Assembly: GCA_950295325.1 (NCBI GenBank)
Contig: OX485804.1
Span: 11,408,001-11,472,000, forward strand
Reading direction: 5' to 3'
Length of the DNA stretch: 64,000 nucleotides
From: Polytrichum commune
Lineage: Eukaryota > Streptophyta > Polytrichopsida > Polytrichales > Polytrichaceae
Numbering within the stretch: position 1 is the first letter of the stretch; each line of letters starts with the position of its first letter. Below, piece after piece: positions 1-64,000 of the stretch. The notes below the pieces were generated by a model. The model had not been told where the DNA came from. It saw only the letters and a program-made list of their open reading frames with translations, and did no database searches. The position numbers were made by a program, and so were the translations under genes.

Positions 1-308
1 ATTGGACATTTTCAACCAACAATATAGGAACCTAGGGCCTTACTCTTGGGGGAAACATGTTCCAACCAACTTGTCTGCACCCATTCAAGATGTTCACCTT
101 TGAAAGGAGGCATTGGTCTTCAAGAGCCCCTCCGATTCTCACAATGGCCGTTTCGGGAACACACATAGAGTTAAACGAACTCAAATGTGAAACAACACCA
201 TAGTTCATGCCCGTGATAACATCACGGTTGTCTTTCCTTTTCTTTGTCCATGTTAATTGGAAGGTGCTACGAAACGTCGCCTGGAGGATTATGTCGAGTG
301 GGCGGGCG

Positions 309-1346
309 TAGTGTTCAAGATTGAAGCCCTCATATGAGTTTCATTTTGAAGGGCTCTCAAATTTCAGCTCTTCAACTGAAGGGATGGTTCCAATCGAAGA
401 CATCTAGCCAAGTACATTAAAAGAAATAAAATACAAAACTCATATTAAACTTGTGCATGTTTTTTAGTGTAATGTGGAAGAATCAAGAATCAACCATCTA
501 TCTCCACGTCTTGTAGTGATAATGCCCTACGCCTATTATATTGAGGACTCCAAGTGACGTCTTCATTTTCAATTTGGGGTTGCATTGTGAAGGGCCGTTT
601 TGAGAGAGGCATATTTTGAAGGGCCGAATTGCGTTTGAAGGGCATTGAAGACTTCAGACCTTGGACAACTACCCAACTAATTCAAGTATTAGTTAACTAG
701 TTGCCTTTCGTAACTATAATTGTTCGTGATTTGACCTGCCAAAAAATGTAGTTACCTATAGTTGTTTTAATTTTGGTCTACCAAAGAATCTAGTTACCTA
801 CTATAGTTACATCTAGCTAACTAAAGTGGAGCGTAGCCTGTAATGTAATACCAGGACAAATCAAAGCATCTATGTCTTTTCCTGTTTCTTTTCATTCATA
901 ATTTAAAGTTTGGGACCTAATTCCATTTGTGACCTGAACTTAATCAACACCTAATGAGCACGACCTCATTATCTATAAGTAACTTAAAGTATAATGGGTT
1001 CAACCGTTGCAAGGAATGGTGGGTTCCATTCCTTCTTGAGATGGACTAGCATGGGTGACAAGCATTGATTCTAACATAAGGTCTCTTCGAAATGTTATGA
1101 TAATATATTTCATTTCATTTTTTGAGATAAATGAAAGAACTCGCCGGTTGGCTCCTTACATATTTTCAGACTCTCTAGTTATAGTTGTCTGAACATTTTT
1201 TAGTTAACTATAGTTGTTTTTGAATCCAGTCTTAAATTTTTCTACTTAACTATAGTTGTTCTTCAAATCGGTTTGAAAAATTTCCAGTTAACTATAGTTA
1301 TTTTGGCAGTTGTCCAAGGTCTGGAAGACTTGAATCTCGAACACTG
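309..1346. mobile_element. Non-autonomous hAT element, family A copy 1, with a nested insertion
   Basis: The left end reads TAGTGTTCAAGATTGAAG and the right end mirrors it (...CGAACACTG). The flanking 8-bp pair 301-308 / 1347-1354 matches at 6 of 8 bases (GGCGGGCG / GGTGGCCG). The body (309-654 plus 1324-1346) is clearly homologous to 30796-31187, where the ends and TSD are better kept. It is split by another hAT element at 655-1323. An 8-bp TSD and C/T-A-G-T-G ends fit the hAT superfamily. It has no coding capacity. Confidence 0.7.
655..1323. mobile_element. Nested hAT MITE, family B copy 1, with GTTAACTATAG subterminal repeats
   Basis: The 19-bp ends are near-perfect inverted repeats: CAGACCTTGGACAACTACC on the left, and the complement of CAGACCTTGGACAACTGCC on the right. 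The 8-bp TSD GAAGACTT is exact (647-654 and 1324-1331). The interior carries repeated TAGTTAACTATAGTT-like motifs at about 690-830 and 1178-1302. It sits inside another hAT element (309-1346), so it is the younger insertion. Copy 2 of the family is at 18042-18688. Confidence 0.88.
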
Positions 1347-1603
1347 GGTGGCCGGGTGTTGGATAGTCGGTATCAAGGGGGGTGCAGAAACTGGTGGTAA
1401 GTTAAAGCATTGCCCCTTCACATCAGCAGCCGCTCCTAAATATCCATGGCTCCTTTTTTACAGTGTCAGCGGCAGTGTATCATATTGGCATAATGAGCTT
1501 ACTTACGACTCAGAGGAGCCTTGCTATATATATATAAGAAGATAGGTAAGGTATGTTGAAGTCTGAGGACTTGTAAAGTCAAAAGGAGGTACATATATAC
1601 TTA

Positions 1604-2190
1604 GGGCCGCTTCACACTATGGCCGTCCAAGTCGAGAGGCTGTGGGATTGAGTGGCCAAACTTTGATGAGAGTCCAAAGAAATGAGCTGAAAATAGTCAA
1701 TAAAATATAGTAAGTGGAGCCTTTGGCCAGGCATAGTGTGAAGCCTCCAAAGGCTAAGCCCAAAGTCCTAACCTTTGGCCATGAACTCCCACGGCCTCTC
1801 GACTTGGATGGCCATAGTGTGAAGCCTCCAAAGGCCGAGCCCAAATTCCAAACCCAAAGGAGCATCCCACTTTATTCCTTGCTCAAAATAACCCCTCCAA
1901 TCTAACGGTCAAGATCTTGCCAATGATTAATATTTTAATGAAAAAAAAGTTCGGCCTCTTGACGGAAGTTTGGGTCGAGCATTTTGCTCGACCCAAACGT
2001 TGCTCGAGAGGCCGAACTCTTGGCGCCATAACTTCCTAAAAGTGCTGCCACCTAGGCTCTTTTGGAGGCCACCTCCTTTGGACTTCGGCCTCTAGTGTGA
2101 AGGCCGAGAGGACGGACTTTGGACATTTCTGCATTTTCATTGGTCCAAATGCTTCTCCTCTCGAAGTTTGGCCATAGTGTGAGCCGGCCC
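1604..2190. mobile_element. PIF/Harbinger (Tourist-like) element
   Basis: Inverted ends are AGGGCCGCTTCACACTATGG-like on both sides, flanked by a TTA duplication (1601-1603 and 2191-2193). The 3-bp TTA/TAA TSD and GGGCC ends are typical of PIF/Harbinger miniatures. The interior (about 1718-1830) repeats a block containing CATAGTGTGAAGCCTCCAAA twice, probably from internal duplication or nested sister ends. The open frames here lie on both strands and are shadows of this repeat structure. Confidence 0.82.
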
Positions 2191-2193
2191 TTA

Positions 2194-2942
2194 CATACTT
2201 CATGTGGGGACTGCTTGCACTATATATAGTAAGAAGACGGGTCACTTTGACATGTGGCCAGCTACGACATCAAGAAAATTTTGTGTTGGAGTTTTGAGCT
2301 CCGCACTCGAATTTTGAGCCCCGCGTAATGTTTTGAGCTCCGCTTCAAGCACATGTTTACGATACGTGCCGTGACATTTTTATAAACTTCCTTATAAGGT
2401 TGAGGCCGATTCAACATTCCAGCCAAACGCCGCTACACTAATTTAGGGTTTGGGTTCTACTTCTAGAGTCGATTCATCTAAGATAGTCATTTACAGACTG
2501 TAATATAATAAGTCACTGCGTTTCGCCTGCACAATTAATGGATGAGTTTACGCAGACCCATCTAGCTAGCATGGCCCATGTAGCTAGGCTGTATATAATG
2601 TGTGACAGTACCTGTCACCCTAGTAGCCACTTTCCTTGGGTTCTAGTTGCAGGTAAAGCGACTCATGTCCTTGCAGCTTGTGTGTTGGAGGTGAAAGGAC
2701 AAGCTGGGTCAGTAAATCCATATCTTTCCTTGTCAGTTTAGGGTCATGTACCTTGTTAGTTGTGAGGAATTTAGGATCATAATCTAACTTGATTCAAGTG
2801 CCTACTAGTTTCTAAGGGTCGGCCCACCCTTCCCACCGTCAACCCCGAATGTCATGTCCTATGCGGCTATAATGTGGTCGTCACGATTTTGCTTTAATCC
2901 TTTTGATATCGATGCGGATGCATGGTGCCTGGATTGCTTCAA
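2194..2942. other. Intergenic, no gene seen
   Basis: I see no coding pattern and no recognisable repeat boundary here. The 67-codon frame at 2538-2741 lacks homology that I can recognise. Confidence 0.4.
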
Positions 2943-3335
2943 CTAAGGTAGGGGTGGCAATTTCCGTGCGGGTCCTAAAGTCGACCCCTATGTCGGAAGC
3001 ACCTTTTTAGGTGCTTTCACTTGGGTTTACAAAAACACCTATCAAGGTGCTTTTACCGTTCACAGCGCTGCCAGCATTTCATTGGCTGCCAGCGGTCGGT
3101 TTTAGAAATCCACCCTATGGATATACCACATACCCTATGTGCGAGTGTTGATCACTCTACAAGGTTTCCTTTAAAATTTTGTAAGAAATCATAAACATGT
3201 TGGAAAATTTTGATTTTTTCATAGTTGCTCTTGCACCAGCTTTGTGGAGCGCTCAAAATTTATAAAAAAAATAGTTTCAGCATCCCAACTAGGCACATCC
3301 GAAATTTGGGCGGAAACTGTTACCCCTACCTTACT
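2943..3335. mobile_element. hAT-like miniature element with AAGGTAGGGGTRRCA ends
   Basis: Left CTAAGGTAGGGGTGGCAATT and right complement AGTAAGGTAGGGGTAACAGT form about 24-bp inverted ends. GGGGTGGCAA-type ends are familiar from Ac/hAT elements of plants. I could not find a clean 8-bp TSD, so the exact boundaries are uncertain by a few bases. Confidence 0.5.
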
Positions 3336-4384
3336 CTTCTTGTTTCATGTGAATTTTTTCTATGTTTTGCCATGTGGATAGTTTTGATTCAGCGTAGTTA
3401 GTTGTTTTTGGATTTATTCAAATGTGGGAGTGTGCTCTCAACTGGTGTACAATGGAAACGATCCATGAACGCCTGCTTGATATTTGTCACCTCCACAATT
3501 TAGAGACAACATATCTTAAACATGTCTTTTGTTGATCCCTATGTGCAAATGATGCCCAATTGATTTGAAAAATTTGCATGACACTTAAAGGCAACATATC
3601 CTGAACATCTACCGTTGGTATTTGTAATTGGACATGTGTTGGTGGGTGCAAATCCATGTGGAAGGTGCACAGTTGTGGCACTATTGCCTCAAATTGCAAA
3701 GCTTCCCCCAAGATTGAAAAATGATAGTTTCAACATTTGTGAGTTGATTTGAGTGAGTATATTGTCCCTCTTTTAAATAAGGGTAACATTTTTTATTTTT
3801 CATTTTTCATTTGGAGATGATTTGAGTGGAGGTTCGATCAAAAAGCTAGCCCCAAATTAATTTCTAAATTGCTGCCCTTCAAGACCAATATAAACATTCC
3901 TAGTACATCTCCGACATAACAAAACTTCAACATTTAAAATTTTGGATTGTGAGTAGTCGCCTCTAACTTGCACACATCTATATAGTTGGATTTGTTAAAA
4001 TCTTAAAGCTTCAACAACGGTAATTGAAATTGGTGTTACATTTTTTAGGCAAAAATGAGGAAAGTAGGCATGGGAAGTTAGGGGTTAAGGCTTTGATTTG
4101 AGTACGTAACCACATAAATTTAGTTAAGTTGTGTCTGCACCACTTGTTAAGAGATTGGCTTATATATGAGAATAGCTAACCTATATGAAAGTTAATCAAT
4201 CTCATGCTTGCACTGTTGAGTTCAGTTGATGATTCAAATGACAACTATCAAACTAGAAAGTTAGCTGACTCTTTGCACCTTGTGTTTAAATGAAATTGGA
4301 CTACATGCTTAGAATACGACAACCATTTTAGGCTAAATGGTCAACATAATTAGAAGACCTATATGACCATTCAATGAGCACGAG

Positions 4385-4505
4385 GATCATCACTTTGATA
4401 TTGAATATGATATTCATATGAGCATTGAAACTGATGATGAAAGCGGCTATGGTCTCGACTTGGAATTGCTAACCATCTCATACTAATTGTGTGCCATGCA
4501 AAACC
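4385..4505 (+). repeat. Old dispersed repeat, fragment (family R1)
   Basis: Contains GATATTCATATGAGC followed by TTGCTAACCATCTCATACTAATTG. These are shared in the same order with 7685-8005 and 12430-12745 on this strand and with 39820-40300 on the other. The copies are highly diverged. Its nature is unknown; I see no clear ends. Confidence 0.45.
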
Positions 4506-4532
4506 GATCTAACTTACGGAGTGTGTTGTTGA

Positions 4533-4757
4533 CATTGCAGGGAGATTTTTGGGCATAACTGGACAAAAGCCTAGCATTTCCAAGTCCAACCGGTTTACAT
4601 GTTGTGATCTTCTTGGTTTTTCTATATTAATTTGAGGGTATATTTCATAGATTCTTCTAAAATGATCGATAATTTTCCTGAAGTCTTGAACTATTTCTCA
4701 AACTCATCTGGTTCATCTATAACTAGTGGTACCTAATTTGGGTCCCCTACAATAATG
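4533..4757. mobile_element. Degraded hAT MITE, family C
   Basis: Shows the same internal order as 31872-32102: GGGAGATTTTTGGGCATAA, then an (AAC)CGGT block, then a TCTAAAATGATCGATAATT block, then ACTCATCTGGTTCATCT. The ends have decayed, so TSD and exact boundaries cannot be read. Confidence 0.55.
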
Positions 4758-5522
4758 TCAAGAAGCGTTTGCTGCACCAAAGTGGGAGCCAAGTATTGTC
4801 TCCCTCTTTCAGTATGACACGTTAGTGAAACACAAAAAAGTCGTATTATCGAGGTGTTGTCTTCTCATTAATATAACAAATGGCGTAAAGTTGTTGTATT
4901 ATTGAGGGATACAAAAACATAAGTAATACGAGCTTAAAAATATATACAACGAGTTTAAGCAATATGGATGTGGTACAAATTAATAAATTATAACTCCAAA
5001 CAAATGCATATATTCTCAAGGACTCTTGAAATAGGAGTCCAACCATCTCTCGTGTTGCCTACCCAAGTTAGCAAGTGTCATCTTATATTAATTCCCCACT
5101 AACTTTTGAAAATGAATAATTTCATTAACACCAAACTATAAAGAGTTTTTTTTTAAAAAGAAAAAAAGAAACAAGACAACAATCATGCATGGTGTTTAAC
5201 ATTAAGATACTGGTGATATTATATCACCCGTGTGTAAGGCAACATACTAGGCAGGAAGCCACTCTAACCCTAACCATGTCCATTCTACACTAGTAACCCT
5301 AATCATCATTAAGTTCCCAATGATAAGTGACATTCCCAAGTAATTCCCAAGTGCAAAAGGATGTATTCTAAATGTACGCAACACAAACGAAAGGAGTGTT
5401 TTAGCATTAACTAACTACCTCTTTAATGTGACAAAACGGAGCTTCTAAATGTCGCATTGTCGGGCGTCGTGGTTGTATAAAAGAGGGAGTTTTGTTCCTA
5501 AAATGCTTGGTTTCGCATAAAA

Positions 5523-6070
5523 CACGGGTAGATCACTTAGTGCATTTTAAAAACGACGTGCGGCATAATATAGAGAGGATTAAAATCATTTGAAATAAAA
5601 ATTATAAAGGAATTCCAAATAATGAAGGGGCCATTAAATGTAGACAATCCCATTATAAGTAAGTTAGATGGACATAAAACATGAGCCATTATTTTTTTGT
5701 AAAATTAATATAAGGGCTAAAGATAAGGATCCTAGAAGGTATGTTTAGTATGGTATGTAAATGGGTTTGGGACTCACGGGGATGGATGATAATTGGGATT
5801 TTCGTCTGTCCAAAAATGGATGAAAAGGGAACGCGCCGTCGTTGGGGTCGTCTTCCCAACGCTTTTATTACTTTAAAGGAATATAGAGTACAAAAAATTA
5901 CAGTGACTTGGACAATATAAGTAATGAAAGGATGCAAACAAATGGGCATTTTTGAAATTTAAGTAATTATAGGGAGGCTTTAATTCAACCCTTGAAGGTA
6001 AATAGTCCCAAAACAAAAAACCCCCAGCCGCACGTGGTGCACAAAAATGCCTTAGAGTGATCTACCCATG
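5523..6070. mobile_element. hAT MITE, family D (CAYGGGTAGATCACT ends)
   Basis: The left end CACGGGTAGATCACT and right complement CATGGGTAGATCACT continue into a second matched block (GCATTTT then CGTGCGGC). The 8-bp TSD GCATAAAA is exact (5515-5522 and 6071-6078). 548 bp, no coding capacity. The minus-strand frame at 5689-5949 is internal to it. Confidence 0.85.
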
Positions 6071-6234
6071 GCATAAAATGTGTGGCAATATCGAGGGTGT
6101 TGTATAAATGAGGTTAGGCTGTATAGGGATTTACATAAAGACCCCCGGTCGATCTACGAGTGATAGTTGGCCTCAGTAGCTATCAACTGGCATCCTCAAA
6201 AAGGCCACTTAATTATGCAACCTAAAAGCCTGGT

Positions 6235-6276
6235 GTGTGTGTGTGTATGAGAGAGAGAGAGAGAGAGAGAGAGAAC
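6235..6276. repeat. (GT)n(GA)n microsatellite
   Basis: A short GT run passes directly into a GA run. A second compound (TA)n(GA)n tract lies at about 6653-6690. Confidence 0.9.
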
Positions 6277-6654
6277 CTGCACACACAACTTGCATATATG
6301 CAAAAGGCCAAGTTCATAAACAAGTGATGATTCGAAGACACCAACCGTATTATGAGCGAGAGAGGGCCACATCTGTATAAGGTCACTAGTGTCGGTGGAC
6401 TTGCCTATTTGAAGAGTGAACTGTGAAGGATTGGGTGCATTTCTTCACTATAAATGTCGTCAAGGTCTAATTGCCAAATGGATCCCTGATGGGTAACTTC
6501 CTTGTAGGGATATGAACCACGTGTAATAAAATTAAAGGGTGGCTTTTTAGGGCGGTTACAAAGTAATATGCATATTCATGGGTATTTGGTATCATTGATG
6601 AATGATTCTTAAGTAAATTTATCATATATTTCAGAGCATATTTATAGTACCCTT

Positions 6655-6690
<36 letters not shown>

Positions 6691-7684
6691 TTCATTTTAT
6701 TTTATTTTATTTCATCCTTTATTTTTTGGGGGCATATGATTCTTAATGTCTTGCAAAGAGTGACCTCCTCGGGAGTGGATCACCACCGTAGGTATAAGAC
6801 ATATCAAGTTTGACACCTTGCAAGGCACCTCCTCCTAGTCATGACCCAACACCCAAACAATTACAATGTTCTCCCGCTTAAGTGTGCACTTTGAACTGGA
6901 GTCGTTGGTGGGCATTAATTGGTAGGTGCATACTTTACTCATATCGCTTTCTGGAGCCTCTGATTTGATGAATCGCAACGGGAAACGGATGAAACCCTAA
7001 GGCAACCCGCTTGACCGAAGCCCAATGATGTGAAATCATTATTGAATATGAAAGTGCTACCGACTTCAAAGGCATTGAAGCTCTACCCAGAACTGTCCTT
7101 GGCATCGATGAATAATTGTGTTGCTCTGATGTTCAAACGGAAGCTGAACAAATGTATGATTAATTACAACGATCGTGTGAGACGTTTCAACAAAACGTTA
7201 ACAAACCGGCATTGAATGTCAAGCGTAAAAAATCCATGCATTCGCGGAAAAAATGACTCTACATGACATGTTCAAACAACAAAGTATGAACCCTAGTCTT
7301 TGTCAAAGAAATTGCGCACTTAATCAGGATGCGTACTTAAATGGGTGGGTACTTAAGCGGGAGATTATTGTACCATTGATGAACTATCCTCCACGGACCA
7401 TTGTAAACATTACGGTATGTGGGTCTCATTCGGTCACTTACCTCAATTGAACATCCTTATTTGAAGGGTGTGTGGTTTGGTGTGGACATAACATTGCTCA
7501 ACCTTTGTAGACGGTTATGTGGCCTATTAGGATTATGAAGGTATTTATGTGCTTGGGAATATGTGCCGGGAGACCTAAATTCAACATCAAATCTTGGAAC
7601 CATGCTAGTGAAGCTTGCACACATGTCCTAGCACCTACTTCATTTATGCTTCCATATGCCACTATTGTAAGATTAAAAAAAAAC

Positions 7685-8005
7685 AAAACTCCACAAACGA
7701 GTTGAATCATTTTACGGATCCTAAAAGTGAACACAAAGAAGACACATGTTTGAAAGAGATTCTAATTCATGCTTGATTGGAAAGACGGCAAAAAATCTTC
7801 ACTTCAAAAGCTTCCATTGAAATGTCGACAATGAATAAGATATTCATGTATAAAAGCTCCAAAAACTGTGAGGTGAATGTTTGTAGCCTCGATTTGGGTT
7901 TGCTAATCATTTTGTATTGATCGATTCAGTTCACTTGATTGATACCTTGAGAGAAGTGACGCTAAGAAGGAAAAGGAAAAAAACGTGCACATTGAACCCA
8001 CATAC
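7685..8005 (+). repeat. Old dispersed repeat, family R1
   Basis: Shares with 39820-40300 (opposite strand) the ordered blocks ACGGATCC/GTGGATCTAAGAA, CAAAGAAGACACATGTTTGA / CAAAGAGATATTTGTTTAAA, GAATAAGATATTCATGTATA and TTGCTAATCATTTTG. The flanking 6.1-7.6 kb has no gene that I can support. The frames at 7030-7450 are unassigned. Confidence 0.5.
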
Positions 8006-8248
8006 CTTATTTGAAGTTCTAATTTGAACAACTGCCAAGAAAATTTCCACTACCATCTTGTGTCACTGGATGGAGTGTGCGAATCTATTACTATGTTAGA
8101 CCTACATATTTTCCAAGAAAGTAGGCCAATCTTGGAGCAATGTAAGTCAATAACCAAGGACTCATGATATGCTTGAAGTGTTTTCGGGACTCCCGTCAAC
8201 ACCCACACTGCCGGAACTGAGATTTTCCTCTTCTCCTTCCCATGGATA

Positions 8249-8897
8249 CAGTGATCGGGGAGATTTTTGAGCATAATCAGTTGAGGTCCTAGTGTTTGGT
8301 AGTCCAACTGGTTACATGTTGCATGACATTAAGTAGCAAGCCCGGATTGACCTTCTCAAGAGAGCAAAGGTGACACTAAGTTTGAGTTTTACTTCGGCTG
8401 TACTTAATTTGTTTGGGTGGTTACTTTCAATGCTTAGAATCGATTATGTCGGTTTCTAGGACAAAACTAATGCCAAGTGTTGGTAAAGGTTCTAATCTAG
8501 GCTAAATTACAATGTATACAAATCTAAATAACTGGTGAGATCAAAAAAGTAGTTGCCCTTTTTGAAAAAGTCTCCCGACACCTGCATTGAAAACCTCTCT
8601 GATACCGTTTTGAAGCTTCTATATTCAATTAATCATCCATTCATTCACCCTTGCTTTACAAGCTTTTCCCTTGTTGTTGAGGTGAATTTGCGGGGACTCC
8701 AAGGGTACCCTCCTAGCTTCGCTACTTAATGGCATGTGACATCCTCCGGTTTTCGTTTATTAAAGTGGGGTATAATATTCTATAAATCCCTTGACAATAA
8801 TCGGTAAGGTTCCCACAGTCTTGATGAACTTCAACCGGTGATTTCTCAAACTCAACCGGTTCATTTGTAACTACCTGCCCGTTCTCCCCGATCATTG
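8249..8897. mobile_element. hAT MITE, family C, interrupted by an insertion
   Basis: CAGTGATCGGGGAGATTTTT at the left and the complement of CAATGATCGGGGAGAACGGG at the right give about 14 bp of inverted end. The TSD CATGGATA / CATGGGTA (8241-8248, 8898-8905) matches 7 of 8. The family core is about 230 bp. Here roughly 8330-8737 is extra DNA splitting the two halves. Confidence 0.85.
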
Positions 8898-9029
8898 CAT
8901 GGGTACATGTACCTGTCCATGCTGAAATGTGGAGATTTGAAACAATGCCCATGGGCAAGGCCAGGCCGGGCAGGGCGGGCAGCGGTGGAAAATTTACTGC
9001 CAAAACGTCGTCATACACAGCTGCTGCAG

Positions 9030-9060
<31 letters not shown>

Positions 9061-9078
9061 AATATATATATATATATA
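9030..9078. repeat. (GAAA)n(TA)n microsatellite
   Basis: A GAAA tract runs straight into an AT tract. Chance frames on both strands run through it. Confidence 0.9.
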
Positions 9079-9387
9079 TTGAATGTGTTCACGTGGTGTG
9101 CAAGTTTGGGGCAATTCTGAAACAGTTGAAATCTAGTGAACAGCCTCATCAGTGGCACGAGCCTCGATGAGATCCTGTGCAGGATCTGTGAGTCAACTAA
9201 TGGACTCGACCATGCTGCTTGCTAGCTAGCTATATATATATATATATAGTGGGTGTGTGTTTGTGTATGCATGATCTACGTACCATTCCCTTAAGCTAAT
9301 TGTTGCCGTTAACTTAACTTAATTATCATTCTTGTTAATTTTTTTGTTGGTTGCATGACACTAGAAGGAAATCCGGTCACTTTGACA

Positions 9388-9616
9388 CTATGATCGGGGA
9401 GAATCGGTAGTTAGTTAAAGATGAACCAGTTGAGTTTGAGATATAACCGGTTGAAGTTCAAGATTGCAAGAGAAATACCGATCATTTTAGAGGGATTTAT
9501 AGAATATACCCCAATTTAATAAAGGAAAACCGGAGGATGTCAACATGTAATCACCAGCTGGACGTGCAAACACTAGGATCTCAACCGGTTATGCCCAAAA
9601 ATCTCCCTGATCACTG
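9388..9616. mobile_element. hAT MITE, family C (complete, 229 bp)
   Basis: Exact 8-bp TSD CTTTGACA (9380-9387 and 9617-9624). The ends are CTATGATCGGGGAGAAT and the complement of CAGTGATCAGGGAGATT. Inverted in orientation relative to 31872-32102. It has two AACCGGTT motifs inside. Confidence 0.92.
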
Positions 9617-9624
9617 CTTTGACA

Positions 9625-12429
9625 TAAGACCATGACATAAAAAAACTTTCGTGTTCAAGTTTTGAGCTCCGCGCGATACTTCTTACATGTGTGGGAGTTG
9701 TGTCACTTCATTGTCATGCAAAAGGTCCGTGATGGAATATTGTATATTTTAGTTTAGTTTTTATAGATCTTCTATATCTAGATCTAGGTGTAGATCTAGG
9801 GACACTAGTAGATAGTAGACAATATATAATAAACATTACCGCAGTAGACAGTAAACCGTATAAAGTAAAGAAGTTAGGCTTCATACTTTGACCATTGATT
9901 TGCCACTTTTCTCTATAGCATTTGGCATCATTGATCTACATGTGCTTATCAACCAAGTGATGTCACATTGTTGCCGTGATATTTTTTTTATATAATTTAA
10001 CGGCAAAGATACCCATATTATGATCGTATTGTTTGTATCACCATCACAAGCATAGTGTGAGTCCTAGGCAATCGTCTTATGTCCCGGGAGGTGCACCTTT
10101 CAATAAAATTTAGAAATATTTGCGTTCGCTAACCTTTTTAGAAGACTGTTATATATGCAATTTTTTGGGTTGTAACTTAGTGATATCATGCATATATTTT
10201 GAAGTAAGGCTATATAGGTGGAGATATGTATAAGCAAAAGAAAACATCTTGTTGTAAAGAGCGTAGGGGAGGCATACAAGAGTTACTTGGCCCATGAAAT
10301 GTAGATTGTCGTTGTCTATATATTATAGAAATGTAAAGTTTTTGTGGTCACAAGATGTATCACCTTCATAGAGATTAAGGTCATCTTCCTCTCTAGCCTT
10401 AAATCTAATGGCCCGAGTCCCTCCTTGTACATACAACATTAATGAATGTCTAGTGAACATCTCATAATGTTCAAATTTTTCCATCCCATTTTCTTTCATT
10501 TATGGACAAATGATAATTAAGGTCCTTAAGCTCTACCACACTATTACATTTTATCCTAGGCATATTAAGCCATCCCATACAAGAAAATTTCTATATCTTA
10601 CAATATGCATAGACTTAGTATATTTTGTACATTATCGTCTCTATAAAATCTCCTCCTACGCACTCACATATGGTTCCACATGTATCCTCTGAACCTTACG
10701 TCAATGAAAGAAACAATGAAAATTTGCCAATGTGGTAGATTTGTAGATTTTCCAATGACGTATGAAAGTTGCCTAGAATTCATGCCTTGGCCACACCAGA
10801 CACCGGTAGGTTTGCCTTCCACTTGCATCAGTGGGGCCAATGTAAAAGATAAGGGATGAGAAAGTGCTCCCGCTTGACGTGTTGGTCTTGTGTTGGGTTC
10901 TCCTACCTATGAGAGGATTCTACCACCCTGATGCCACTCCTAGAACGTTGGGAGAAGGCTCGGGAATCCTAACATTTAATGACCAACGTGAGTGCAATAA
11001 AATTCTCTTTTAATTGAGAGGGACGCTATTTTTTGCTCTCAACAAATATATCTGGACCAACTAATACCAATGGATGTGGCACACACCAACGTCTCGTCTG
11101 GCCATGCCTTCATATGCTTGTAACCATGAGACTCAAAAAAATAAAGTGATAGCAAGGAGGAGCGCAAGAGAGGTGAGGTGACGAATGCGATAGGTCTAAA
11201 TATTTTTGTTGAAGACAAAGGATACTTTTTTGAAGCATCTATTTAGTCCTCGCCTATGGACTATTTGTTGAAGCACGGCTGACATGCTCTTGCATGGGCT
11301 AGGCCCATTCTAGATACCCATTTGCAATCTCAAAAAACCTTAACTCCAATTTGTGGGGGTTAACAAATAATCCCATTGGCTTGCCAAATTATAGACACTT
11401 AATATGCATATCCATAAAGTGGCAAAAGGAAGGGTCTAAACCATGTGTTTTGGTAATCCCCCCCCCCTAGCAAAGTTGTTATTAATATCCTCTGTCAATA
11501 ACTCAAAGAAGATTGAGTTGTGGGTCAAGAAGAAAGAACTCGTAAGCTTGGGTCCAATCTTTGAGTGTGAGTCTATAGAGCACTTTGGGAATAGACATCA
11601 CTCTCCCTCGTGTGGGTCAAGGTGACAACACCCTCCTCCATTAAGCTGAATTAATGTCACCCTATTCTTATTCAAAGTGTAAATGCCTTTACTCAACGAA
11701 TAAACTCAATCCTAATTCTCACCCTTTAAAAACCAACTCAAGGGGTCCATGTTCCCTCTGTAAAACAAAGGGTAAGGTTTGAGGCTTTAAACTGACATTT
11801 AAAGAAATTTTTCTATTTTAGGAAGGTTAAGTAACTTTGGAAAATTTCAAAAAAAAATCCACAGATAGCTAATCTATACATAGTTTACCAAAAACATTTA
11901 GAAAAAAAAAATCATATACAACTGACATAAATTTTCAAAGTCGTCTTAAGGAAAGATCCTATACCGTCAACTAGGGGGGGTCTATTGATGCTAGATTGCT
12001 AAGTGAGAATTACCACAAAATCAAGCTTATTGCAAGTGAGGGTCTCCTATTAAATAAAGATGTTATCCCCATTTTGTGGATCACTTCTTACATTGCCTCG
12101 TTGAGCTGATAAATCCCGGATTAGCCATTGTAGTTGGCCAAAGTTGTGCTCTTCTAAAAGTGTTCTTGCATCCTTCTTACACCGCTATTATGAATGGTCA
12201 AAGTGGTGCTATTTTATACCTTATGTTGCATATGATTAACTGCCTTTAACAATGACTTACTTGATGGCAATGTTGCACTCACTTGTTGATGGCTTAAATT
12301 TTTATTTAAAGGTGCCACGAACGAGAAGGTGTTACTTTAAGGCCTCAATACCTTAACTTTAATGATAACTCTATCAGGTGTTTTGTCACACTGCTACATT
12401 TGGAAGCTAAGGTAGACAAACACCTATAT
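9625..12429. other. Intergenic, no gene seen
   Basis: AT-rich DNA with only short chance frames (10510-10692, 11443-11625). I see no repeat boundaries or conserved coding pattern. Confidence 0.4.
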
Positions 12430-12745
12430 TGGATTGTTAAATGATTGGGTGTGGATCTAAGAATTGACGCCAATAAGCCATATGATAGGAGATCAAATAT
12501 ATGCTTGAATTTATTAACCATTCTAGACACAAGTGCTAATCAACATAATTAGGGGGGGCCCTCCATACTCACATAATATCTCAAAGAGTTTGGACTTTGG
12601 CATTGACTAAGACATTCATACAAGCTCCAAAAATTATGGAGAAAGTGATAACAAGCACAATTTGGTTTTGCTCATCATCTCACACTAAGTGTGTGCTTCA
12701 CATCCTACGAGAAGTGGGTGCAAAGAGAAAAGTGTCTATTTAAGA
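12430..12745 (+). repeat. Old dispersed repeat, family R1
   Basis: Shares GTGTGGATCTAAGAA, TTAACCATTCTAG, an AATCAACATAATTAGGGGG block, ACATTCATACAAGCTCC and GAGAAGTGGGTGCAAAGAGA with the minus-strand copy at 39820-40300. The order is the same and the divergence is high. Confidence 0.5.
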
Positions 12746-12859
12746 CCCACTTACTTGACATATACACCTTTCTCTGCCACACTGCAATGATTCATTTCAC
12801 CTTGACTTGACACAATATTAAAATAGTGAGTTAGCCAACATGAGAAAATATGCACTTCA

Positions 12860-13546
12860 TTGTCCCCTGCTTGTATTCCAGGTTCAATTTTGGTACAATT
12901 GTTGCGCTTGAACAATGACGAGAAGGAGAGAGCGCCGGTGATTTCGAGTGCAATGCCAACAAGAGACTTGTTTACTTTGCAGCCACAGCAAACCTTGCAA
13001 ACTGGCGATCCAACTTTGGTTGGCGCCACACTGATGGAGGAGAAGAAGACAATGGCGGTGAAAGTGAAAGGATTTTTTAAGAAAGGCAACATAGACTCGG
13101 TGGAGGTGCACTGTTTATCTGATCTGCCTTCGTGAATCGCGAACATCGTGCATGAGTTCTAACCAGCGATCAATCGTCTCAAATGCAAAGTGGAGTATGT
13201 AATGCTCAGTTTCTCAAATTCCCAGTTCAATGGCAGAGGAGTGTAGATTCTGTATGCTGCCTTTGATCACATACTCATCATTGCTCAATATCTGACTTGA
13301 AGCTGCATACGAGTTGAGGTATGTTGCCACTCCTTCTTGAAAGACTTTGTAATTTGATCTGCTATTTGTTTGCTGCACAGTTATGAAATGTACGTATATG
13401 ACATTGGAATGCAAAGGGGTTCCAAGCAGAACCCAACTTCGTATGCAGTTCCACCTGCTGTCTGTATAGTAACAGAAGACAAGTGGCTTCAAGAGTCCAT
13501 TGTGGGTGCATTTATCAATCATGTCATGAGAAAATTGCCACCCTGA
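12860..13546 (+). pseudogene. Decayed spliced gene of unknown function
   Basis: An open frame from 12860 stops at a TGA (13133-13135). It then continues in the same frame as coding-like sequence (IANIVHEF, PAINRLKCKVEYVMLSFSN, ILYAAFDHILIIAQYL) broken by TAA, TAG and TGA to about 13315. A donor-like GAG|GTATG follows. After a CACAG acceptor at 13380, a convincing terminal exon starts at 13381 (YEMYVYDIGMQRGSKQNP ... INHVMRKLPP, stop 13544-13546). All four nonsense codons could come from CGA, CAA or CAG by a single C-to-T change. The phases across the intron do not match perfectly, so an indel is likely too. I do not recognise the family. GC content is higher than the flanks, which supports an ex-coding origin. 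Confidence 0.45.
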
Positions 13547-13727
13547 CGCTTAACAACAAACTAATGTGCTCATTTCGTAGATCGAGAGTCTATGGTGCGA
13601 CATTGAAGCAACGTAGTTAACATAATTCTCCTGATGATAGTCAACTGATGCACCTCATAAAACGTGAGGTATGTACACTTATGATCAGGTTGGCCATGGC
13701 CATATTCCTCTTGCCAAAACTGTAGAG

Positions 13728-14416
13728 CAATGGTCGGGGAGAACCGACAGCTAGTTCATTATCAGCTGATGGATTTCCCCTCATGGCCGGTCCAAATTTC
13801 CAACCATCGGATGCAATCCGACTATAATTTCAATCCTCCGGCAATTAGCCGATGAACCAGAAAATGTCCTGGAAATGTAGCCGATTCTTCTTGTGAGTTA
13901 TTGAATTTCAACCGGAAGAAGTATTCAAATACTGGCCGATACCTTGGAAATGGTAACTGATACCCTCCGGGTCATGAGCATGGGTATCTGAGTGCAGGTA
14001 GGTATCGAGGGATGCAGGTCAAGGCTTCAAAGATGAAAGGCAACTTGCTCCGCGGCGGCGCCTCCATCCTCCGCCCAATGCGCGCTTCGCCTCCGCCTCC
14101 ATCCTCCGCAATTCCTGCCAAGGATATTAACTCTTCAAATTTAAAGTTTTGAGCATGCCTTTCTTTTCACTTATTCAAGATTTTGCACTAAGAAATGATT
14201 TCTAATAACTTTTCATACATTTTTTAAACAATTAGTGCCGATATGAATTCCATTTAATCGGATATTGGCCAATGAAATATGAAAATATAGGCAATTGGCC
14301 GATTGATTTTACAAAAGACCGGCTCTTGCCGATGTAAATTGGAAAAAATCCGGCCCTTCATAGCAACTACCGGCAATTAGCCACTAACTAAGGCTTCAAA
14401 AACTTCCCGAACTCTG
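13728..14416. mobile_element. hAT element, family E copy 1 (689 bp)
   Basis: The ends CAATGGTCGGGGAG and complement CAGAGTTCGGGAAG are imperfect inverted repeats. The 8-bp TSD CTGTAGAG is exact (13720-13727 and 14417-14424). The interior is rich in CCGAT/ATCGG motifs and has a GC-rich core of GGCGGAGGATGGAG-type repeats near 14050-14120. An inverted sister copy is at 21674-22398. No transposase is encoded. Confidence 0.92.
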
Positions 14417-14579
14417 CTGTAGAGTGTCTCATTGATAATTAGAGTATGATTTATATTATAACTGATGATTTGAATCTTTCAGTTAGTTTTCAGTAGATTT
14501 ATACTATGTTTGTGTGCGCTCATGAAGGTGGTAACTGAATCAATAGGTGGTATTGGGTCTGCCAAGGTGCAAATTTTGA

Positions 14580-16010
14580 AAGGTTGTGTCACAAAAGACC
14601 TCCTACATCTATGACATTTGATTCTTTTCAACATGTTGTCAAGGAGTCCAATAATCATCTTCAAGAACCACTCTCATCACAAGTGACACATCAAGAGGAA
14701 TCCAACAACATATTTTCAATCCAAGGTCCACCAGGGATCATTCACATTCCACAACCAAGTCCAACACAACTTCTAGCTACACAAGTTCCTACCGCAATGT
14801 CATGTACTTCACCAGCTCGGTGGCAACCCAAGTAGTTTATAGACATTATTATGTTAGGAGATCCAAACTAGGACCCAAGTCCAATTTGCATTTCGCCTCA
14901 AACTATTTTTTTCAAGACAACTAAATACTCTAGTCCAACACCTATGATTCTACAACTCATTATGGTTGAAAGTGCTTGTCCTTTGATTGCTAGCCTCCTA
15001 CACTTTGCTCACTCCACCCCTCAAATAAACAGTTGAAATGCAACAACTAATTTCCTTCTCCTTCTCCAACATGCTTCACCAACCTATACCCACAAGCACC
15101 CTCAATCTCATCAAGCATTAAGATAGTTTCTCTCCCCCCCTAATCCCCCAACGTACTCACACATGCTCAATACCAATACTCTTATAACCATGGTTTGCCC
15201 GCCATCATTACTCCACATGTCACAATCTATCACACTCACTTGGCTAACCCTATGTTCAATACGGTCCTCAACATCCAACACTTCTACCTCAACATAGTTA
15301 ACTCACATCCTCTCTAGGATACTTCAATCACCTTTTTCCACTAACAGAATGTCCCAACTCAACTCTCGAGCTCAATGCCTATCCCCTTCATTCAATGTCT
15401 CCCAACAGCTCCCCTCCCTCCCACAACATCTCAAACCAACAACCGCATTTACTCCCAAGGCCGTCCCCTTGACTTCCTCTGTGCCAATAACAACTACCAA
15501 CATGTTTCAATGGTCTTCGCCACCCCTATCCACCTATCCCCACCCATCTCCCCACACAACCTTAACTATTGGCTAGTCCACCACTTACCTTATGCCCCCA
15601 TTGCTTCTCCCATCCTTCCTGCACGTTATCCACCATACATACCGCATCTTCTCCACCTCATTTTGCCGAAAACTCTCACAACAACACTCTTTAACCTTCT
15701 CTACCCAACATATCACCACTCGATGCCTCCACCCATCTCCTCTTTCTTCAACTAGATCTCCACCATTACATCCCACACTACATCATGTAAATTACTCCTT
15801 TTTTCCACTCACAAGGAGTATGTCCTGCTTCCTTAATACACACTATTGTCCTCTCACTTTTACATGCTGCACAATCAACAATTCTCTCAAACTTCTTTGT
15901 CACCTACTCAATTCACCTCACAAGGGTTACATTCATGTGCACACTAACTCAACTCCTCTTCCACTCTATTGTCTACTTACTTGCATGCTCGCACCAACTT
16001 ACAACTACAC
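14580..16010 (+). other. CT-rich stretch upstream of the hAT transposase relic
   Basis: The plus strand is unusually rich in C and T with CA-rich words. This opens several Pro/Ser/Thr-rich frames (14584-14835, 15349-15576, 15375-15755, 15592-16134) in overlapping frames. None has a family signature and they conflict with one another. The composition could be the remnant of an N-terminal low-complexity region of a transposase, but I cannot show continuity with 16163-16531. Confidence 0.3.
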
Positions 16011-16017
16011 ACCAGAG

Positions 16018-16660
16018 CCCTACATTGGGTGCCCATACCCATGCCCATGGGTTTCAGGTGGCCATGAGTGCGATATTATTGTTCATAAGTGGGCATGGGT
16101 TCAATATTATTGTTCATGGGTGAGCATGGGCTAAAGCAAAGCATATTGGAAGGGGTCATTGAGTGAGGGTTGAGATCGTAGTTGTTGGCAACTTTGACGC
16201 ATGTATTGAGCTTGAGTTCAGTTTGTATGAGACATACAAGGTCACTGATCTTGAAAAAAATGAGATCATTGCAACGGTGAACTTAGCATTGCCAATGAAT
16301 CGGGATACCACTGCTAAAAGTATTATCTTGTGGTGGAAGCTGAAAGGAGCCCCCACATTCCCCATCATGTCGCGCGTGGCGCGTTCGGTTTTGTGCATCC
16401 CTGCATCCAACTCCAAATCGGAGTCAAACTTTTCGGATGCAGAGAATACGCTAATCAAGAAGCGCTCCGAGCTGAAGCCAACGATAGTGAATGACCTTTT
16501 ATTTGTCCGATCCAACCAAGACCTGGTGTAGGCGGGTAATACACATTACACAATTTTTTAGTACATGGGCGCAATTTGAATAGCATGGGTGGGCATGGGT
16601 GGGCATGGGTCATGCTATGTGTGGGCATGGTCTGGGTATGGGTGTAATTTAAAGGAAAAT
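16018..16660. repeat. GGGCATGGGT subterminal repeats flanking the transposase relic
   Basis: Left of the relic: CCCATACCCATGCCCATGGG and scattered GGGCATGGG (16028-16130). Right of it: tandem GGGCATGGGTGGGCATGGGT and a final GGGTATGGGTG (about 16580-16650). The outer words are inverted relative to each other, as expected for subterminal transposase-binding motifs of a hAT element. I found no exact TSD. Confidence 0.45.
16163..16531 (+). pseudogene. hAT transposase C-terminal (dimerisation) fragment
   Basis: The 122-residue frame ends with the hAT dimerisation signature: WWKLKGAPTFPIMSRVAR, then IPASNSKSESNFSDAEN, then LIKKRSELKPTIVNDLLF and SNQDLV before the stop. These match the family pattern W-W-K...F-P-I-x-S-x-x-A-R...I-P-A-S...E-x-x-F-S...R-x-x-L-x-P...L-L-F. 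The expected RVFS/SERVFS core is altered to SESNFSDAEN. Upstream catalytic regions are missing, so this is a relic. It may represent the kind of transposase that mobilised the many hAT miniatures here. Confidence 0.85.
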
Positions 16661-16680
16661 GTTGGGCTCTGCTACACACA

Positions 16681-18041
16681 ACATGACCACCTTACTAGTC
16701 TCCATCCACAATGGTAATTCCTCCCCACCTTGAATTGCCAACAATTCTTCAAGCGGCTGACCCTTCAATTGATGAGGTAACATCCTCCAACCCTTTACAA
16801 CACATCCCCATTCTCTAGATTTCTAATACTCCAATCCCACCACCACCTCTTCCTCCCTACAATCTCCAACCACTTTATATTCCTAGTTCTAGAATCAAAG
16901 AGCTTACTCACCCCTTATCTCAAGAATGGAAACCCATAGCAAACTATGTCTAGTATGGGTATGAACCTCTTCAAGACCATTATTTTTATTTGATTTTTTA
17001 AATAAATAAATAAATAATTAATTAATTTCCCAGATTGAGAGGGCATTTCAACATTTTCACATGCATCAATTAGAACATCGAAGGCATGTCGAAGCTCACT
17101 TTGTAACTCCGCATCTTTATTAAATTATTTTCAACTTGCGATTGCATCAATTCAGTCTCCATGACAACGTCATTGCCACATGTTTGAATTGTCTTCTCCA
17201 ACACTACAAATTTTCTTGTCACCACCTTGTGCACTAGAATCATCTATCAATGTGTGATCATAATCACACTCCTCATCCTCCTTCATACTTCCAAATATGA
17301 CTTGAATAAGTGACCCTATCATACAAGTACAAATGTTGTATATTTTCTAGAGGTCCTCCATACATGTACATAACTACGAGTTATATTTTGTGTAGCATAT
17401 GTATATGTAGTACGGATGAGCTCAATTTGATACCCTTTTCATGCACTCACGTATACGTGTTATGAAGGGTGCACTCCTTGTGGCGAAGGTTCATAACTAC
17501 GAGAGCATTTGTGATACATTGTGTAATATGTGTGTTGCTCATATAACTACTACTAAGAAATCTGATACTAAAAGTTTTTTGTTGCTTGAATGATAGTGAC
17601 CATTTTTCGTACATGTTATATATGTAGAAGTATTTTTGTTGTACTTGTACTGATTCTCACCAAATTTTTTACATATTGTTATGAAACTTTGAAGAAAAGT
17701 ATCCTAGAACGTTGCAATTTTGCGTCCGTTTATATAGGGAGGGAACATGAAAGGTTGAGTAATGTCACGTTCTCTTTCTCTGTGAATAATCTTAGTTTGT
17801 GGCACTTTGATTCCACAAGAAAAGTGGGTGATGCAGATTGTTGATTCAATTTCAAGTGGAAGAGAGGGAGAAGGCTTTACTAAACTCAGAAGAATGTAGA
17901 GCTTCATGGGCTGAGCTGAATGTTATATTTTGATTCTTCATTAGCTTTCCTTGATTTCAAAATGATAAGTTATATGTGGTGGGACTTCATAATAGTGGTT
18001 GTGTGGCATAGATGATGGCATCATGTAACCTATCAACCTTC
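16681..18041. other. Intergenic, no gene seen
   Basis: AT-rich DNA with short chance frames only (for example 17590-17844). I see no element boundary. Confidence 0.4.
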
Positions 18042-18688
18042 CAGACCTAAAGTGGCACTAATTACACTAAATGGGGTATAGTGGTGCGAGAAACATCGTC
18101 TCAAAAAAGTTAGTTAACTATAGTGGTGTGAGAAGTGGCGCCTCAAAATAGTTAGTTAACTATATTTAACTATAGTGGGTGGACTGTATGGTAATAGTGC
18201 CCTATATATGCATATATCCCTGCCTTAGGCGACTCCGTCACGGAATTGCCAACTTTCTTAACAACTATAGTTAACTATAGTGGGGCAAGTGACGCTTATA
18301 TGAACTAGAATTGATAAAAAGGTGATACTCTATATTCATATTATCGGTCAAACACGGTAACGCCCGAAAATGGACTTTCATTGTGCAATGGTTCAGTTGG
18401 GTTGTTTGTTGTGGATTCGTATGGGTTCGAGTCCCTCGATGGCATTGGTATTTTTTTTTCCTGCAGCCTGCTGATGAGAGTCGGCATCGTAGTTAACTAC
18501 GGTATCATGTCGGCCTCATGGACCTATTTAACTATAGTGGTTGCAGAAGCGGGCCAGGTTGTGCAATAGTTAACTATAGTGATGAGCTATCGGATCGGCC
18601 TCATGGTCTAGTTAATTATAGTGATGCCCTAAACCAAGTACAAGAAAAGTAGTTAAAATAGTTAACTAGCGTAGTGGTATAAGGTCTA
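18042..18688. mobile_element. hAT MITE, family B copy 2 (TAGTTAACTATAGTG array)
   Basis: Exact 8-bp TSD CAACCTTC (18034-18041 and 18689-18696). The ends CAGACCTAAAGTGGCACTA and complement TAGACCTTATACCACTA are related to those of 655-1323. The interior has about eight TAGTTAACTATAGTG-like motifs, so the motif is a subterminal or internal property of the family and not an independent satellite. A tRNA-like A/B-box pair lies inside (18389-18435). Confidence 0.88.
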
Positions 18689-18803
18689 CAACCTTCTACT
18701 ACTAAGTAGGACATATATATAGGTTAGTACAAAAAGCATAGAGACTATTTGTCAGGGCCATGTTGTGCATATCGGAATAGAAACTCACAAACACATGAAT
18801 TAA

Positions 18804-19302
18804 GGGCCACTTCACACACGAGCCAAGAGCCACAGCTATGAAATGGTGAGAGCCCAAAAGAAAGTGTCCAAAGGCCATCCCAGCACACCTCCAAAATCAT
18901 GTAGTGTGGTCACGGATCCTCAAGTGTAGTGTGAAGTTATATGTGACCAGGCTCTCAACCAAATATTATTTCAGTGAATTTGTATTCAAATGGGTCCTCA
19001 CACATGATATAATAGAATAAATCAATGGTGTTGAGCATTCGGAGTGCCATAGTCTCCCAATTTTGTGTTCAGCCTACCTCCAAGAGGTGGTTTTTAAAAA
19101 CAGTCCACGTGACCATGAATAATGATCCATTACATGCTATGTAGGAATCCATGTAGACTTTACATCCATCTTGCATTTATATACTCCGTTGGTCCCTCAA
19201 GCGTAGTGTGAAGTGAACTTGGACTGCCTCCGCCTTTTCCACCAATGAGAATGCTTGAAGTGTAATGGTCATGGGCTCTCAGTCTCATGTGTGAAGTGGC
19301 CC
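18804..19302. mobile_element. PIF/Harbinger (Tourist-like) element
   Basis: The ends GGGCCACTTCACACACGAG and complement GGGCCACTTCACACATGAG are nearly perfect inverted repeats, flanked by TAA on both sides (18801-18803 and 19303-19305). 499 bp; non-coding. Related in its ends to 1604-2190. Confidence 0.88.
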
Positions 19303-20346
19303 TAAGGTATGCACTATGGGCAGATCTATAGTGAAGGATTTAAAAATTTTAGGGTTAGCTTGAGCCTTAAGGAGACAAGGTTTACTAGACATGTCTAACC
19401 TCTCACACGATTTGTTGTCGGAGCACCTCTTCCAACTTAGACTTAAGCATTGCATGTTGTAAAATGCTATTGAATTAAGGTTTTAATGGATATCCCCCCA
19501 CAAGTAACCTCTCATCACTCTTTGATGTAACTCCCTACATGCTACTTAATAGATTATTTGAATAAAAAATAACTCTTACTACAATGGATTATGTTTACTA
19601 TAGGTCTAAGGTTGCATTCCTAATATCACCGATCCAAATCATTGCAAAATATAGACATATTATTTCTAAGAATGTTTTCGACCTTGAAATCAGGTTTCCA
19701 TGTTGATATTGAGTCTATACCATTAAAATTTTAAGCCTTTGTATCTTTTCCAGACATATTTCAAATAAGACAAACTTTGGTGCTTTGTAACTCCCTGCCA
19801 ATTGCTAATAGAAAATCATTCATTTATTGTTATGATCTATGCTCGATACTTAGGGGCAGTTTACACTATGGACCACGAAGTTGGACCAGGGCGCTGGAAG
19901 AGCGTTGATTGGCTGCTGAACTCGTCCTAGGCCACTTTGGTTTACAATAAGGAAAAAATGGCAGAGGGACCATGGAGGTCGAGGTCCCCAAAATACTATT
20001 TTCAAGCCCTAATAAATGCACTGATACGGTTCAATGGATTTTGCAGTGAGAGAGGCAAGGTAGGAAAAAGGCAGGGGCCAATGGCAAAGAAATGCCATTA
20101 TATTACTTTTTTGATGAATATTTTTGGGGAAAACTCTTCCCACCAGGGCAAGGCTCCCTTTTTCAACATCTATACGATGCAATGAATCCTTGATCATATC
20201 ATAGCCCATGAGACATACCATTTCTTCCATGCCCTACCCCTTAAACTTGCTCCCACATGTTTCATCAAACAATGTGGGACATCTAGAACATAAGAATTTG
20301 AGTGCAAATTTGTTTTTTTTAGTCTACCAACTGAAATGATTGGAAT

Positions 20347-20414
20347 TTTGGGGCTTGTAATATATCGTTGGAAAGGTCTTGAATATATCTTTCCAACGGT
20401 ACATTACACGCCCC
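20347..20414. repeat. Imperfect 65-bp foldback
   Basis: GGGGCTTGTAATATATCGTT-GGAAAG pairs with CTTTCCAACGG...ATTACACGCCCC across a short AT-rich loop. The long, slightly mismatched stem could be a small MITE or a hairpin RNA source. Confidence 0.5.
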
Positions 20415-20537
20415 AAAACTCGTAAAAATTCAAGTTGAAAAAATGAGGAACATTTGTAGTCGTGTAGCGATTGTAAATCAAGGTGGTCAAAAGAACCGCA
20501 ATGGGAAAACAATTGCGGTTCTTTTTTGCATAGTTCT

Positions 20538-20845
20538 CTACTACATTAAATAGGATATTTAGTGTTTGATACACTAAATATGAACGCATACACTAAATAT
20601 CAATAAGCAACATCAAATGTAAACTTTGACACTAAATATCAACTAAGGTAATATGTGGAAGTTACATGTTTTAATTTAGTGTTAGTAAGGATATGAAAAA
20701 AAAATGATAAAAGGAGAATTCCAACATATCTTCTAGCATATCTTCTGACACTAATTATCAAAGAATTGAAAATTAGTGTTGAGGAAGGTATGGTGGTAAC
20801 AACATTAAGTTCAAACAAACCCTAAATATGCTATTTAGTGTAGTG
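20538..20845. mobile_element. CACTA-type MITE, copy 1
   Basis: Right-end complement CACTACACTAAATAGCATAT and left CTACTACATTAAATAGGATA form about 30-bp inverted ends. They begin with CACTA, the hallmark of the CMC/EnSpm superfamily. The interior repeats ACACTAAATATCA and its complement several times. Copies 2 and 3 are at 22676-23008 and 61552-61904. Confidence 0.75.
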
Positions 20846-21673
20846 ACAATACAAGGTGCATGTCACATGTAAATTACATTAAACATGTACAAATTAAATT
20901 GCTCATTTTTTGTGAGAAATCTGTGAGAAGATTTGCAAGCCACATCTTTGACACATTTAACAAGAAGTGAAGCCCAAGAGAAGACAAGAGAATGGTCAAA
21001 CTTGATTTTCTTTTCTTTTCTTTTCTTTTCTTTTCTTTTCAAACTGCCCTTTCTGGACATGTATTACCAAAAAAATCAACACATTCACTTTTTGGTGCAT
21101 GGTCATTCTTCTTGGTCCACATTCAGTTTACACCTAATGAGGGGCCCAAGGCTTTCAAAACTAATTGTTTAAGAAAGTTGGACCATGAAGTCGGACCACT
21201 GAAAAAGGCCCTCTTCCATGGTCGGACTTCATGGTCCATGGTGATGTTAACCGGCCCTTTTTTCGTGACGACTTCAACACATCTCTCTTAATTAAGATAA
21301 GTGAGTATATTTTGATTTGGCCTCTGTAATTGTGGATTTTTCCTCTTGCCCCTTGACCAAATAGTTATACCTATAAAGTGGACTTTGACTCTCATCAGAT
21401 CTCACGGTTAGAAAGAAGCCGAGGACAAATCTGACACAAAATCTAGAATTTTGTACAACATTATTGAACATGTAAGTAACCAGAATTAGGGACTAATTAA
21501 AAAGGTCGAGAAATACAACCACTCGTAAGTTAAATATGGATATTGCTCAACTCCATGAATCTCTAAAGCTGATGCGCTTCAGAGCGATTGAGGAGAAGGA
21601 CGAGCGCATGCAGCATTCAAGTCAAGTGAAGAGAAGATCGATGGACAGACAGACATACAGTAGTGTTTTGTAC

Positions 21674-22398
21674 CAGAGTTCGGGAAGTTCTTGAAGCCTT
21701 AGTTAGTGGCTAATTGCCGGTAGTTGCTACGAAGGGTCGGATGTTTTCCCAATTTACATCGGCAAGAGTCGGTCTTTTGTAAAATCAATCGGCCAATTGC
21801 CTATATTTTCATATTTTCATTGGCCAATGTCCGATTAAATGGAATTCATATCGGCACTAATTGTTTAAAAAATGTATGGAAACTTATTAGAAACCATTTC
21901 TTAGTACAAAATCTTGAATAAGTGAAAAGAAAGGCATGTTTAAAACTTTGAATTTGAAGAGTTCATATCCTTAGTAGGAATTGCGGAGGATGGAGGCGGA
22001 GGCGAAGCGCGCATTGGGCGGAGGATGGAGGCGGAGCACTCTGTGGAGTAGCGGAGGATGGAGGCGCCGCCGCGGCACAAGTTGCCGTTCATCTTCAAAG
22101 CCTGGACCTGCATCCCTTGACACCTACTTGCACTCATATACCCATGCTCATGACCCGGAGGGTATCAGTTACCATTTCCCGGGTATCGGCCAGTATTTGG
22201 ATACTTCTTCCGGTTGGAATCCAGTAGCTCACAAGAAGAATCGGCTACATTTCCAAGACATTTTCTGGTTCATCGGCTAATTGCCGGAGGATTGAAATTA
22301 CAGTCGGATTGCCATCCGATGGTTGGAAATTTGGACCGGCCATGAGGGAAAATCCATCGGCTGATAATGAAGTAGCCGTCGGTTCTCCCCGACCATTG
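21674..22398. mobile_element. hAT element, family E copy 2 (725 bp)
   Basis: An inverted-orientation sister of 13728-14416 over its whole length, with an exact 8-bp TSD TTTTGTAC (21666-21673 and 22399-22406). The GGCGGAGGATGGAGGCGGAG core near 21985-22070 is longer here than in copy 1. The frames at 21981-22280 (+) and 21940-22137 (-) are products of this repeat. Confidence 0.92.
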
Positions 22399-22675
22399 TT
22401 TTGTACGAATGGAAGTTACACTAATATATATATATATATACACACACCATGAAGCTGGATTAATTAATTAAGCCTGCTAGAAGTTGGAATGCTTGAATAA
22501 TGAAGTCAACCTTCCTCCTTCAATGTGTCTACGTAATCAATCTAATTGCGTCGAAGTTGGCATCAATCGGCCTCTGATTAATTGATGCAATTAATCCTGA
22601 GATGAAGAAAACAAGTGCTCTGAAGTTCATCACCTCTGTCCCATTATCTACGATTGTGGTAGTTGTGTAACCTTC

Positions 22676-23008
22676 GTTACACAAAATATGATATTTAGTG
22701 TTCAATACACTAAATACGAACGCATACACTAAATATCAATAACCCTCGGTAAGTAAGTAACATTAAATGTAAACTCAAACGCTAAATATCAACTATGGTA
22801 ATATGTGGAAGTTACATGTTCGAATTTAGTGTTAGTAAGGATATGAAAAGAAAAAAGGACATAACAAGGGAGGTGGCAGTATGGAAGGTGGCAACACATT
22901 TATGTCTAACACTAGTTGTCAAAAAGAATTGAAAATTAGTGTTGAGCATGGTAGGGTGGTAACAACACTAAATGTAGTCACACACTAAATACCATATTTT
23001 GTGTAGTG
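22676..23008. mobile_element. CACTA-type MITE, copy 2
   Basis: Inverted ends TACACAAAATATGATATTTA (left) and complement CACTACACAAAATATGGTAT (right). The interior follows copy 1 (GGTAATATGTGGAAGTTACA, AATTTAGTGTTAGTAAGGAT, AATTGAAAATTAGTGTTGAG). Confidence 0.78.
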
Positions 23009-26000
23009 GTATCATCTATCTAGGTGACATATGTGATGAACTTTAGAGCCCTTGTGAAAGAGGGCGCATAATATACAATGGACCACTACCAGCATGTGAG
23101 TCTAGGCAGTTGTCTTGTGCGCGTAAAATGAACAATGCAAATCTACCCTAGTGATAGATTTGTTAAATTTGCAATAATGCAGGACAAGTTTCCAATGATG
23201 CATGATAATTGTCTTAGAGTTACATGCTTGTAATTTTTTTTTCATACTTCATAATGATTTAGAATATTATAAATAATTAGGTTGGTGAGCTTTATGTGGT
23301 CAATCTTCCTAAAGGGCACATACATTTGAGGATTGAATGGCAGGGCATGTACTTATGTATGGACGATGGGAAAACACATGTTACAAAGAACTTGGAACAC
23401 TTCAAATAATATAGACATCATTCTAAGTTCATTTGTGCAGGGAATTGAACTCATCTGATCAGTTAGTAGACTCCTATAGCTTTTGCATCTCTATTCCAAT
23501 CACTACAAAGATCATGTGGTCATCCCACCAGACCATGAGAACATTATTCAGTATTTTCACACAAAAGTAGGAAAAAGTGGTTGAAGTCATTGTCGTACCC
23601 ATGTCATGGGGGGCTTACAAACATAGGCATGAGCATACATGCATATGGCAGGTACATACGGGGCATGGGGGGGGGGGGGGGCGGAGGCATATGGGCACGG
23701 GAGCATATGAAGTTGGGTTGACCTGGATATTAATTTATATGCATGGGAGCAATGGGGTGGAATGGACAAAAGGTTGCATGCATATCAAGTCATATGCACA
23801 GGTGCAACAAATTGTGACACCATGGGTCCAAGCTAGAACAGTCCAAGCTATACAACGGAAGATGTGATAATGGTGGTGGTGGTGGTGGCCATCGCCCCGT
23901 TGTTCCTTACCATTCTTGCTTTAAGGGCCACATGCCAAATTTCCAATTCCTTGATGATACATAGTGTCCATGTTACAAGTTCGATTTCACCTTATTTCGA
24001 TGCTTAGCAATTTTGTACAAATTATCCAATGCCCTAAGAAAGAGTTTCAACCTTAATGTCCCATATGGACATCACATGATCCAAATGTGAAAATTTGAAA
24101 GGGTGGTTGAGTATGCAAATGAAATCATTTTTTGCACAAACATCTTCTGGCAACAGATGGCATATGTACTACTTGTGACCAAAAAAGCATTATTATTTTT
24201 AATCACAAATGTCTTCAATACTAGTGTGCAACCACTGGTGGAATGCAATAGAATCACAAAATCCTTGAAAAAAGAAGGTTTGTATGTCCAAATGTACCTC
24301 TCAAAAGAAATTTTTTTGTCAGCAATTGATGTAATTTACACATGTCTTGGATCATATAATGTTCCAGAATTTATTGAACCTATTTAACCCCTACATGCTC
24401 AAGTCTTCACATTCCTTTTTGGGCACCTCTAACACCAATGTTGAGTTTTTTTGTTATGTAGCAAAATAAGCTATGTTTTCTTCAGATCCAATTATAAGGA
24501 TATGAACTATACTATCATATATGTTGTTTATGAAAATTTGAAGTCTATTGGATCACATTTTCTAGGTCAAGTTAACATATAAACATGGCCTTCATGTGCA
24601 GGGCAGCTTGAGAAAACTTTTTTATTTTTGTTTCATGACCAATTTGGTCATGCCACAAATTTTAGAAAGTTGGCAACATTGCCAAAATATGTTATTTGGA
24701 TGACATGTTAGCTACTCCAAAAAAATTGGGTTGTTTTAAGCATATTTAGATGAAGTCCATCACCCTCAATATTGGAGGGGCCACATGAGGTCATTTTGGG
24801 AGTATTTCCCTTTTTCATAGAGCAAGCAACATGTACACTCAGTTTTTTTCATATCCATCTAGTCAAGTTGTGCCTAAGCATAAGATGTGAATTAAATTAA
24901 TTCCAACAAATTGTGTCTATTATTTCAAAATAATTCAGCGTTTTTTTTTAATTATTTTGTGTTGGATTGGTTGTTAGCCCACGGTATGTATACCCTAAAA
25001 ACCTATTTGCTCCTAAATATCATAAGTTAGTATGTAATTTCATTCGAGCTATCATTTCTTTTCATATTATCCAAACATGGTTGTTACATGTGGTTTGTTA
25101 CAACTATGACTTTGTATTTAAACTACACCTTGATGGTGGTCCGTATAGTTTGGGAAGTGTTGGGTAGCTTGTTTGGAGTGATTGGCATGCCTTGGAACCT
25201 TGTGTGTAGGAGGTGGGTATGGTCCATTGGAGAGCTTGCCAGAGATGGAGTGTATTGTCTTACTTTGGCACTTGTGAAATTGGCAACAAGATGGTGCAGC
25301 AACTACAAGGGTATACTAGATAGGAAAGTTCATGAGGCACAATCTATTTCATGTTGTATAAATCTTACATATAGACATTTTTGTAGCTTGTAAAAAACTC
25401 TTAACAACAATAATTATGATGTGAGCCTTACTTGTCTTTATTAGGTCTCTACGAGGTTTCTATTGACTCACTCTTTGCAATAATTATTGATGGAACCTTA
25501 ATTGAATATATGTTGTGAGGGTATTCACCAACAACCTTAATTCAATTCACCAACAACCTTAATTCAATTAATGTAAGGAACTTTTATCTAAAGGGGATGC
25601 TATTTGATGTCCATGCGGCAACATGCACGGCCATCCACTAGCATGGCTGAAAATAGGGAACACATTAAAGACTGCTATGGTCAACTATGCTACAAAGAAC
25701 ACGTGCACATTTGCAGTTGTTTGTCCCACAAGGAACACTTCTAACTTTTTCGAATGATCCTTCAACATTTGTCAATGCATTATGACTTGCCTTTGTGATT
25801 GTAAATCTTTATTTTATACAAGAGCGTATTTCAAGCTATATTTGAAATCAATGTGAATGTCTTGTGTATCCTTCAAATCTGACTCATAGACGTGTTTAGA
25901 TTGTTTCTTTCATGTCTAATAAGGTGCAATTCAAAAGTGGATATGTTACAGTCCTTTAGGCCATTATTAATTATTGGTCAATTACCTCAAGTGAGCCTCC

Positions 26001-27806
26001 CTTCCCCTCCCACATGTCATAAAGCATGGGAATCACAAGATGAGAGCATAGAAGGGTGCAAGTTCATGGTTTAGAGTTTGTGCATATTTGATACGTGATA
26101 TTGCTCAAATTTCTAAATATAGTAGGATGTCACAATTGTAACAATGTCACCTAAACGTGAAGGACATCCTTGGCATGTCAATTATGCTTCATAGCATCAT
26201 ACTCCTTCAAGTTGATTGAAGCAAAAAATAATAACAAAAATAAAATAAAAATTGTACTACCTTACACGTTTAGTACCTTGTCTTCATCCATGACATTATC
26301 CCAAATTATAAGACAACACCAATTTCACTAACTACCAAACACTGAGAGGCTCATCTTTGTCTCCACTTTGCGACTACAGGGTCTTTTAAAAACTGATTAT
26401 AGTTGTGAATACATAGTACATGCATGCATACATAATACTTTTGAAGCCACTTATATAAGATGGGTAGTCATTAAGGGTGGGTATATACTAGGGTCCAATA
26501 GTAAGTGACTCTTATTGGTCGTAAGTGAAGCTTTGGACTCAAGGAGTTTACAATAGGGTCTGAGTTCAAATTGTTGAGCAAGGAAGTCATGTTGATGTGG
26601 CACTATTTTCTTGTCAAGTTTTGTCTGTCCCAATTAAAGAAATCATTCTTAGTTTGAGAACCTCATCTTTGATGTTGGATCCAAATTTTCAATCTTGTGT
26701 TACTTGAACTTAAAGTCTATTGAAGGGTGTTGTGGACCAGATTGCTCTGAACCTTGACTCTAAGGTAGGCAATCCCAAACCAACACATAACCCAAAACCA
26801 ACCCTATGACTCATTGTCATAATTTGCAAACCCCCCAACTGTGTGATTATGGTAAAATATTATTCGTTCTAGGTGCACATACTTTGTAGCATGATAAGAT
26901 AAGTTTCTAGTAGCAAGTCTTATGATAAATGCTAGATAACAAATAGCCAATAGATACTCCAACACTGAAGAATAATCATTTAAGGTCCAAAGCTAAGGTG
27001 CATGGAATGGTGCTTTGGACCCAAGTTTCTTGAACCTCAACCTAGGGTAGGCTTACCAAAAACCCTTATTATTATTATTATTATTATTATTATTTGGGGG
27101 GGGGGATTCTCTTATTTGAGAGCAAGAACCAAGTGTGTGTGGAACATTTAATTAGAAATCATGAACATAGAAATATTTCATGACCAAATAGTAATCTCAT
27201 GTGACAATATGACAATTTTGAGCTCATCTATTAATTTCTCAGTTTTGTATACAAAAGTTTAATTGATGGAAAAAAATAGACCTACCATGTATAATATGCT
27301 CATGAAAAGTTCATCAAAGTATTACACAGGAGATGCCCAAGTATTGCTTCATAGATGAAAACATATGAATTTCTAGGGGTATGGTATACTTGGATGGAAC
27401 AAACTCCTCATGTGAGAAAGCTTAGAGGGGTCTCTAGGTACACTTACCGCTCCCCAAGATTCATACTACCCAATTTATTATTATAAACTCGATGAAACCA
27501 TATCCGTCTCATATGCACAGTTTAGAAGACAAACTCTCATGTTCACCTTCCACATGTCAAGGACCCACCCCAAATGCTTGACACATTCCTCTAGAAATGT
27601 AGTAACTTGCAACAAGGGTCAAAGGGGTGTCATGCCTACGACCAAATCTAGATCTTAGCAAGTGCAAGAGATGCTCTTTGTCCACGAGGTGAATGTATTT
27701 GCTATCACTTGATCGAAATCCATGATACTTCGAGCCTGATGCCATCCTGCTCATGAATGGCTTACTTTTTCTCCATGGGCATCTCTAACATTCTTGAACA
27801 ACATGT
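23009..27806. other. Long intergenic stretch, no gene seen
   Basis: AT-rich DNA with homopolymer and microsatellite tracts: a G run near 23668-23682, a GGT repeat near 23870-23888, and (ATT)n followed by G10 near 27065-27106. Frames such as 24103-24387 and 25088-25393 have no signature that I recognise, and the two-strand overlap at 24.1 kb argues against both. Confidence 0.4.
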
Positions 27807-27814
27807 GTTCAATT

Positions 27815-28160
27815 CTTGGGGGGGGGGGGGTAGTCATTGGTTGGAGTAGCAATATACGTGCGAACAAATGATAGGGTATTTTAAAAACATGGGGGCAAAA
27901 AAATATAAATGGACTTAAGAGTGATATAGGGTATCAAAAATGGCATTGGACATCTTTAAAGTACTATAGGGTATGGAATAATAGGTAATTTGGAATTATA
28001 AGTAATGCAAGCCATTTTTTTAAATACCCAAAGTATAAAATCACATAATGATAGCATGTGAAAAAAAGAAGAGAATTGAAAGTAATACCCCCCTAGAAAA
28101 TAGTGGTTGTTCGCACCTATATCCTTAAATTTTTAACACACTGCCCCCCCCCCCCCCGAG
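27815..28160. mobile_element. Miniature element with G-run ends and 8-bp TSD
   Basis: Left CTTGGGGGGGGGG and right complement CTCGGGGGGGGGG, with a second matched block GTGCGAACAA inward on both sides. The TSD GTTCAATT is exact (27807-27814 and 28161-28168; a ninth base also matches). Fits hAT, or MULE if 9 bp. Confidence 0.75.
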
Positions 28161-28168
28161 GTTCAATT

Positions 28169-30787
28169 CCTCCTATCATAACATATTAGTACTAAAATTG
28201 AGTTTTGTAGAAGGTTTGGAGTATTGTGTTGAGGTAACATTTCCCATGTGTTCAACAAACAAGACAATACTCCAAACTCTCCACATAGTTGCTATCTTTT
28301 GGTAATTATGATAAGATGATTAAGGAACACCCAAAAATAAATTCATAAGAAAAGAAAAGAAATATAAGGAACAACCAAATACACAAAATTACGGCAACCA
28401 AAACATTTTTTTGGGCAACCATAAGACATTTTCTCTACCCATCATGCTTATAAAAGAATCTGTACTTGGAAAAGATCATGGGTCATAGGGTACTCTACAA
28501 CTATGGACAATTGATACCTAGTCCATGATTAGGCCCATAAGCTTGCACATGAAATAAAATTTTCTGGACTACCTTGCCATTTCTTGTATTTTTAGAGTTG
28601 GACAAATGATAGAAAATTGGGGTCAGTGTCTTTGTATTGCCATTTTGGACACTACTACTCTTGGGCAGATCAGATTGCCACCCCAAAAGTAAATAGATTT
28701 AAAATTCAAAAAAAAATTACAAGTCATAGACAAAGTGTGTTCGCCTAATGCTTTAGCCTACACCATAGTTCAGATCCCACTCTATGTTGACATGTCGTCA
28801 ATTGTTGTAGATTGCCATGTTATGAGTTGTGAATTTCTTCTAAAACTTAGTTGGTGAACTAATTTGGGTTGGCCCAGTACTTAAGTTTTAAATAATATGT
28901 TATATGTCCTTATGGGATCCCCACCCCCTACAAGTCCAAAGGCAATGCATATCCTAACATTAACACAATGTACCAATGCCATATTTTTCAAGTTCCCAAA
29001 TGTATGATTGCCGTAGAAAGTGTTAGTTTTGAGTCTATGTACTTTAAAAATGTGAATTGGCCCTAGTACCTAGAAAGGGCATTTTCTCAAATCAATCGAA
29101 GTTCCTCATAATAATTGAACGTTTTGAAATGATTGGAGATGATCCTAATTAGATTTGTTTGACAACCTTATTGGCAACCTAAAGCACACACATGTTTCTT
29201 TGCACTTGACAACCTACAATATTGCAATGCGTTGTGCAAGGACCCCCAATATCATGCTAGAGATGTGGGTTTATTTGTCACATAAGATTTGGTTGCTTAG
29301 GTTACCCATGAACTTTAAAGCGCACAAAGAAGTACACATATTGATCTCTTGAGTGGAAGTACACTCTAACAAGTTACTCCGTCATCTTAGGGACTCTAGA
29401 GTTTGTGTAATCCAACCCTTGAAATGTCAAAGCTTTTAGCAGTTCTACATCAATTGTGCATTATCTTTTTTAATACCACTTAATGATATCTTCATTGAAT
29501 AAATTCCGAGTTACTTTGTGGGAGTGTCAAGGAATATGGTTTTCGAAGAGAGCAAGCTATCAACATCTACCGAAAAGTCATCAATCATGATGTACATTCA
29601 TGATTGATATATGATGTTATATATTATCAAAATATAATGTGTATGAGAAATTTAAGTTGTGCCATAAAAACGTTTAGGGGCTAACCTCCTTGAGGGGCAT
29701 CTCCCTTGTAGGTATATGAGCCATGTCTAATAGAGAGGTATTGAAACGATAAAATAGGTGGATATTCATGGAATATTTCAAGTATTTGATAAATGTCCTT
29801 GGTTAGTATGCTATAAATATGTTGATTTAAAATAAATTACTTCTTTTGGATTTTATTCCACCCTATATTATTTATTACGTTGATCTTAACATCTTCAAAA
29901 AGGGTGATCTCCTTGGGATTAACTTAGCTCCATCCTCTTGACTTGCCTCCTCATTCTCCTCCAGATTCAAATTTATCTAGACACAAAAAGATCAATCTTG
30001 CCGTGCATAAGCAATGTGCTCCTAATGTAGACACTTTCAATCTCCTTTCCATATACAATTTACGTCATTGACTCCTATCATTTGAAAGAAATGGTTAGCA
30101 CCTACAAATCATGAAGATTGTAGTTCCAAAGTTTGGAATAAGATCCAACATGCAAAAGTAATAAGAGATCAAAGTGACAATCATAAATTAATTATTTCCA
30201 TTATACTATATATTGATCGGAATTGTAGAATGATGTTTTTGTTATGATGTTTTCAATTTCATTGTAATATGTGTCTTTTTGGTATCTATTTTAAACTACA
30301 AGCCTTGCCAAATACCTATATGCACTCAAAAATAAATGTGCGATTAAGAGAGTGATTAAGAAGTAGTGTATTTTTCTCACATACTACCTCATACCCTACA
30401 TTACATAATAAATTATTATACATAAGGTTGGGACCGATGTTGGGATGGTATCATTTTCTTATGATACCGTTTGGATATCTATAAAATATGATGAGGATTG
30501 AAAATGGTATGTATATGTAAGGATAAATTTGCTTTTGAGATCATTCATATCTATATACCATGCAAGAACCCTCATATCTAGGTAAAATTGTCCTAGTATC
30601 AATACGGTTCAACATGGTATTTACTCAAACAATAAACTCGTATATAGGGAGTCTCTCACCTTGGTATACCCACCAAATATCAACACTTGACTGGTATTAC
30701 AAAATTGATGCATGGGTAGGTTCTTTGATGCCATTGTTGATGTTGATGATGGATCCCAAAACATCACTAAATTAAGCTCCCCCTCCT
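28169..30787. other. Intergenic, no gene seen
   Basis: AT-rich DNA. An 11-bp perfect hairpin (ATCAATCATGA with its complement) lies near 29580-29609. I see no gene or element boundary. Confidence 0.4.
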
Positions 30788-30795
30788 GCACCCTA

Positions 30796-31187
30796 CAATG
30801 TTCAAGATTGAAGCTCTCATATGAGTTTCATTTCGAAAGGCTCGAAAGTCTCAGCCCTTCAGCTGAAGGGTTCGTTCAAATCCGAGACGTCAATCCAAGA
30901 ATATAGAAATGGAATACAAAACTCATATTAAATTTGTGCATGAGTTATATGGTGCATGTTTCTAGTACGATGTGAAGAATTAGGAATCAACCATCTTACT
31001 CCACTTCTTGTAGTGACAATGCCCTATGCTTGTTGGTTCATGTGGTGGGCAATTTATATTGAGGACTTGAAGTGATGTCTTTGTTTTCAATTTGGGATTG
31101 CATTTTGAAGGGTTGTTTTGTGAGAGGTATATTTTGAAGGGCCAAATCGTGTTTGAAGGGCATTGAAGACTTCAATCTTGAACACTG
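30796..31187. mobile_element. hAT MITE, family A copy 2 (uninterrupted)
   Basis: CAATGTTCAAGATTGAAG at the left, complement CAGTGTTCAAGATTGAAG at the right. The TSD GCACCCTA / ACACCCTA (30788-30795, 31188-31195) matches 7 of 8. Homologous to 309-654 plus 1324-1346 and lacks the insertion found there. Confidence 0.87.
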
Positions 31188-31250
31188 ACACCCTACTTTA
31201 TTATTAGAAAAGCTACTTTGACTTTATTTCAGTCCCAGCTCCCGACCTAA

Positions 31251-31623
31251 GAGCATCTCCACCCTTGGGCAGAAAGGCAGGCTCTCGAAATGCGCTTTGA
31301 AGGGCTCCAAGCATGCACTAAATTTTTTTAGGGTGGCACTCCCCCACCGTTACGTGCATACTAGCTCTTCAAGCCGAAAATGTCAGGAATATTCCCTATA
31401 TTCCCAAAAGTGACACGATTCACTGAATCGCAAGTGGATGAGGCCCCGGAATGTGGGCGTAGCAAGAGCAACGCTCACCCGCGAGGATAGTGAGTGGAGC
31501 CAAAAGTTTGAAGAACCCTGGCAATCAAGGCCTCGGTGTTGGGGAGGGGTGGGGCAGGTTTTTCTCCAAGGCCGCGTTAAAGGGCTTGCCAAGTCCCTTT
31601 AACGCGGCAGGGTGATGATGCTC
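31251..31623. mobile_element. PIF/Harbinger-like MITE with strong internal hairpin
   Basis: The ends GAGCATCTCCACCCT and complement GAGCATCATCACCCT are flanked by TAA (31248-31250 and 31624-31626). Near the right end is a perfect 14-bp stem, GCCGCGTTAAAGGG (31571-31584) with its complement (31595-31608), around a 10-base loop. Confidence 0.78.
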
Positions 31624-31871
31624 TAATGGAGAGGAAACTCGCACAGACTTGGCTTGCTAGTGCCGAGCTCCACCGTACCTGGGGCCCCATCAGAAGGGCA
31701 TGTTTCAAATTTGATTGATTTAAGAATCTGGAGGCCAAGCTCGGATGTTCATCAATACTATCCATTTTTCTCAATACTATCCATTTTGCACACGTGACCC
31801 AACATAACAGGGACATTATTCCCGCACAGTGCAGCAGCTTGCTGAGCAATGGTATAACCATGCGTTCACCT

Positions 31872-32102
31872 CAGTGTCCAGGAAGTTTTTAAGCATAATC
31901 AGTCAAGATCCTAGTGATTCTAAATTGAACTGGTAACATGTTGACATCCTCCAGTTTTGCTTTATTCATTTGAGGTGGTATATTCTTTTATATATTCCTC
32001 TAAAACGATCAGTAATTCTCCTGAAGTCTCGAACCTCAACCGGTTATTCCTCAATCTCAACCGGTTCATCTGTAACTAAACACGGGTTCTTCCCGAGCAC
32101 TG
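31872..32102. mobile_element. hAT MITE, family C (complete, 231 bp)
   Basis: Exact 8-bp TSD GTTCACCT (31864-31871 and 32103-32110). The ends CAGTGTCCAGGAAG and complement CAGTGCTCGGGAAG. The internal AACCGGTT pair is shared with 9388-9616 and 8249-8897. Confidence 0.92.
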
Positions 32103-32110
32103 GTTCACCT

Positions 32111-34430
32111 ATATACTGGTCCAACATTGGTGTCAACCCCCCTCTGCAGGGACTGAAATGTACATACTAAACAACAACAGGTAGATAGGAAAAGTAGTAG
32201 AAAGTAGGTGTACCATCCCTCAACGAAGAAACTTCTGCTCTTTGCTTGCGACAGCTCATTCCATGAGAGTCCTTCTCAATTCTATTTGCCGATTTAATAT
32301 ATAGAAGAGCCCAGAGCAATCGACAAACCTACTCCTCCTTTGGCGATTTCTACGCTGATTTGATGTTGATATGCTAGCGTGCCGAAGAATGATCATTGTG
32401 ACAGTCCAGTAAATAATCTGGGAGTCTCAATCTTAATTAATCGAGACCAAAATTAGCCCTGGTGAGGAGGCTCGAATTTGTTGCAATTAGGTGTACTTTG
32501 TCCATCCCATTTTCCCTCATTACTGTACTTCTCATTTGGTGTTACCTCCTTTGTCCTTCTAAGGAAACTGATCATTGGGCCTCATGCTCCCCTTGCATTC
32601 AACCACACTAAAAATTAAACGAGCTGATGCCAATTTCCCACCAGTTCGTTACAGGAGGTGGTCATTTGGTGATCAACATTTTCACTCATAAACCTTGTCA
32701 ATGAGCTAGTGAGTTATTTATTAAGGAAGAGTCAACTTATCTTGATACCTCCCTCTGATATAATCACGCCCATTAGTAGATCATTAAATTGATGTACATA
32801 GTGGTCACTCTCATTTAACATACCTGAAAGTCTCGTTTACTCTTAACTCCACTTTATTATCTGAGCGACTTCTTGGTCAACCATTCTTTGACTTCATCGT
32901 AGTTGAACTTGAATTAGAGATGAGTGCGACGCTGGTTTATTATACATGTAACTTCTGAAATGTGTAACTAAGAACATGATCCTTTGGATAGTATTAGTAC
33001 AAAATGGCTCAGAAATGCAGATTCTGAGATCTCAAGGTCCGTGGGCTTTGTGTGGTCACTCTTGTTATTCGGACACCTATTTTTGAGTGGTTTAGAGTGG
33101 ATATATATGTATCATAATGAGATGGGACTATGTGGTCAAAATATATTGATGACTATAGTTTCAGTCGGTAACACTATACTTTTATTTTGGAATCTAAGAT
33201 GAAGTCTATATATTGTTTCTAAATGGATGAGGCAATTCTCAATTCGATTCAATGATCATTATTATATGTGAAGTTGGAGTTGATAAGGCCACACCCCTTG
33301 TGTATTCTCCTCCTTGAGATGTTGGGTGGTAAATGCAATTCATTTCATGAATACTATAATTTCTCTTTGTAATTGATGATATAGAATCCTCATCAAATTC
33401 TTTCCAAGTTGTTATGTGTATATATAAAGAAGTGTCACCTTCCAAGTCCGTGAAGCTCTTATCATCAATTAGAAAGTCACAATCCTAATGTAACTATTTT
33501 GTGTCATATATACAATCTCAAAATACCATATGTACCAATTTTGTGTGTAACAATTCCCACATTGGAATTCAGGATACATAAGATTTGTGGTGCAGTTGGT
33601 TTTTCTGGATCAAGGCGACACACCTCTTATATATGCATGAGTCGACTGGGCCCAAAGTGTGACATAGGCAAGGGCTAATTAAATGAGTCTGGTAGGACTC
33701 ATAGGAGTCAATAATTTTGATATAATAAAAGCTCTCCTGAGGTGGGAGGGATGTCAGTGCAGTGGTGGCTGTGTGCTCCTTAAGTATAACAATAAACGAC
33801 AGAGACTGATGGAAGTGACGATGATGATCATCATCATCGCTACTTAAGCTACTTACTTAACTTAAGTGTGAAGGTGATCGACCCCCCCCCCCTCCCCAGC
33901 CGCCATGAGTGGCAGACATAAGCAATATCTGATTCAGTCGGCCATGATACAACCACAACCGAAATGACAGACAGGTTACGGCGTTGATCCGGAGTAACCA
34001 ACGACACCATACACACCGCCAACCTTTCCACTTCACTGAGTCACTGCCTCACTCACTCGTGCAGGAAAGGAGACCTGGAAAGAGATTGAATACCTAACTA
34101 ACGATGATAATCATTGAGATTACTTACAGGCATGATGAGATCATGTTGATTGATCAGCTACAGACTACCTCCCCTGGACCCTCAACCCTCCCCTACCGGC
34201 CACCCTCAATCATCTCCTCCCGGCCATGACTCCCACCATTACTCGATCGAGTCAGCCATGAATACGACTCGGCCGCACGGGCGTCCTGATATGATGAGAT
34301 TGTGATCGCGTCCCTCATCATATCGTATCAAGACGGTGGTGGTAGTAGTAGTAGTAGGTGGTGGTGGACTTTCAAATTGGACCAGGATAGCCCCATGGGG
34401 AAGAAGGAGAAGTAGTAGGAGATAGCTCAG
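32111..34430. other. Intergenic, no gene seen
   Basis: AT-rich to mixed DNA with short chance frames. C10 and GTG/GTA microsatellite tracts lie near 33880 and 34330-34370. Confidence 0.4.
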
Positions 34431-35842
34431 TTTCAATATTCTGGTTAGCCCTAGCAGCTGAGCTTCAATTGTTATAGGGGTAATGACAGCCAGGGCGGTG
34501 GAATTATGGAAGGATGGAAGGAAGGGGAGGAAACGGAGGAGATTTTAAAGAGATAGATAGAGAGGGGGGGGGGGGGGAGGGAGAGCATTCTTCTAGCTAG
34601 GGCATGCAGCAGGCAGGCGGGGACAGAATGATAAGAAGGCGCCGGCAACCCAGCTCCCTGCCACTGTCAGCTGCCTTGCCTCCTGCCTGCCTGCCTCCCT
34701 CCCTGACTGACTGATCTCGCATCATAAGCTTACCCTACCTGCTTCTGGTTTTGCAGTAGTGCAGATGATGCAGAAGTAGGTCCAGTGGTGTGACCTCACT
34801 CGCTCAGTGGTGTTACTTAACACTGCAGTGTAAGTAGTGTGATCATCACAGGCTGAGTCCGGAGCTGAGAGGGGCAGGGCAGCAGGAGGCCACAGATTGA
34901 GGGAAAAGGCCAGGGGCAGTGGCCATGGGTAGGTAACATAACATAAACAGGCTGCACAGAGAGTGCAGAGCAGGAGAGGCCCGGAGTGGCTGCACCTGGG
35001 AGACTGTGCAGGCAGGCAGGGCCCAGGGAGGCCGCAGGGATAGACAAAGAAGCAGGCTACACAAACCAGGAAGAGAGAGAAGAGAGAAGAGGAAGAAAGT
35101 AAGGAAGAAAGAGAGATTGAAAATAAGAAAGAAAGGTGAGACTTTGATGTATGGCAGAGCTGCTGCAGGAGTGAGCACGCCCCAGTTGCAGAGGGGCTAG
35201 AGAGAGAGAGAGAGAGAGAAGAGGAGAGAAGAGTACTTACTTACACCAGCCTTGGCGCTACCCACAGGCCTTCCACACGGGGGCAGCGGGCACGCACCCT
35301 TTGTTGCTGCTGCTCCTGCTGCACCTAAAGTATAACCTACTAACCTTCCTGTCTATCAATCTGGTTGGTACTTGGTTGGACCCGCGGAGCGAGCTATCTG
35401 CTCGTCCTTTCTTTCCTTTCCTTCCCTTCCTTCCTTCCTTCCTGCCTGCCTGCAGCAGGTGGTTACACGCCTCGTCTTGGGTGGCATGCGGGAGTACTAC
35501 TTACTACCCTTTCCACTTTTCAGTTTTCTCAGCAGCTGCTGCTGGCCCGAATTGGAGATTCGGGCTCACTGAGGGGAGCTTGGTGGGAGGGGTGGGAATG
35601 AAGAAGGAAGTGCTGGGGGTGGGGGAGCAGTTGCAGTTTGAGAAGAGCTTGTGGGAGGTGGTTGGGGCAGCAGCAGCACATGAAGAATATGGGGTGGGAT
35701 ATTATATGTTGTGTGGGTTTGGTGATAATGGCGATGCATGCTGAGGAGGAGCCGGAGAATGTTGATCAAATTAGACTATGTTGACGCGAGCATTAGCTTA
35801 GAGGAGTTGAGCAGCGAGCGAGCAAGAAATTGAGCGGGAGAG
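34431..35842 (+). promoter_or_regulatory. GA/CT-rich upstream region of the carboxypeptidase gene
   Basis: Composition changes sharply from AT-rich to purine- and pyrimidine-rich. It holds a G16 tract near 34565, GAAG/GGAA repeats (35070-35140), (GA)n at 35197-35219 and CCTT repeats (35408-35446). GA/CT-rich tracts are common near plant transcription starts. A weak TATA-like ATTATATG lies near 35700, about 140 bp before the ATG. Pro/Arg-rich frames on both strands are compositional artefacts. Confidence 0.45.
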
Positions 35843-38800
35843 ATGAAGATGTGGTGGCCCTGGATGTGTGGAGCGGTGGCGGTGGTTGTGTGCAGTTTGG
35901 CATTTGGGGGGGAGGGGGCTGACCCGTCGCAGATCGTGGACAGCTTGCCGGGGCAGCCTCGTGTGGGATTTAAGCAGTACGCGGGATACGTGACGGTGGA
36001 CGATGTCAAAGGGCGGGCATTTTTCTACTGGTTTGTCCAAGCGGATCATAAGAAGTCGGCCTCGTTGCCCGTCTCTTTCTGGTTCAATGGAGGTCCGCCT
36101 TTGAACTCTTTCCTCCTCGATCACAGTGAGGAGTGAACATGAGCTTATGCTCTACCGCCGTAGATTTGGTGGTGAAAGCCATGGTAGAATGGGCTATTTT
36201 CTTCGTGCAATTTCCTTCAGATCGCACGAAGTTCCGAGGTTACTTTGTGAAGCTGTTCTCCTCGAAAGTGCTGGTTGGAGGATTCCTACTGATCAATACA
36301 AGATAAACGTCACCAACATCTCAAAATGAATCTGTGGAGCGAAGGGTTTCAGATTGATCTCTTTCAGAATGTTTTCACGCAAATATATATGTCATCAATA
36401 GGTGGCTCCTGATGACAAGATGCAATTGATGATGTCACAGGCCCAGGATGCTCTTCAATAGGAGCAGGTGCAATGTCGGAGCTGGGCCCTTTCTTCAACA
36501 AGAACGAGGGCGCTGGACTGGTTCGCAACAAACATGCATGGAATAGAGGTACACACATTCATTGTTCAGGAGTATGATGATGAGAAACTATGTCGCAGTC
36601 GTGTATGCGAGCATGAAATTTCCTACTCTAGTTCCTCCCTGCCTGAGATTAATTGCATCACAGAGAGACTGTTGACGTTTCCGTGTAAATAGAAATTCAT
36701 CAGAACCGGCAGTAGTAGTGGGTTTCTGATTGTCCCCATGTTTGTTTATTAATTGTGATGATAAGCCAAGCTGGGCTACTTCCTGCTGGAAAGTTTGATC
36801 TTTATCAGTGTAGGTGTTTGAGTTGTCAACAGTTTCGAACATCGTCTTTGTGGATTCACCAGCGGGTGTGGGCTACTCCTACTCAAACACGACATCAGAT
36901 TATGATTACTTCGACGATGAACTCACAGGTAAATGGTTTGACACGTAAACCCCACCGAAATGTACCCAGTTCCAAAATAACAGCTCCATCGGTAACCAAG
37001 AAAAACCTTCCTGCAAGCATCATAAGTCGATTCATTACTGGTCGAATAGAATTGGTAAAATATCTTTTGTAACTGGGAATCGCATATTATTGCAGCTGTG
37101 GATTCTCTTGCTTTCGTCGTCGGCTGGTTCACCAAGTTTCCAGAGTACCGGCACAATGATGTCTACCTTCTCGGAGAGAGTTACACAGGTATATATATAC
37201 ACATCCATGCCCGTTAATCGATTGAATGGGTCAATCATTTTTGCTACCTTAAAAACTACCGAACTAGCAGGACTTACTCGGCGATTGATTACACAATATG
37301 GAAGGAAAATTCTTAAGAGTTCATGTGACGTGACCAATACAGGTCATTATGCTCCAAATCTGGCGAAGAAGATCCTGTTACACAACGAGGTGCCTGGCAG
37401 CTTCCACATCAATCTCAAAGGTTTTATGGTAAATTTATATATACCTTTGTTCTACAAATCAACTGACTATCCCCATAATTCTGTCAATGTTTGTGGGTGA
37501 CTGCATGCGTAAGTGTGAGTTGTTGTTCACAGATTTTGGACAAATGAATTGAGGTGGATAATATGTTGTGTCTGTGGAACCAGATAGGTAATCCTTGGAC
37601 AGATTCATACTACGACAACAAGGGGGCAGTCGATTTCTGGTACTACCACTCTTTGATCTCGGATGAAACGTACGCGGAGATTCAGAAGAACTGCGACTAC
37701 AAAGTGGAACCTGCAGTTGGATTCTCAAATAGTGCGGCTTGTCAAAATGCTGCCAACCATGCTTCCAATCTTGAAATGGCTGAGATTGACGCCTATAACA
37801 TTTATGCTGGAAATTGCAACTCGGCCAGTGTAAATGACTCCAAGGTCACCAAGGTAGGCTGGAACTCAGATTGTATATTATATGCAGTTATTGCATTGTC
37901 ACCTGTATCAAGGAAGCTGTCCAACATCAATAATGAATCTTCTAAGAAAAAACAATGCCAGAAGGTACTACTGTGAGCAGTTTTATATCAACTGTATACT
38001 AACAATCTAATGTGCCCAAAAACAAATCTGATTTTGCCCGGGAATTGTGATCTAACACATTGATGCTGTACAGACAAGACCAAGCTTCTTCCTGGGATTG
38101 AAAGACTCAAATTTCTGTTCCCCTGACACGACCACACCATACCTCAACTTGCCTGAAGTAAAAGCTGCACTTCATGCTCTACCTGGCATCAATTGGACGG
38201 AATGCAGGTGAGGAAATTTCATGGTCGTAGCTGCTGATGATGTATATAACTGAATGGAAAATTAAATACATGGCTACTCAGCTAATTCTGACGGGCGGAG
38301 TGCTGCTGGTTGTCATAATGTGCAGTTTGGTAATAAACAGTCAATACAGCGTGACAAGCGTCGTGCAGTCCATGCTACCTGTTTACAGATACCTTCTCAC
38401 GAAGAACCTTAAAATTTGGATATACAGGTAAATGATGAAATCTCCAGAGCCGTTTTAACATTTGTGAAAAATTGCATTGGACTCAACAAGCAGCTTGAAT
38501 TAGCGAATATAATACTGCAGGCAAGCTGTGAGCTGAAAACATCTGTACTTTTGCTTAATTACATTGCAGTGGAGACATAGATGGAGTGGTTCCCACGACG
38601 GGAACAAGATACTGGCTACGACAGCTTGGTCTTCCTGTTATGTCACCATGGTATCCTTGGAACCACACTACACAGGTATGATCATTTTACATTGGAAATT
38701 TTTCTTTCCACATTATACAAGATATGAATAAGATGATGTACGGATTTTCTACCCCGGGTTGTGGAATGCTGCTTGAGTTTGTATTTGAAAGAAGGAATGG

Positions 38801-39174
38801 ATCACTGTGGATAATGTTTCCATCCCTCAGCACAATCCTTAATTTTTCATAGAAATCTGACTGAATTCTAGAAGTAAAGACTACCTCATTTTAAATTTCA
38901 GAATGTAATCTTTTCTGATGTCCGTGATGTCAACTTAGAATGTAATCTGTTTAGAATCGCATATTGTCAAAAAGATCACGGGAGAATATTGACATGTGAT
39001 ACTTATATAGCGAGCTTGGTCATGTGGCAGGTAGGAGGATGGACACAAGTCTACAAGGGTTTAACATTTGTGACGGTGAGGGATGCCGGTCATATGGTTC
39101 CAGCTGACAAACCTTCACAAGCTTTGCAAGTTTTTAGAAGATTTCTAGCTGGAACACCACTTCCTAAGTTCTAG
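35843..39174 (+). CDS. Serine carboxypeptidase-like protein (peptidase family S10)
   Basis: Ten exons: 35843-36092, 36441-36548, 36833-36928, 37096-37188, 37343-37428, 37584-37853, 38074-38207, 38326-38427, 38570-38675, 39031-39174. They sum to 1,389 nt, an unbroken 462-residue protein; all introns are GT-AG. A hydrophobic signal peptide (about residues 1-26) is followed by the S10 N-terminus ([18 protein letters not shown]). The FNGGPGCSS block spans exons 1-2, and [12 protein letters not shown] is in exon 3. The nucleophile is Ser180 in GESYTG; the catalytic Asp is in SGDIDGVVP (about 382-384) and His436 in DAGHMVP. Potential N-glycosylation sites (NTT, NWT, NHT) fit a secreted or vacuolar enzyme. 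S10 proteins are carboxypeptidases or, in plant SCPL groups, acyltransferases; I cannot tell which here. Oddity: Thr after GESY where Ala or Gly is usual. The first donor (GAG|GTCCGC) is atypical but required by the protein. Confidence 0.93.
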
Positions 39175-39819
39175 CAATGAGGGTACTTTAGACAGTAGTC
39201 TGGAAAGTGTATGCAGTAGTTGTGGAATATATAGGCAGCAGGAGTCCAGGAGGTTCTGTTTCCTTGAAACCTCCCAAGTGGAGGTTTCTCTCTCAAACTC
39301 TACATATTTGGCTTTCACCCCATTCAAAACCTCAAAGGAGCACCATTCAAATAGCCACAAGGTCCAAGAAGTCACTTTCAATCAATTTTTCTCTTCAGAA
39401 AACACGGTTTCATGGGTACAATATTCCTAACTGTCAAGATGTTTTGAAGGGCTATTCGACCAATAAAACCATGTATTCTGAACCTCATGAGTTTCAAACA
39501 CTATCTAAATTGCGTGTTATCTTTGACATATGCTTCATCCACCAGGTTTTACTTTTTGTTTTTAATGAGATCTTACTTTGCACTTGCACATGCATGTTGG
39601 GCAGAGTCTCTTTTTAGATACAGGTTACCTGTAAAGCTCAACTTGAACCCAACAATGCTTTAAACTCATCATGCTTTGACAATTTATATTCTTAACCTTA
39701 TTGAAGAACCACATCATTTCAGGAATGCCACTTTTGAATGTATTCCCATCTCACTCCCATATCATGGACAAGAGGCTGTAAGACTTGTATGGCATGTAAG
39801 TGATAAAAGGTAGATGTGT
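39175..39819. other. 3' flank of the carboxypeptidase gene
   Basis: Presumed 3' UTR and downstream DNA; no clear polyadenylation signal could be singled out. The frame at 39207-39617 has no signature. Confidence 0.35.
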
Positions 39820-40300
39820 GTTATTTAATCACTGTCCTCTCTGCACCCACTACTCATAGAATACAAAATATGCAATTAGTCCGAGATGATTAGCAAATCT
39901 AAACCATGCCCATAGATATTTGCCTTATAATTTCTGGAGCTCATATGAATATCTTATTCATTTTCAAAGTGTAGAATCCCCTGCTCTTTAAGTGGTCAGA
40001 TAGCTCCCCCTATTCATGTTGACTATTAGGCCTAGAATGGTTAGCATATTCTGAGAACATGGTCCAATCTCTTTTAAACAAATATCTCTTTGGTATTTGT
40101 TCTTAGATCCACACCTGAACTCATACGACTCAAATTTATGTGTCCAGATTATTGGTGTGCTGGAATCAGGCACGTCTACCTTAGTAACAGCAGATGATGG
40201 TCTTTGAATGTGTTGGTTGAGGATCGACCCAGCTTTTAGGATAAACTGATGACATTCATTTCCAAAGCACATGGTGCATGACATTGAGCAAGACATCAGA
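39820..40300 (-). repeat. Old dispersed repeat, family R1 (minus orientation)
   Basis: On the minus strand it reads GTGTGGATCTAAGAAC, GCTAACCATTCTAGGC, CAACATGAATAGGGGGAGCT, GAATAAGATATTCATATGAG, TTTGCTAATCATCTCGGACT and GAGTAGTGGGTGCAGAGAGG. The order is the same as in the plus-strand copies at 7685-8005 and 12430-12745. Best preserved of the set. The minus-strand frame at 39988-40296 falls in it and may be a remnant of its coding part. Confidence 0.55.
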
Positions 40301-40891
40301 AACCCTCAAAATTAATAGTTGCTTCAACCCTCATTTTGAACAGGTGCATGCTCATACAAGATTTCATAGATCGGAGATTGGCAAATCAAAAGTGAGTGTC
40401 CTATTTCCTGAAGATAATAGGCTATGGTTAGATCTGTCATGCTTGTCGAGGCTCTGATAAGGAGGTAATGGACTTCAGTTCTTGATTTCAAACATTTTGG
40501 GACCAAGATATTATTTATGAAAGTTAAGATCGGGTGGAGATAAAAAGTGGTTACTTAGGCTCCCCAATGCAAAGAGCGTCACTACTAGCATATATGGTTC
40601 TTGTCCAGTTTCACCCCAGTAACTCCCAGGTGCGTGGGTCATACTGCAACTTGCTCCAAATAATGAGGGACAAAGTGTGCACATTGAGTGCATCGACTAT
40701 AAGGATCCATTGCAACTGGAAATAATAATAAATGAGGTCATTAAAAGCTCTGTGTAGATGTGCATGCAAGGTAATTTCACGATCGCCCACCTGGAAAACC
40801 TCAATTTTCCCATTTTTCAGAGTGAATAGGTTTAGGATACATTATGCATAAGGCCTCTGCATATTGATAACATACCTCAAACGAGGAAGAC

Positions 40892-41359
40892 CAAGAGAAC
40901 TAGCACAGCGGCCCATAACCATCAAACACAACATGGTCATGTACATGCTCTGTGGCCATACATCACAACATTTGTCAATTTTGTAATCTTCAAATCCAGC
41001 CTTTATTTCAAAATTTGCAAAAATTCTTTACTGCTTGCATAAAAACTCAAGAGAACTAGCAAATCGGCTCATAACCATCAAAGACAACATGGTCATGTAC
41101 ATGCTCTATGGCCACACATCACAAAATTTGTCAATTTTGTAATCTTCAAATCCAGCCTTTACTTCAAAATTTGCAAAAATCCTTTGCTGCTTGCATAGAA
41201 ACCCAAGAGAACTAGCAAATCGGCCCATAACCGTCAAACACAACATGGTCATGTACATGTTGTGTGGCCATACATCACAACATTTGCCAATCTTGTAATC
41301 TTCAAATCCAGCCTTTACTTCAAAATTTGCAAAAACCCTTTGTTGCTTGCATAAAAACA
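40892..41359 (-). repeat. Three tandem 156-bp units encoding a 52-residue repeat
   Basis: Units start at 40892, 41048 and 41204 (period exactly 156 bp) and are about 90 percent alike by eye. On the minus strand 156 bp equals 52 codons, and the same frame reads through all units (FANFEVKAGFEDYKID, CDVWP, MYMTMLCL). Unit 1 has CAA-to-TAA and unit 2 CAG-to-TAG relative to the others, so the array is no longer fully open. A (CCATGG)n run follows at 41359-41376. I do not recognise the peptide. Confidence 0.7.
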
Positions 41360-44342
41360 TGGCCATGGCCATGGCCACGATATAGACGGCTAGTCAACCC
41401 ATTATACTAGCTGTCACTACTGATGCCAAAGTCTACATGAAGACTTTTGCTTGCCGAGACATTACTTATGCATTTTCACTCAAATCATAACTACATCATC
41501 ATAAGCTCATTCCAAGGGCCCACAAATTATACTTTACTCCCCACTACAATTAAATGTTGGTGGCACAACCACTTGGCCTACACACATGGAGCTACCAACT
41601 ACATACCACAGAAGGCGGCCTTCCCGTTTAGTGCTTGAAGTTCGGCTTCTGATTCATTTGAAGGAATTTGCTGGGCCACATAATTTCATACCCAATGCCC
41701 CATCGAATGTTCCAAGTGTAGGGTCAATGTTCGTTCAAAGTAGTAGACCTACTCCCTCCTTCGTCTACTTGGTCACGATCGATGTAACCATAGACTGCGC
41801 TTCATGGAGATAATCTAAAGCATCCTCACCTTCCAAAACAAAATGCTTGCCAACCCGGCCTTTTCTCACAATCTCAGTGCCAGACTGTGGGTGCAATAGC
41901 AGCGGGGGGGGGGGGGGGGGTGCAGTTCTCTACCACAATAGCATTTGATGCAAGGTGAGCACTTGATGAATACCCTGACCAACCAAAGATTGAGATTTGG
42001 CTTACAAACCCCTCCCAATATTTAGGCATTCTAGGAAGCAAACATCAATGCACAATTTAGTTGAAGAAGATCAAATTACAATTGATGCCAGAATCACCGT
42101 CACAACAAAACCTCCTAGCCACAATTTTCTACATCCTTGTTATTCACAAGGTACCAGGCCCCATTTGATGGCAAATTTTTACATCTCATTTTCTTGCCTC
42201 CCTACACCATTGACATTTCTTGCTTTCATTGATTTCTCCAAAACTTCAATCACTTCCAGCACAAATTTCAATGTCTTTTTTCTTTTTTCAAAAAAGCAAC
42301 AAACTCCAACAATGTCATGCTACCCATGACATAACCAACCAACAAAATTCATCGTGATCAATTCGTTCATTGACATCATGGATTATTTGCACAGATCAAG
42401 CATAAAAACATGAGTGAACCACATTGCCAAGAAATCTATCATCCCACCCTTTGCATTCTTCCCCTTTCCTTGGGATGAAGAGCTAGGGAGTCATGGCACA
42501 TCCCCGAATTGGTGCAAGTTGCCTTGGACACCTTTGGGTACATTTCCATGCATTACTAGTGAAAGGTTTTGCTCAAGCCTTTATTATCAAGAAAAGACAA
42601 TACTATGCATGGCTTCCAGATCATCGCAGTTTACAAAAAGTGTTTGCAAGGTCCTCACAGGGCAGCTTTGTCAAGCTTGGCACATGTTCACCTCAGGCAG
42701 GCATCAACCACTTTGATGGTTTAGTTGGGCCATTTTGAATATCAAGTGGGTACTCGTTTTCAAGGATTCAGGTAGGGCTACCTTAAGGTGACGCCTTCAT
42801 CAACAGGTCGCATAGCTCCTTCATTGTTTCCTCCAACACCATAACCATTTCCACAAGCTTCTTTGAGTCCAACCTGCATTCACCCCTCGAGAAGAACAAA
42901 GAAAAATACAAATACAAATACAAAATGTAGTTTTTTTGTAAGCAAACATTCAATTTGTGCACAAATTCTCATACACATCAAATCCCATGACATAGGATGT
43001 CATCTAACTTGCGTATAAATTTCACTTTACTGAAACTAATCCTCTTCACATGTGAATGTGGTTCAATCATTGTTCAATGTCATACTATAACAATCAAGTA
43101 TAATCAATGGACCATGGCCAACATAAACCCATCTGAACCTAAAAAATAAATAGAATAGGCATGAAGGTAGGCGTACAAATTTAACACTATCTTACCTTCT
43201 CTAAGATTGTGTGTCCCCCCAATGTGTGCCGTATGGTTCAAAGTTGTTGTTTATTTCAAAATTACTGAAGCTCTTATCCCATTGTTACGGCCTTGACCAC
43301 ATCCAAGGTATGGAGTCACTTCATCATCAGTTTCTATGTTCCCAGTTAAGTTTCGTGAAATACAAGCCATCGCCCAAAAATGAAGAGACATTACATCATT
43401 GTCTGTACGACAATGTATACATCACTAAATCAAGACTCGAATGAAAACACAAACCAGCAATGTGTCTCATAACAAAGCATCTTCCTTCCTGACACTTAAA
43501 TTCTTTTCCGTTCCCACATACGCTCAAACACTAATCATGCACTTGAAATGGGGTGATCATCCTTAGTATTCCAAAACGTGTGTTCTAATCAATCATCGGG
43601 ACTCATGTTTAGATGTCGTTTATGATCATCATCTGTGATCGACCCAATATTTGTGTCGATAATGCATCTCACTATTGTACGATCTTCATGGATCGGATAT
43701 AAAAATTGCCGAATGTTGCATTATTTTGGCGTGGACTAACAAATTTTTTCATGAGTTCAGCATTATAAAGGAAATATCTAAGGTCAATATTACGGATATA
43801 TAAGAAACATGAACTAAACACAAAATGGTCTCAAAAAATTAGCTGCCAAAGGACAAATTTTTTTTTTTATAAAAAAAACACAAGAATTTGAACAATGATT
43901 GATTATAAATATGTTTCACAACTTGTATTGGTAAGATTCAAGATTCCCTCGATTCGCCTCCTATTCATATTAGCCATAAATGGTAGAAATTTTGTGAACT
44001 ATCTAAAACACTAACCCAATATTCATTAAAATGAGAGGTTTCCAGTGAATTGGGAGTTTGTAAAGCAAACTATTACTCCAAGAATGATGTGAAAACCACT
44101 GGAAAGTTGTAGAGGTCAAGTAAAAACATAACATTTGATCAAGAAATATCAACTGGAAAGATCACAATGACCAAATTTTATTTATAATCTACATCGATTA
44201 GTTCAAAAACTTACATAATACCATGACGGGTGTGTTATAGTTGCCATGAGTACGATTCATGGCAGCATTGTGTCCTATATAGTATCCGCAAAATGCTATT
44301 ATCTATGTAGAATATACTTAGAATCTATAATGTGAGCAAAAA
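41360..44342. other. Intergenic with possible ex-coding fragments
   Basis: Includes a G17 tract near 41905-41921. A minus-strand exon-like segment near 42782-42875 is preceded by an AG acceptor and reads RLDSKKLVEMVMVLEE then TMKELCDLLMKASP and a stop. A plus-strand frame lies at 42493-42738. None has a family signature, and I would not call a gene. Confidence 0.3.
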
Positions 44343-47300
44343 CTACATGTGTGATTTACTCTTGAGCATCTCCATTGCCTTCATAATCTCTAGCCCTCTA
44401 CTGTAGCCATTATCAACTTTCTTGTACTGGCGTAGCTGTTGTAGCTTCTACATTTGTATGAACTTTCGGTCCCATGCATCAAGACATAGAGGATTGCATC
44501 AGGTCGGTGGTCCGCCTTCGTGGGTCTTTGTCTTCCGTACACCTAAGGATTGGACACGTGGACGTGGAAGTGCCGGTGCTTGAGAAGGGACTTGGACTAT
44601 CTCTTCATGTGACACTTCGGGCACGGCAGATCCCATCCCTACCACAGAAATCAACTTTCCAAAATCCTCGAACAACTTCCTCTGCGGTACTCTCTCAGAA
44701 GCAGAAGGCGACCTACGGGAGGTAGTGGGATCCCTAGACCGGAGAGGCGAAGGAGAATAAGATTTACGCAAACGATGGGCCCCATTTGGTGGAGTATCCA
44801 CCACACCATCTTCCACGGGCTTGGTAGAAAAATCCATTGTAGAATTGGCAGTTGTTGCGGAGCAAAGAAAGTTACCGGTACTGAGAATTGCATTTTGACC
44901 ATACTCCAAGAAGAAATCATCCGATGCTACACATGGAAGGATAGCCCTCTGGGGAACCAAGGTCGATGGAAGAAAATTCGGGAAAAATAATACATTTACA
45001 TCAAATTCAAACAAATATCAAAGGACAATCACACATCAAGTATTGACTATACACAAACATAAAATATCCACAATATTAGATTGAGCCAACCTAATCAACA
45101 ACATAATTTTTGTAAATCATAATGCACTAAGTTTGAATATTACATGAATTACAAATTTACACATGATGGAAAATGATATCACGCGAGCTATATAAGCGAG
45201 GACCTATCCTAAGCTTGCAGAGAGTCTAACAACTCCCATCTCATACTTGCAGTTACGAGGGCACATCATGCACTTTTGTCATTTTCTTCAAAAGGGTTGA
45301 TGGACGAGAAATCGTCAATTCTAGAAGACTGACATCTTGAATTGACGTGTCATCGTTTAGAATAGAAGGTACAATCGGCACATTTATACTAGTGGATGGT
45401 GGTGCAAGAAGAATTTTGGGAGCCAGAGAAAGGAAAGATGTACTAGGATCATTCAAGTCATTGACATGGCCTGCAAATTGAAAACATTATGAAGATATTT
45501 GTGAGAACATCGTACATTTGGCCATTAAGTATTGAGAATTAAAATACAAAATTGATTTTGGAAATTAAAAATTCCATGGTTGATCCACTTGAGGTTCTGT
45601 TTCAACACAAAATGTATCTTGCCTACCGAACTCTACAACTATGTTCAAGTTATGATACAAATAAGGTTGAGCTGCTTTTAGAATCTATGCAATGAGACCG
45701 AGATATCATATAGGACAACCTGTAGAGGTGTGTGTGCCGGATGAAGGAGAATTGTGCGTGACTAACTCAACGGGCTCTACATTCATTAGACGGATGTCCT
45801 CATCGGGTGGAGTTGTTGTCATTGTGGACTGAGCACCAAGTATCGCCCCATCAATTTCCTGGACTTCAGCAATGGCTGGTGAGGCATGAGTCTCGAGGAA
45901 GCTCTCTGACGGAAGAATAGAAGGAGACACCACAATTGTATTCATAGGCGCAGGTGCAATCACAGGATGAAGAATTGGAGAAGGAAGTCCCATGACATAA
46001 GGAACAGGAGCTAGAACCACCGAAGGAGGAAGAGCGCGACCAGATTCAGCCAAGCTTGAATCCCCACTATGCATAGATTTTGAGGTCTAACCTTAGATCA
46101 TCAATGGGTTGGAGGTTGCATTTGGAAGCAAATAAACAAGTTGAAATATAGCTTTCAACTGGTTCATGATGGCATCATGATAGCTGTCTAACTTATTGTC
46201 ATCATGCATTGTTGAAGTTCATCCATTCGCTTGTTGGTTTGGGCATACATTGCAAAACTCTGTGCTCGGTCGTGTAGTCTCTCCTCTATCAAGATCTCAA
46301 TTTGAGCCTACATGTCGTCCCGGTCATCTATGGCCCTCTTCCGCTTCTTTTCTATTGTAAGTGGCGGTGACATGCTCAATGGCTGTATATTAACGGGCTA
46401 AAACGACGACGCCGACGATCCACGTACACTTTGAAAGAGATTCACAGGCGGCGTACATTGTTGTTTATGATCCTTATCAAACTCCATATTGTCCTCTTCC
46501 GATGATAAATTCATGCTCTCACGACGAGATATTTTTGTTTGACCCGGCGGAGTGTAAGGCAAATCCCGCTCATATTTAGACTTAGATTTCTTTCTTGATG
46601 ACAAAGGTGTAGATGACCCAACAGACTTACTACTATATTTTTCCTCATCCACAAAGTATTCCTTTGGCAAGAAATCATTTTTGTCCAAGGAATTAAACAG
46701 ATATGCAATATCAGCCCACTACTGAGACTCGTTTGAGGTCCCCACAACGAAGACGTTGAGACCCAATATTGGCAGATGAATCACAACAACAACTTATCGA
46801 AAGCTCACATTTGTCGAAGCGAATGATAACCAGGAGTCAAATTAGGTCACTAAAGAAATGACAAATGTAATATAACGTTGAGTCTACCTAAACAACTAAT
46901 ACCATTGCGGCACAAATGAACTTCGCTCTAACAAATAACGACATAACACCCATCCTACCAACGCAAAATCTTCTTAGAATATTCAAATAGAACTCCATCC
47001 TAAGTTTCATGTTGTGTATCATGTACTTCAACTCATTGTACGCCCTGGGCTTGTTGAAGACGTCCGTATCCGGAGCACGGTATGTTGGTTTTGGAGTATG
47101 GATTGAATTGTTTGTCTTATTCTGTAAAAATGAAACATACACAATCTCTATTGCTTTGCTCTTACTGGAAGACTAGTCTTCCATACGCTCATGCCTTGCG
47201 GGTCAATAGTCTACGTAATCAATCCGATAATCCTTCAGACCCTCGTGGCTCTCTACAAAATTTTGAACCTACACGTGCTCCACCATACCTAAGCAAATAA

Positions 47301-47990
47301 ACAACCAAACCGGGATATTTTCTAGCATATTATTTTTTCTTCTTGAAGGATGACATTGTTGCGTAGAAGTATGACATCATTGGCGTATTATTCCCCTTGT
47401 TGAGAACCACCGGTGTGAATCGGAAATTGATGATTCCAAAGTTTATATCACCTACGGTGCTATTCGTGAAACAAGTTTCCGGTCTTTGGTTTCCAACTTG
47501 TCTTCTCATTAAATTTCAACATCATGTCTGGGTCGCAGAGTTCCCCATGGGTAACACTAAAAATGACTTCACTCCACACATTCAAGACATCAACCGGAAT
47601 TGTTATAATCTTCAGCTCATTAGTAAGTTTGAAATTATCTTCAGTGTTTTTTTTCCTTTTATGTTTTCCACGATTTTACTACATCTAACAAAGCAAAGCG
47701 GCACTTCATTGTTTTCGTGAATTCTTGGTGACAACATAATCAAACTATTGGTTTTCATTTAGATTGTGCCAACCTCAATAATTACATCTTTTAACATGTG
47801 ACTAAACCGAATGATGAACGCGAATTAAAAGAATTCACTAATAGTGCCCAAATGCGCTCTCCTTAAATTTAACTGTGTTTCTTCTCATATCCGCATTACA
47901 CCAAGTATTCAAAAGCGTTCCAACTGGAGTAGCATTTTTTGAATTTTGTAGTTTTTCCATCTTCTCCAACCAAAAATATTTGTTGACCAT
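44343..47990 (-). pseudogene. Old, decayed copy of the DGQH-type multi-exon gene family
   Basis: Minus-strand relic colinear with 59421-54337. Anchors, 5' to 3': 47990-47840 (GTLLNTWCNADMRRNT, like GTYSIKEWCDHRKLKT), 47675-47545, 47460-47337 (FGIINFRFTP, like FALIDFRGIP), and 47142-46900 (MKLRMEFYLNIL, like MELRMEFYVSVL). The frame then ends at ATG|GT, the same intron position as in the younger copy. Next come a Ser/acidic segment (46688-46398), a coiled-coil remnant (about 46370-46200, KKRKRAIDDRDDM then stop), Pro/Ser-rich pieces (46074-45706, 45014-44499) and a C-terminus GYSRGLEIMKAME ending at 44343 (like GYSHGPEIFRAME). The DGQH-bearing 5' part is not recognisable. Stops and frame breaks are numerous and base composition has drifted to AT. 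Confidence 0.75.
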
Positions 47991-50900
47991 GATGGTATCA
48001 TGGTTATAAAATGGTTGACACTGTTATAGTAAGCCAATATGCTCACTATAAATGCCTAATTACACTAGTAGGTTGAAGTTCTATATAGTTGCTTCGATAA
48101 TATTCAAAAGCTTTAATTCTTAAAGGTTCTTAGAAATTGATTCTAAAAATTTCTAAAAATATATATTTTTTAAAAACCATTTTTTTAATTTATAAATTTA
48201 TAAATTTTATTACATATAAAAAAATAAAAAAATACATTTCATAAAATTGAGGCATTTATAAAATATAAAATATTTATAGATTGTTTATACCCATATAAAT
48301 ATGGATTCTTAGATATTTAAAGAAATCATAAAATACCATCGCATCAAGCACTTAAAGTGCAAAATTAAAAATATACATTACATTTTATTCATAAATAATA
48401 TTAGACTAATATTTTCTAATTATCAAAACGTATTCGACTTAATATTATCAAAACATTAGATTATTTGAACACCAAATCCTCACTTTAGATTATTAATATT
48501 TTGTATTAGTATATATATATATTTCAATTATAACCGAAAATTTGTATTAATTGAATTATATATTATATATTTATATAGGTCTTGTAAGCCTATAATGTGC
48601 AACCTAATGTAAAGATAATTTATATAAAGTTCAATAATTTTTTCATGTTATTTATGAATATTTTTTTGAATATTTTTCCTTCATTTTCATATTAATCATA
48701 CTTGAATATAGTATACATGAGGCTCATGAATTAAAAAATAAGAAACAATTTTTATTTTTTTTACATGTATAATAAAATAATTTATTTATTAGACATAAAA
48801 TTTTAAAAAATGTATGACAAAACTAGTAGATGAAACTAGTAGTGTATAGTACATTATCGTAAAATTTTATTGTTATTATAGATTATGTAGAATTTAAAAT
48901 GTAGATTTTTTACAACTTTTGCTGTCAAACAATAAAATTTTGTCAGAAGCAAAAAAAATAACGTCTTAAAAAATAAAACAAAATATTCTAACTTTCGTAT
49001 TTTTTTTAAAACAATGTGCAAAAATAATTAAATGAAATTTCAGGAATTATTTTGTTAATAATCTATTTTCGTCTTGTTTTGATTTTTATAATTATTTGTA
49101 TAGCTTGTATATTTTCATTTTTCAATGTATGATTAAAAGTAGTATTAATATTTGTTTGATTGTTGTTAATTTAAAATACCAAGCTATAAATTGAACCATT
49201 AAATTTTTGCTGATAAAATAAATGTGAAAGTTATTATTGATAGATTTGATGACCTTCCTCCTGAACAAGAATATTTTCAATATTAGATAATCAAGGTTGT
49301 TTATTTGAATTTTGAAGAACTCTGAACTCTGAAAAATTTTCTTATAAAGATAAGAAGAAGAAAAATGTTCATATGGGTCATACAAATATAGGTTTCATTT
49401 AAATGATCATATGAAAAAAATTAGGAATCAAATGAAAATGTATGACTGCAAATAATAACTTCAATTATTAAATGACATTGTAAGAAATCCTATAATATTA
49501 TATAAGCATTTTTCTTTTTTAAATTATTTAATACTAATGTTATTTTTTATTTTTTTCCTTCGTAATAAGACCATAATAGAGAAAAGGAAGTGGATTTTTC
49601 CTTCCATAAATCTTCACAACAACATTTATGAAATGGAAAATGCGACTAGCATAAAGAATATTGAGATAGCTCGTGAGATTTATAAATCTAAATGTTTCAA
49701 TGACATTGAAAATAAAATTATTAAAAAAAATACAAGAAGATGACAAAGAAAAAAAATTATGAGTATATAAATTAAATATGATGGAAAATTTTTAAAAAAA
49801 TAATAATAATCAAAACGAAGAAAAATTTGTAACAAAGAAGACCAATTAGTTTTAAACTTCCATAGAATTCAATAAATTATTTTTTTATGATTGAATCATC
49901 AATATATCTTATGATGCAATTTTTATAATTGTACCATCTTACTTTTGACAATGTTTTATTATATGTAAGAAAATTTGAATGTGTGGTTTCTTTTTAATTT
50001 CTAAATACAAAGAAATTCATGAATTCGTGAAGAAAATTATATAAGGTAAAAGTAATGAGGGTTTTTTATATGAGGTTAGAAATGTTGTAATATTTCCAAT
50101 AAGATCTTAATACTATAATAGCCATCTTAAAAAAATAGACATAAAATTACAATATTATTTTCCATTCATAATGGATATTATCAAATGGTTTAAATGTTTT
50201 GAAAGTTATATATTTATTATCAAATATTTTTGTAAATATTTTGAAAGTTGTATATTTGTTCTTATAATTCATTATGTGACATCTAGTATATTATCTTTTA
50301 TGCACATTTTATTCCATGACATTTAGTATAATTACAAATTATATTAAAATATATATTATACTTATATATATGCAAATTATTGAAAACTTTAAAATTATTT
50401 TTATTCTTCTCTAAGATATTTTGTAATAAGTTAACAAAAATTTATCTATCTAAAGCACTATGAGGTTTTTTTTTCAAAGAATACATCGTTAGCATTGTTT
50501 GTTTACGCAAATCTGTTTATTTGTAATAGAATTTTCTAAACCAATATCAACTATAACAAAAATAGCTTAAGGGATACGCTGTTTGTCTCTATTTAAACTG
50601 CAATTCTTTAAACATTAAAGATAATTTGTGTCATCATTGCTTCCACTTCTTATAGAAGTAGATAACCACATTTTTTTGTTTTTTCTCTAACGTGATATTA
50701 TATTTTTTTGATAGCCAAATAATTTTCTTAAAGGTTGGATAAGAATATTATTAACATCTCCACCTATATTTGTGGCATCTTTGATATGCTTCTCCTTTGT
50801 CGTTCATAATAACGTTATTGTTGATGTTATCTTCACAATCATAAACATTACCATTTTCAAATAGTTTTATTGATACACTTAATTCAAACAAGGCCTCAAT

Positions 50901-51199
50901 TCCACCATGAATGCATCTATATACATACCAAAAAATTCTAACATAACACCTTATAAAATATCAGAAATTATTTTAATAAGGAGAAGTTGGTTTTTGCACA
51001 TGTACATTCTAATACACTACTTAGAAAAACATTAGACATACAAGGCGTAGGGAATCAATGATATCATACCAACGTCCTGGAACACATTGTAATTATATAT
51101 GTTATCCTTCCGAATGTGCTACATGATGACGAATGTGCTCCAATGGAATAATTTTTCTTTTAAAATGTCATTAGCCATGATCTTTTCTAATCGCTTATT
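47991..51199. other. Extremely AT-rich stretch
   Basis: Composition falls well below its surroundings, with long A/T runs and almost no CpG. Short frames (49122-49385, 49537-49743) are Lys/Ile/Asn-rich and unassigned. Probably heavily mutated transposon DNA, since a decayed transposase abuts it at 51200-52440. Confidence 0.5.
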
Positions 51200-52440
51200 A
51201 AGATAAAAATCTTTTGATTTTTTACTGAATTATACATGTAGTGTGTAATTATAAGCGGAGTTAAACGCCACACTAAGTAATCTATTCTACGACCTCGAAG
51301 TTGATGGTTGTCAATCTTCATCCACCGTTTCAGAGCTGCATAATAAGATTCAATATTTGTGTGTTTTGGTTTGAGTGTGAATTCCGATGGTGACCCACAA
51401 GATACATCTTTTTAAAATACAAATCATTTAAAAAAATCAATTTTTATATTTTTATAAGGAATATGATACAATAAAAGAGTAAACATCATAAAATAAATAA
51501 GGGAATGAGATTTGAAATTAAAATAGATAGGCAATGACAGTCAAAATTGACTTTGATGGTCATAGTGTACGTCAATGAATTGTTCTATTTTTTCCACATA
51601 TAAAAAAACTTGAACAATTTCTCCTTAATTATATGAACTTATTTCAAGAAATCCTCTTCTTTCTCCTTGTATTCAATAAGAAGATATGTGACAATATGCA
51701 TTTTTTTGTTAACTAGATCCTTCAACATATCCAAATTAGGTATATTTGACCAATTGTGGTTTCTCCAATTCTTCAAAACATAGAAAACACATAAATAAAT
51801 GAAAACCCCGTTTTCAAGCCATGTTCGCTTTATTGTATTCCTTAGATAATCTGCATCATAAACAGTGAAGGAAGACAGAAAAAAAACTCCTCCCTATCTC
51901 TATGGAGGTGCCTTCGTAATAGCTTTAGCCACATAATAAAATCTTCTTTTATCATTCAGCTAATGAGCACCCAAGCTATGGGAATTTCATTCTTCAGTCA
52001 TCAAACATCAATAATGAAAATTATGGATACTTCGATACATTGGTTCCAAATATTGCATCCATTGTAGTGGCTCTTTTGTGTCCATATTTGAACATCATTT
52101 ATTTTTGTTATGATGTTTGTATACCTAGAATAAAAAGAATAATTTATAACATCATCATTTTTATGCCATATGAAAAGGTCATCTAGGTATTTCAAAGCTA
52201 TATTTTTCACACTGTCTAATTCATTATGGTGGCGGCGTCATACTCCCATTTTCAATATGTTTTTATAATAAGCAATATCCTTAAGCTGAACAAAATCATC
52301 ATGTATGTCTAGGCATTTCATCTTCCTCCATTGAATTCAGTTTTGCATGTGCTCTTCATAAACTTGTTTAGTAGTAAATCCCTTACCCAATTGTGTCTTC
52401 AGCCAAGCTTTCAATTCTTGTAACATCCCTGTCGAATCTG
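51200..52440 (-). pseudogene. SWIM/MULE-like transposase relic
   Basis: On the minus strand, in order and broken by many stops: MLQELKAWLKTQLGKGFTTK (about 52430-52350), ALKYLDDLFIWHKNDD (52200), NEIPIAWVLIS (51996-51960), LENGVFIYLCVFYVLKNW (51830-51750), and HTNIESYYAALKRW followed by GRRIDYLVWRLT (51370-51250). The order matches the DDE transposases of SWIM-finger Mutator-like proteins: a P-V-A-W-x-I-S strand, an L-C-W-H-V-x-R-x-W-like helix, then N-x-x-E-S-x-x-x-x-L-K and GRR-x-D-x-L-V/I-x-x-L. No catalytic triad can be assigned. Family assignment is moderate. Confidence 0.5.
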
Positions 52441-53290
52441 ATAAGTCTATACCCAATCCAACGGTATAGATGTTTACATAAACTTCGCTTACTCAAACCC
52501 TTAAGAAACATTCTCAAATTGGACGACTACATCCTCTTAGGCATTTAGAGGTTAACGAGAACCCCTATTGATTGATGCATCTTGGTGTAGCACAAAAAAA
52601 ATTATGACATTGTCTCCAATAAAGATACAAAATACCAACATTGGGTTGATATTCACAACATCTTGGTGCACTCATGTCATATGGAGTGTTGATTGTCATG
52701 GTTGTAATTATATCTTTGGTTGGGTCTTAACACATATCGAGGGAGTAATACTAAACACATGCATTCTTTAAGTTGGTTGCAAATTTATCACAATTTAATC
52801 TCACTACATTGATTATTCCAATTAGTGTGTGTTGCTATTTGGAGTTATGCAATGCAATAACATCTTACTCAAGAGTTCAATCTTTACTCATGAAAGTTTA
52901 ATAGGTTGTTCGGACAGTAAATCACATTAATCACTTTCCTTGGTAAAATGCTACATTCTCATTGAATAGTTACAATATTGCATAACTCACATTAAATACT
53001 TATAGCATTGTGTAACTCCAAATAATAACACGCACTTATTGGGATATTTAGTGTAGACTAATTTAGGGTCTCTTGCCCTAATTTGAGAATTATTTCGCGT
53101 AAAACACTAATAATCAACATTCTCACCCTCTCCTCTCTTGATTTCACCATCTCCTTGATGGATGTTGCGAACATTCTTATGTTGAAACTATATTATTTTG
53201 AATTTTAATGTATATCTTCATAGTGGCCCACAATCGGAATCTATTTGAATGCACCATTGCATAGGTCTCTCAAAAGACATTGTGCATCAA
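52441..53290. other. Intergenic, no gene seen
   Basis: AT-rich; the 67-codon frame at 52568-52771 is unassigned. Confidence 0.35.
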
Positions 53291-53293
53291 TAA

Positions 53294-53836
53294 GGGGCTA
53301 TTTACACCATGGACCATGAAGTCGTCCCAAGGACTTATAAAATTTGTGATTGATTGTTGAACAAGTCTTGGAACCACTTTGGTTTACACCAAGGAAAAAA
53401 TGTCAAAATGTCCATGGAGTTCGAGGCGTCCAAAAGCCATATTTTGAGGCCTACATTATCCACTGATATGATCCAATGGGTTTTGTGGTGGGAGAGGCAA
53501 AATAGGTGCTATGGTAGAAAAAAACAGGGGCCCATGGCAAAAAAATGTTGTTCTAATAAAAATTTAATGAAATTTTGATGGGGAAGAGAAGACGAAGAGA
53601 AGAGAAGCAAAAGAATGAACAAAGTTGATTTTATTTTTATTTTTTAAAACTGCCCTTTTTGGGCATATGTTAAAAAAATCAACACATTCATTTTTTCCGG
53701 TGCATGGTCAATTTACAACTAGTGAGGCCCAAAGGCCTTGTAAATAAATTTCTAAAATAATCAGACCATGGAAGTTGGACTGTGAAAAATTGCCATCTTC
53801 CATTCCGACTTCATCGTCCATGGTGTAAACCGCCAC
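53294..53836. mobile_element. PIF/Harbinger (Tourist-like) element
   Basis: GGGGCTATTTACACCATGGA and complement GTGGCGGTTTACACCATGGA, flanked by TAA (53291-53293 and 53837-53839). The interior matches the outer parts of 19853-21257 (AAACAGGGGCCCATGGCAAA; AACTGCCCTTTTTGGGCAT) but lacks the 0.8-kb middle insertion. Confidence 0.88.
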
Positions 53837-56496
53837 TAAGTCACATATAGAAAGAAAAGAAAAATTACGCCCGTACATTGTACCGGCATGAATGTGAGCC
53901 CGTTATCCAAATGCTTAACACATCGGACCATGTAACACTATATTCGGTAATTGGAGACTTTTTGTTGATTATGAGACTATATAAGGATGCGCATTTCAAA
54001 ATTGGACCAGTAATGACGACTAAAAATCCCATATGTATAATGGTATGCTACTATTATTATACATAAAGGCATGGAAGTGAACAAAAATGTGAGGCATACA
54101 TGAAAATAGTTGCGTATGAAATGACAACTCGTTATGAATGGAAGGGAAGGTGCGAAGAATGAATGGAAGTTTAATGAATTAATTGGGATTGAAATACAAT
54201 TATAATGGAAATACCATCAATGTCTTGAGTAACTTGGAATAGCATACTAGAAAGTAAGCACTTAAATATGTTCTACACCTAAGCATTTAGGGAGTCCGTC
54301 CCACTAGTACGCTTCTAGTCACACTAGTCCGACCCACTATTTTTTTTTTGCGGCTAAGTCCATTTTTTTGGCGGCCTCCATGGCTCTAAAAATCTCAGGC
54401 CCATGACTGTATCCTTGTGTGTTGCCTGGACAGGAATATGTGTCGTTCTTGCATGTTTCAGGACGCGCTCCCGAATTGTACGAGGTGGTATTATAAGTAG
54501 AATACGAGGGCGTTTGCAAAAGGGAACGTCTTGAGCTTCTCCGGAGGGCCAGACAACGATCGGACTCGGAAGATGCGGCCTTGAGGGCGTGCCTATCCAA
54601 GGAGGACGTGGAGGAGGGCCGGGCACCAAGCGAGCGGGTAGCCACCTGCGAAACAACGTCATAGGAAGATAAAAATAGGAATGGAGTGGGAAAAATAATG
54701 AGGGCGGTTTGGGATGGGCGCTCGTAAAGAGAACGGCACGCACACGGAAGACAAACAAAACAAAAGCGGGAAAGGGGTTTAGGGTTGAGGAGGGCACCTT
54801 GGCTGTGGGGACGTCCATGCGGGGAACGGTAGGAACGAGGGGGGCGTCGACGGGAGCATCCGGAGCCGATGGAACTATTGCACTGTTGGATGGCGGGGGG
54901 GAGTCGAGGCGTGGAGGAACGGAGTCGGCGGGGGAGGTGTGGCAACGGGGGCCTTCCATGCGGAGACGCCGGCTCGGCCCACGACGAGCGACGGCGTCGT
55001 CCCTCGAGGGTGAGAGGTGTCCCAAACGAACGAGCGTCCGTTTCTCCTTGGAGAGGGGGGAGGGCGACGGGGCGTACGCGCGGGGGACAAGTGCTGGGGG
55101 CGGGCTGCCTCTGGATCCATGACCTCCGCTGGACGCTCCTCCTGAGACGACTGGGTCTGTTGGATGAGCTCCACGTCGTCGTCCCCGCCCAGGTCGAGTC
55201 TCTCCATGCGGACATCCTCCATGTGCGCAGACGGATGCCCTTCCTGGTCAGGGCTCTCCACAACCATCCCACGCGGACCTGCCGAGTCATTGGGGCTCCC
55301 CTGCATTTCCTCCACAATGACCATGTCAGTGTGTTGCGCAGTGTCATCGCCCCGCCTATCTAGAACCCTTGGGACGACGGTGAAAGAGGCCGTGTCGGTG
55401 TCTGTGGGCAGTCCTACCCTTGAAGGGGGAGGGGTGAGGACTGCCGGACCTGAAGATTCACGAACGCGCGTTCGTAAATCTTCGTCCTCCCTTAGCGCTG
55501 CCGTGATTGCATCGTGGGAGGTTGAGGCGGCCGCCGTCACTTCCGGGGGCAATGGACTTCCCGCCGGCGTTGGGTGTGGCGCTGTTTGGTGGGAAGGCCC
55601 TCCTTGGTACATGACTGGAGGTGGGGGCTGTGAGGGGTATCCTCCAGGGGGGGAAGGGGTAAGGTTGCTGGACCGGCGCAAAGAGGCTCTGCATGTTTCT
55701 GAGCATCTCGAAGATGGCGTCGGTTTTGGCCGCTGAATCCCTCAGCTGCTCTTGCAGCCTGGCCAGATGCTTCGCGCTCTCCTCCTGTGCTGCAGCCATC
55801 TCCTCCTTCATCTTCGCCTCCAGCTTGGCGTTGAGCTCAGCGACGGTGAGTGTCTCCTCCTTCACCCGCTTGTTCTTGTCGTAGTCCACGCCAAGCTCGG
55901 CCATGATGTCCATGTCCCCCTCGTCCTCGTCCGAGACCTCGATGATTGCTCCCGGCGGCAACTCCACGTATGGAGTCTTCTTCATCCTCCTCCTCGTGTT
56001 GCGGAAGAGGTCCAAAGATGGCCGCGAGCGTTGGTCGAGGATGTCCAGGGTTTCCATCTTCGGAACCACGGCGGGCCTTGGAGACTGTGACGTCGAGCAT
56101 CCGCCTGGCGTTCCGAAAGGCTCCGCAAGAGATGTTCTCGCCGGGAGGACGTCCAGGGTTGTCCCCGCGGACGACCCGGTGTAACCACCCGGCGTCCCTT
56201 GAGGGTCGGGAAGATCCGTCGTTGGCGGCAAGATCCGAAACGGGGGTATGTCGAAGGACTGCAAAATGGCGTCCACGTTGGCGGAGGGGGTGGGCTCGTC
56301 GTCCTCAGAATCGTGGAATGGTATGCCCTCGTCGGCGGGCATACTGAAGTCCGTCCTGGGGACAGAGATGTCCTTGAGGTCCATCGTCGACGCCTTCGCA
56401 CGGTGGATCTTGAAGTCTTCTTCGTCGATAGCGTCAACGAATGTGTTGACTACGAGACCCATCATCTGTGAGAAGAGAGCAATAAGGTCAAAAAAT

Positions 56497-56666
56497 ACGA
56501 ACGCACGTTCGTAAACATCAAAGCGTAGCGTGCAACGAGTTTCAAGCATTACATTACGAAGGGGTTATGTTTACGAACGAACGTTCGTAAACATGAATGC
56601 GTCACGTGCAACGACTGTGAAACAATACATTGAGAAGTTGGTTAACTTTACGAACGAGCGTTTGTA
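56497..56666. repeat. Three TACGAACG-NN-CGTTCGTA palindromes inside the second intron
   Basis: At 56497-56514 (centre CA), 56572-56589 (AA) and 56649-56666 (AG; one arm TTTGTA). They lie wholly inside intron 56467-56687, evenly spaced at about 75 bp. Further copies: 55459-55476 within exon 3 (first base C), and 58046-58063 and 58104-58121 in intron 58013-58128. Confidence 0.95.
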
Positions 56667-58045
56667 AATGGAGTCTGGACAACTTACCATAGCCGCATAT
56701 ATGAATTTGGAGCCTCCACATACGTTGTATACCGTCTCTCCACTTATAACCAGACTCTGCAATACAGAGACGTAGAACTCCATCCTGAGTTCCATGGCGG
56801 GGAAGACGGTGTAGAGGGTCTCTTGCAGCAGATCCTTGGGAGGGGGATGCGGGATGCTGTAGATTTTCTTGAACGTGTGGTTTGCCTTGATAGGTGGTCG
56901 CCCATCCCTTAGCTCATTGTACGTCAAGAAAATCAGGCTGACTGCTCCCACCTACTTGTTGCCCCTGGCCTCGTTGATGGCCACGATCCCCTCCGTCTTC
57001 GCTGGCACGTACGTGCTGTGGAAGATGCTGTACTCGAATTTGATCTTCTGCTCGTACAGCTCTATGACCACAGAGAGCTTCTCTTGTTGACTATCCACAG
57101 CCAAACGTGTGGCTCCCTCTTGGCCGGCGATTTGAACTCCATGAACTTGGCCATGAAAGGGTTGTAGAAGGGAATGTCCTTCCCCCCCTGCCTTGACGCA
57201 CCCGGGATCCCCCTGAAATCGATGAGGGCAAAAGGGCAACCCCGTCGATCCTCCCTCACCTCGGCCCTGCTGATGGTGCCGTCCCACTTGGAAAATGTGA
57301 CCCTCTCCACGCCGGAGGTGATCACGCAAAACCTTGCCACTCCTTCGAATGTGGCGTTCCTCTTCCTCTCCAAAAATTTTAAGTACAGCATAACCTCATG
57401 GGGATCCGTGTCAGTTTTCTTAGTCCTTTTGTTCCCCTTCAACTTCAAAACCGAGGCGTGCTCCTTGACCAGACTGCGCATGGAGGCTCCGTTGATGTTG
57501 TAGTCGACCTTTAACATTTGCCATTGCGGCCAGATGATGTCGCCGTCGACTTCAAAGATTATGTACTCTGGTATGAGTACGCTCAACTCTCTCATGGCTG
57601 CAGTCTTCAGCTTCCGGTGGTCACACCACTCCTTGATAGAGTACGTGCCGGGCTTGTGCTTTGGCCTCTTCAAAAAGATCTTGGGATAGGGAAGGGTTCT
57701 TCCCACGGTGTTCCCAAGAACATGAATCGCACACCTCTTCAGCTCTGACTCCGTCAATCCCTGGAGGTGTCTAAAGAACTCCCTCAGTAGTGGGGGCGCT
57801 TCACTGGTTTTTTCCGTGCTGTACTTCTCCTCCGTGTCGGGGTTGACCAAATCGCCCGAGCTGTGTGCATCAAAAAACTGGGTCCACAAGTCCCATGTGT
57901 CCCTGTTGCAGCAGATCAGTCTGAGCTCACCCTTCAGCTCAAGCACAGACTTTGTGGTGGTGGACTTCATATCGATGGAAGAGAACTTGTCTACCATCGC
58001 GTCGCAAAATGCCTGCACAAAACAAGATGTCAGTATTGCACATAA

Positions 58046-58121
58046 TACGAACGCACGTTCGTAAATTGAGTCAGTAATTGATGTTTTCGTGAGTCCAACA
58101 CTTTACGAATGTTCGTTCGTA
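58046..58121. repeat. Two 18-bp palindromes in the first intron
   Basis: TACGAACG-CA-CGTTCGTA at 58046-58063 and TACGAATG-TT-CGTTCGTA at 58104-58121 fill much of the 116-bp intron 58013-58128. They sit close to the donor and to the exon boundary without disturbing GT or AG. Confidence 0.95.
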
Positions 58122-59453
58122 AACTCACCTTCCATTGAGGAGACTGGTTCTTGGCGTTCTCCCTCTCCTTTGGTGGGCATCCGTGTGCCACCCAGATGTC
58201 TCTCGCAGCCACTATGTTAGCCACCCACGAAGCCTCGAACACCTTGATTTTGTTACCCGAGTTCAGGAAGGTTGAAATCTTGCGTAGTTTGTCCCAATCG
58301 TCCGACCAGACCAAGAACGCCTTCCAGTACCACAGGTCAGCCTCCAGCTCGTGCTGGAAGTTGTCGTCCTTGAGGATCTGTTGCGACGCCTCCAAGCTAT
58401 GCTGACCATCTATAATCCAGAATTCTTCATTCTGGATTCGCGGCCAATCCATCTCTGTCGGTCGGGATGTCAGCCCTTTGGGCATGACGCAGATGGTCTG
58501 CCTATCCCACTTGACGTTGTTCATGAGGTTGTTGATCTGCCACTTTACCCCACCGCTCTCGCGAGACCTTACCACCCACTTATTGGGGGATTTTTCGCAC
58601 TTGAAGCAGTCCACGTTGAACGTGAAGTGGCGCCCCATGGGCCAGCAATCCTTCGAGTAATTATTGAAATCTCGTAGAATCTTCGTTGCCTTCACTGCAT
58701 CTGGATTCTCACCCTTCTTTAAAGGGGTTGGCATCAGGGGAGGAGAGCTCACCTCAACGCCCTCTGTTACCCCAGACCTCTCCATTTCGTCCCGGGACCT
58801 CTTTGATGGCGTGGAATGTCGGCTGGGACCCTCCGTCACCCTGCTCGCGGAAGGCACCGGCCTGGGTGCACTTCTCGATCCTCCTGCCCCGGATGCGGAT
58901 GGTTTTCATGGGCTCTTCTTCTTCTTGTTGGCTTCGGCGACCGCGCTATTGTACTTGGAGATATTCAAGGAAAGCGCGGCCAACTTCCTTGCTGTCCAGT
59001 ACGAGCTTAGGGCGTACTTCGTGAACAGGTCCTTGAGGAAGTGTTTGGCATCAGCCACTACGTTATTTTCTGCGTATGTGTAGGAGAAACTATGTCTCCT
59101 GTACTCTAACAGGAGGTTAATGTGATCCTTCTTATTTTTCATGTCTAAAATCACATAATCTCCTTGTGCCTCAATTGATTCTACTTCCCAAGTCTTCATC
59201 TGCACCCATTGCTCTGGCTGGTCCGGCGTTGTTTCCAGCTCGTAGGTGAAGCGAAGACAGAAAAGACCGTCTGATGTTTTCTCTGGCAGTGCCGTCCATT
59301 CCCCAATGAAGTCCTCCTTCGGGACATAATTATCGTTTCCGTTGGGGTCGGACACTGACTCTGGTAGCTGATCTATCTGCACTGCGAACATCTCAATGGC
59401 GCTCCTGCTCGGTCTAGCCATCTGCAGAGCACATAAACATTTAGTATTGTGTT

Positions 59454-60017
59454 TACGAACGAGCGTTCGTAATTGACAAGAAAATCATATATACTAATCA
59501 ATGAACGCTGGCTATGGATACCCGTGAGGAGTTTTAATTATGTCATCGCCGATTTCATTTACGAACGATCGTTCGTAAAGAATGTGGTTGCTAAGGTGTA
59601 TTTGACACAAGTTTACGAACGTGTGTTCGTATTGTTTGTAAACAAGTCCACGAGTTGTCCAGTGTTATCTAATTTCCACGAGGGTTGTTCGAATTTCTAT
59701 GAGCATCTTCTAAATAGGTGAATTAATACTTTAGTTCTTATTTACGAACGTGCGTTCGTAAATTATGCTACTTGGGAATGCAGACAATTACCATTAAGGG
59801 TTTGGGATATTATTATAGTTTGTGATTACGAACGTTCGTTCGTATTTTTGTATGTTTCATTTGGATTTGAGGATTTGAGGATGTACAGGGTATAGACGAA
59901 TATACGAACGTGCGTTCGTAAAAATGGAGGGTGAGGTGCGTATTTACGAACGCACGTTCGTATATGTTTGTGGGGTAAGGCATGTATTCACGCCACATTT
60001 ACGAACGAACGTTCGTA
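59454..60017. promoter_or_regulatory. Array of eight 18-bp palindromes upstream of the DGQH-type gene
   Basis: TACGAACG-NN-CGTTCGTA copies at 59454, 59560, 59614, 59743, 59827, 59903, 59945 and 60000, spaced 42 to 129 bp. The nearest is 33 bp before the ATG (59421). The flanks often add TT/AA, making the palindrome longer. Arms are nearly invariant while the central two bases vary (AG, AT, TG, TG, TT, TG, CA, AA). Inferred: binding sites for a dimeric protein that controls or mobilises the gene. The sequence between sites is not repeated. Confidence 0.85.
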
Positions 60018-60539
60018 AATGTGGTCATCTGGGATTAGGAAATGGTATATTTATTTATATACATATATCCGTACATATACATATACGTGTATATGTTGTT
60101 ATGAATGTTGCGATCTGGCATTGTTCATGATCCTGCAACTCGTGATCAGATTGATGAAACACAAGTGAAAAATGGAATCAGAACAAAATTTGCGAGTCAG
60201 TGATTGATAGTTCAGAATGAAGAGGAAAGTGTTATTTCATACAAAACATGCCATACCTCATAATGCAGAAAACAAATCACAAGGAATTCATCAAACAACA
60301 ATTTCAGATTGTAAAGGACTGATTTGTAAAGGAAACCTGTACTCACATTGAATTGTTGCACAGTTTCCCTGCCTCCTACTGAGAAATCCAGAAATCCTCA
60401 CAAATGCACACCAAATTGTCTTTCAAAAGCGCTGAATTCGCTTTCAATTGTAATTTCACTTTGTCACACTCTCAAGCCTTCACAACTTATATGCAAATCC
60501 TACACAAACCCTGATGTACACAACTCACAACCTTCAGAA

Positions 60540-60805
60540 ATCTCAAGCTTTCTGAAACTCTCAAGCTCTCAAGCTTTCCCACTCTCAAGCTCTCAAGCTT
60601 TCCTACTCTCAAGCTCTCAAGCTTTCCAAAACTCTCAAGCTCTCAAGCTTTCTGAAACTCTCAAGCTCTCAACCTTTCTGAAACTCTCCACTTCTCAATC
60701 TTTCTAAAACTCAAGCTCTCAAGCTTTCTAAAACTCTAAACCTCTCAAGCTTTCTATAACTCTCAACCTCTCAAGCTTTCCTACTCTCAAGCTTTCCTAT
60801 TCTCA
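60540..60805. repeat. CTCTCAAGCTTTC minisatellite
   Basis: Imperfect tandem repeats of ACTCTCAAGCTCTCAAGCTT, ending near 60805. The frame 60348-60707 (Leu/Ser-rich) reads through it and is an artefact. Confidence 0.88.
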
Positions 60806-60839
60806 AGGTTCTGACAACACAACAAAACAACATTCACAA

Positions 60840-61000
60840 TGAGGCTCTAAAATTGGCAAGGGCTTCGCCGCACCTAAGAGCTCCTCTCCCCCTCTGCTCC
60901 AAATGACAAATGAGGAGGAGAGAGAGGGGCGCGGGGAGGTAGTCGGCGCCGCTAGGGTTTCCAAGCGGCAGCCACGTGGCTAGTGGCCACTAGCTAGGGC
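60840..61000 (-). other. GC-rich island with plant 5'-UTR-like words
   Basis: On the minus strand it reads AAACCCTAGCGGCGCC, preceded by a CCACGTGG G-box palindrome (+ strand about 60973). AAACCCTA (telo-box-like) next to a G-box and a CT-rich leader is typical of plant 5' regions. I see no downstream gene on either strand, so this may be an orphan promoter or captured fragment. Confidence 0.3.
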
Positions 61001-61160
61001 TGGGATGGGGGATGGGGGATGGGGAGGGGATGGGGGGGATGGGGGGGAGGGGATGGGGAGGGGATGGGGGGGAGGGGATGGGGAGGGGAGGGGAGGGGAT
61101 GGGATGAGGATGGGATGGGAGAGGGGGAGGGGGAGGGTATGGGGACGAGGGGATACCATG
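61000..61160 (+). repeat. GGGGATGG-type G-rich tract
   Basis: About 150 bp of GGGATGGGGGA-like imperfect repeats, strongly purine-asymmetric and with many G-runs of 3 or more, so G-quadruplex formation is plausible. The Gly/Trp/Arg-rich frame at 61005-61199 is an artefact. Confidence 0.9.
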
Positions 61161-61551
61161 GGGACATGGAGGGATGAGGGTTCAGGAAAAATGAAATAGG
61201 AGATGGGAGGAGCTTAGTTTAAGGACATAAATTTAACTTTGCGTATCCCCTTAGTACCTCGACATATGGATTCCTTGTAAACATATTTTAGAAAAGTATG
61301 TTCAGATAATTTGTATTTAACAATTCACGTCATTTAGTAGGTTTTCGATGAAGAATCCACCCCCAAGATGCAAATGTCGTTTTCATGAACGAGACATCTT
61401 TAAAGTTCTTCAATGGTTCCTCAAATACATATTACATATATAAATGACTCAATTTGAATTGTGGAGAGGGGCTATCTGATTCTCCACAAGAGGTGGATGA
61501 AAATTCAATTTTCAATACGATGTCATTAATTTAATGAGGTGTTAGCTTGAA

Positions 61552-61904
61552 CCACCCTTAATATGATATTTAGTGTTAGATACTCTAAATACAAACGCAT
61601 AGTACACTAAATATCACTAACCCTATGAAAGTAATTACTATTCATTGTGAACTCAAACACTTAATTTCAACTATAATGGTAATATGTGGATGTCGCATGC
61701 ACAAATTTTGTGTAAGGAAATTAATATGAAAAAAAAATTAACAATGATAAAAGCATAAAGGACATGGTAGTAGGAAATGTGGTGGCCCATTTAATATGTC
61801 CAACAATAATTATCAAAGAATTGAAATTTAGTGTTGACCATGATTATAGTGTAACAACACTATATTATACAATCAAACACTAAATATCATATTTAGTGTA
61901 GTGT
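61552..61904. mobile_element. CACTA-type MITE, copy 3
   Basis: The right-end complement CACTACACTAAATATGATAT and the left ...TTAATATGATATTTAGTGTT form the inverted ends. The interior is colinear with 22676-23008. The left tip has decayed (ACCACCCTTAATATG). Confidence 0.75.
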
Positions 61905-62089
61905 ATTTTAGCCATGTGGTCGCATGTTTTGCTAGTAGTATCAATAATTGATAGTATGAGCTTCCCATAAATTAAGTTATTGCGATATGGATTATTTAGG
62001 AGTCGATATTGTTTGTGTATATAATGCATTGAAGTAACGATCTAAACCCTAAGCCCGCAAACCACATAGACAACTTTCACAAACTCTAT

Positions 62090-62120
62090 ACCCTAACCCC
62101 AAACCCTAAACCCTAAATCC
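62090..62120. repeat. Short interstitial telomere-like repeat (CCCTAAA)
   Basis: ACCCTAACCCCAAACCCTAA followed by ACCCTAAATCC: four degenerate heptamers of the plant telomere unit. Confidence 0.75.
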
Positions 62121-63336
62121 TACATCTTTTTATCTTACCAACCTTTCTTATATATGGCCATGTTGTGGTCTATGCGCATCATGTCAAAATGGTCTACGAA
62201 TGTTGGTTCGATTGGAACTTGCCTTATTTGGGTCATAGCAACTATAATAATCTAGACTCATGCCAATAATTGTCATTTTGATATAAAACATTGGTTTAGG
62301 GGGTGAAGAGTGAATTTTGAAATGCTAGCCCTTTCACCTTAATAGTTTTGAGTGCAATTTGATCACAAAATACACACTTAGTCTTATTATAACATGAATG
62401 GTTTAAGACTTCAACTTAAATCAACAGTTTAAGCTATGGTCATGCACATACTTCTTGTTGCAAATAATACAAATATATAATTGTAAGTGCATACTATTGT
62501 ATGCACCATTCCAAATTAGTTATCCATTTCCACACCATGGTGGACCTAAAGTGAATTTCCAATAGGACGTCAAGTCATTTAATTAGGTGTCAACTTGAAC
62601 TAACAATCGAATACTAGTGCATTAAACTTTAATTTTCACCAATGATGAATTGCAACAATGAGTCATATTAATATGGGGCGATGTTTGGTGAGCCTCCAGT
62701 TCCAAATGTCCTCAATCTACCCAGCACAAGTCACTATGGATTAAACGATTTTTTATTGGTATTCATGCACTTGGTGACCATATTACAAGCATTTTTTTAT
62801 GTGAATCATATGATACCTATAATTTTAGGGGATTCCACAATATGTTCTTAGCCACTCTTACTTCATTGTGTGTGTGAATATATATATCACTTAGACCTTC
62901 ATCAATTCACTTGGACTTCACACCTTAGTCGCAAATAATTTAATACTCAATGTTAACCCATCAACCCATATATATAATATAATAACTCATATATAAAATA
63001 GTAAAATAGTAAAATATAAATTATACATATATATATATACATATACATACATACATACATATATTGCGCATGGATGGAATGACATATTGTTAGGTCAAAG
63101 TAGGCGGCAGGAATCCGCTTTTTAAATAGCATCCAAGGGATTTTGAACCATCGGGGGAAAGGTACTTAAAGCTCTTCCCCCCACAGAAGAGCTCTTTTCT
63201 GCGGCACATCCAAGTGTACGCTCCACAGACCTGACTGGAACGCGCTCAAACCATTTTCTTGTGCGCCAACCCCACACCTCCCAGGTCCACTATAAACTGC
63301 ACATACCCGTATATACCGCCGCAAATACCGGACGTT

Positions 63337-63954
63337 TACGAACGCACGTTCGTAAACGTGAGTTGGTAGCACATGCACAAGAGGTATATAGAGATGATGT
63401 GAATTGTTTACGAACGTGCATTCGTAAGTTGTTCACAACCGTACTCGACATTGAGTTACTTATAGACAGAACTAGGCACGAAAATTGTGTCGATTATATA
63501 CGAACGTACGTTCGTATATCTGCCTTCAAGACCCAGACGCGCATGAGTTCCCGTGTAACCGTTTTCTCCAACGGAACATCTGATGATGGGATATTTACGA
63601 ACGTGCGTTCGTAAATATCACCTGGGATTATTTTTCAAGAATCCATAAACATTCCTTAATTTATACACTTCCGTGCATTGGCCACGTTAACAATATGGAA
63701 GTTAAATACAAACGCTCGTTCGTATTTCTCACTACCATTTATGTCCACAGAGAATTATGTTTTCCAATTTTACGAATGCACGTTCGTAAATACCACCTGT
63801 CCACCGTCCACGCATCCACCAACAGACCTGTTAACGCAAGCATGTGTGGAGGACTACACCATGTTTAGGATAGATACGAACGCTCGTTCGTATTTGGCAC
63901 TACCATTTATGTCCATGGAGAAATGTTTTTTAATTTTACGAACGCACGTTCGTA
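63337..63954. repeat. Second array of eight 18-bp palindromes
   Basis: Copies at 63337, 63409, 63499, 63596, 63707, 63771, 63875 and 63937 with centres CA, TG, TA, TG, CT, CA, CT, CA; spacing 62 to 111 bp. Four copies carry a single arm change or are near-perfect. The array is about 3.3 kb from the first one with none between, and probably continues beyond the window. A TATA-like tract and GC-rich DNA precede it (63100-63330). By analogy with 59454-60017 it may front another gene copy to the right or mark the far end of a large element. Confidence 0.9.
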
Positions 63955-64000
63955 AATACCACATGTCCACCGTCCACGCATCCACCAACAGACCTGTTGA
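63707..64000. repeat. Tandem duplication of about 167 bp containing two palindromes each
   Basis: 63707-63838 and 63875-64000 align: palindrome with centre CT, CACTACCATTTATGTCCA, palindrome with centre CA, then TGTCCACCGTCCACGCATCC and ACCAACAGACCTGTT. It shows local expansion of the array by duplication. The second unit is cut by the window end. Confidence 0.85.

Follow-up and report, generated by a model that had tools for sequence, protein, structure and literature searches.

The window, by which we mean the whole 64-kb stretch of moss DNA analysed here, holds one damaged copy of a large DNA transposon with terminal inverted repeats (TIRs). The anatomy of this element, the placement and numbers of its palindromic sites, and the co-divergence of site and accessory protein can be read directly from the copies. 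Each lineage of the accessory gene is paired with its own version of the palindrome, and this pairing of sequences points to self-recognition, and perhaps self-protection, of the element DNA. From it we infer binding, dimerisation and an anti-silencing effect; our proposal, held with slightly more confidence than doubt, is that the accessory protein binds the palindromes of its own lineage and thereby protects the element from silencing.

The window copy spans positions 53,934 to 68,491 (14,558 bp), of which 53,934 to 64,000 is inside the window; its right end is base 4,491 of the fetched locus L009, outside the window. These limits were set by matching the TIRs to copies on other chromosomes: the repeat, AACACTATATTCG..., is present at both element ends and was defined using two such copies that are approximately 99% identical to each other. 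The left TIR occupies 53,934-53,962 on the plus strand, and the left copy of the target site duplication (TSD), ATGT, at 53,930-53,933 is repeated after the right TIR. TIRs and a 4-bp TSD are found in all four copies with both ends read (ATGT, ACTA, CTTG and CATA), and the intact C4 copy of the element is 16,112 bp long. The transposase gene is located on the plus strand beyond the window (frames L009:768-2438 and L009:2450-4090) and contains a DUF7869 domain (Pfam, E 8.6e-39), while the accessory gene is on the minus strand, divergently transcribed from it. The TIRs, the TSDs and the many copies support the mobile element postulated in a preliminary description of this DNA. The segregating element offered there as another option did not hold, and parS-like segregation was rejected because the copies are chromosomal and dispersed. 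Nor was the suggestion upheld that the element matches no standard plant transposon class: it has TIRs, a DUF7869 transposase and a 4-bp TSD, and it is like Sola1 of Ectocarpus, a likeness that resides in the accessory gene and the layout, the transposase itself being a DUF7869 match only. Sola elements have a 4-bp TSD.

Rfam and tRNA scans of the window gave no matches. Directly to the right of the element are minus-strand, RNase H-like frames (L009:4799-6070), judged by eye to be probably a non-LTR retrotransposon. Elsewhere in the window we noted a very AT-rich stretch at 48,001-52,000 (GC 0.20-0.27), a strong C-over-G strand skew at 14,001-16,000 (-0.42), a GC-rich block at 34,001-36,000 (0.54), and three tandem 156-bp copies at 40,891-41,358 (91% matching).

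When up to three mismatches are allowed, 23 palindromes are found in the 64-kb window, versus 0.08 expected from shuffled sequence. Fifteen of them are exact and seven have one mismatch, and these 22 are confined to 55,459-60,017 and 63,337-63,954, in agreement with the preliminary description, which had placed 22 copies of an 18-bp palindrome only in 55.4-60.0 and 63.3-63.95 kb. The 23rd, at 55,025, has three mismatches and is doubtful. A consensus built from 254 sites with up to two mismatches, taken from the window and the fetched loci L009-L035, gives a full unit of 22 bp, TTTACGAACG-NN-CGTTCGTAAA, with a nearly free centre. Eight sites compose a field 5' of the accessory gene (59,454-60,017); next to it lies the palindrome-free middle of the element (60,018-63,336), and then a field 5' of the transposase gene (63,337-64,000), with eight sites in the window and three further exact ones in L009, into which the field extends. 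Altogether, 21 of the 22 sites are in introns or 5' flanks.

As described previously, the first exon of the accessory gene carries WIIDGQHSLEAS followed by FLNSGNKIKVF, and the gene is on the minus strand. Frames and predicted folds assign to exon 1 (58,129-59,421) a PH-like N-terminal domain and a ParB/Srx-like domain with DGQHS; the ParB/Srx-like fold that had been supposed is thus upheld as a predicted fold, by structure prediction and fold search. In the C4 copy this exon is open (432 aa); the window exon shares 86.8% identity with it and has an in-frame TGA at 58,906-58,908. Intron 1 (58,013-58,128; 116 bp), whose boundaries were placed from GT/AG and homologous exons, contains two palindromes, one of which starts at intron base 8. 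Exon 2 (56,688-58,012), located by two overlapping tblastn pieces, is predicted to comprise a helical region (approximately residues 1-220) and a degenerate amino-methyltransferase domain (beta class / MT-A70-like), and its reading frame is broken in the window copy. Intron 2 (56,466-56,687), whose boundaries were set by reading, has three palindromes in 76-bp tandem units, and the remaining palindrome, at 55,459, is within an exon-3 remnant (55,174-56,465) recognised by comparison with other copies. An intact accessory gene consists of exon 1 (432 aa), exon 2 (442 aa) and exon 3; the window copy is without the 3' end of exon 3 and without a phosphatase frame, both of which are present in the C4 copy, where the frame is NIF-like (Pfam, E 1.5e-16).

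Pfam searches of exons 1 and 2 gave no ParB or methyltransferase family, only matches below the curated cut-offs, including DUF6551 for P0012 (E 0.012). A viral fold search with exon 1 gave no match at E <= 0.001, and some of its weak rows are phage ParB/sulfiredoxin proteins. As close relatives, none of 19 pattern matches in prokaryote genome contigs and none of 37 in viral contigs was confirmed. Of 974 candidates for the ParB-like exon in its own genome, 146 are scored matches; 23 of the 146 have the identical bit score of 556.5 and 19 of these 23 have a 511-aa frame, implying that the family was recently active. The GxxR P motif is missing in all 59 proteins that hold DGQH, the next residue being S (56), T (2) or N (1). 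According to the accessible text of one report, the ParB-fold proteins tested need the GxxR arginine to bind nucleotide (PMC12704722). Since it is missing here, a ParB-like clamp cannot be assumed.

Three protein-palindrome families are present in this one genome, with 4,680 exact copies of the first palindrome (family A), 9,731 of the second (family C) and 1,147 of the third (family B); the reversed-pattern controls are zero for all three. The sites are thus genome-wide but linked to the gene family, as the earlier association of palindrome and gene had implied, and both the proximity of exons and the motif tree bear this out. Metagenome proteins with frames running into introns spell out the palindrome sequence, which reads ACGAACG in family A, ACGGACG or ACGGCCG in family B, and GGGTCG and variants in family C. 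The third palindrome, ACGGACG, was deduced from these metagenome peptides alone, before the own genome was searched, and family-B exons were located after that search (97 of 1,060 candidates scored). All five scored family-B exons on C1 below 37.1 Mb have sites of this palindrome, M3, within 12 kb, and none of the 17 scored family-A and family-C exons there does (Fisher 3.8e-5). Of the 48 M3 sites listed on C1 below 37.0 Mb, 45 have a family-B exon no more than 12 kb away. For the first palindrome, comparison of lists on C1 below 2.54 Mb puts all four scored family-A exons inside its clusters; among the 100 sites listed there, two are single and away from scored exons, and 33 belong to the non-autonomous element discussed below. 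Exon 1 of family C is 35-36% identical to that of family A (96 scored matches of 1,068 candidates). In three fetched family-C loci no site of the family-A palindrome occurs; instead, TTTGGGTCG-NN-CGACCCAAA is present 16, 13 and 14 times, and it occupies the introns and the 5' flank just as the family-A palindrome does in its own elements. Most listed C1 clusters of the second palindrome have no adjoining scored exon, with 96 of 1,068 candidates scored, and therefore its link to family C rests on five loci (L033-L035, C1:621,527 and C1:2.474-2.479 Mb).

A tree was built from 46 exon-1 proteins after trimming of their tails; 33 of its rows are labelled (29 by read-through, 4 by DNA) and 13 carry no label. 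On it, the motif type requires six changes for seven types, the minimum possible; the labels were defined after the peptides had been seen, and 14 of the 43 inner branches are weak. One match to an M1-type peptide, within P0115 of family C, is taken as chance because it falls in the protein body, outside the intron read-through. The transposase was found at the place predicted by the layout in the one family-B and the one family-C element checked. Its C-terminal part is 85% identical between families A and B and 66% between A and C, and its N-terminal part 77% and 56%, respectively. In accessory exons 1 and 2, identity is 43% and 54% between A and B, and 36% between A and C, with the family-B transposase and the family-B exons taken from two different elements. 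Hence the transposase is the better conserved, and it is the accessory exons and the palindrome that changed. The TIR is nearly the same in families A and B despite their different palindromes.

A further palindrome, M4, has 27 exact copies in the genome. An M4 site is within 6 kb of 16 of the 20 exons of one subclade and of none of the 77 exons of its sister subclade, and 7 of the 27 sites are near no scored exon. M4 was rejected as a fourth private motif: in the one such element that was read, M3 is the main motif and M4 occurs a single time, so that M4 is regarded as an inherited variant site. The NIF/FCP1-like phosphatase frame is found in family A at L029:2924-3694 (minus strand) and in family C at C1:2479990-2480838; the relative in the family-C element is 42% identical to the family-A frame. 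The catalytic motif of such phosphatases is DxD, and this position reads DLN.

Each family-A or family-B site contains four CpG, and CpG observed/expected ratios are 0.90 in the window element and 0.96 in the C4 copy, compared with 0.51 in window positions 1-53,933. With the sites masked, ratios in the window copy are 0.74 and 1.10 for its two flanking fields, about 0.41 for the middle, 1.21 for intron 2, 0.41 for intron 1 and 0.66-0.89 for the coding parts. The masked C4 copy is similar: its fields have 0.99 and 0.74 and its coding parts 0.74-0.94, against 0.48 for the middle. Therefore, the genes and the fields have both retained CpG and the element middle has not, as would fit genes and fields that are little methylated in the germline. 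Since the coding ratios are also high, CpG retention does not set the palindrome fields apart, and we treat the ratio as a weak, indirect sign of reduced methylation.

Taken as a mechanism, our proposal is that the accessory protein, probably as a dimer, would bind the 22-bp palindrome of its own lineage, near the 5' ends of both genes and in the accessory-gene introns. Such self-recognition might keep the site-bearing regions free of host silencing, so that both genes could be expressed and copies, including non-autonomous ones, could stay mobile. The binding itself is likely, and we would put considerable trust in it. Anti-silencing, argued by analogy with VANC, seems the best single function for the protein, with roughly even chances of being correct. 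A bolder version, in which a protein of ParB fold, having nucleated at CpG-bearing palindromes of its own, spreads or recruits factors over the element and blocks silencing, is tentative and, on balance, somewhat unlikely. It would give each transposon lineage a private address, a eukaryotic ParB-parS logic that might have originated apart from VANC and diversified within a single genome as protein and palindrome changed in pairs.

The placement of the sites bears on what else they might do. The 21 exact sites of the C4 copy are 5' of the accessory gene, in intron 1, in intron 2 and 5' of the transposase gene; none is in the long open reading frames, which account for 51.5% of the element's length (binomial 2.5e-7), and two imperfect sites were found by reading in exon 3. 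The palindromes might be transposition assembly sites, bound by the accessory protein or the transposase and comparable to the repeats found subterminally in CACTA elements. However, none of the 21 exact sites is within 4 kb of an element end, on which ground subterminal transposase sites were rejected, and four of the 21 are intronic; moreover, families A and B differ in palindrome although their transposases and TIRs are so similar. What favours assembly sites is a 9.5-kb element at C1:639,070-648,560 (L012-L013), with TIRs and the TSD CATA, in which neither accessory exons 1 and 2 nor the main exon of the transposase gave a match and which retains only a phosphatase fragment and a 225-bp stretch resembling the 5' part of the transposase frame. 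It has nevertheless kept and multiplied the sites, with 33 exact palindromes in two fields, 21 of them in the field that holds a tandem array of approximately 160-bp units, and this could equally reflect a need for them in transposition. Overall, we consider assembly sites unlikely. The same 33 sites, retained by an element without the accessory gene, also speak against the accessory protein being a transcriptional autoregulator of the element genes, like KorB or DndB, with no effect on silencing. Clustering of the sites 5' of both genes and in introns would suit such a regulator, but about 20 sites per element exceeds the usual operator, which has fewer, and we find this account quite improbable.

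A further reading, already put forward for algal transposons, has the protein act on its own element as an active N6-adenine or N4-cytosine methyltransferase. Amino-methyltransferases have the catalytic motif (D/N/S)PP(Y/F/W); even the wider pattern (D/N/S)PP(F/Y/W/L) is found in none of 29 exon-2 sequences, and all 29 have DF(R/C)..P, so that the catalytic motif appears lost and methylation by this protein is very improbable. That the palindromes are passive repeats, or host-factor sites hitchhiking with the element, is hardly credible: some sites are indeed arranged in tandem units and some copies of the element are nearly identical, but the motif type matches the protein lineage and both arms change symmetrically, as at L038:4099-4120 (C5:22309901-22314500), in the subclade whose exons mostly have an M4 site nearby, where one palindrome has gone from ACGGACG to ACGGCCG in each arm.

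Compared with bacterial ParB-parS, the element has the ParB-like fold and the clustered palindromes, but it shows no sign of partition, its P-motif arginine is missing, and its 22-bp site has a free centre. ParB-fold proteins fused to methyltransferases are described in phages and archaea in the accessible text of PMC12704722; these proteins and DndB, as far as that text covers them, share the joining of a ParB-like fold to an amino-methyltransferase, whereas the protein here is eukaryotic and spliced and has GQHS for GxxR in most cases. Closer are Sola1-1_Ec32 of Ectocarpus and related algal transposons, which, in the portion of the source available, carry ParB and methyltransferase accessory proteins (PMC12477816). 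They too are large DNA transposons whose accessory gene, opposite to the transposase strand, encodes ParB-like and methyltransferase domains, but that portion of the source describes no recognition sites (PMC12477816), and here the methyltransferase motif appears lost. We found no report of recognition sites of ParB-methyltransferase accessory proteins in the open-licence literature. As far as these sources go, the proteins in algal transposons are already in print, though with no targets named for them.

VANDALs are MULEs, and the VANC family is DUF1985, which gave no match in the element frames scanned with Pfam; we know of no VANC protein that is ParB-like. The available text on VANC describes binding to short motifs in noncoding element DNA, rapid joint divergence and loss of methylation (PMC5735166; PMC10398659), with the VANC21 motifs lying 5' of VANA21 and within introns of both VANC21 and VANB21 (PMC5735166). 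By that account, the two systems are alike in that an element-encoded protein family and a short motif diverge together in a family-specific manner, and in that the motif is in introns and 5' of the transposase gene, partly in tandem units. A lineage-specific noncoding motif co-diverging with the protein, the trait that marks VANC, is therefore present here. They differ in that the VANC21 motif is stated there to be nine bases in one orientation and not a palindrome (PMC5735166), and in that the element here has a DUF7869 transposase and a 4-bp TSD and is known from sequence alone. Our data supply thousands of defined palindromes as candidate targets, with three protein-palindrome pairs in one genome, and clearly predict which accessory protein reads which palindrome. 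If the proposal is true, these elements would stand next to VANC as another, independent case of transposons that recognise themselves, in which protein-DNA co-evolution and silencing escape become directly testable.
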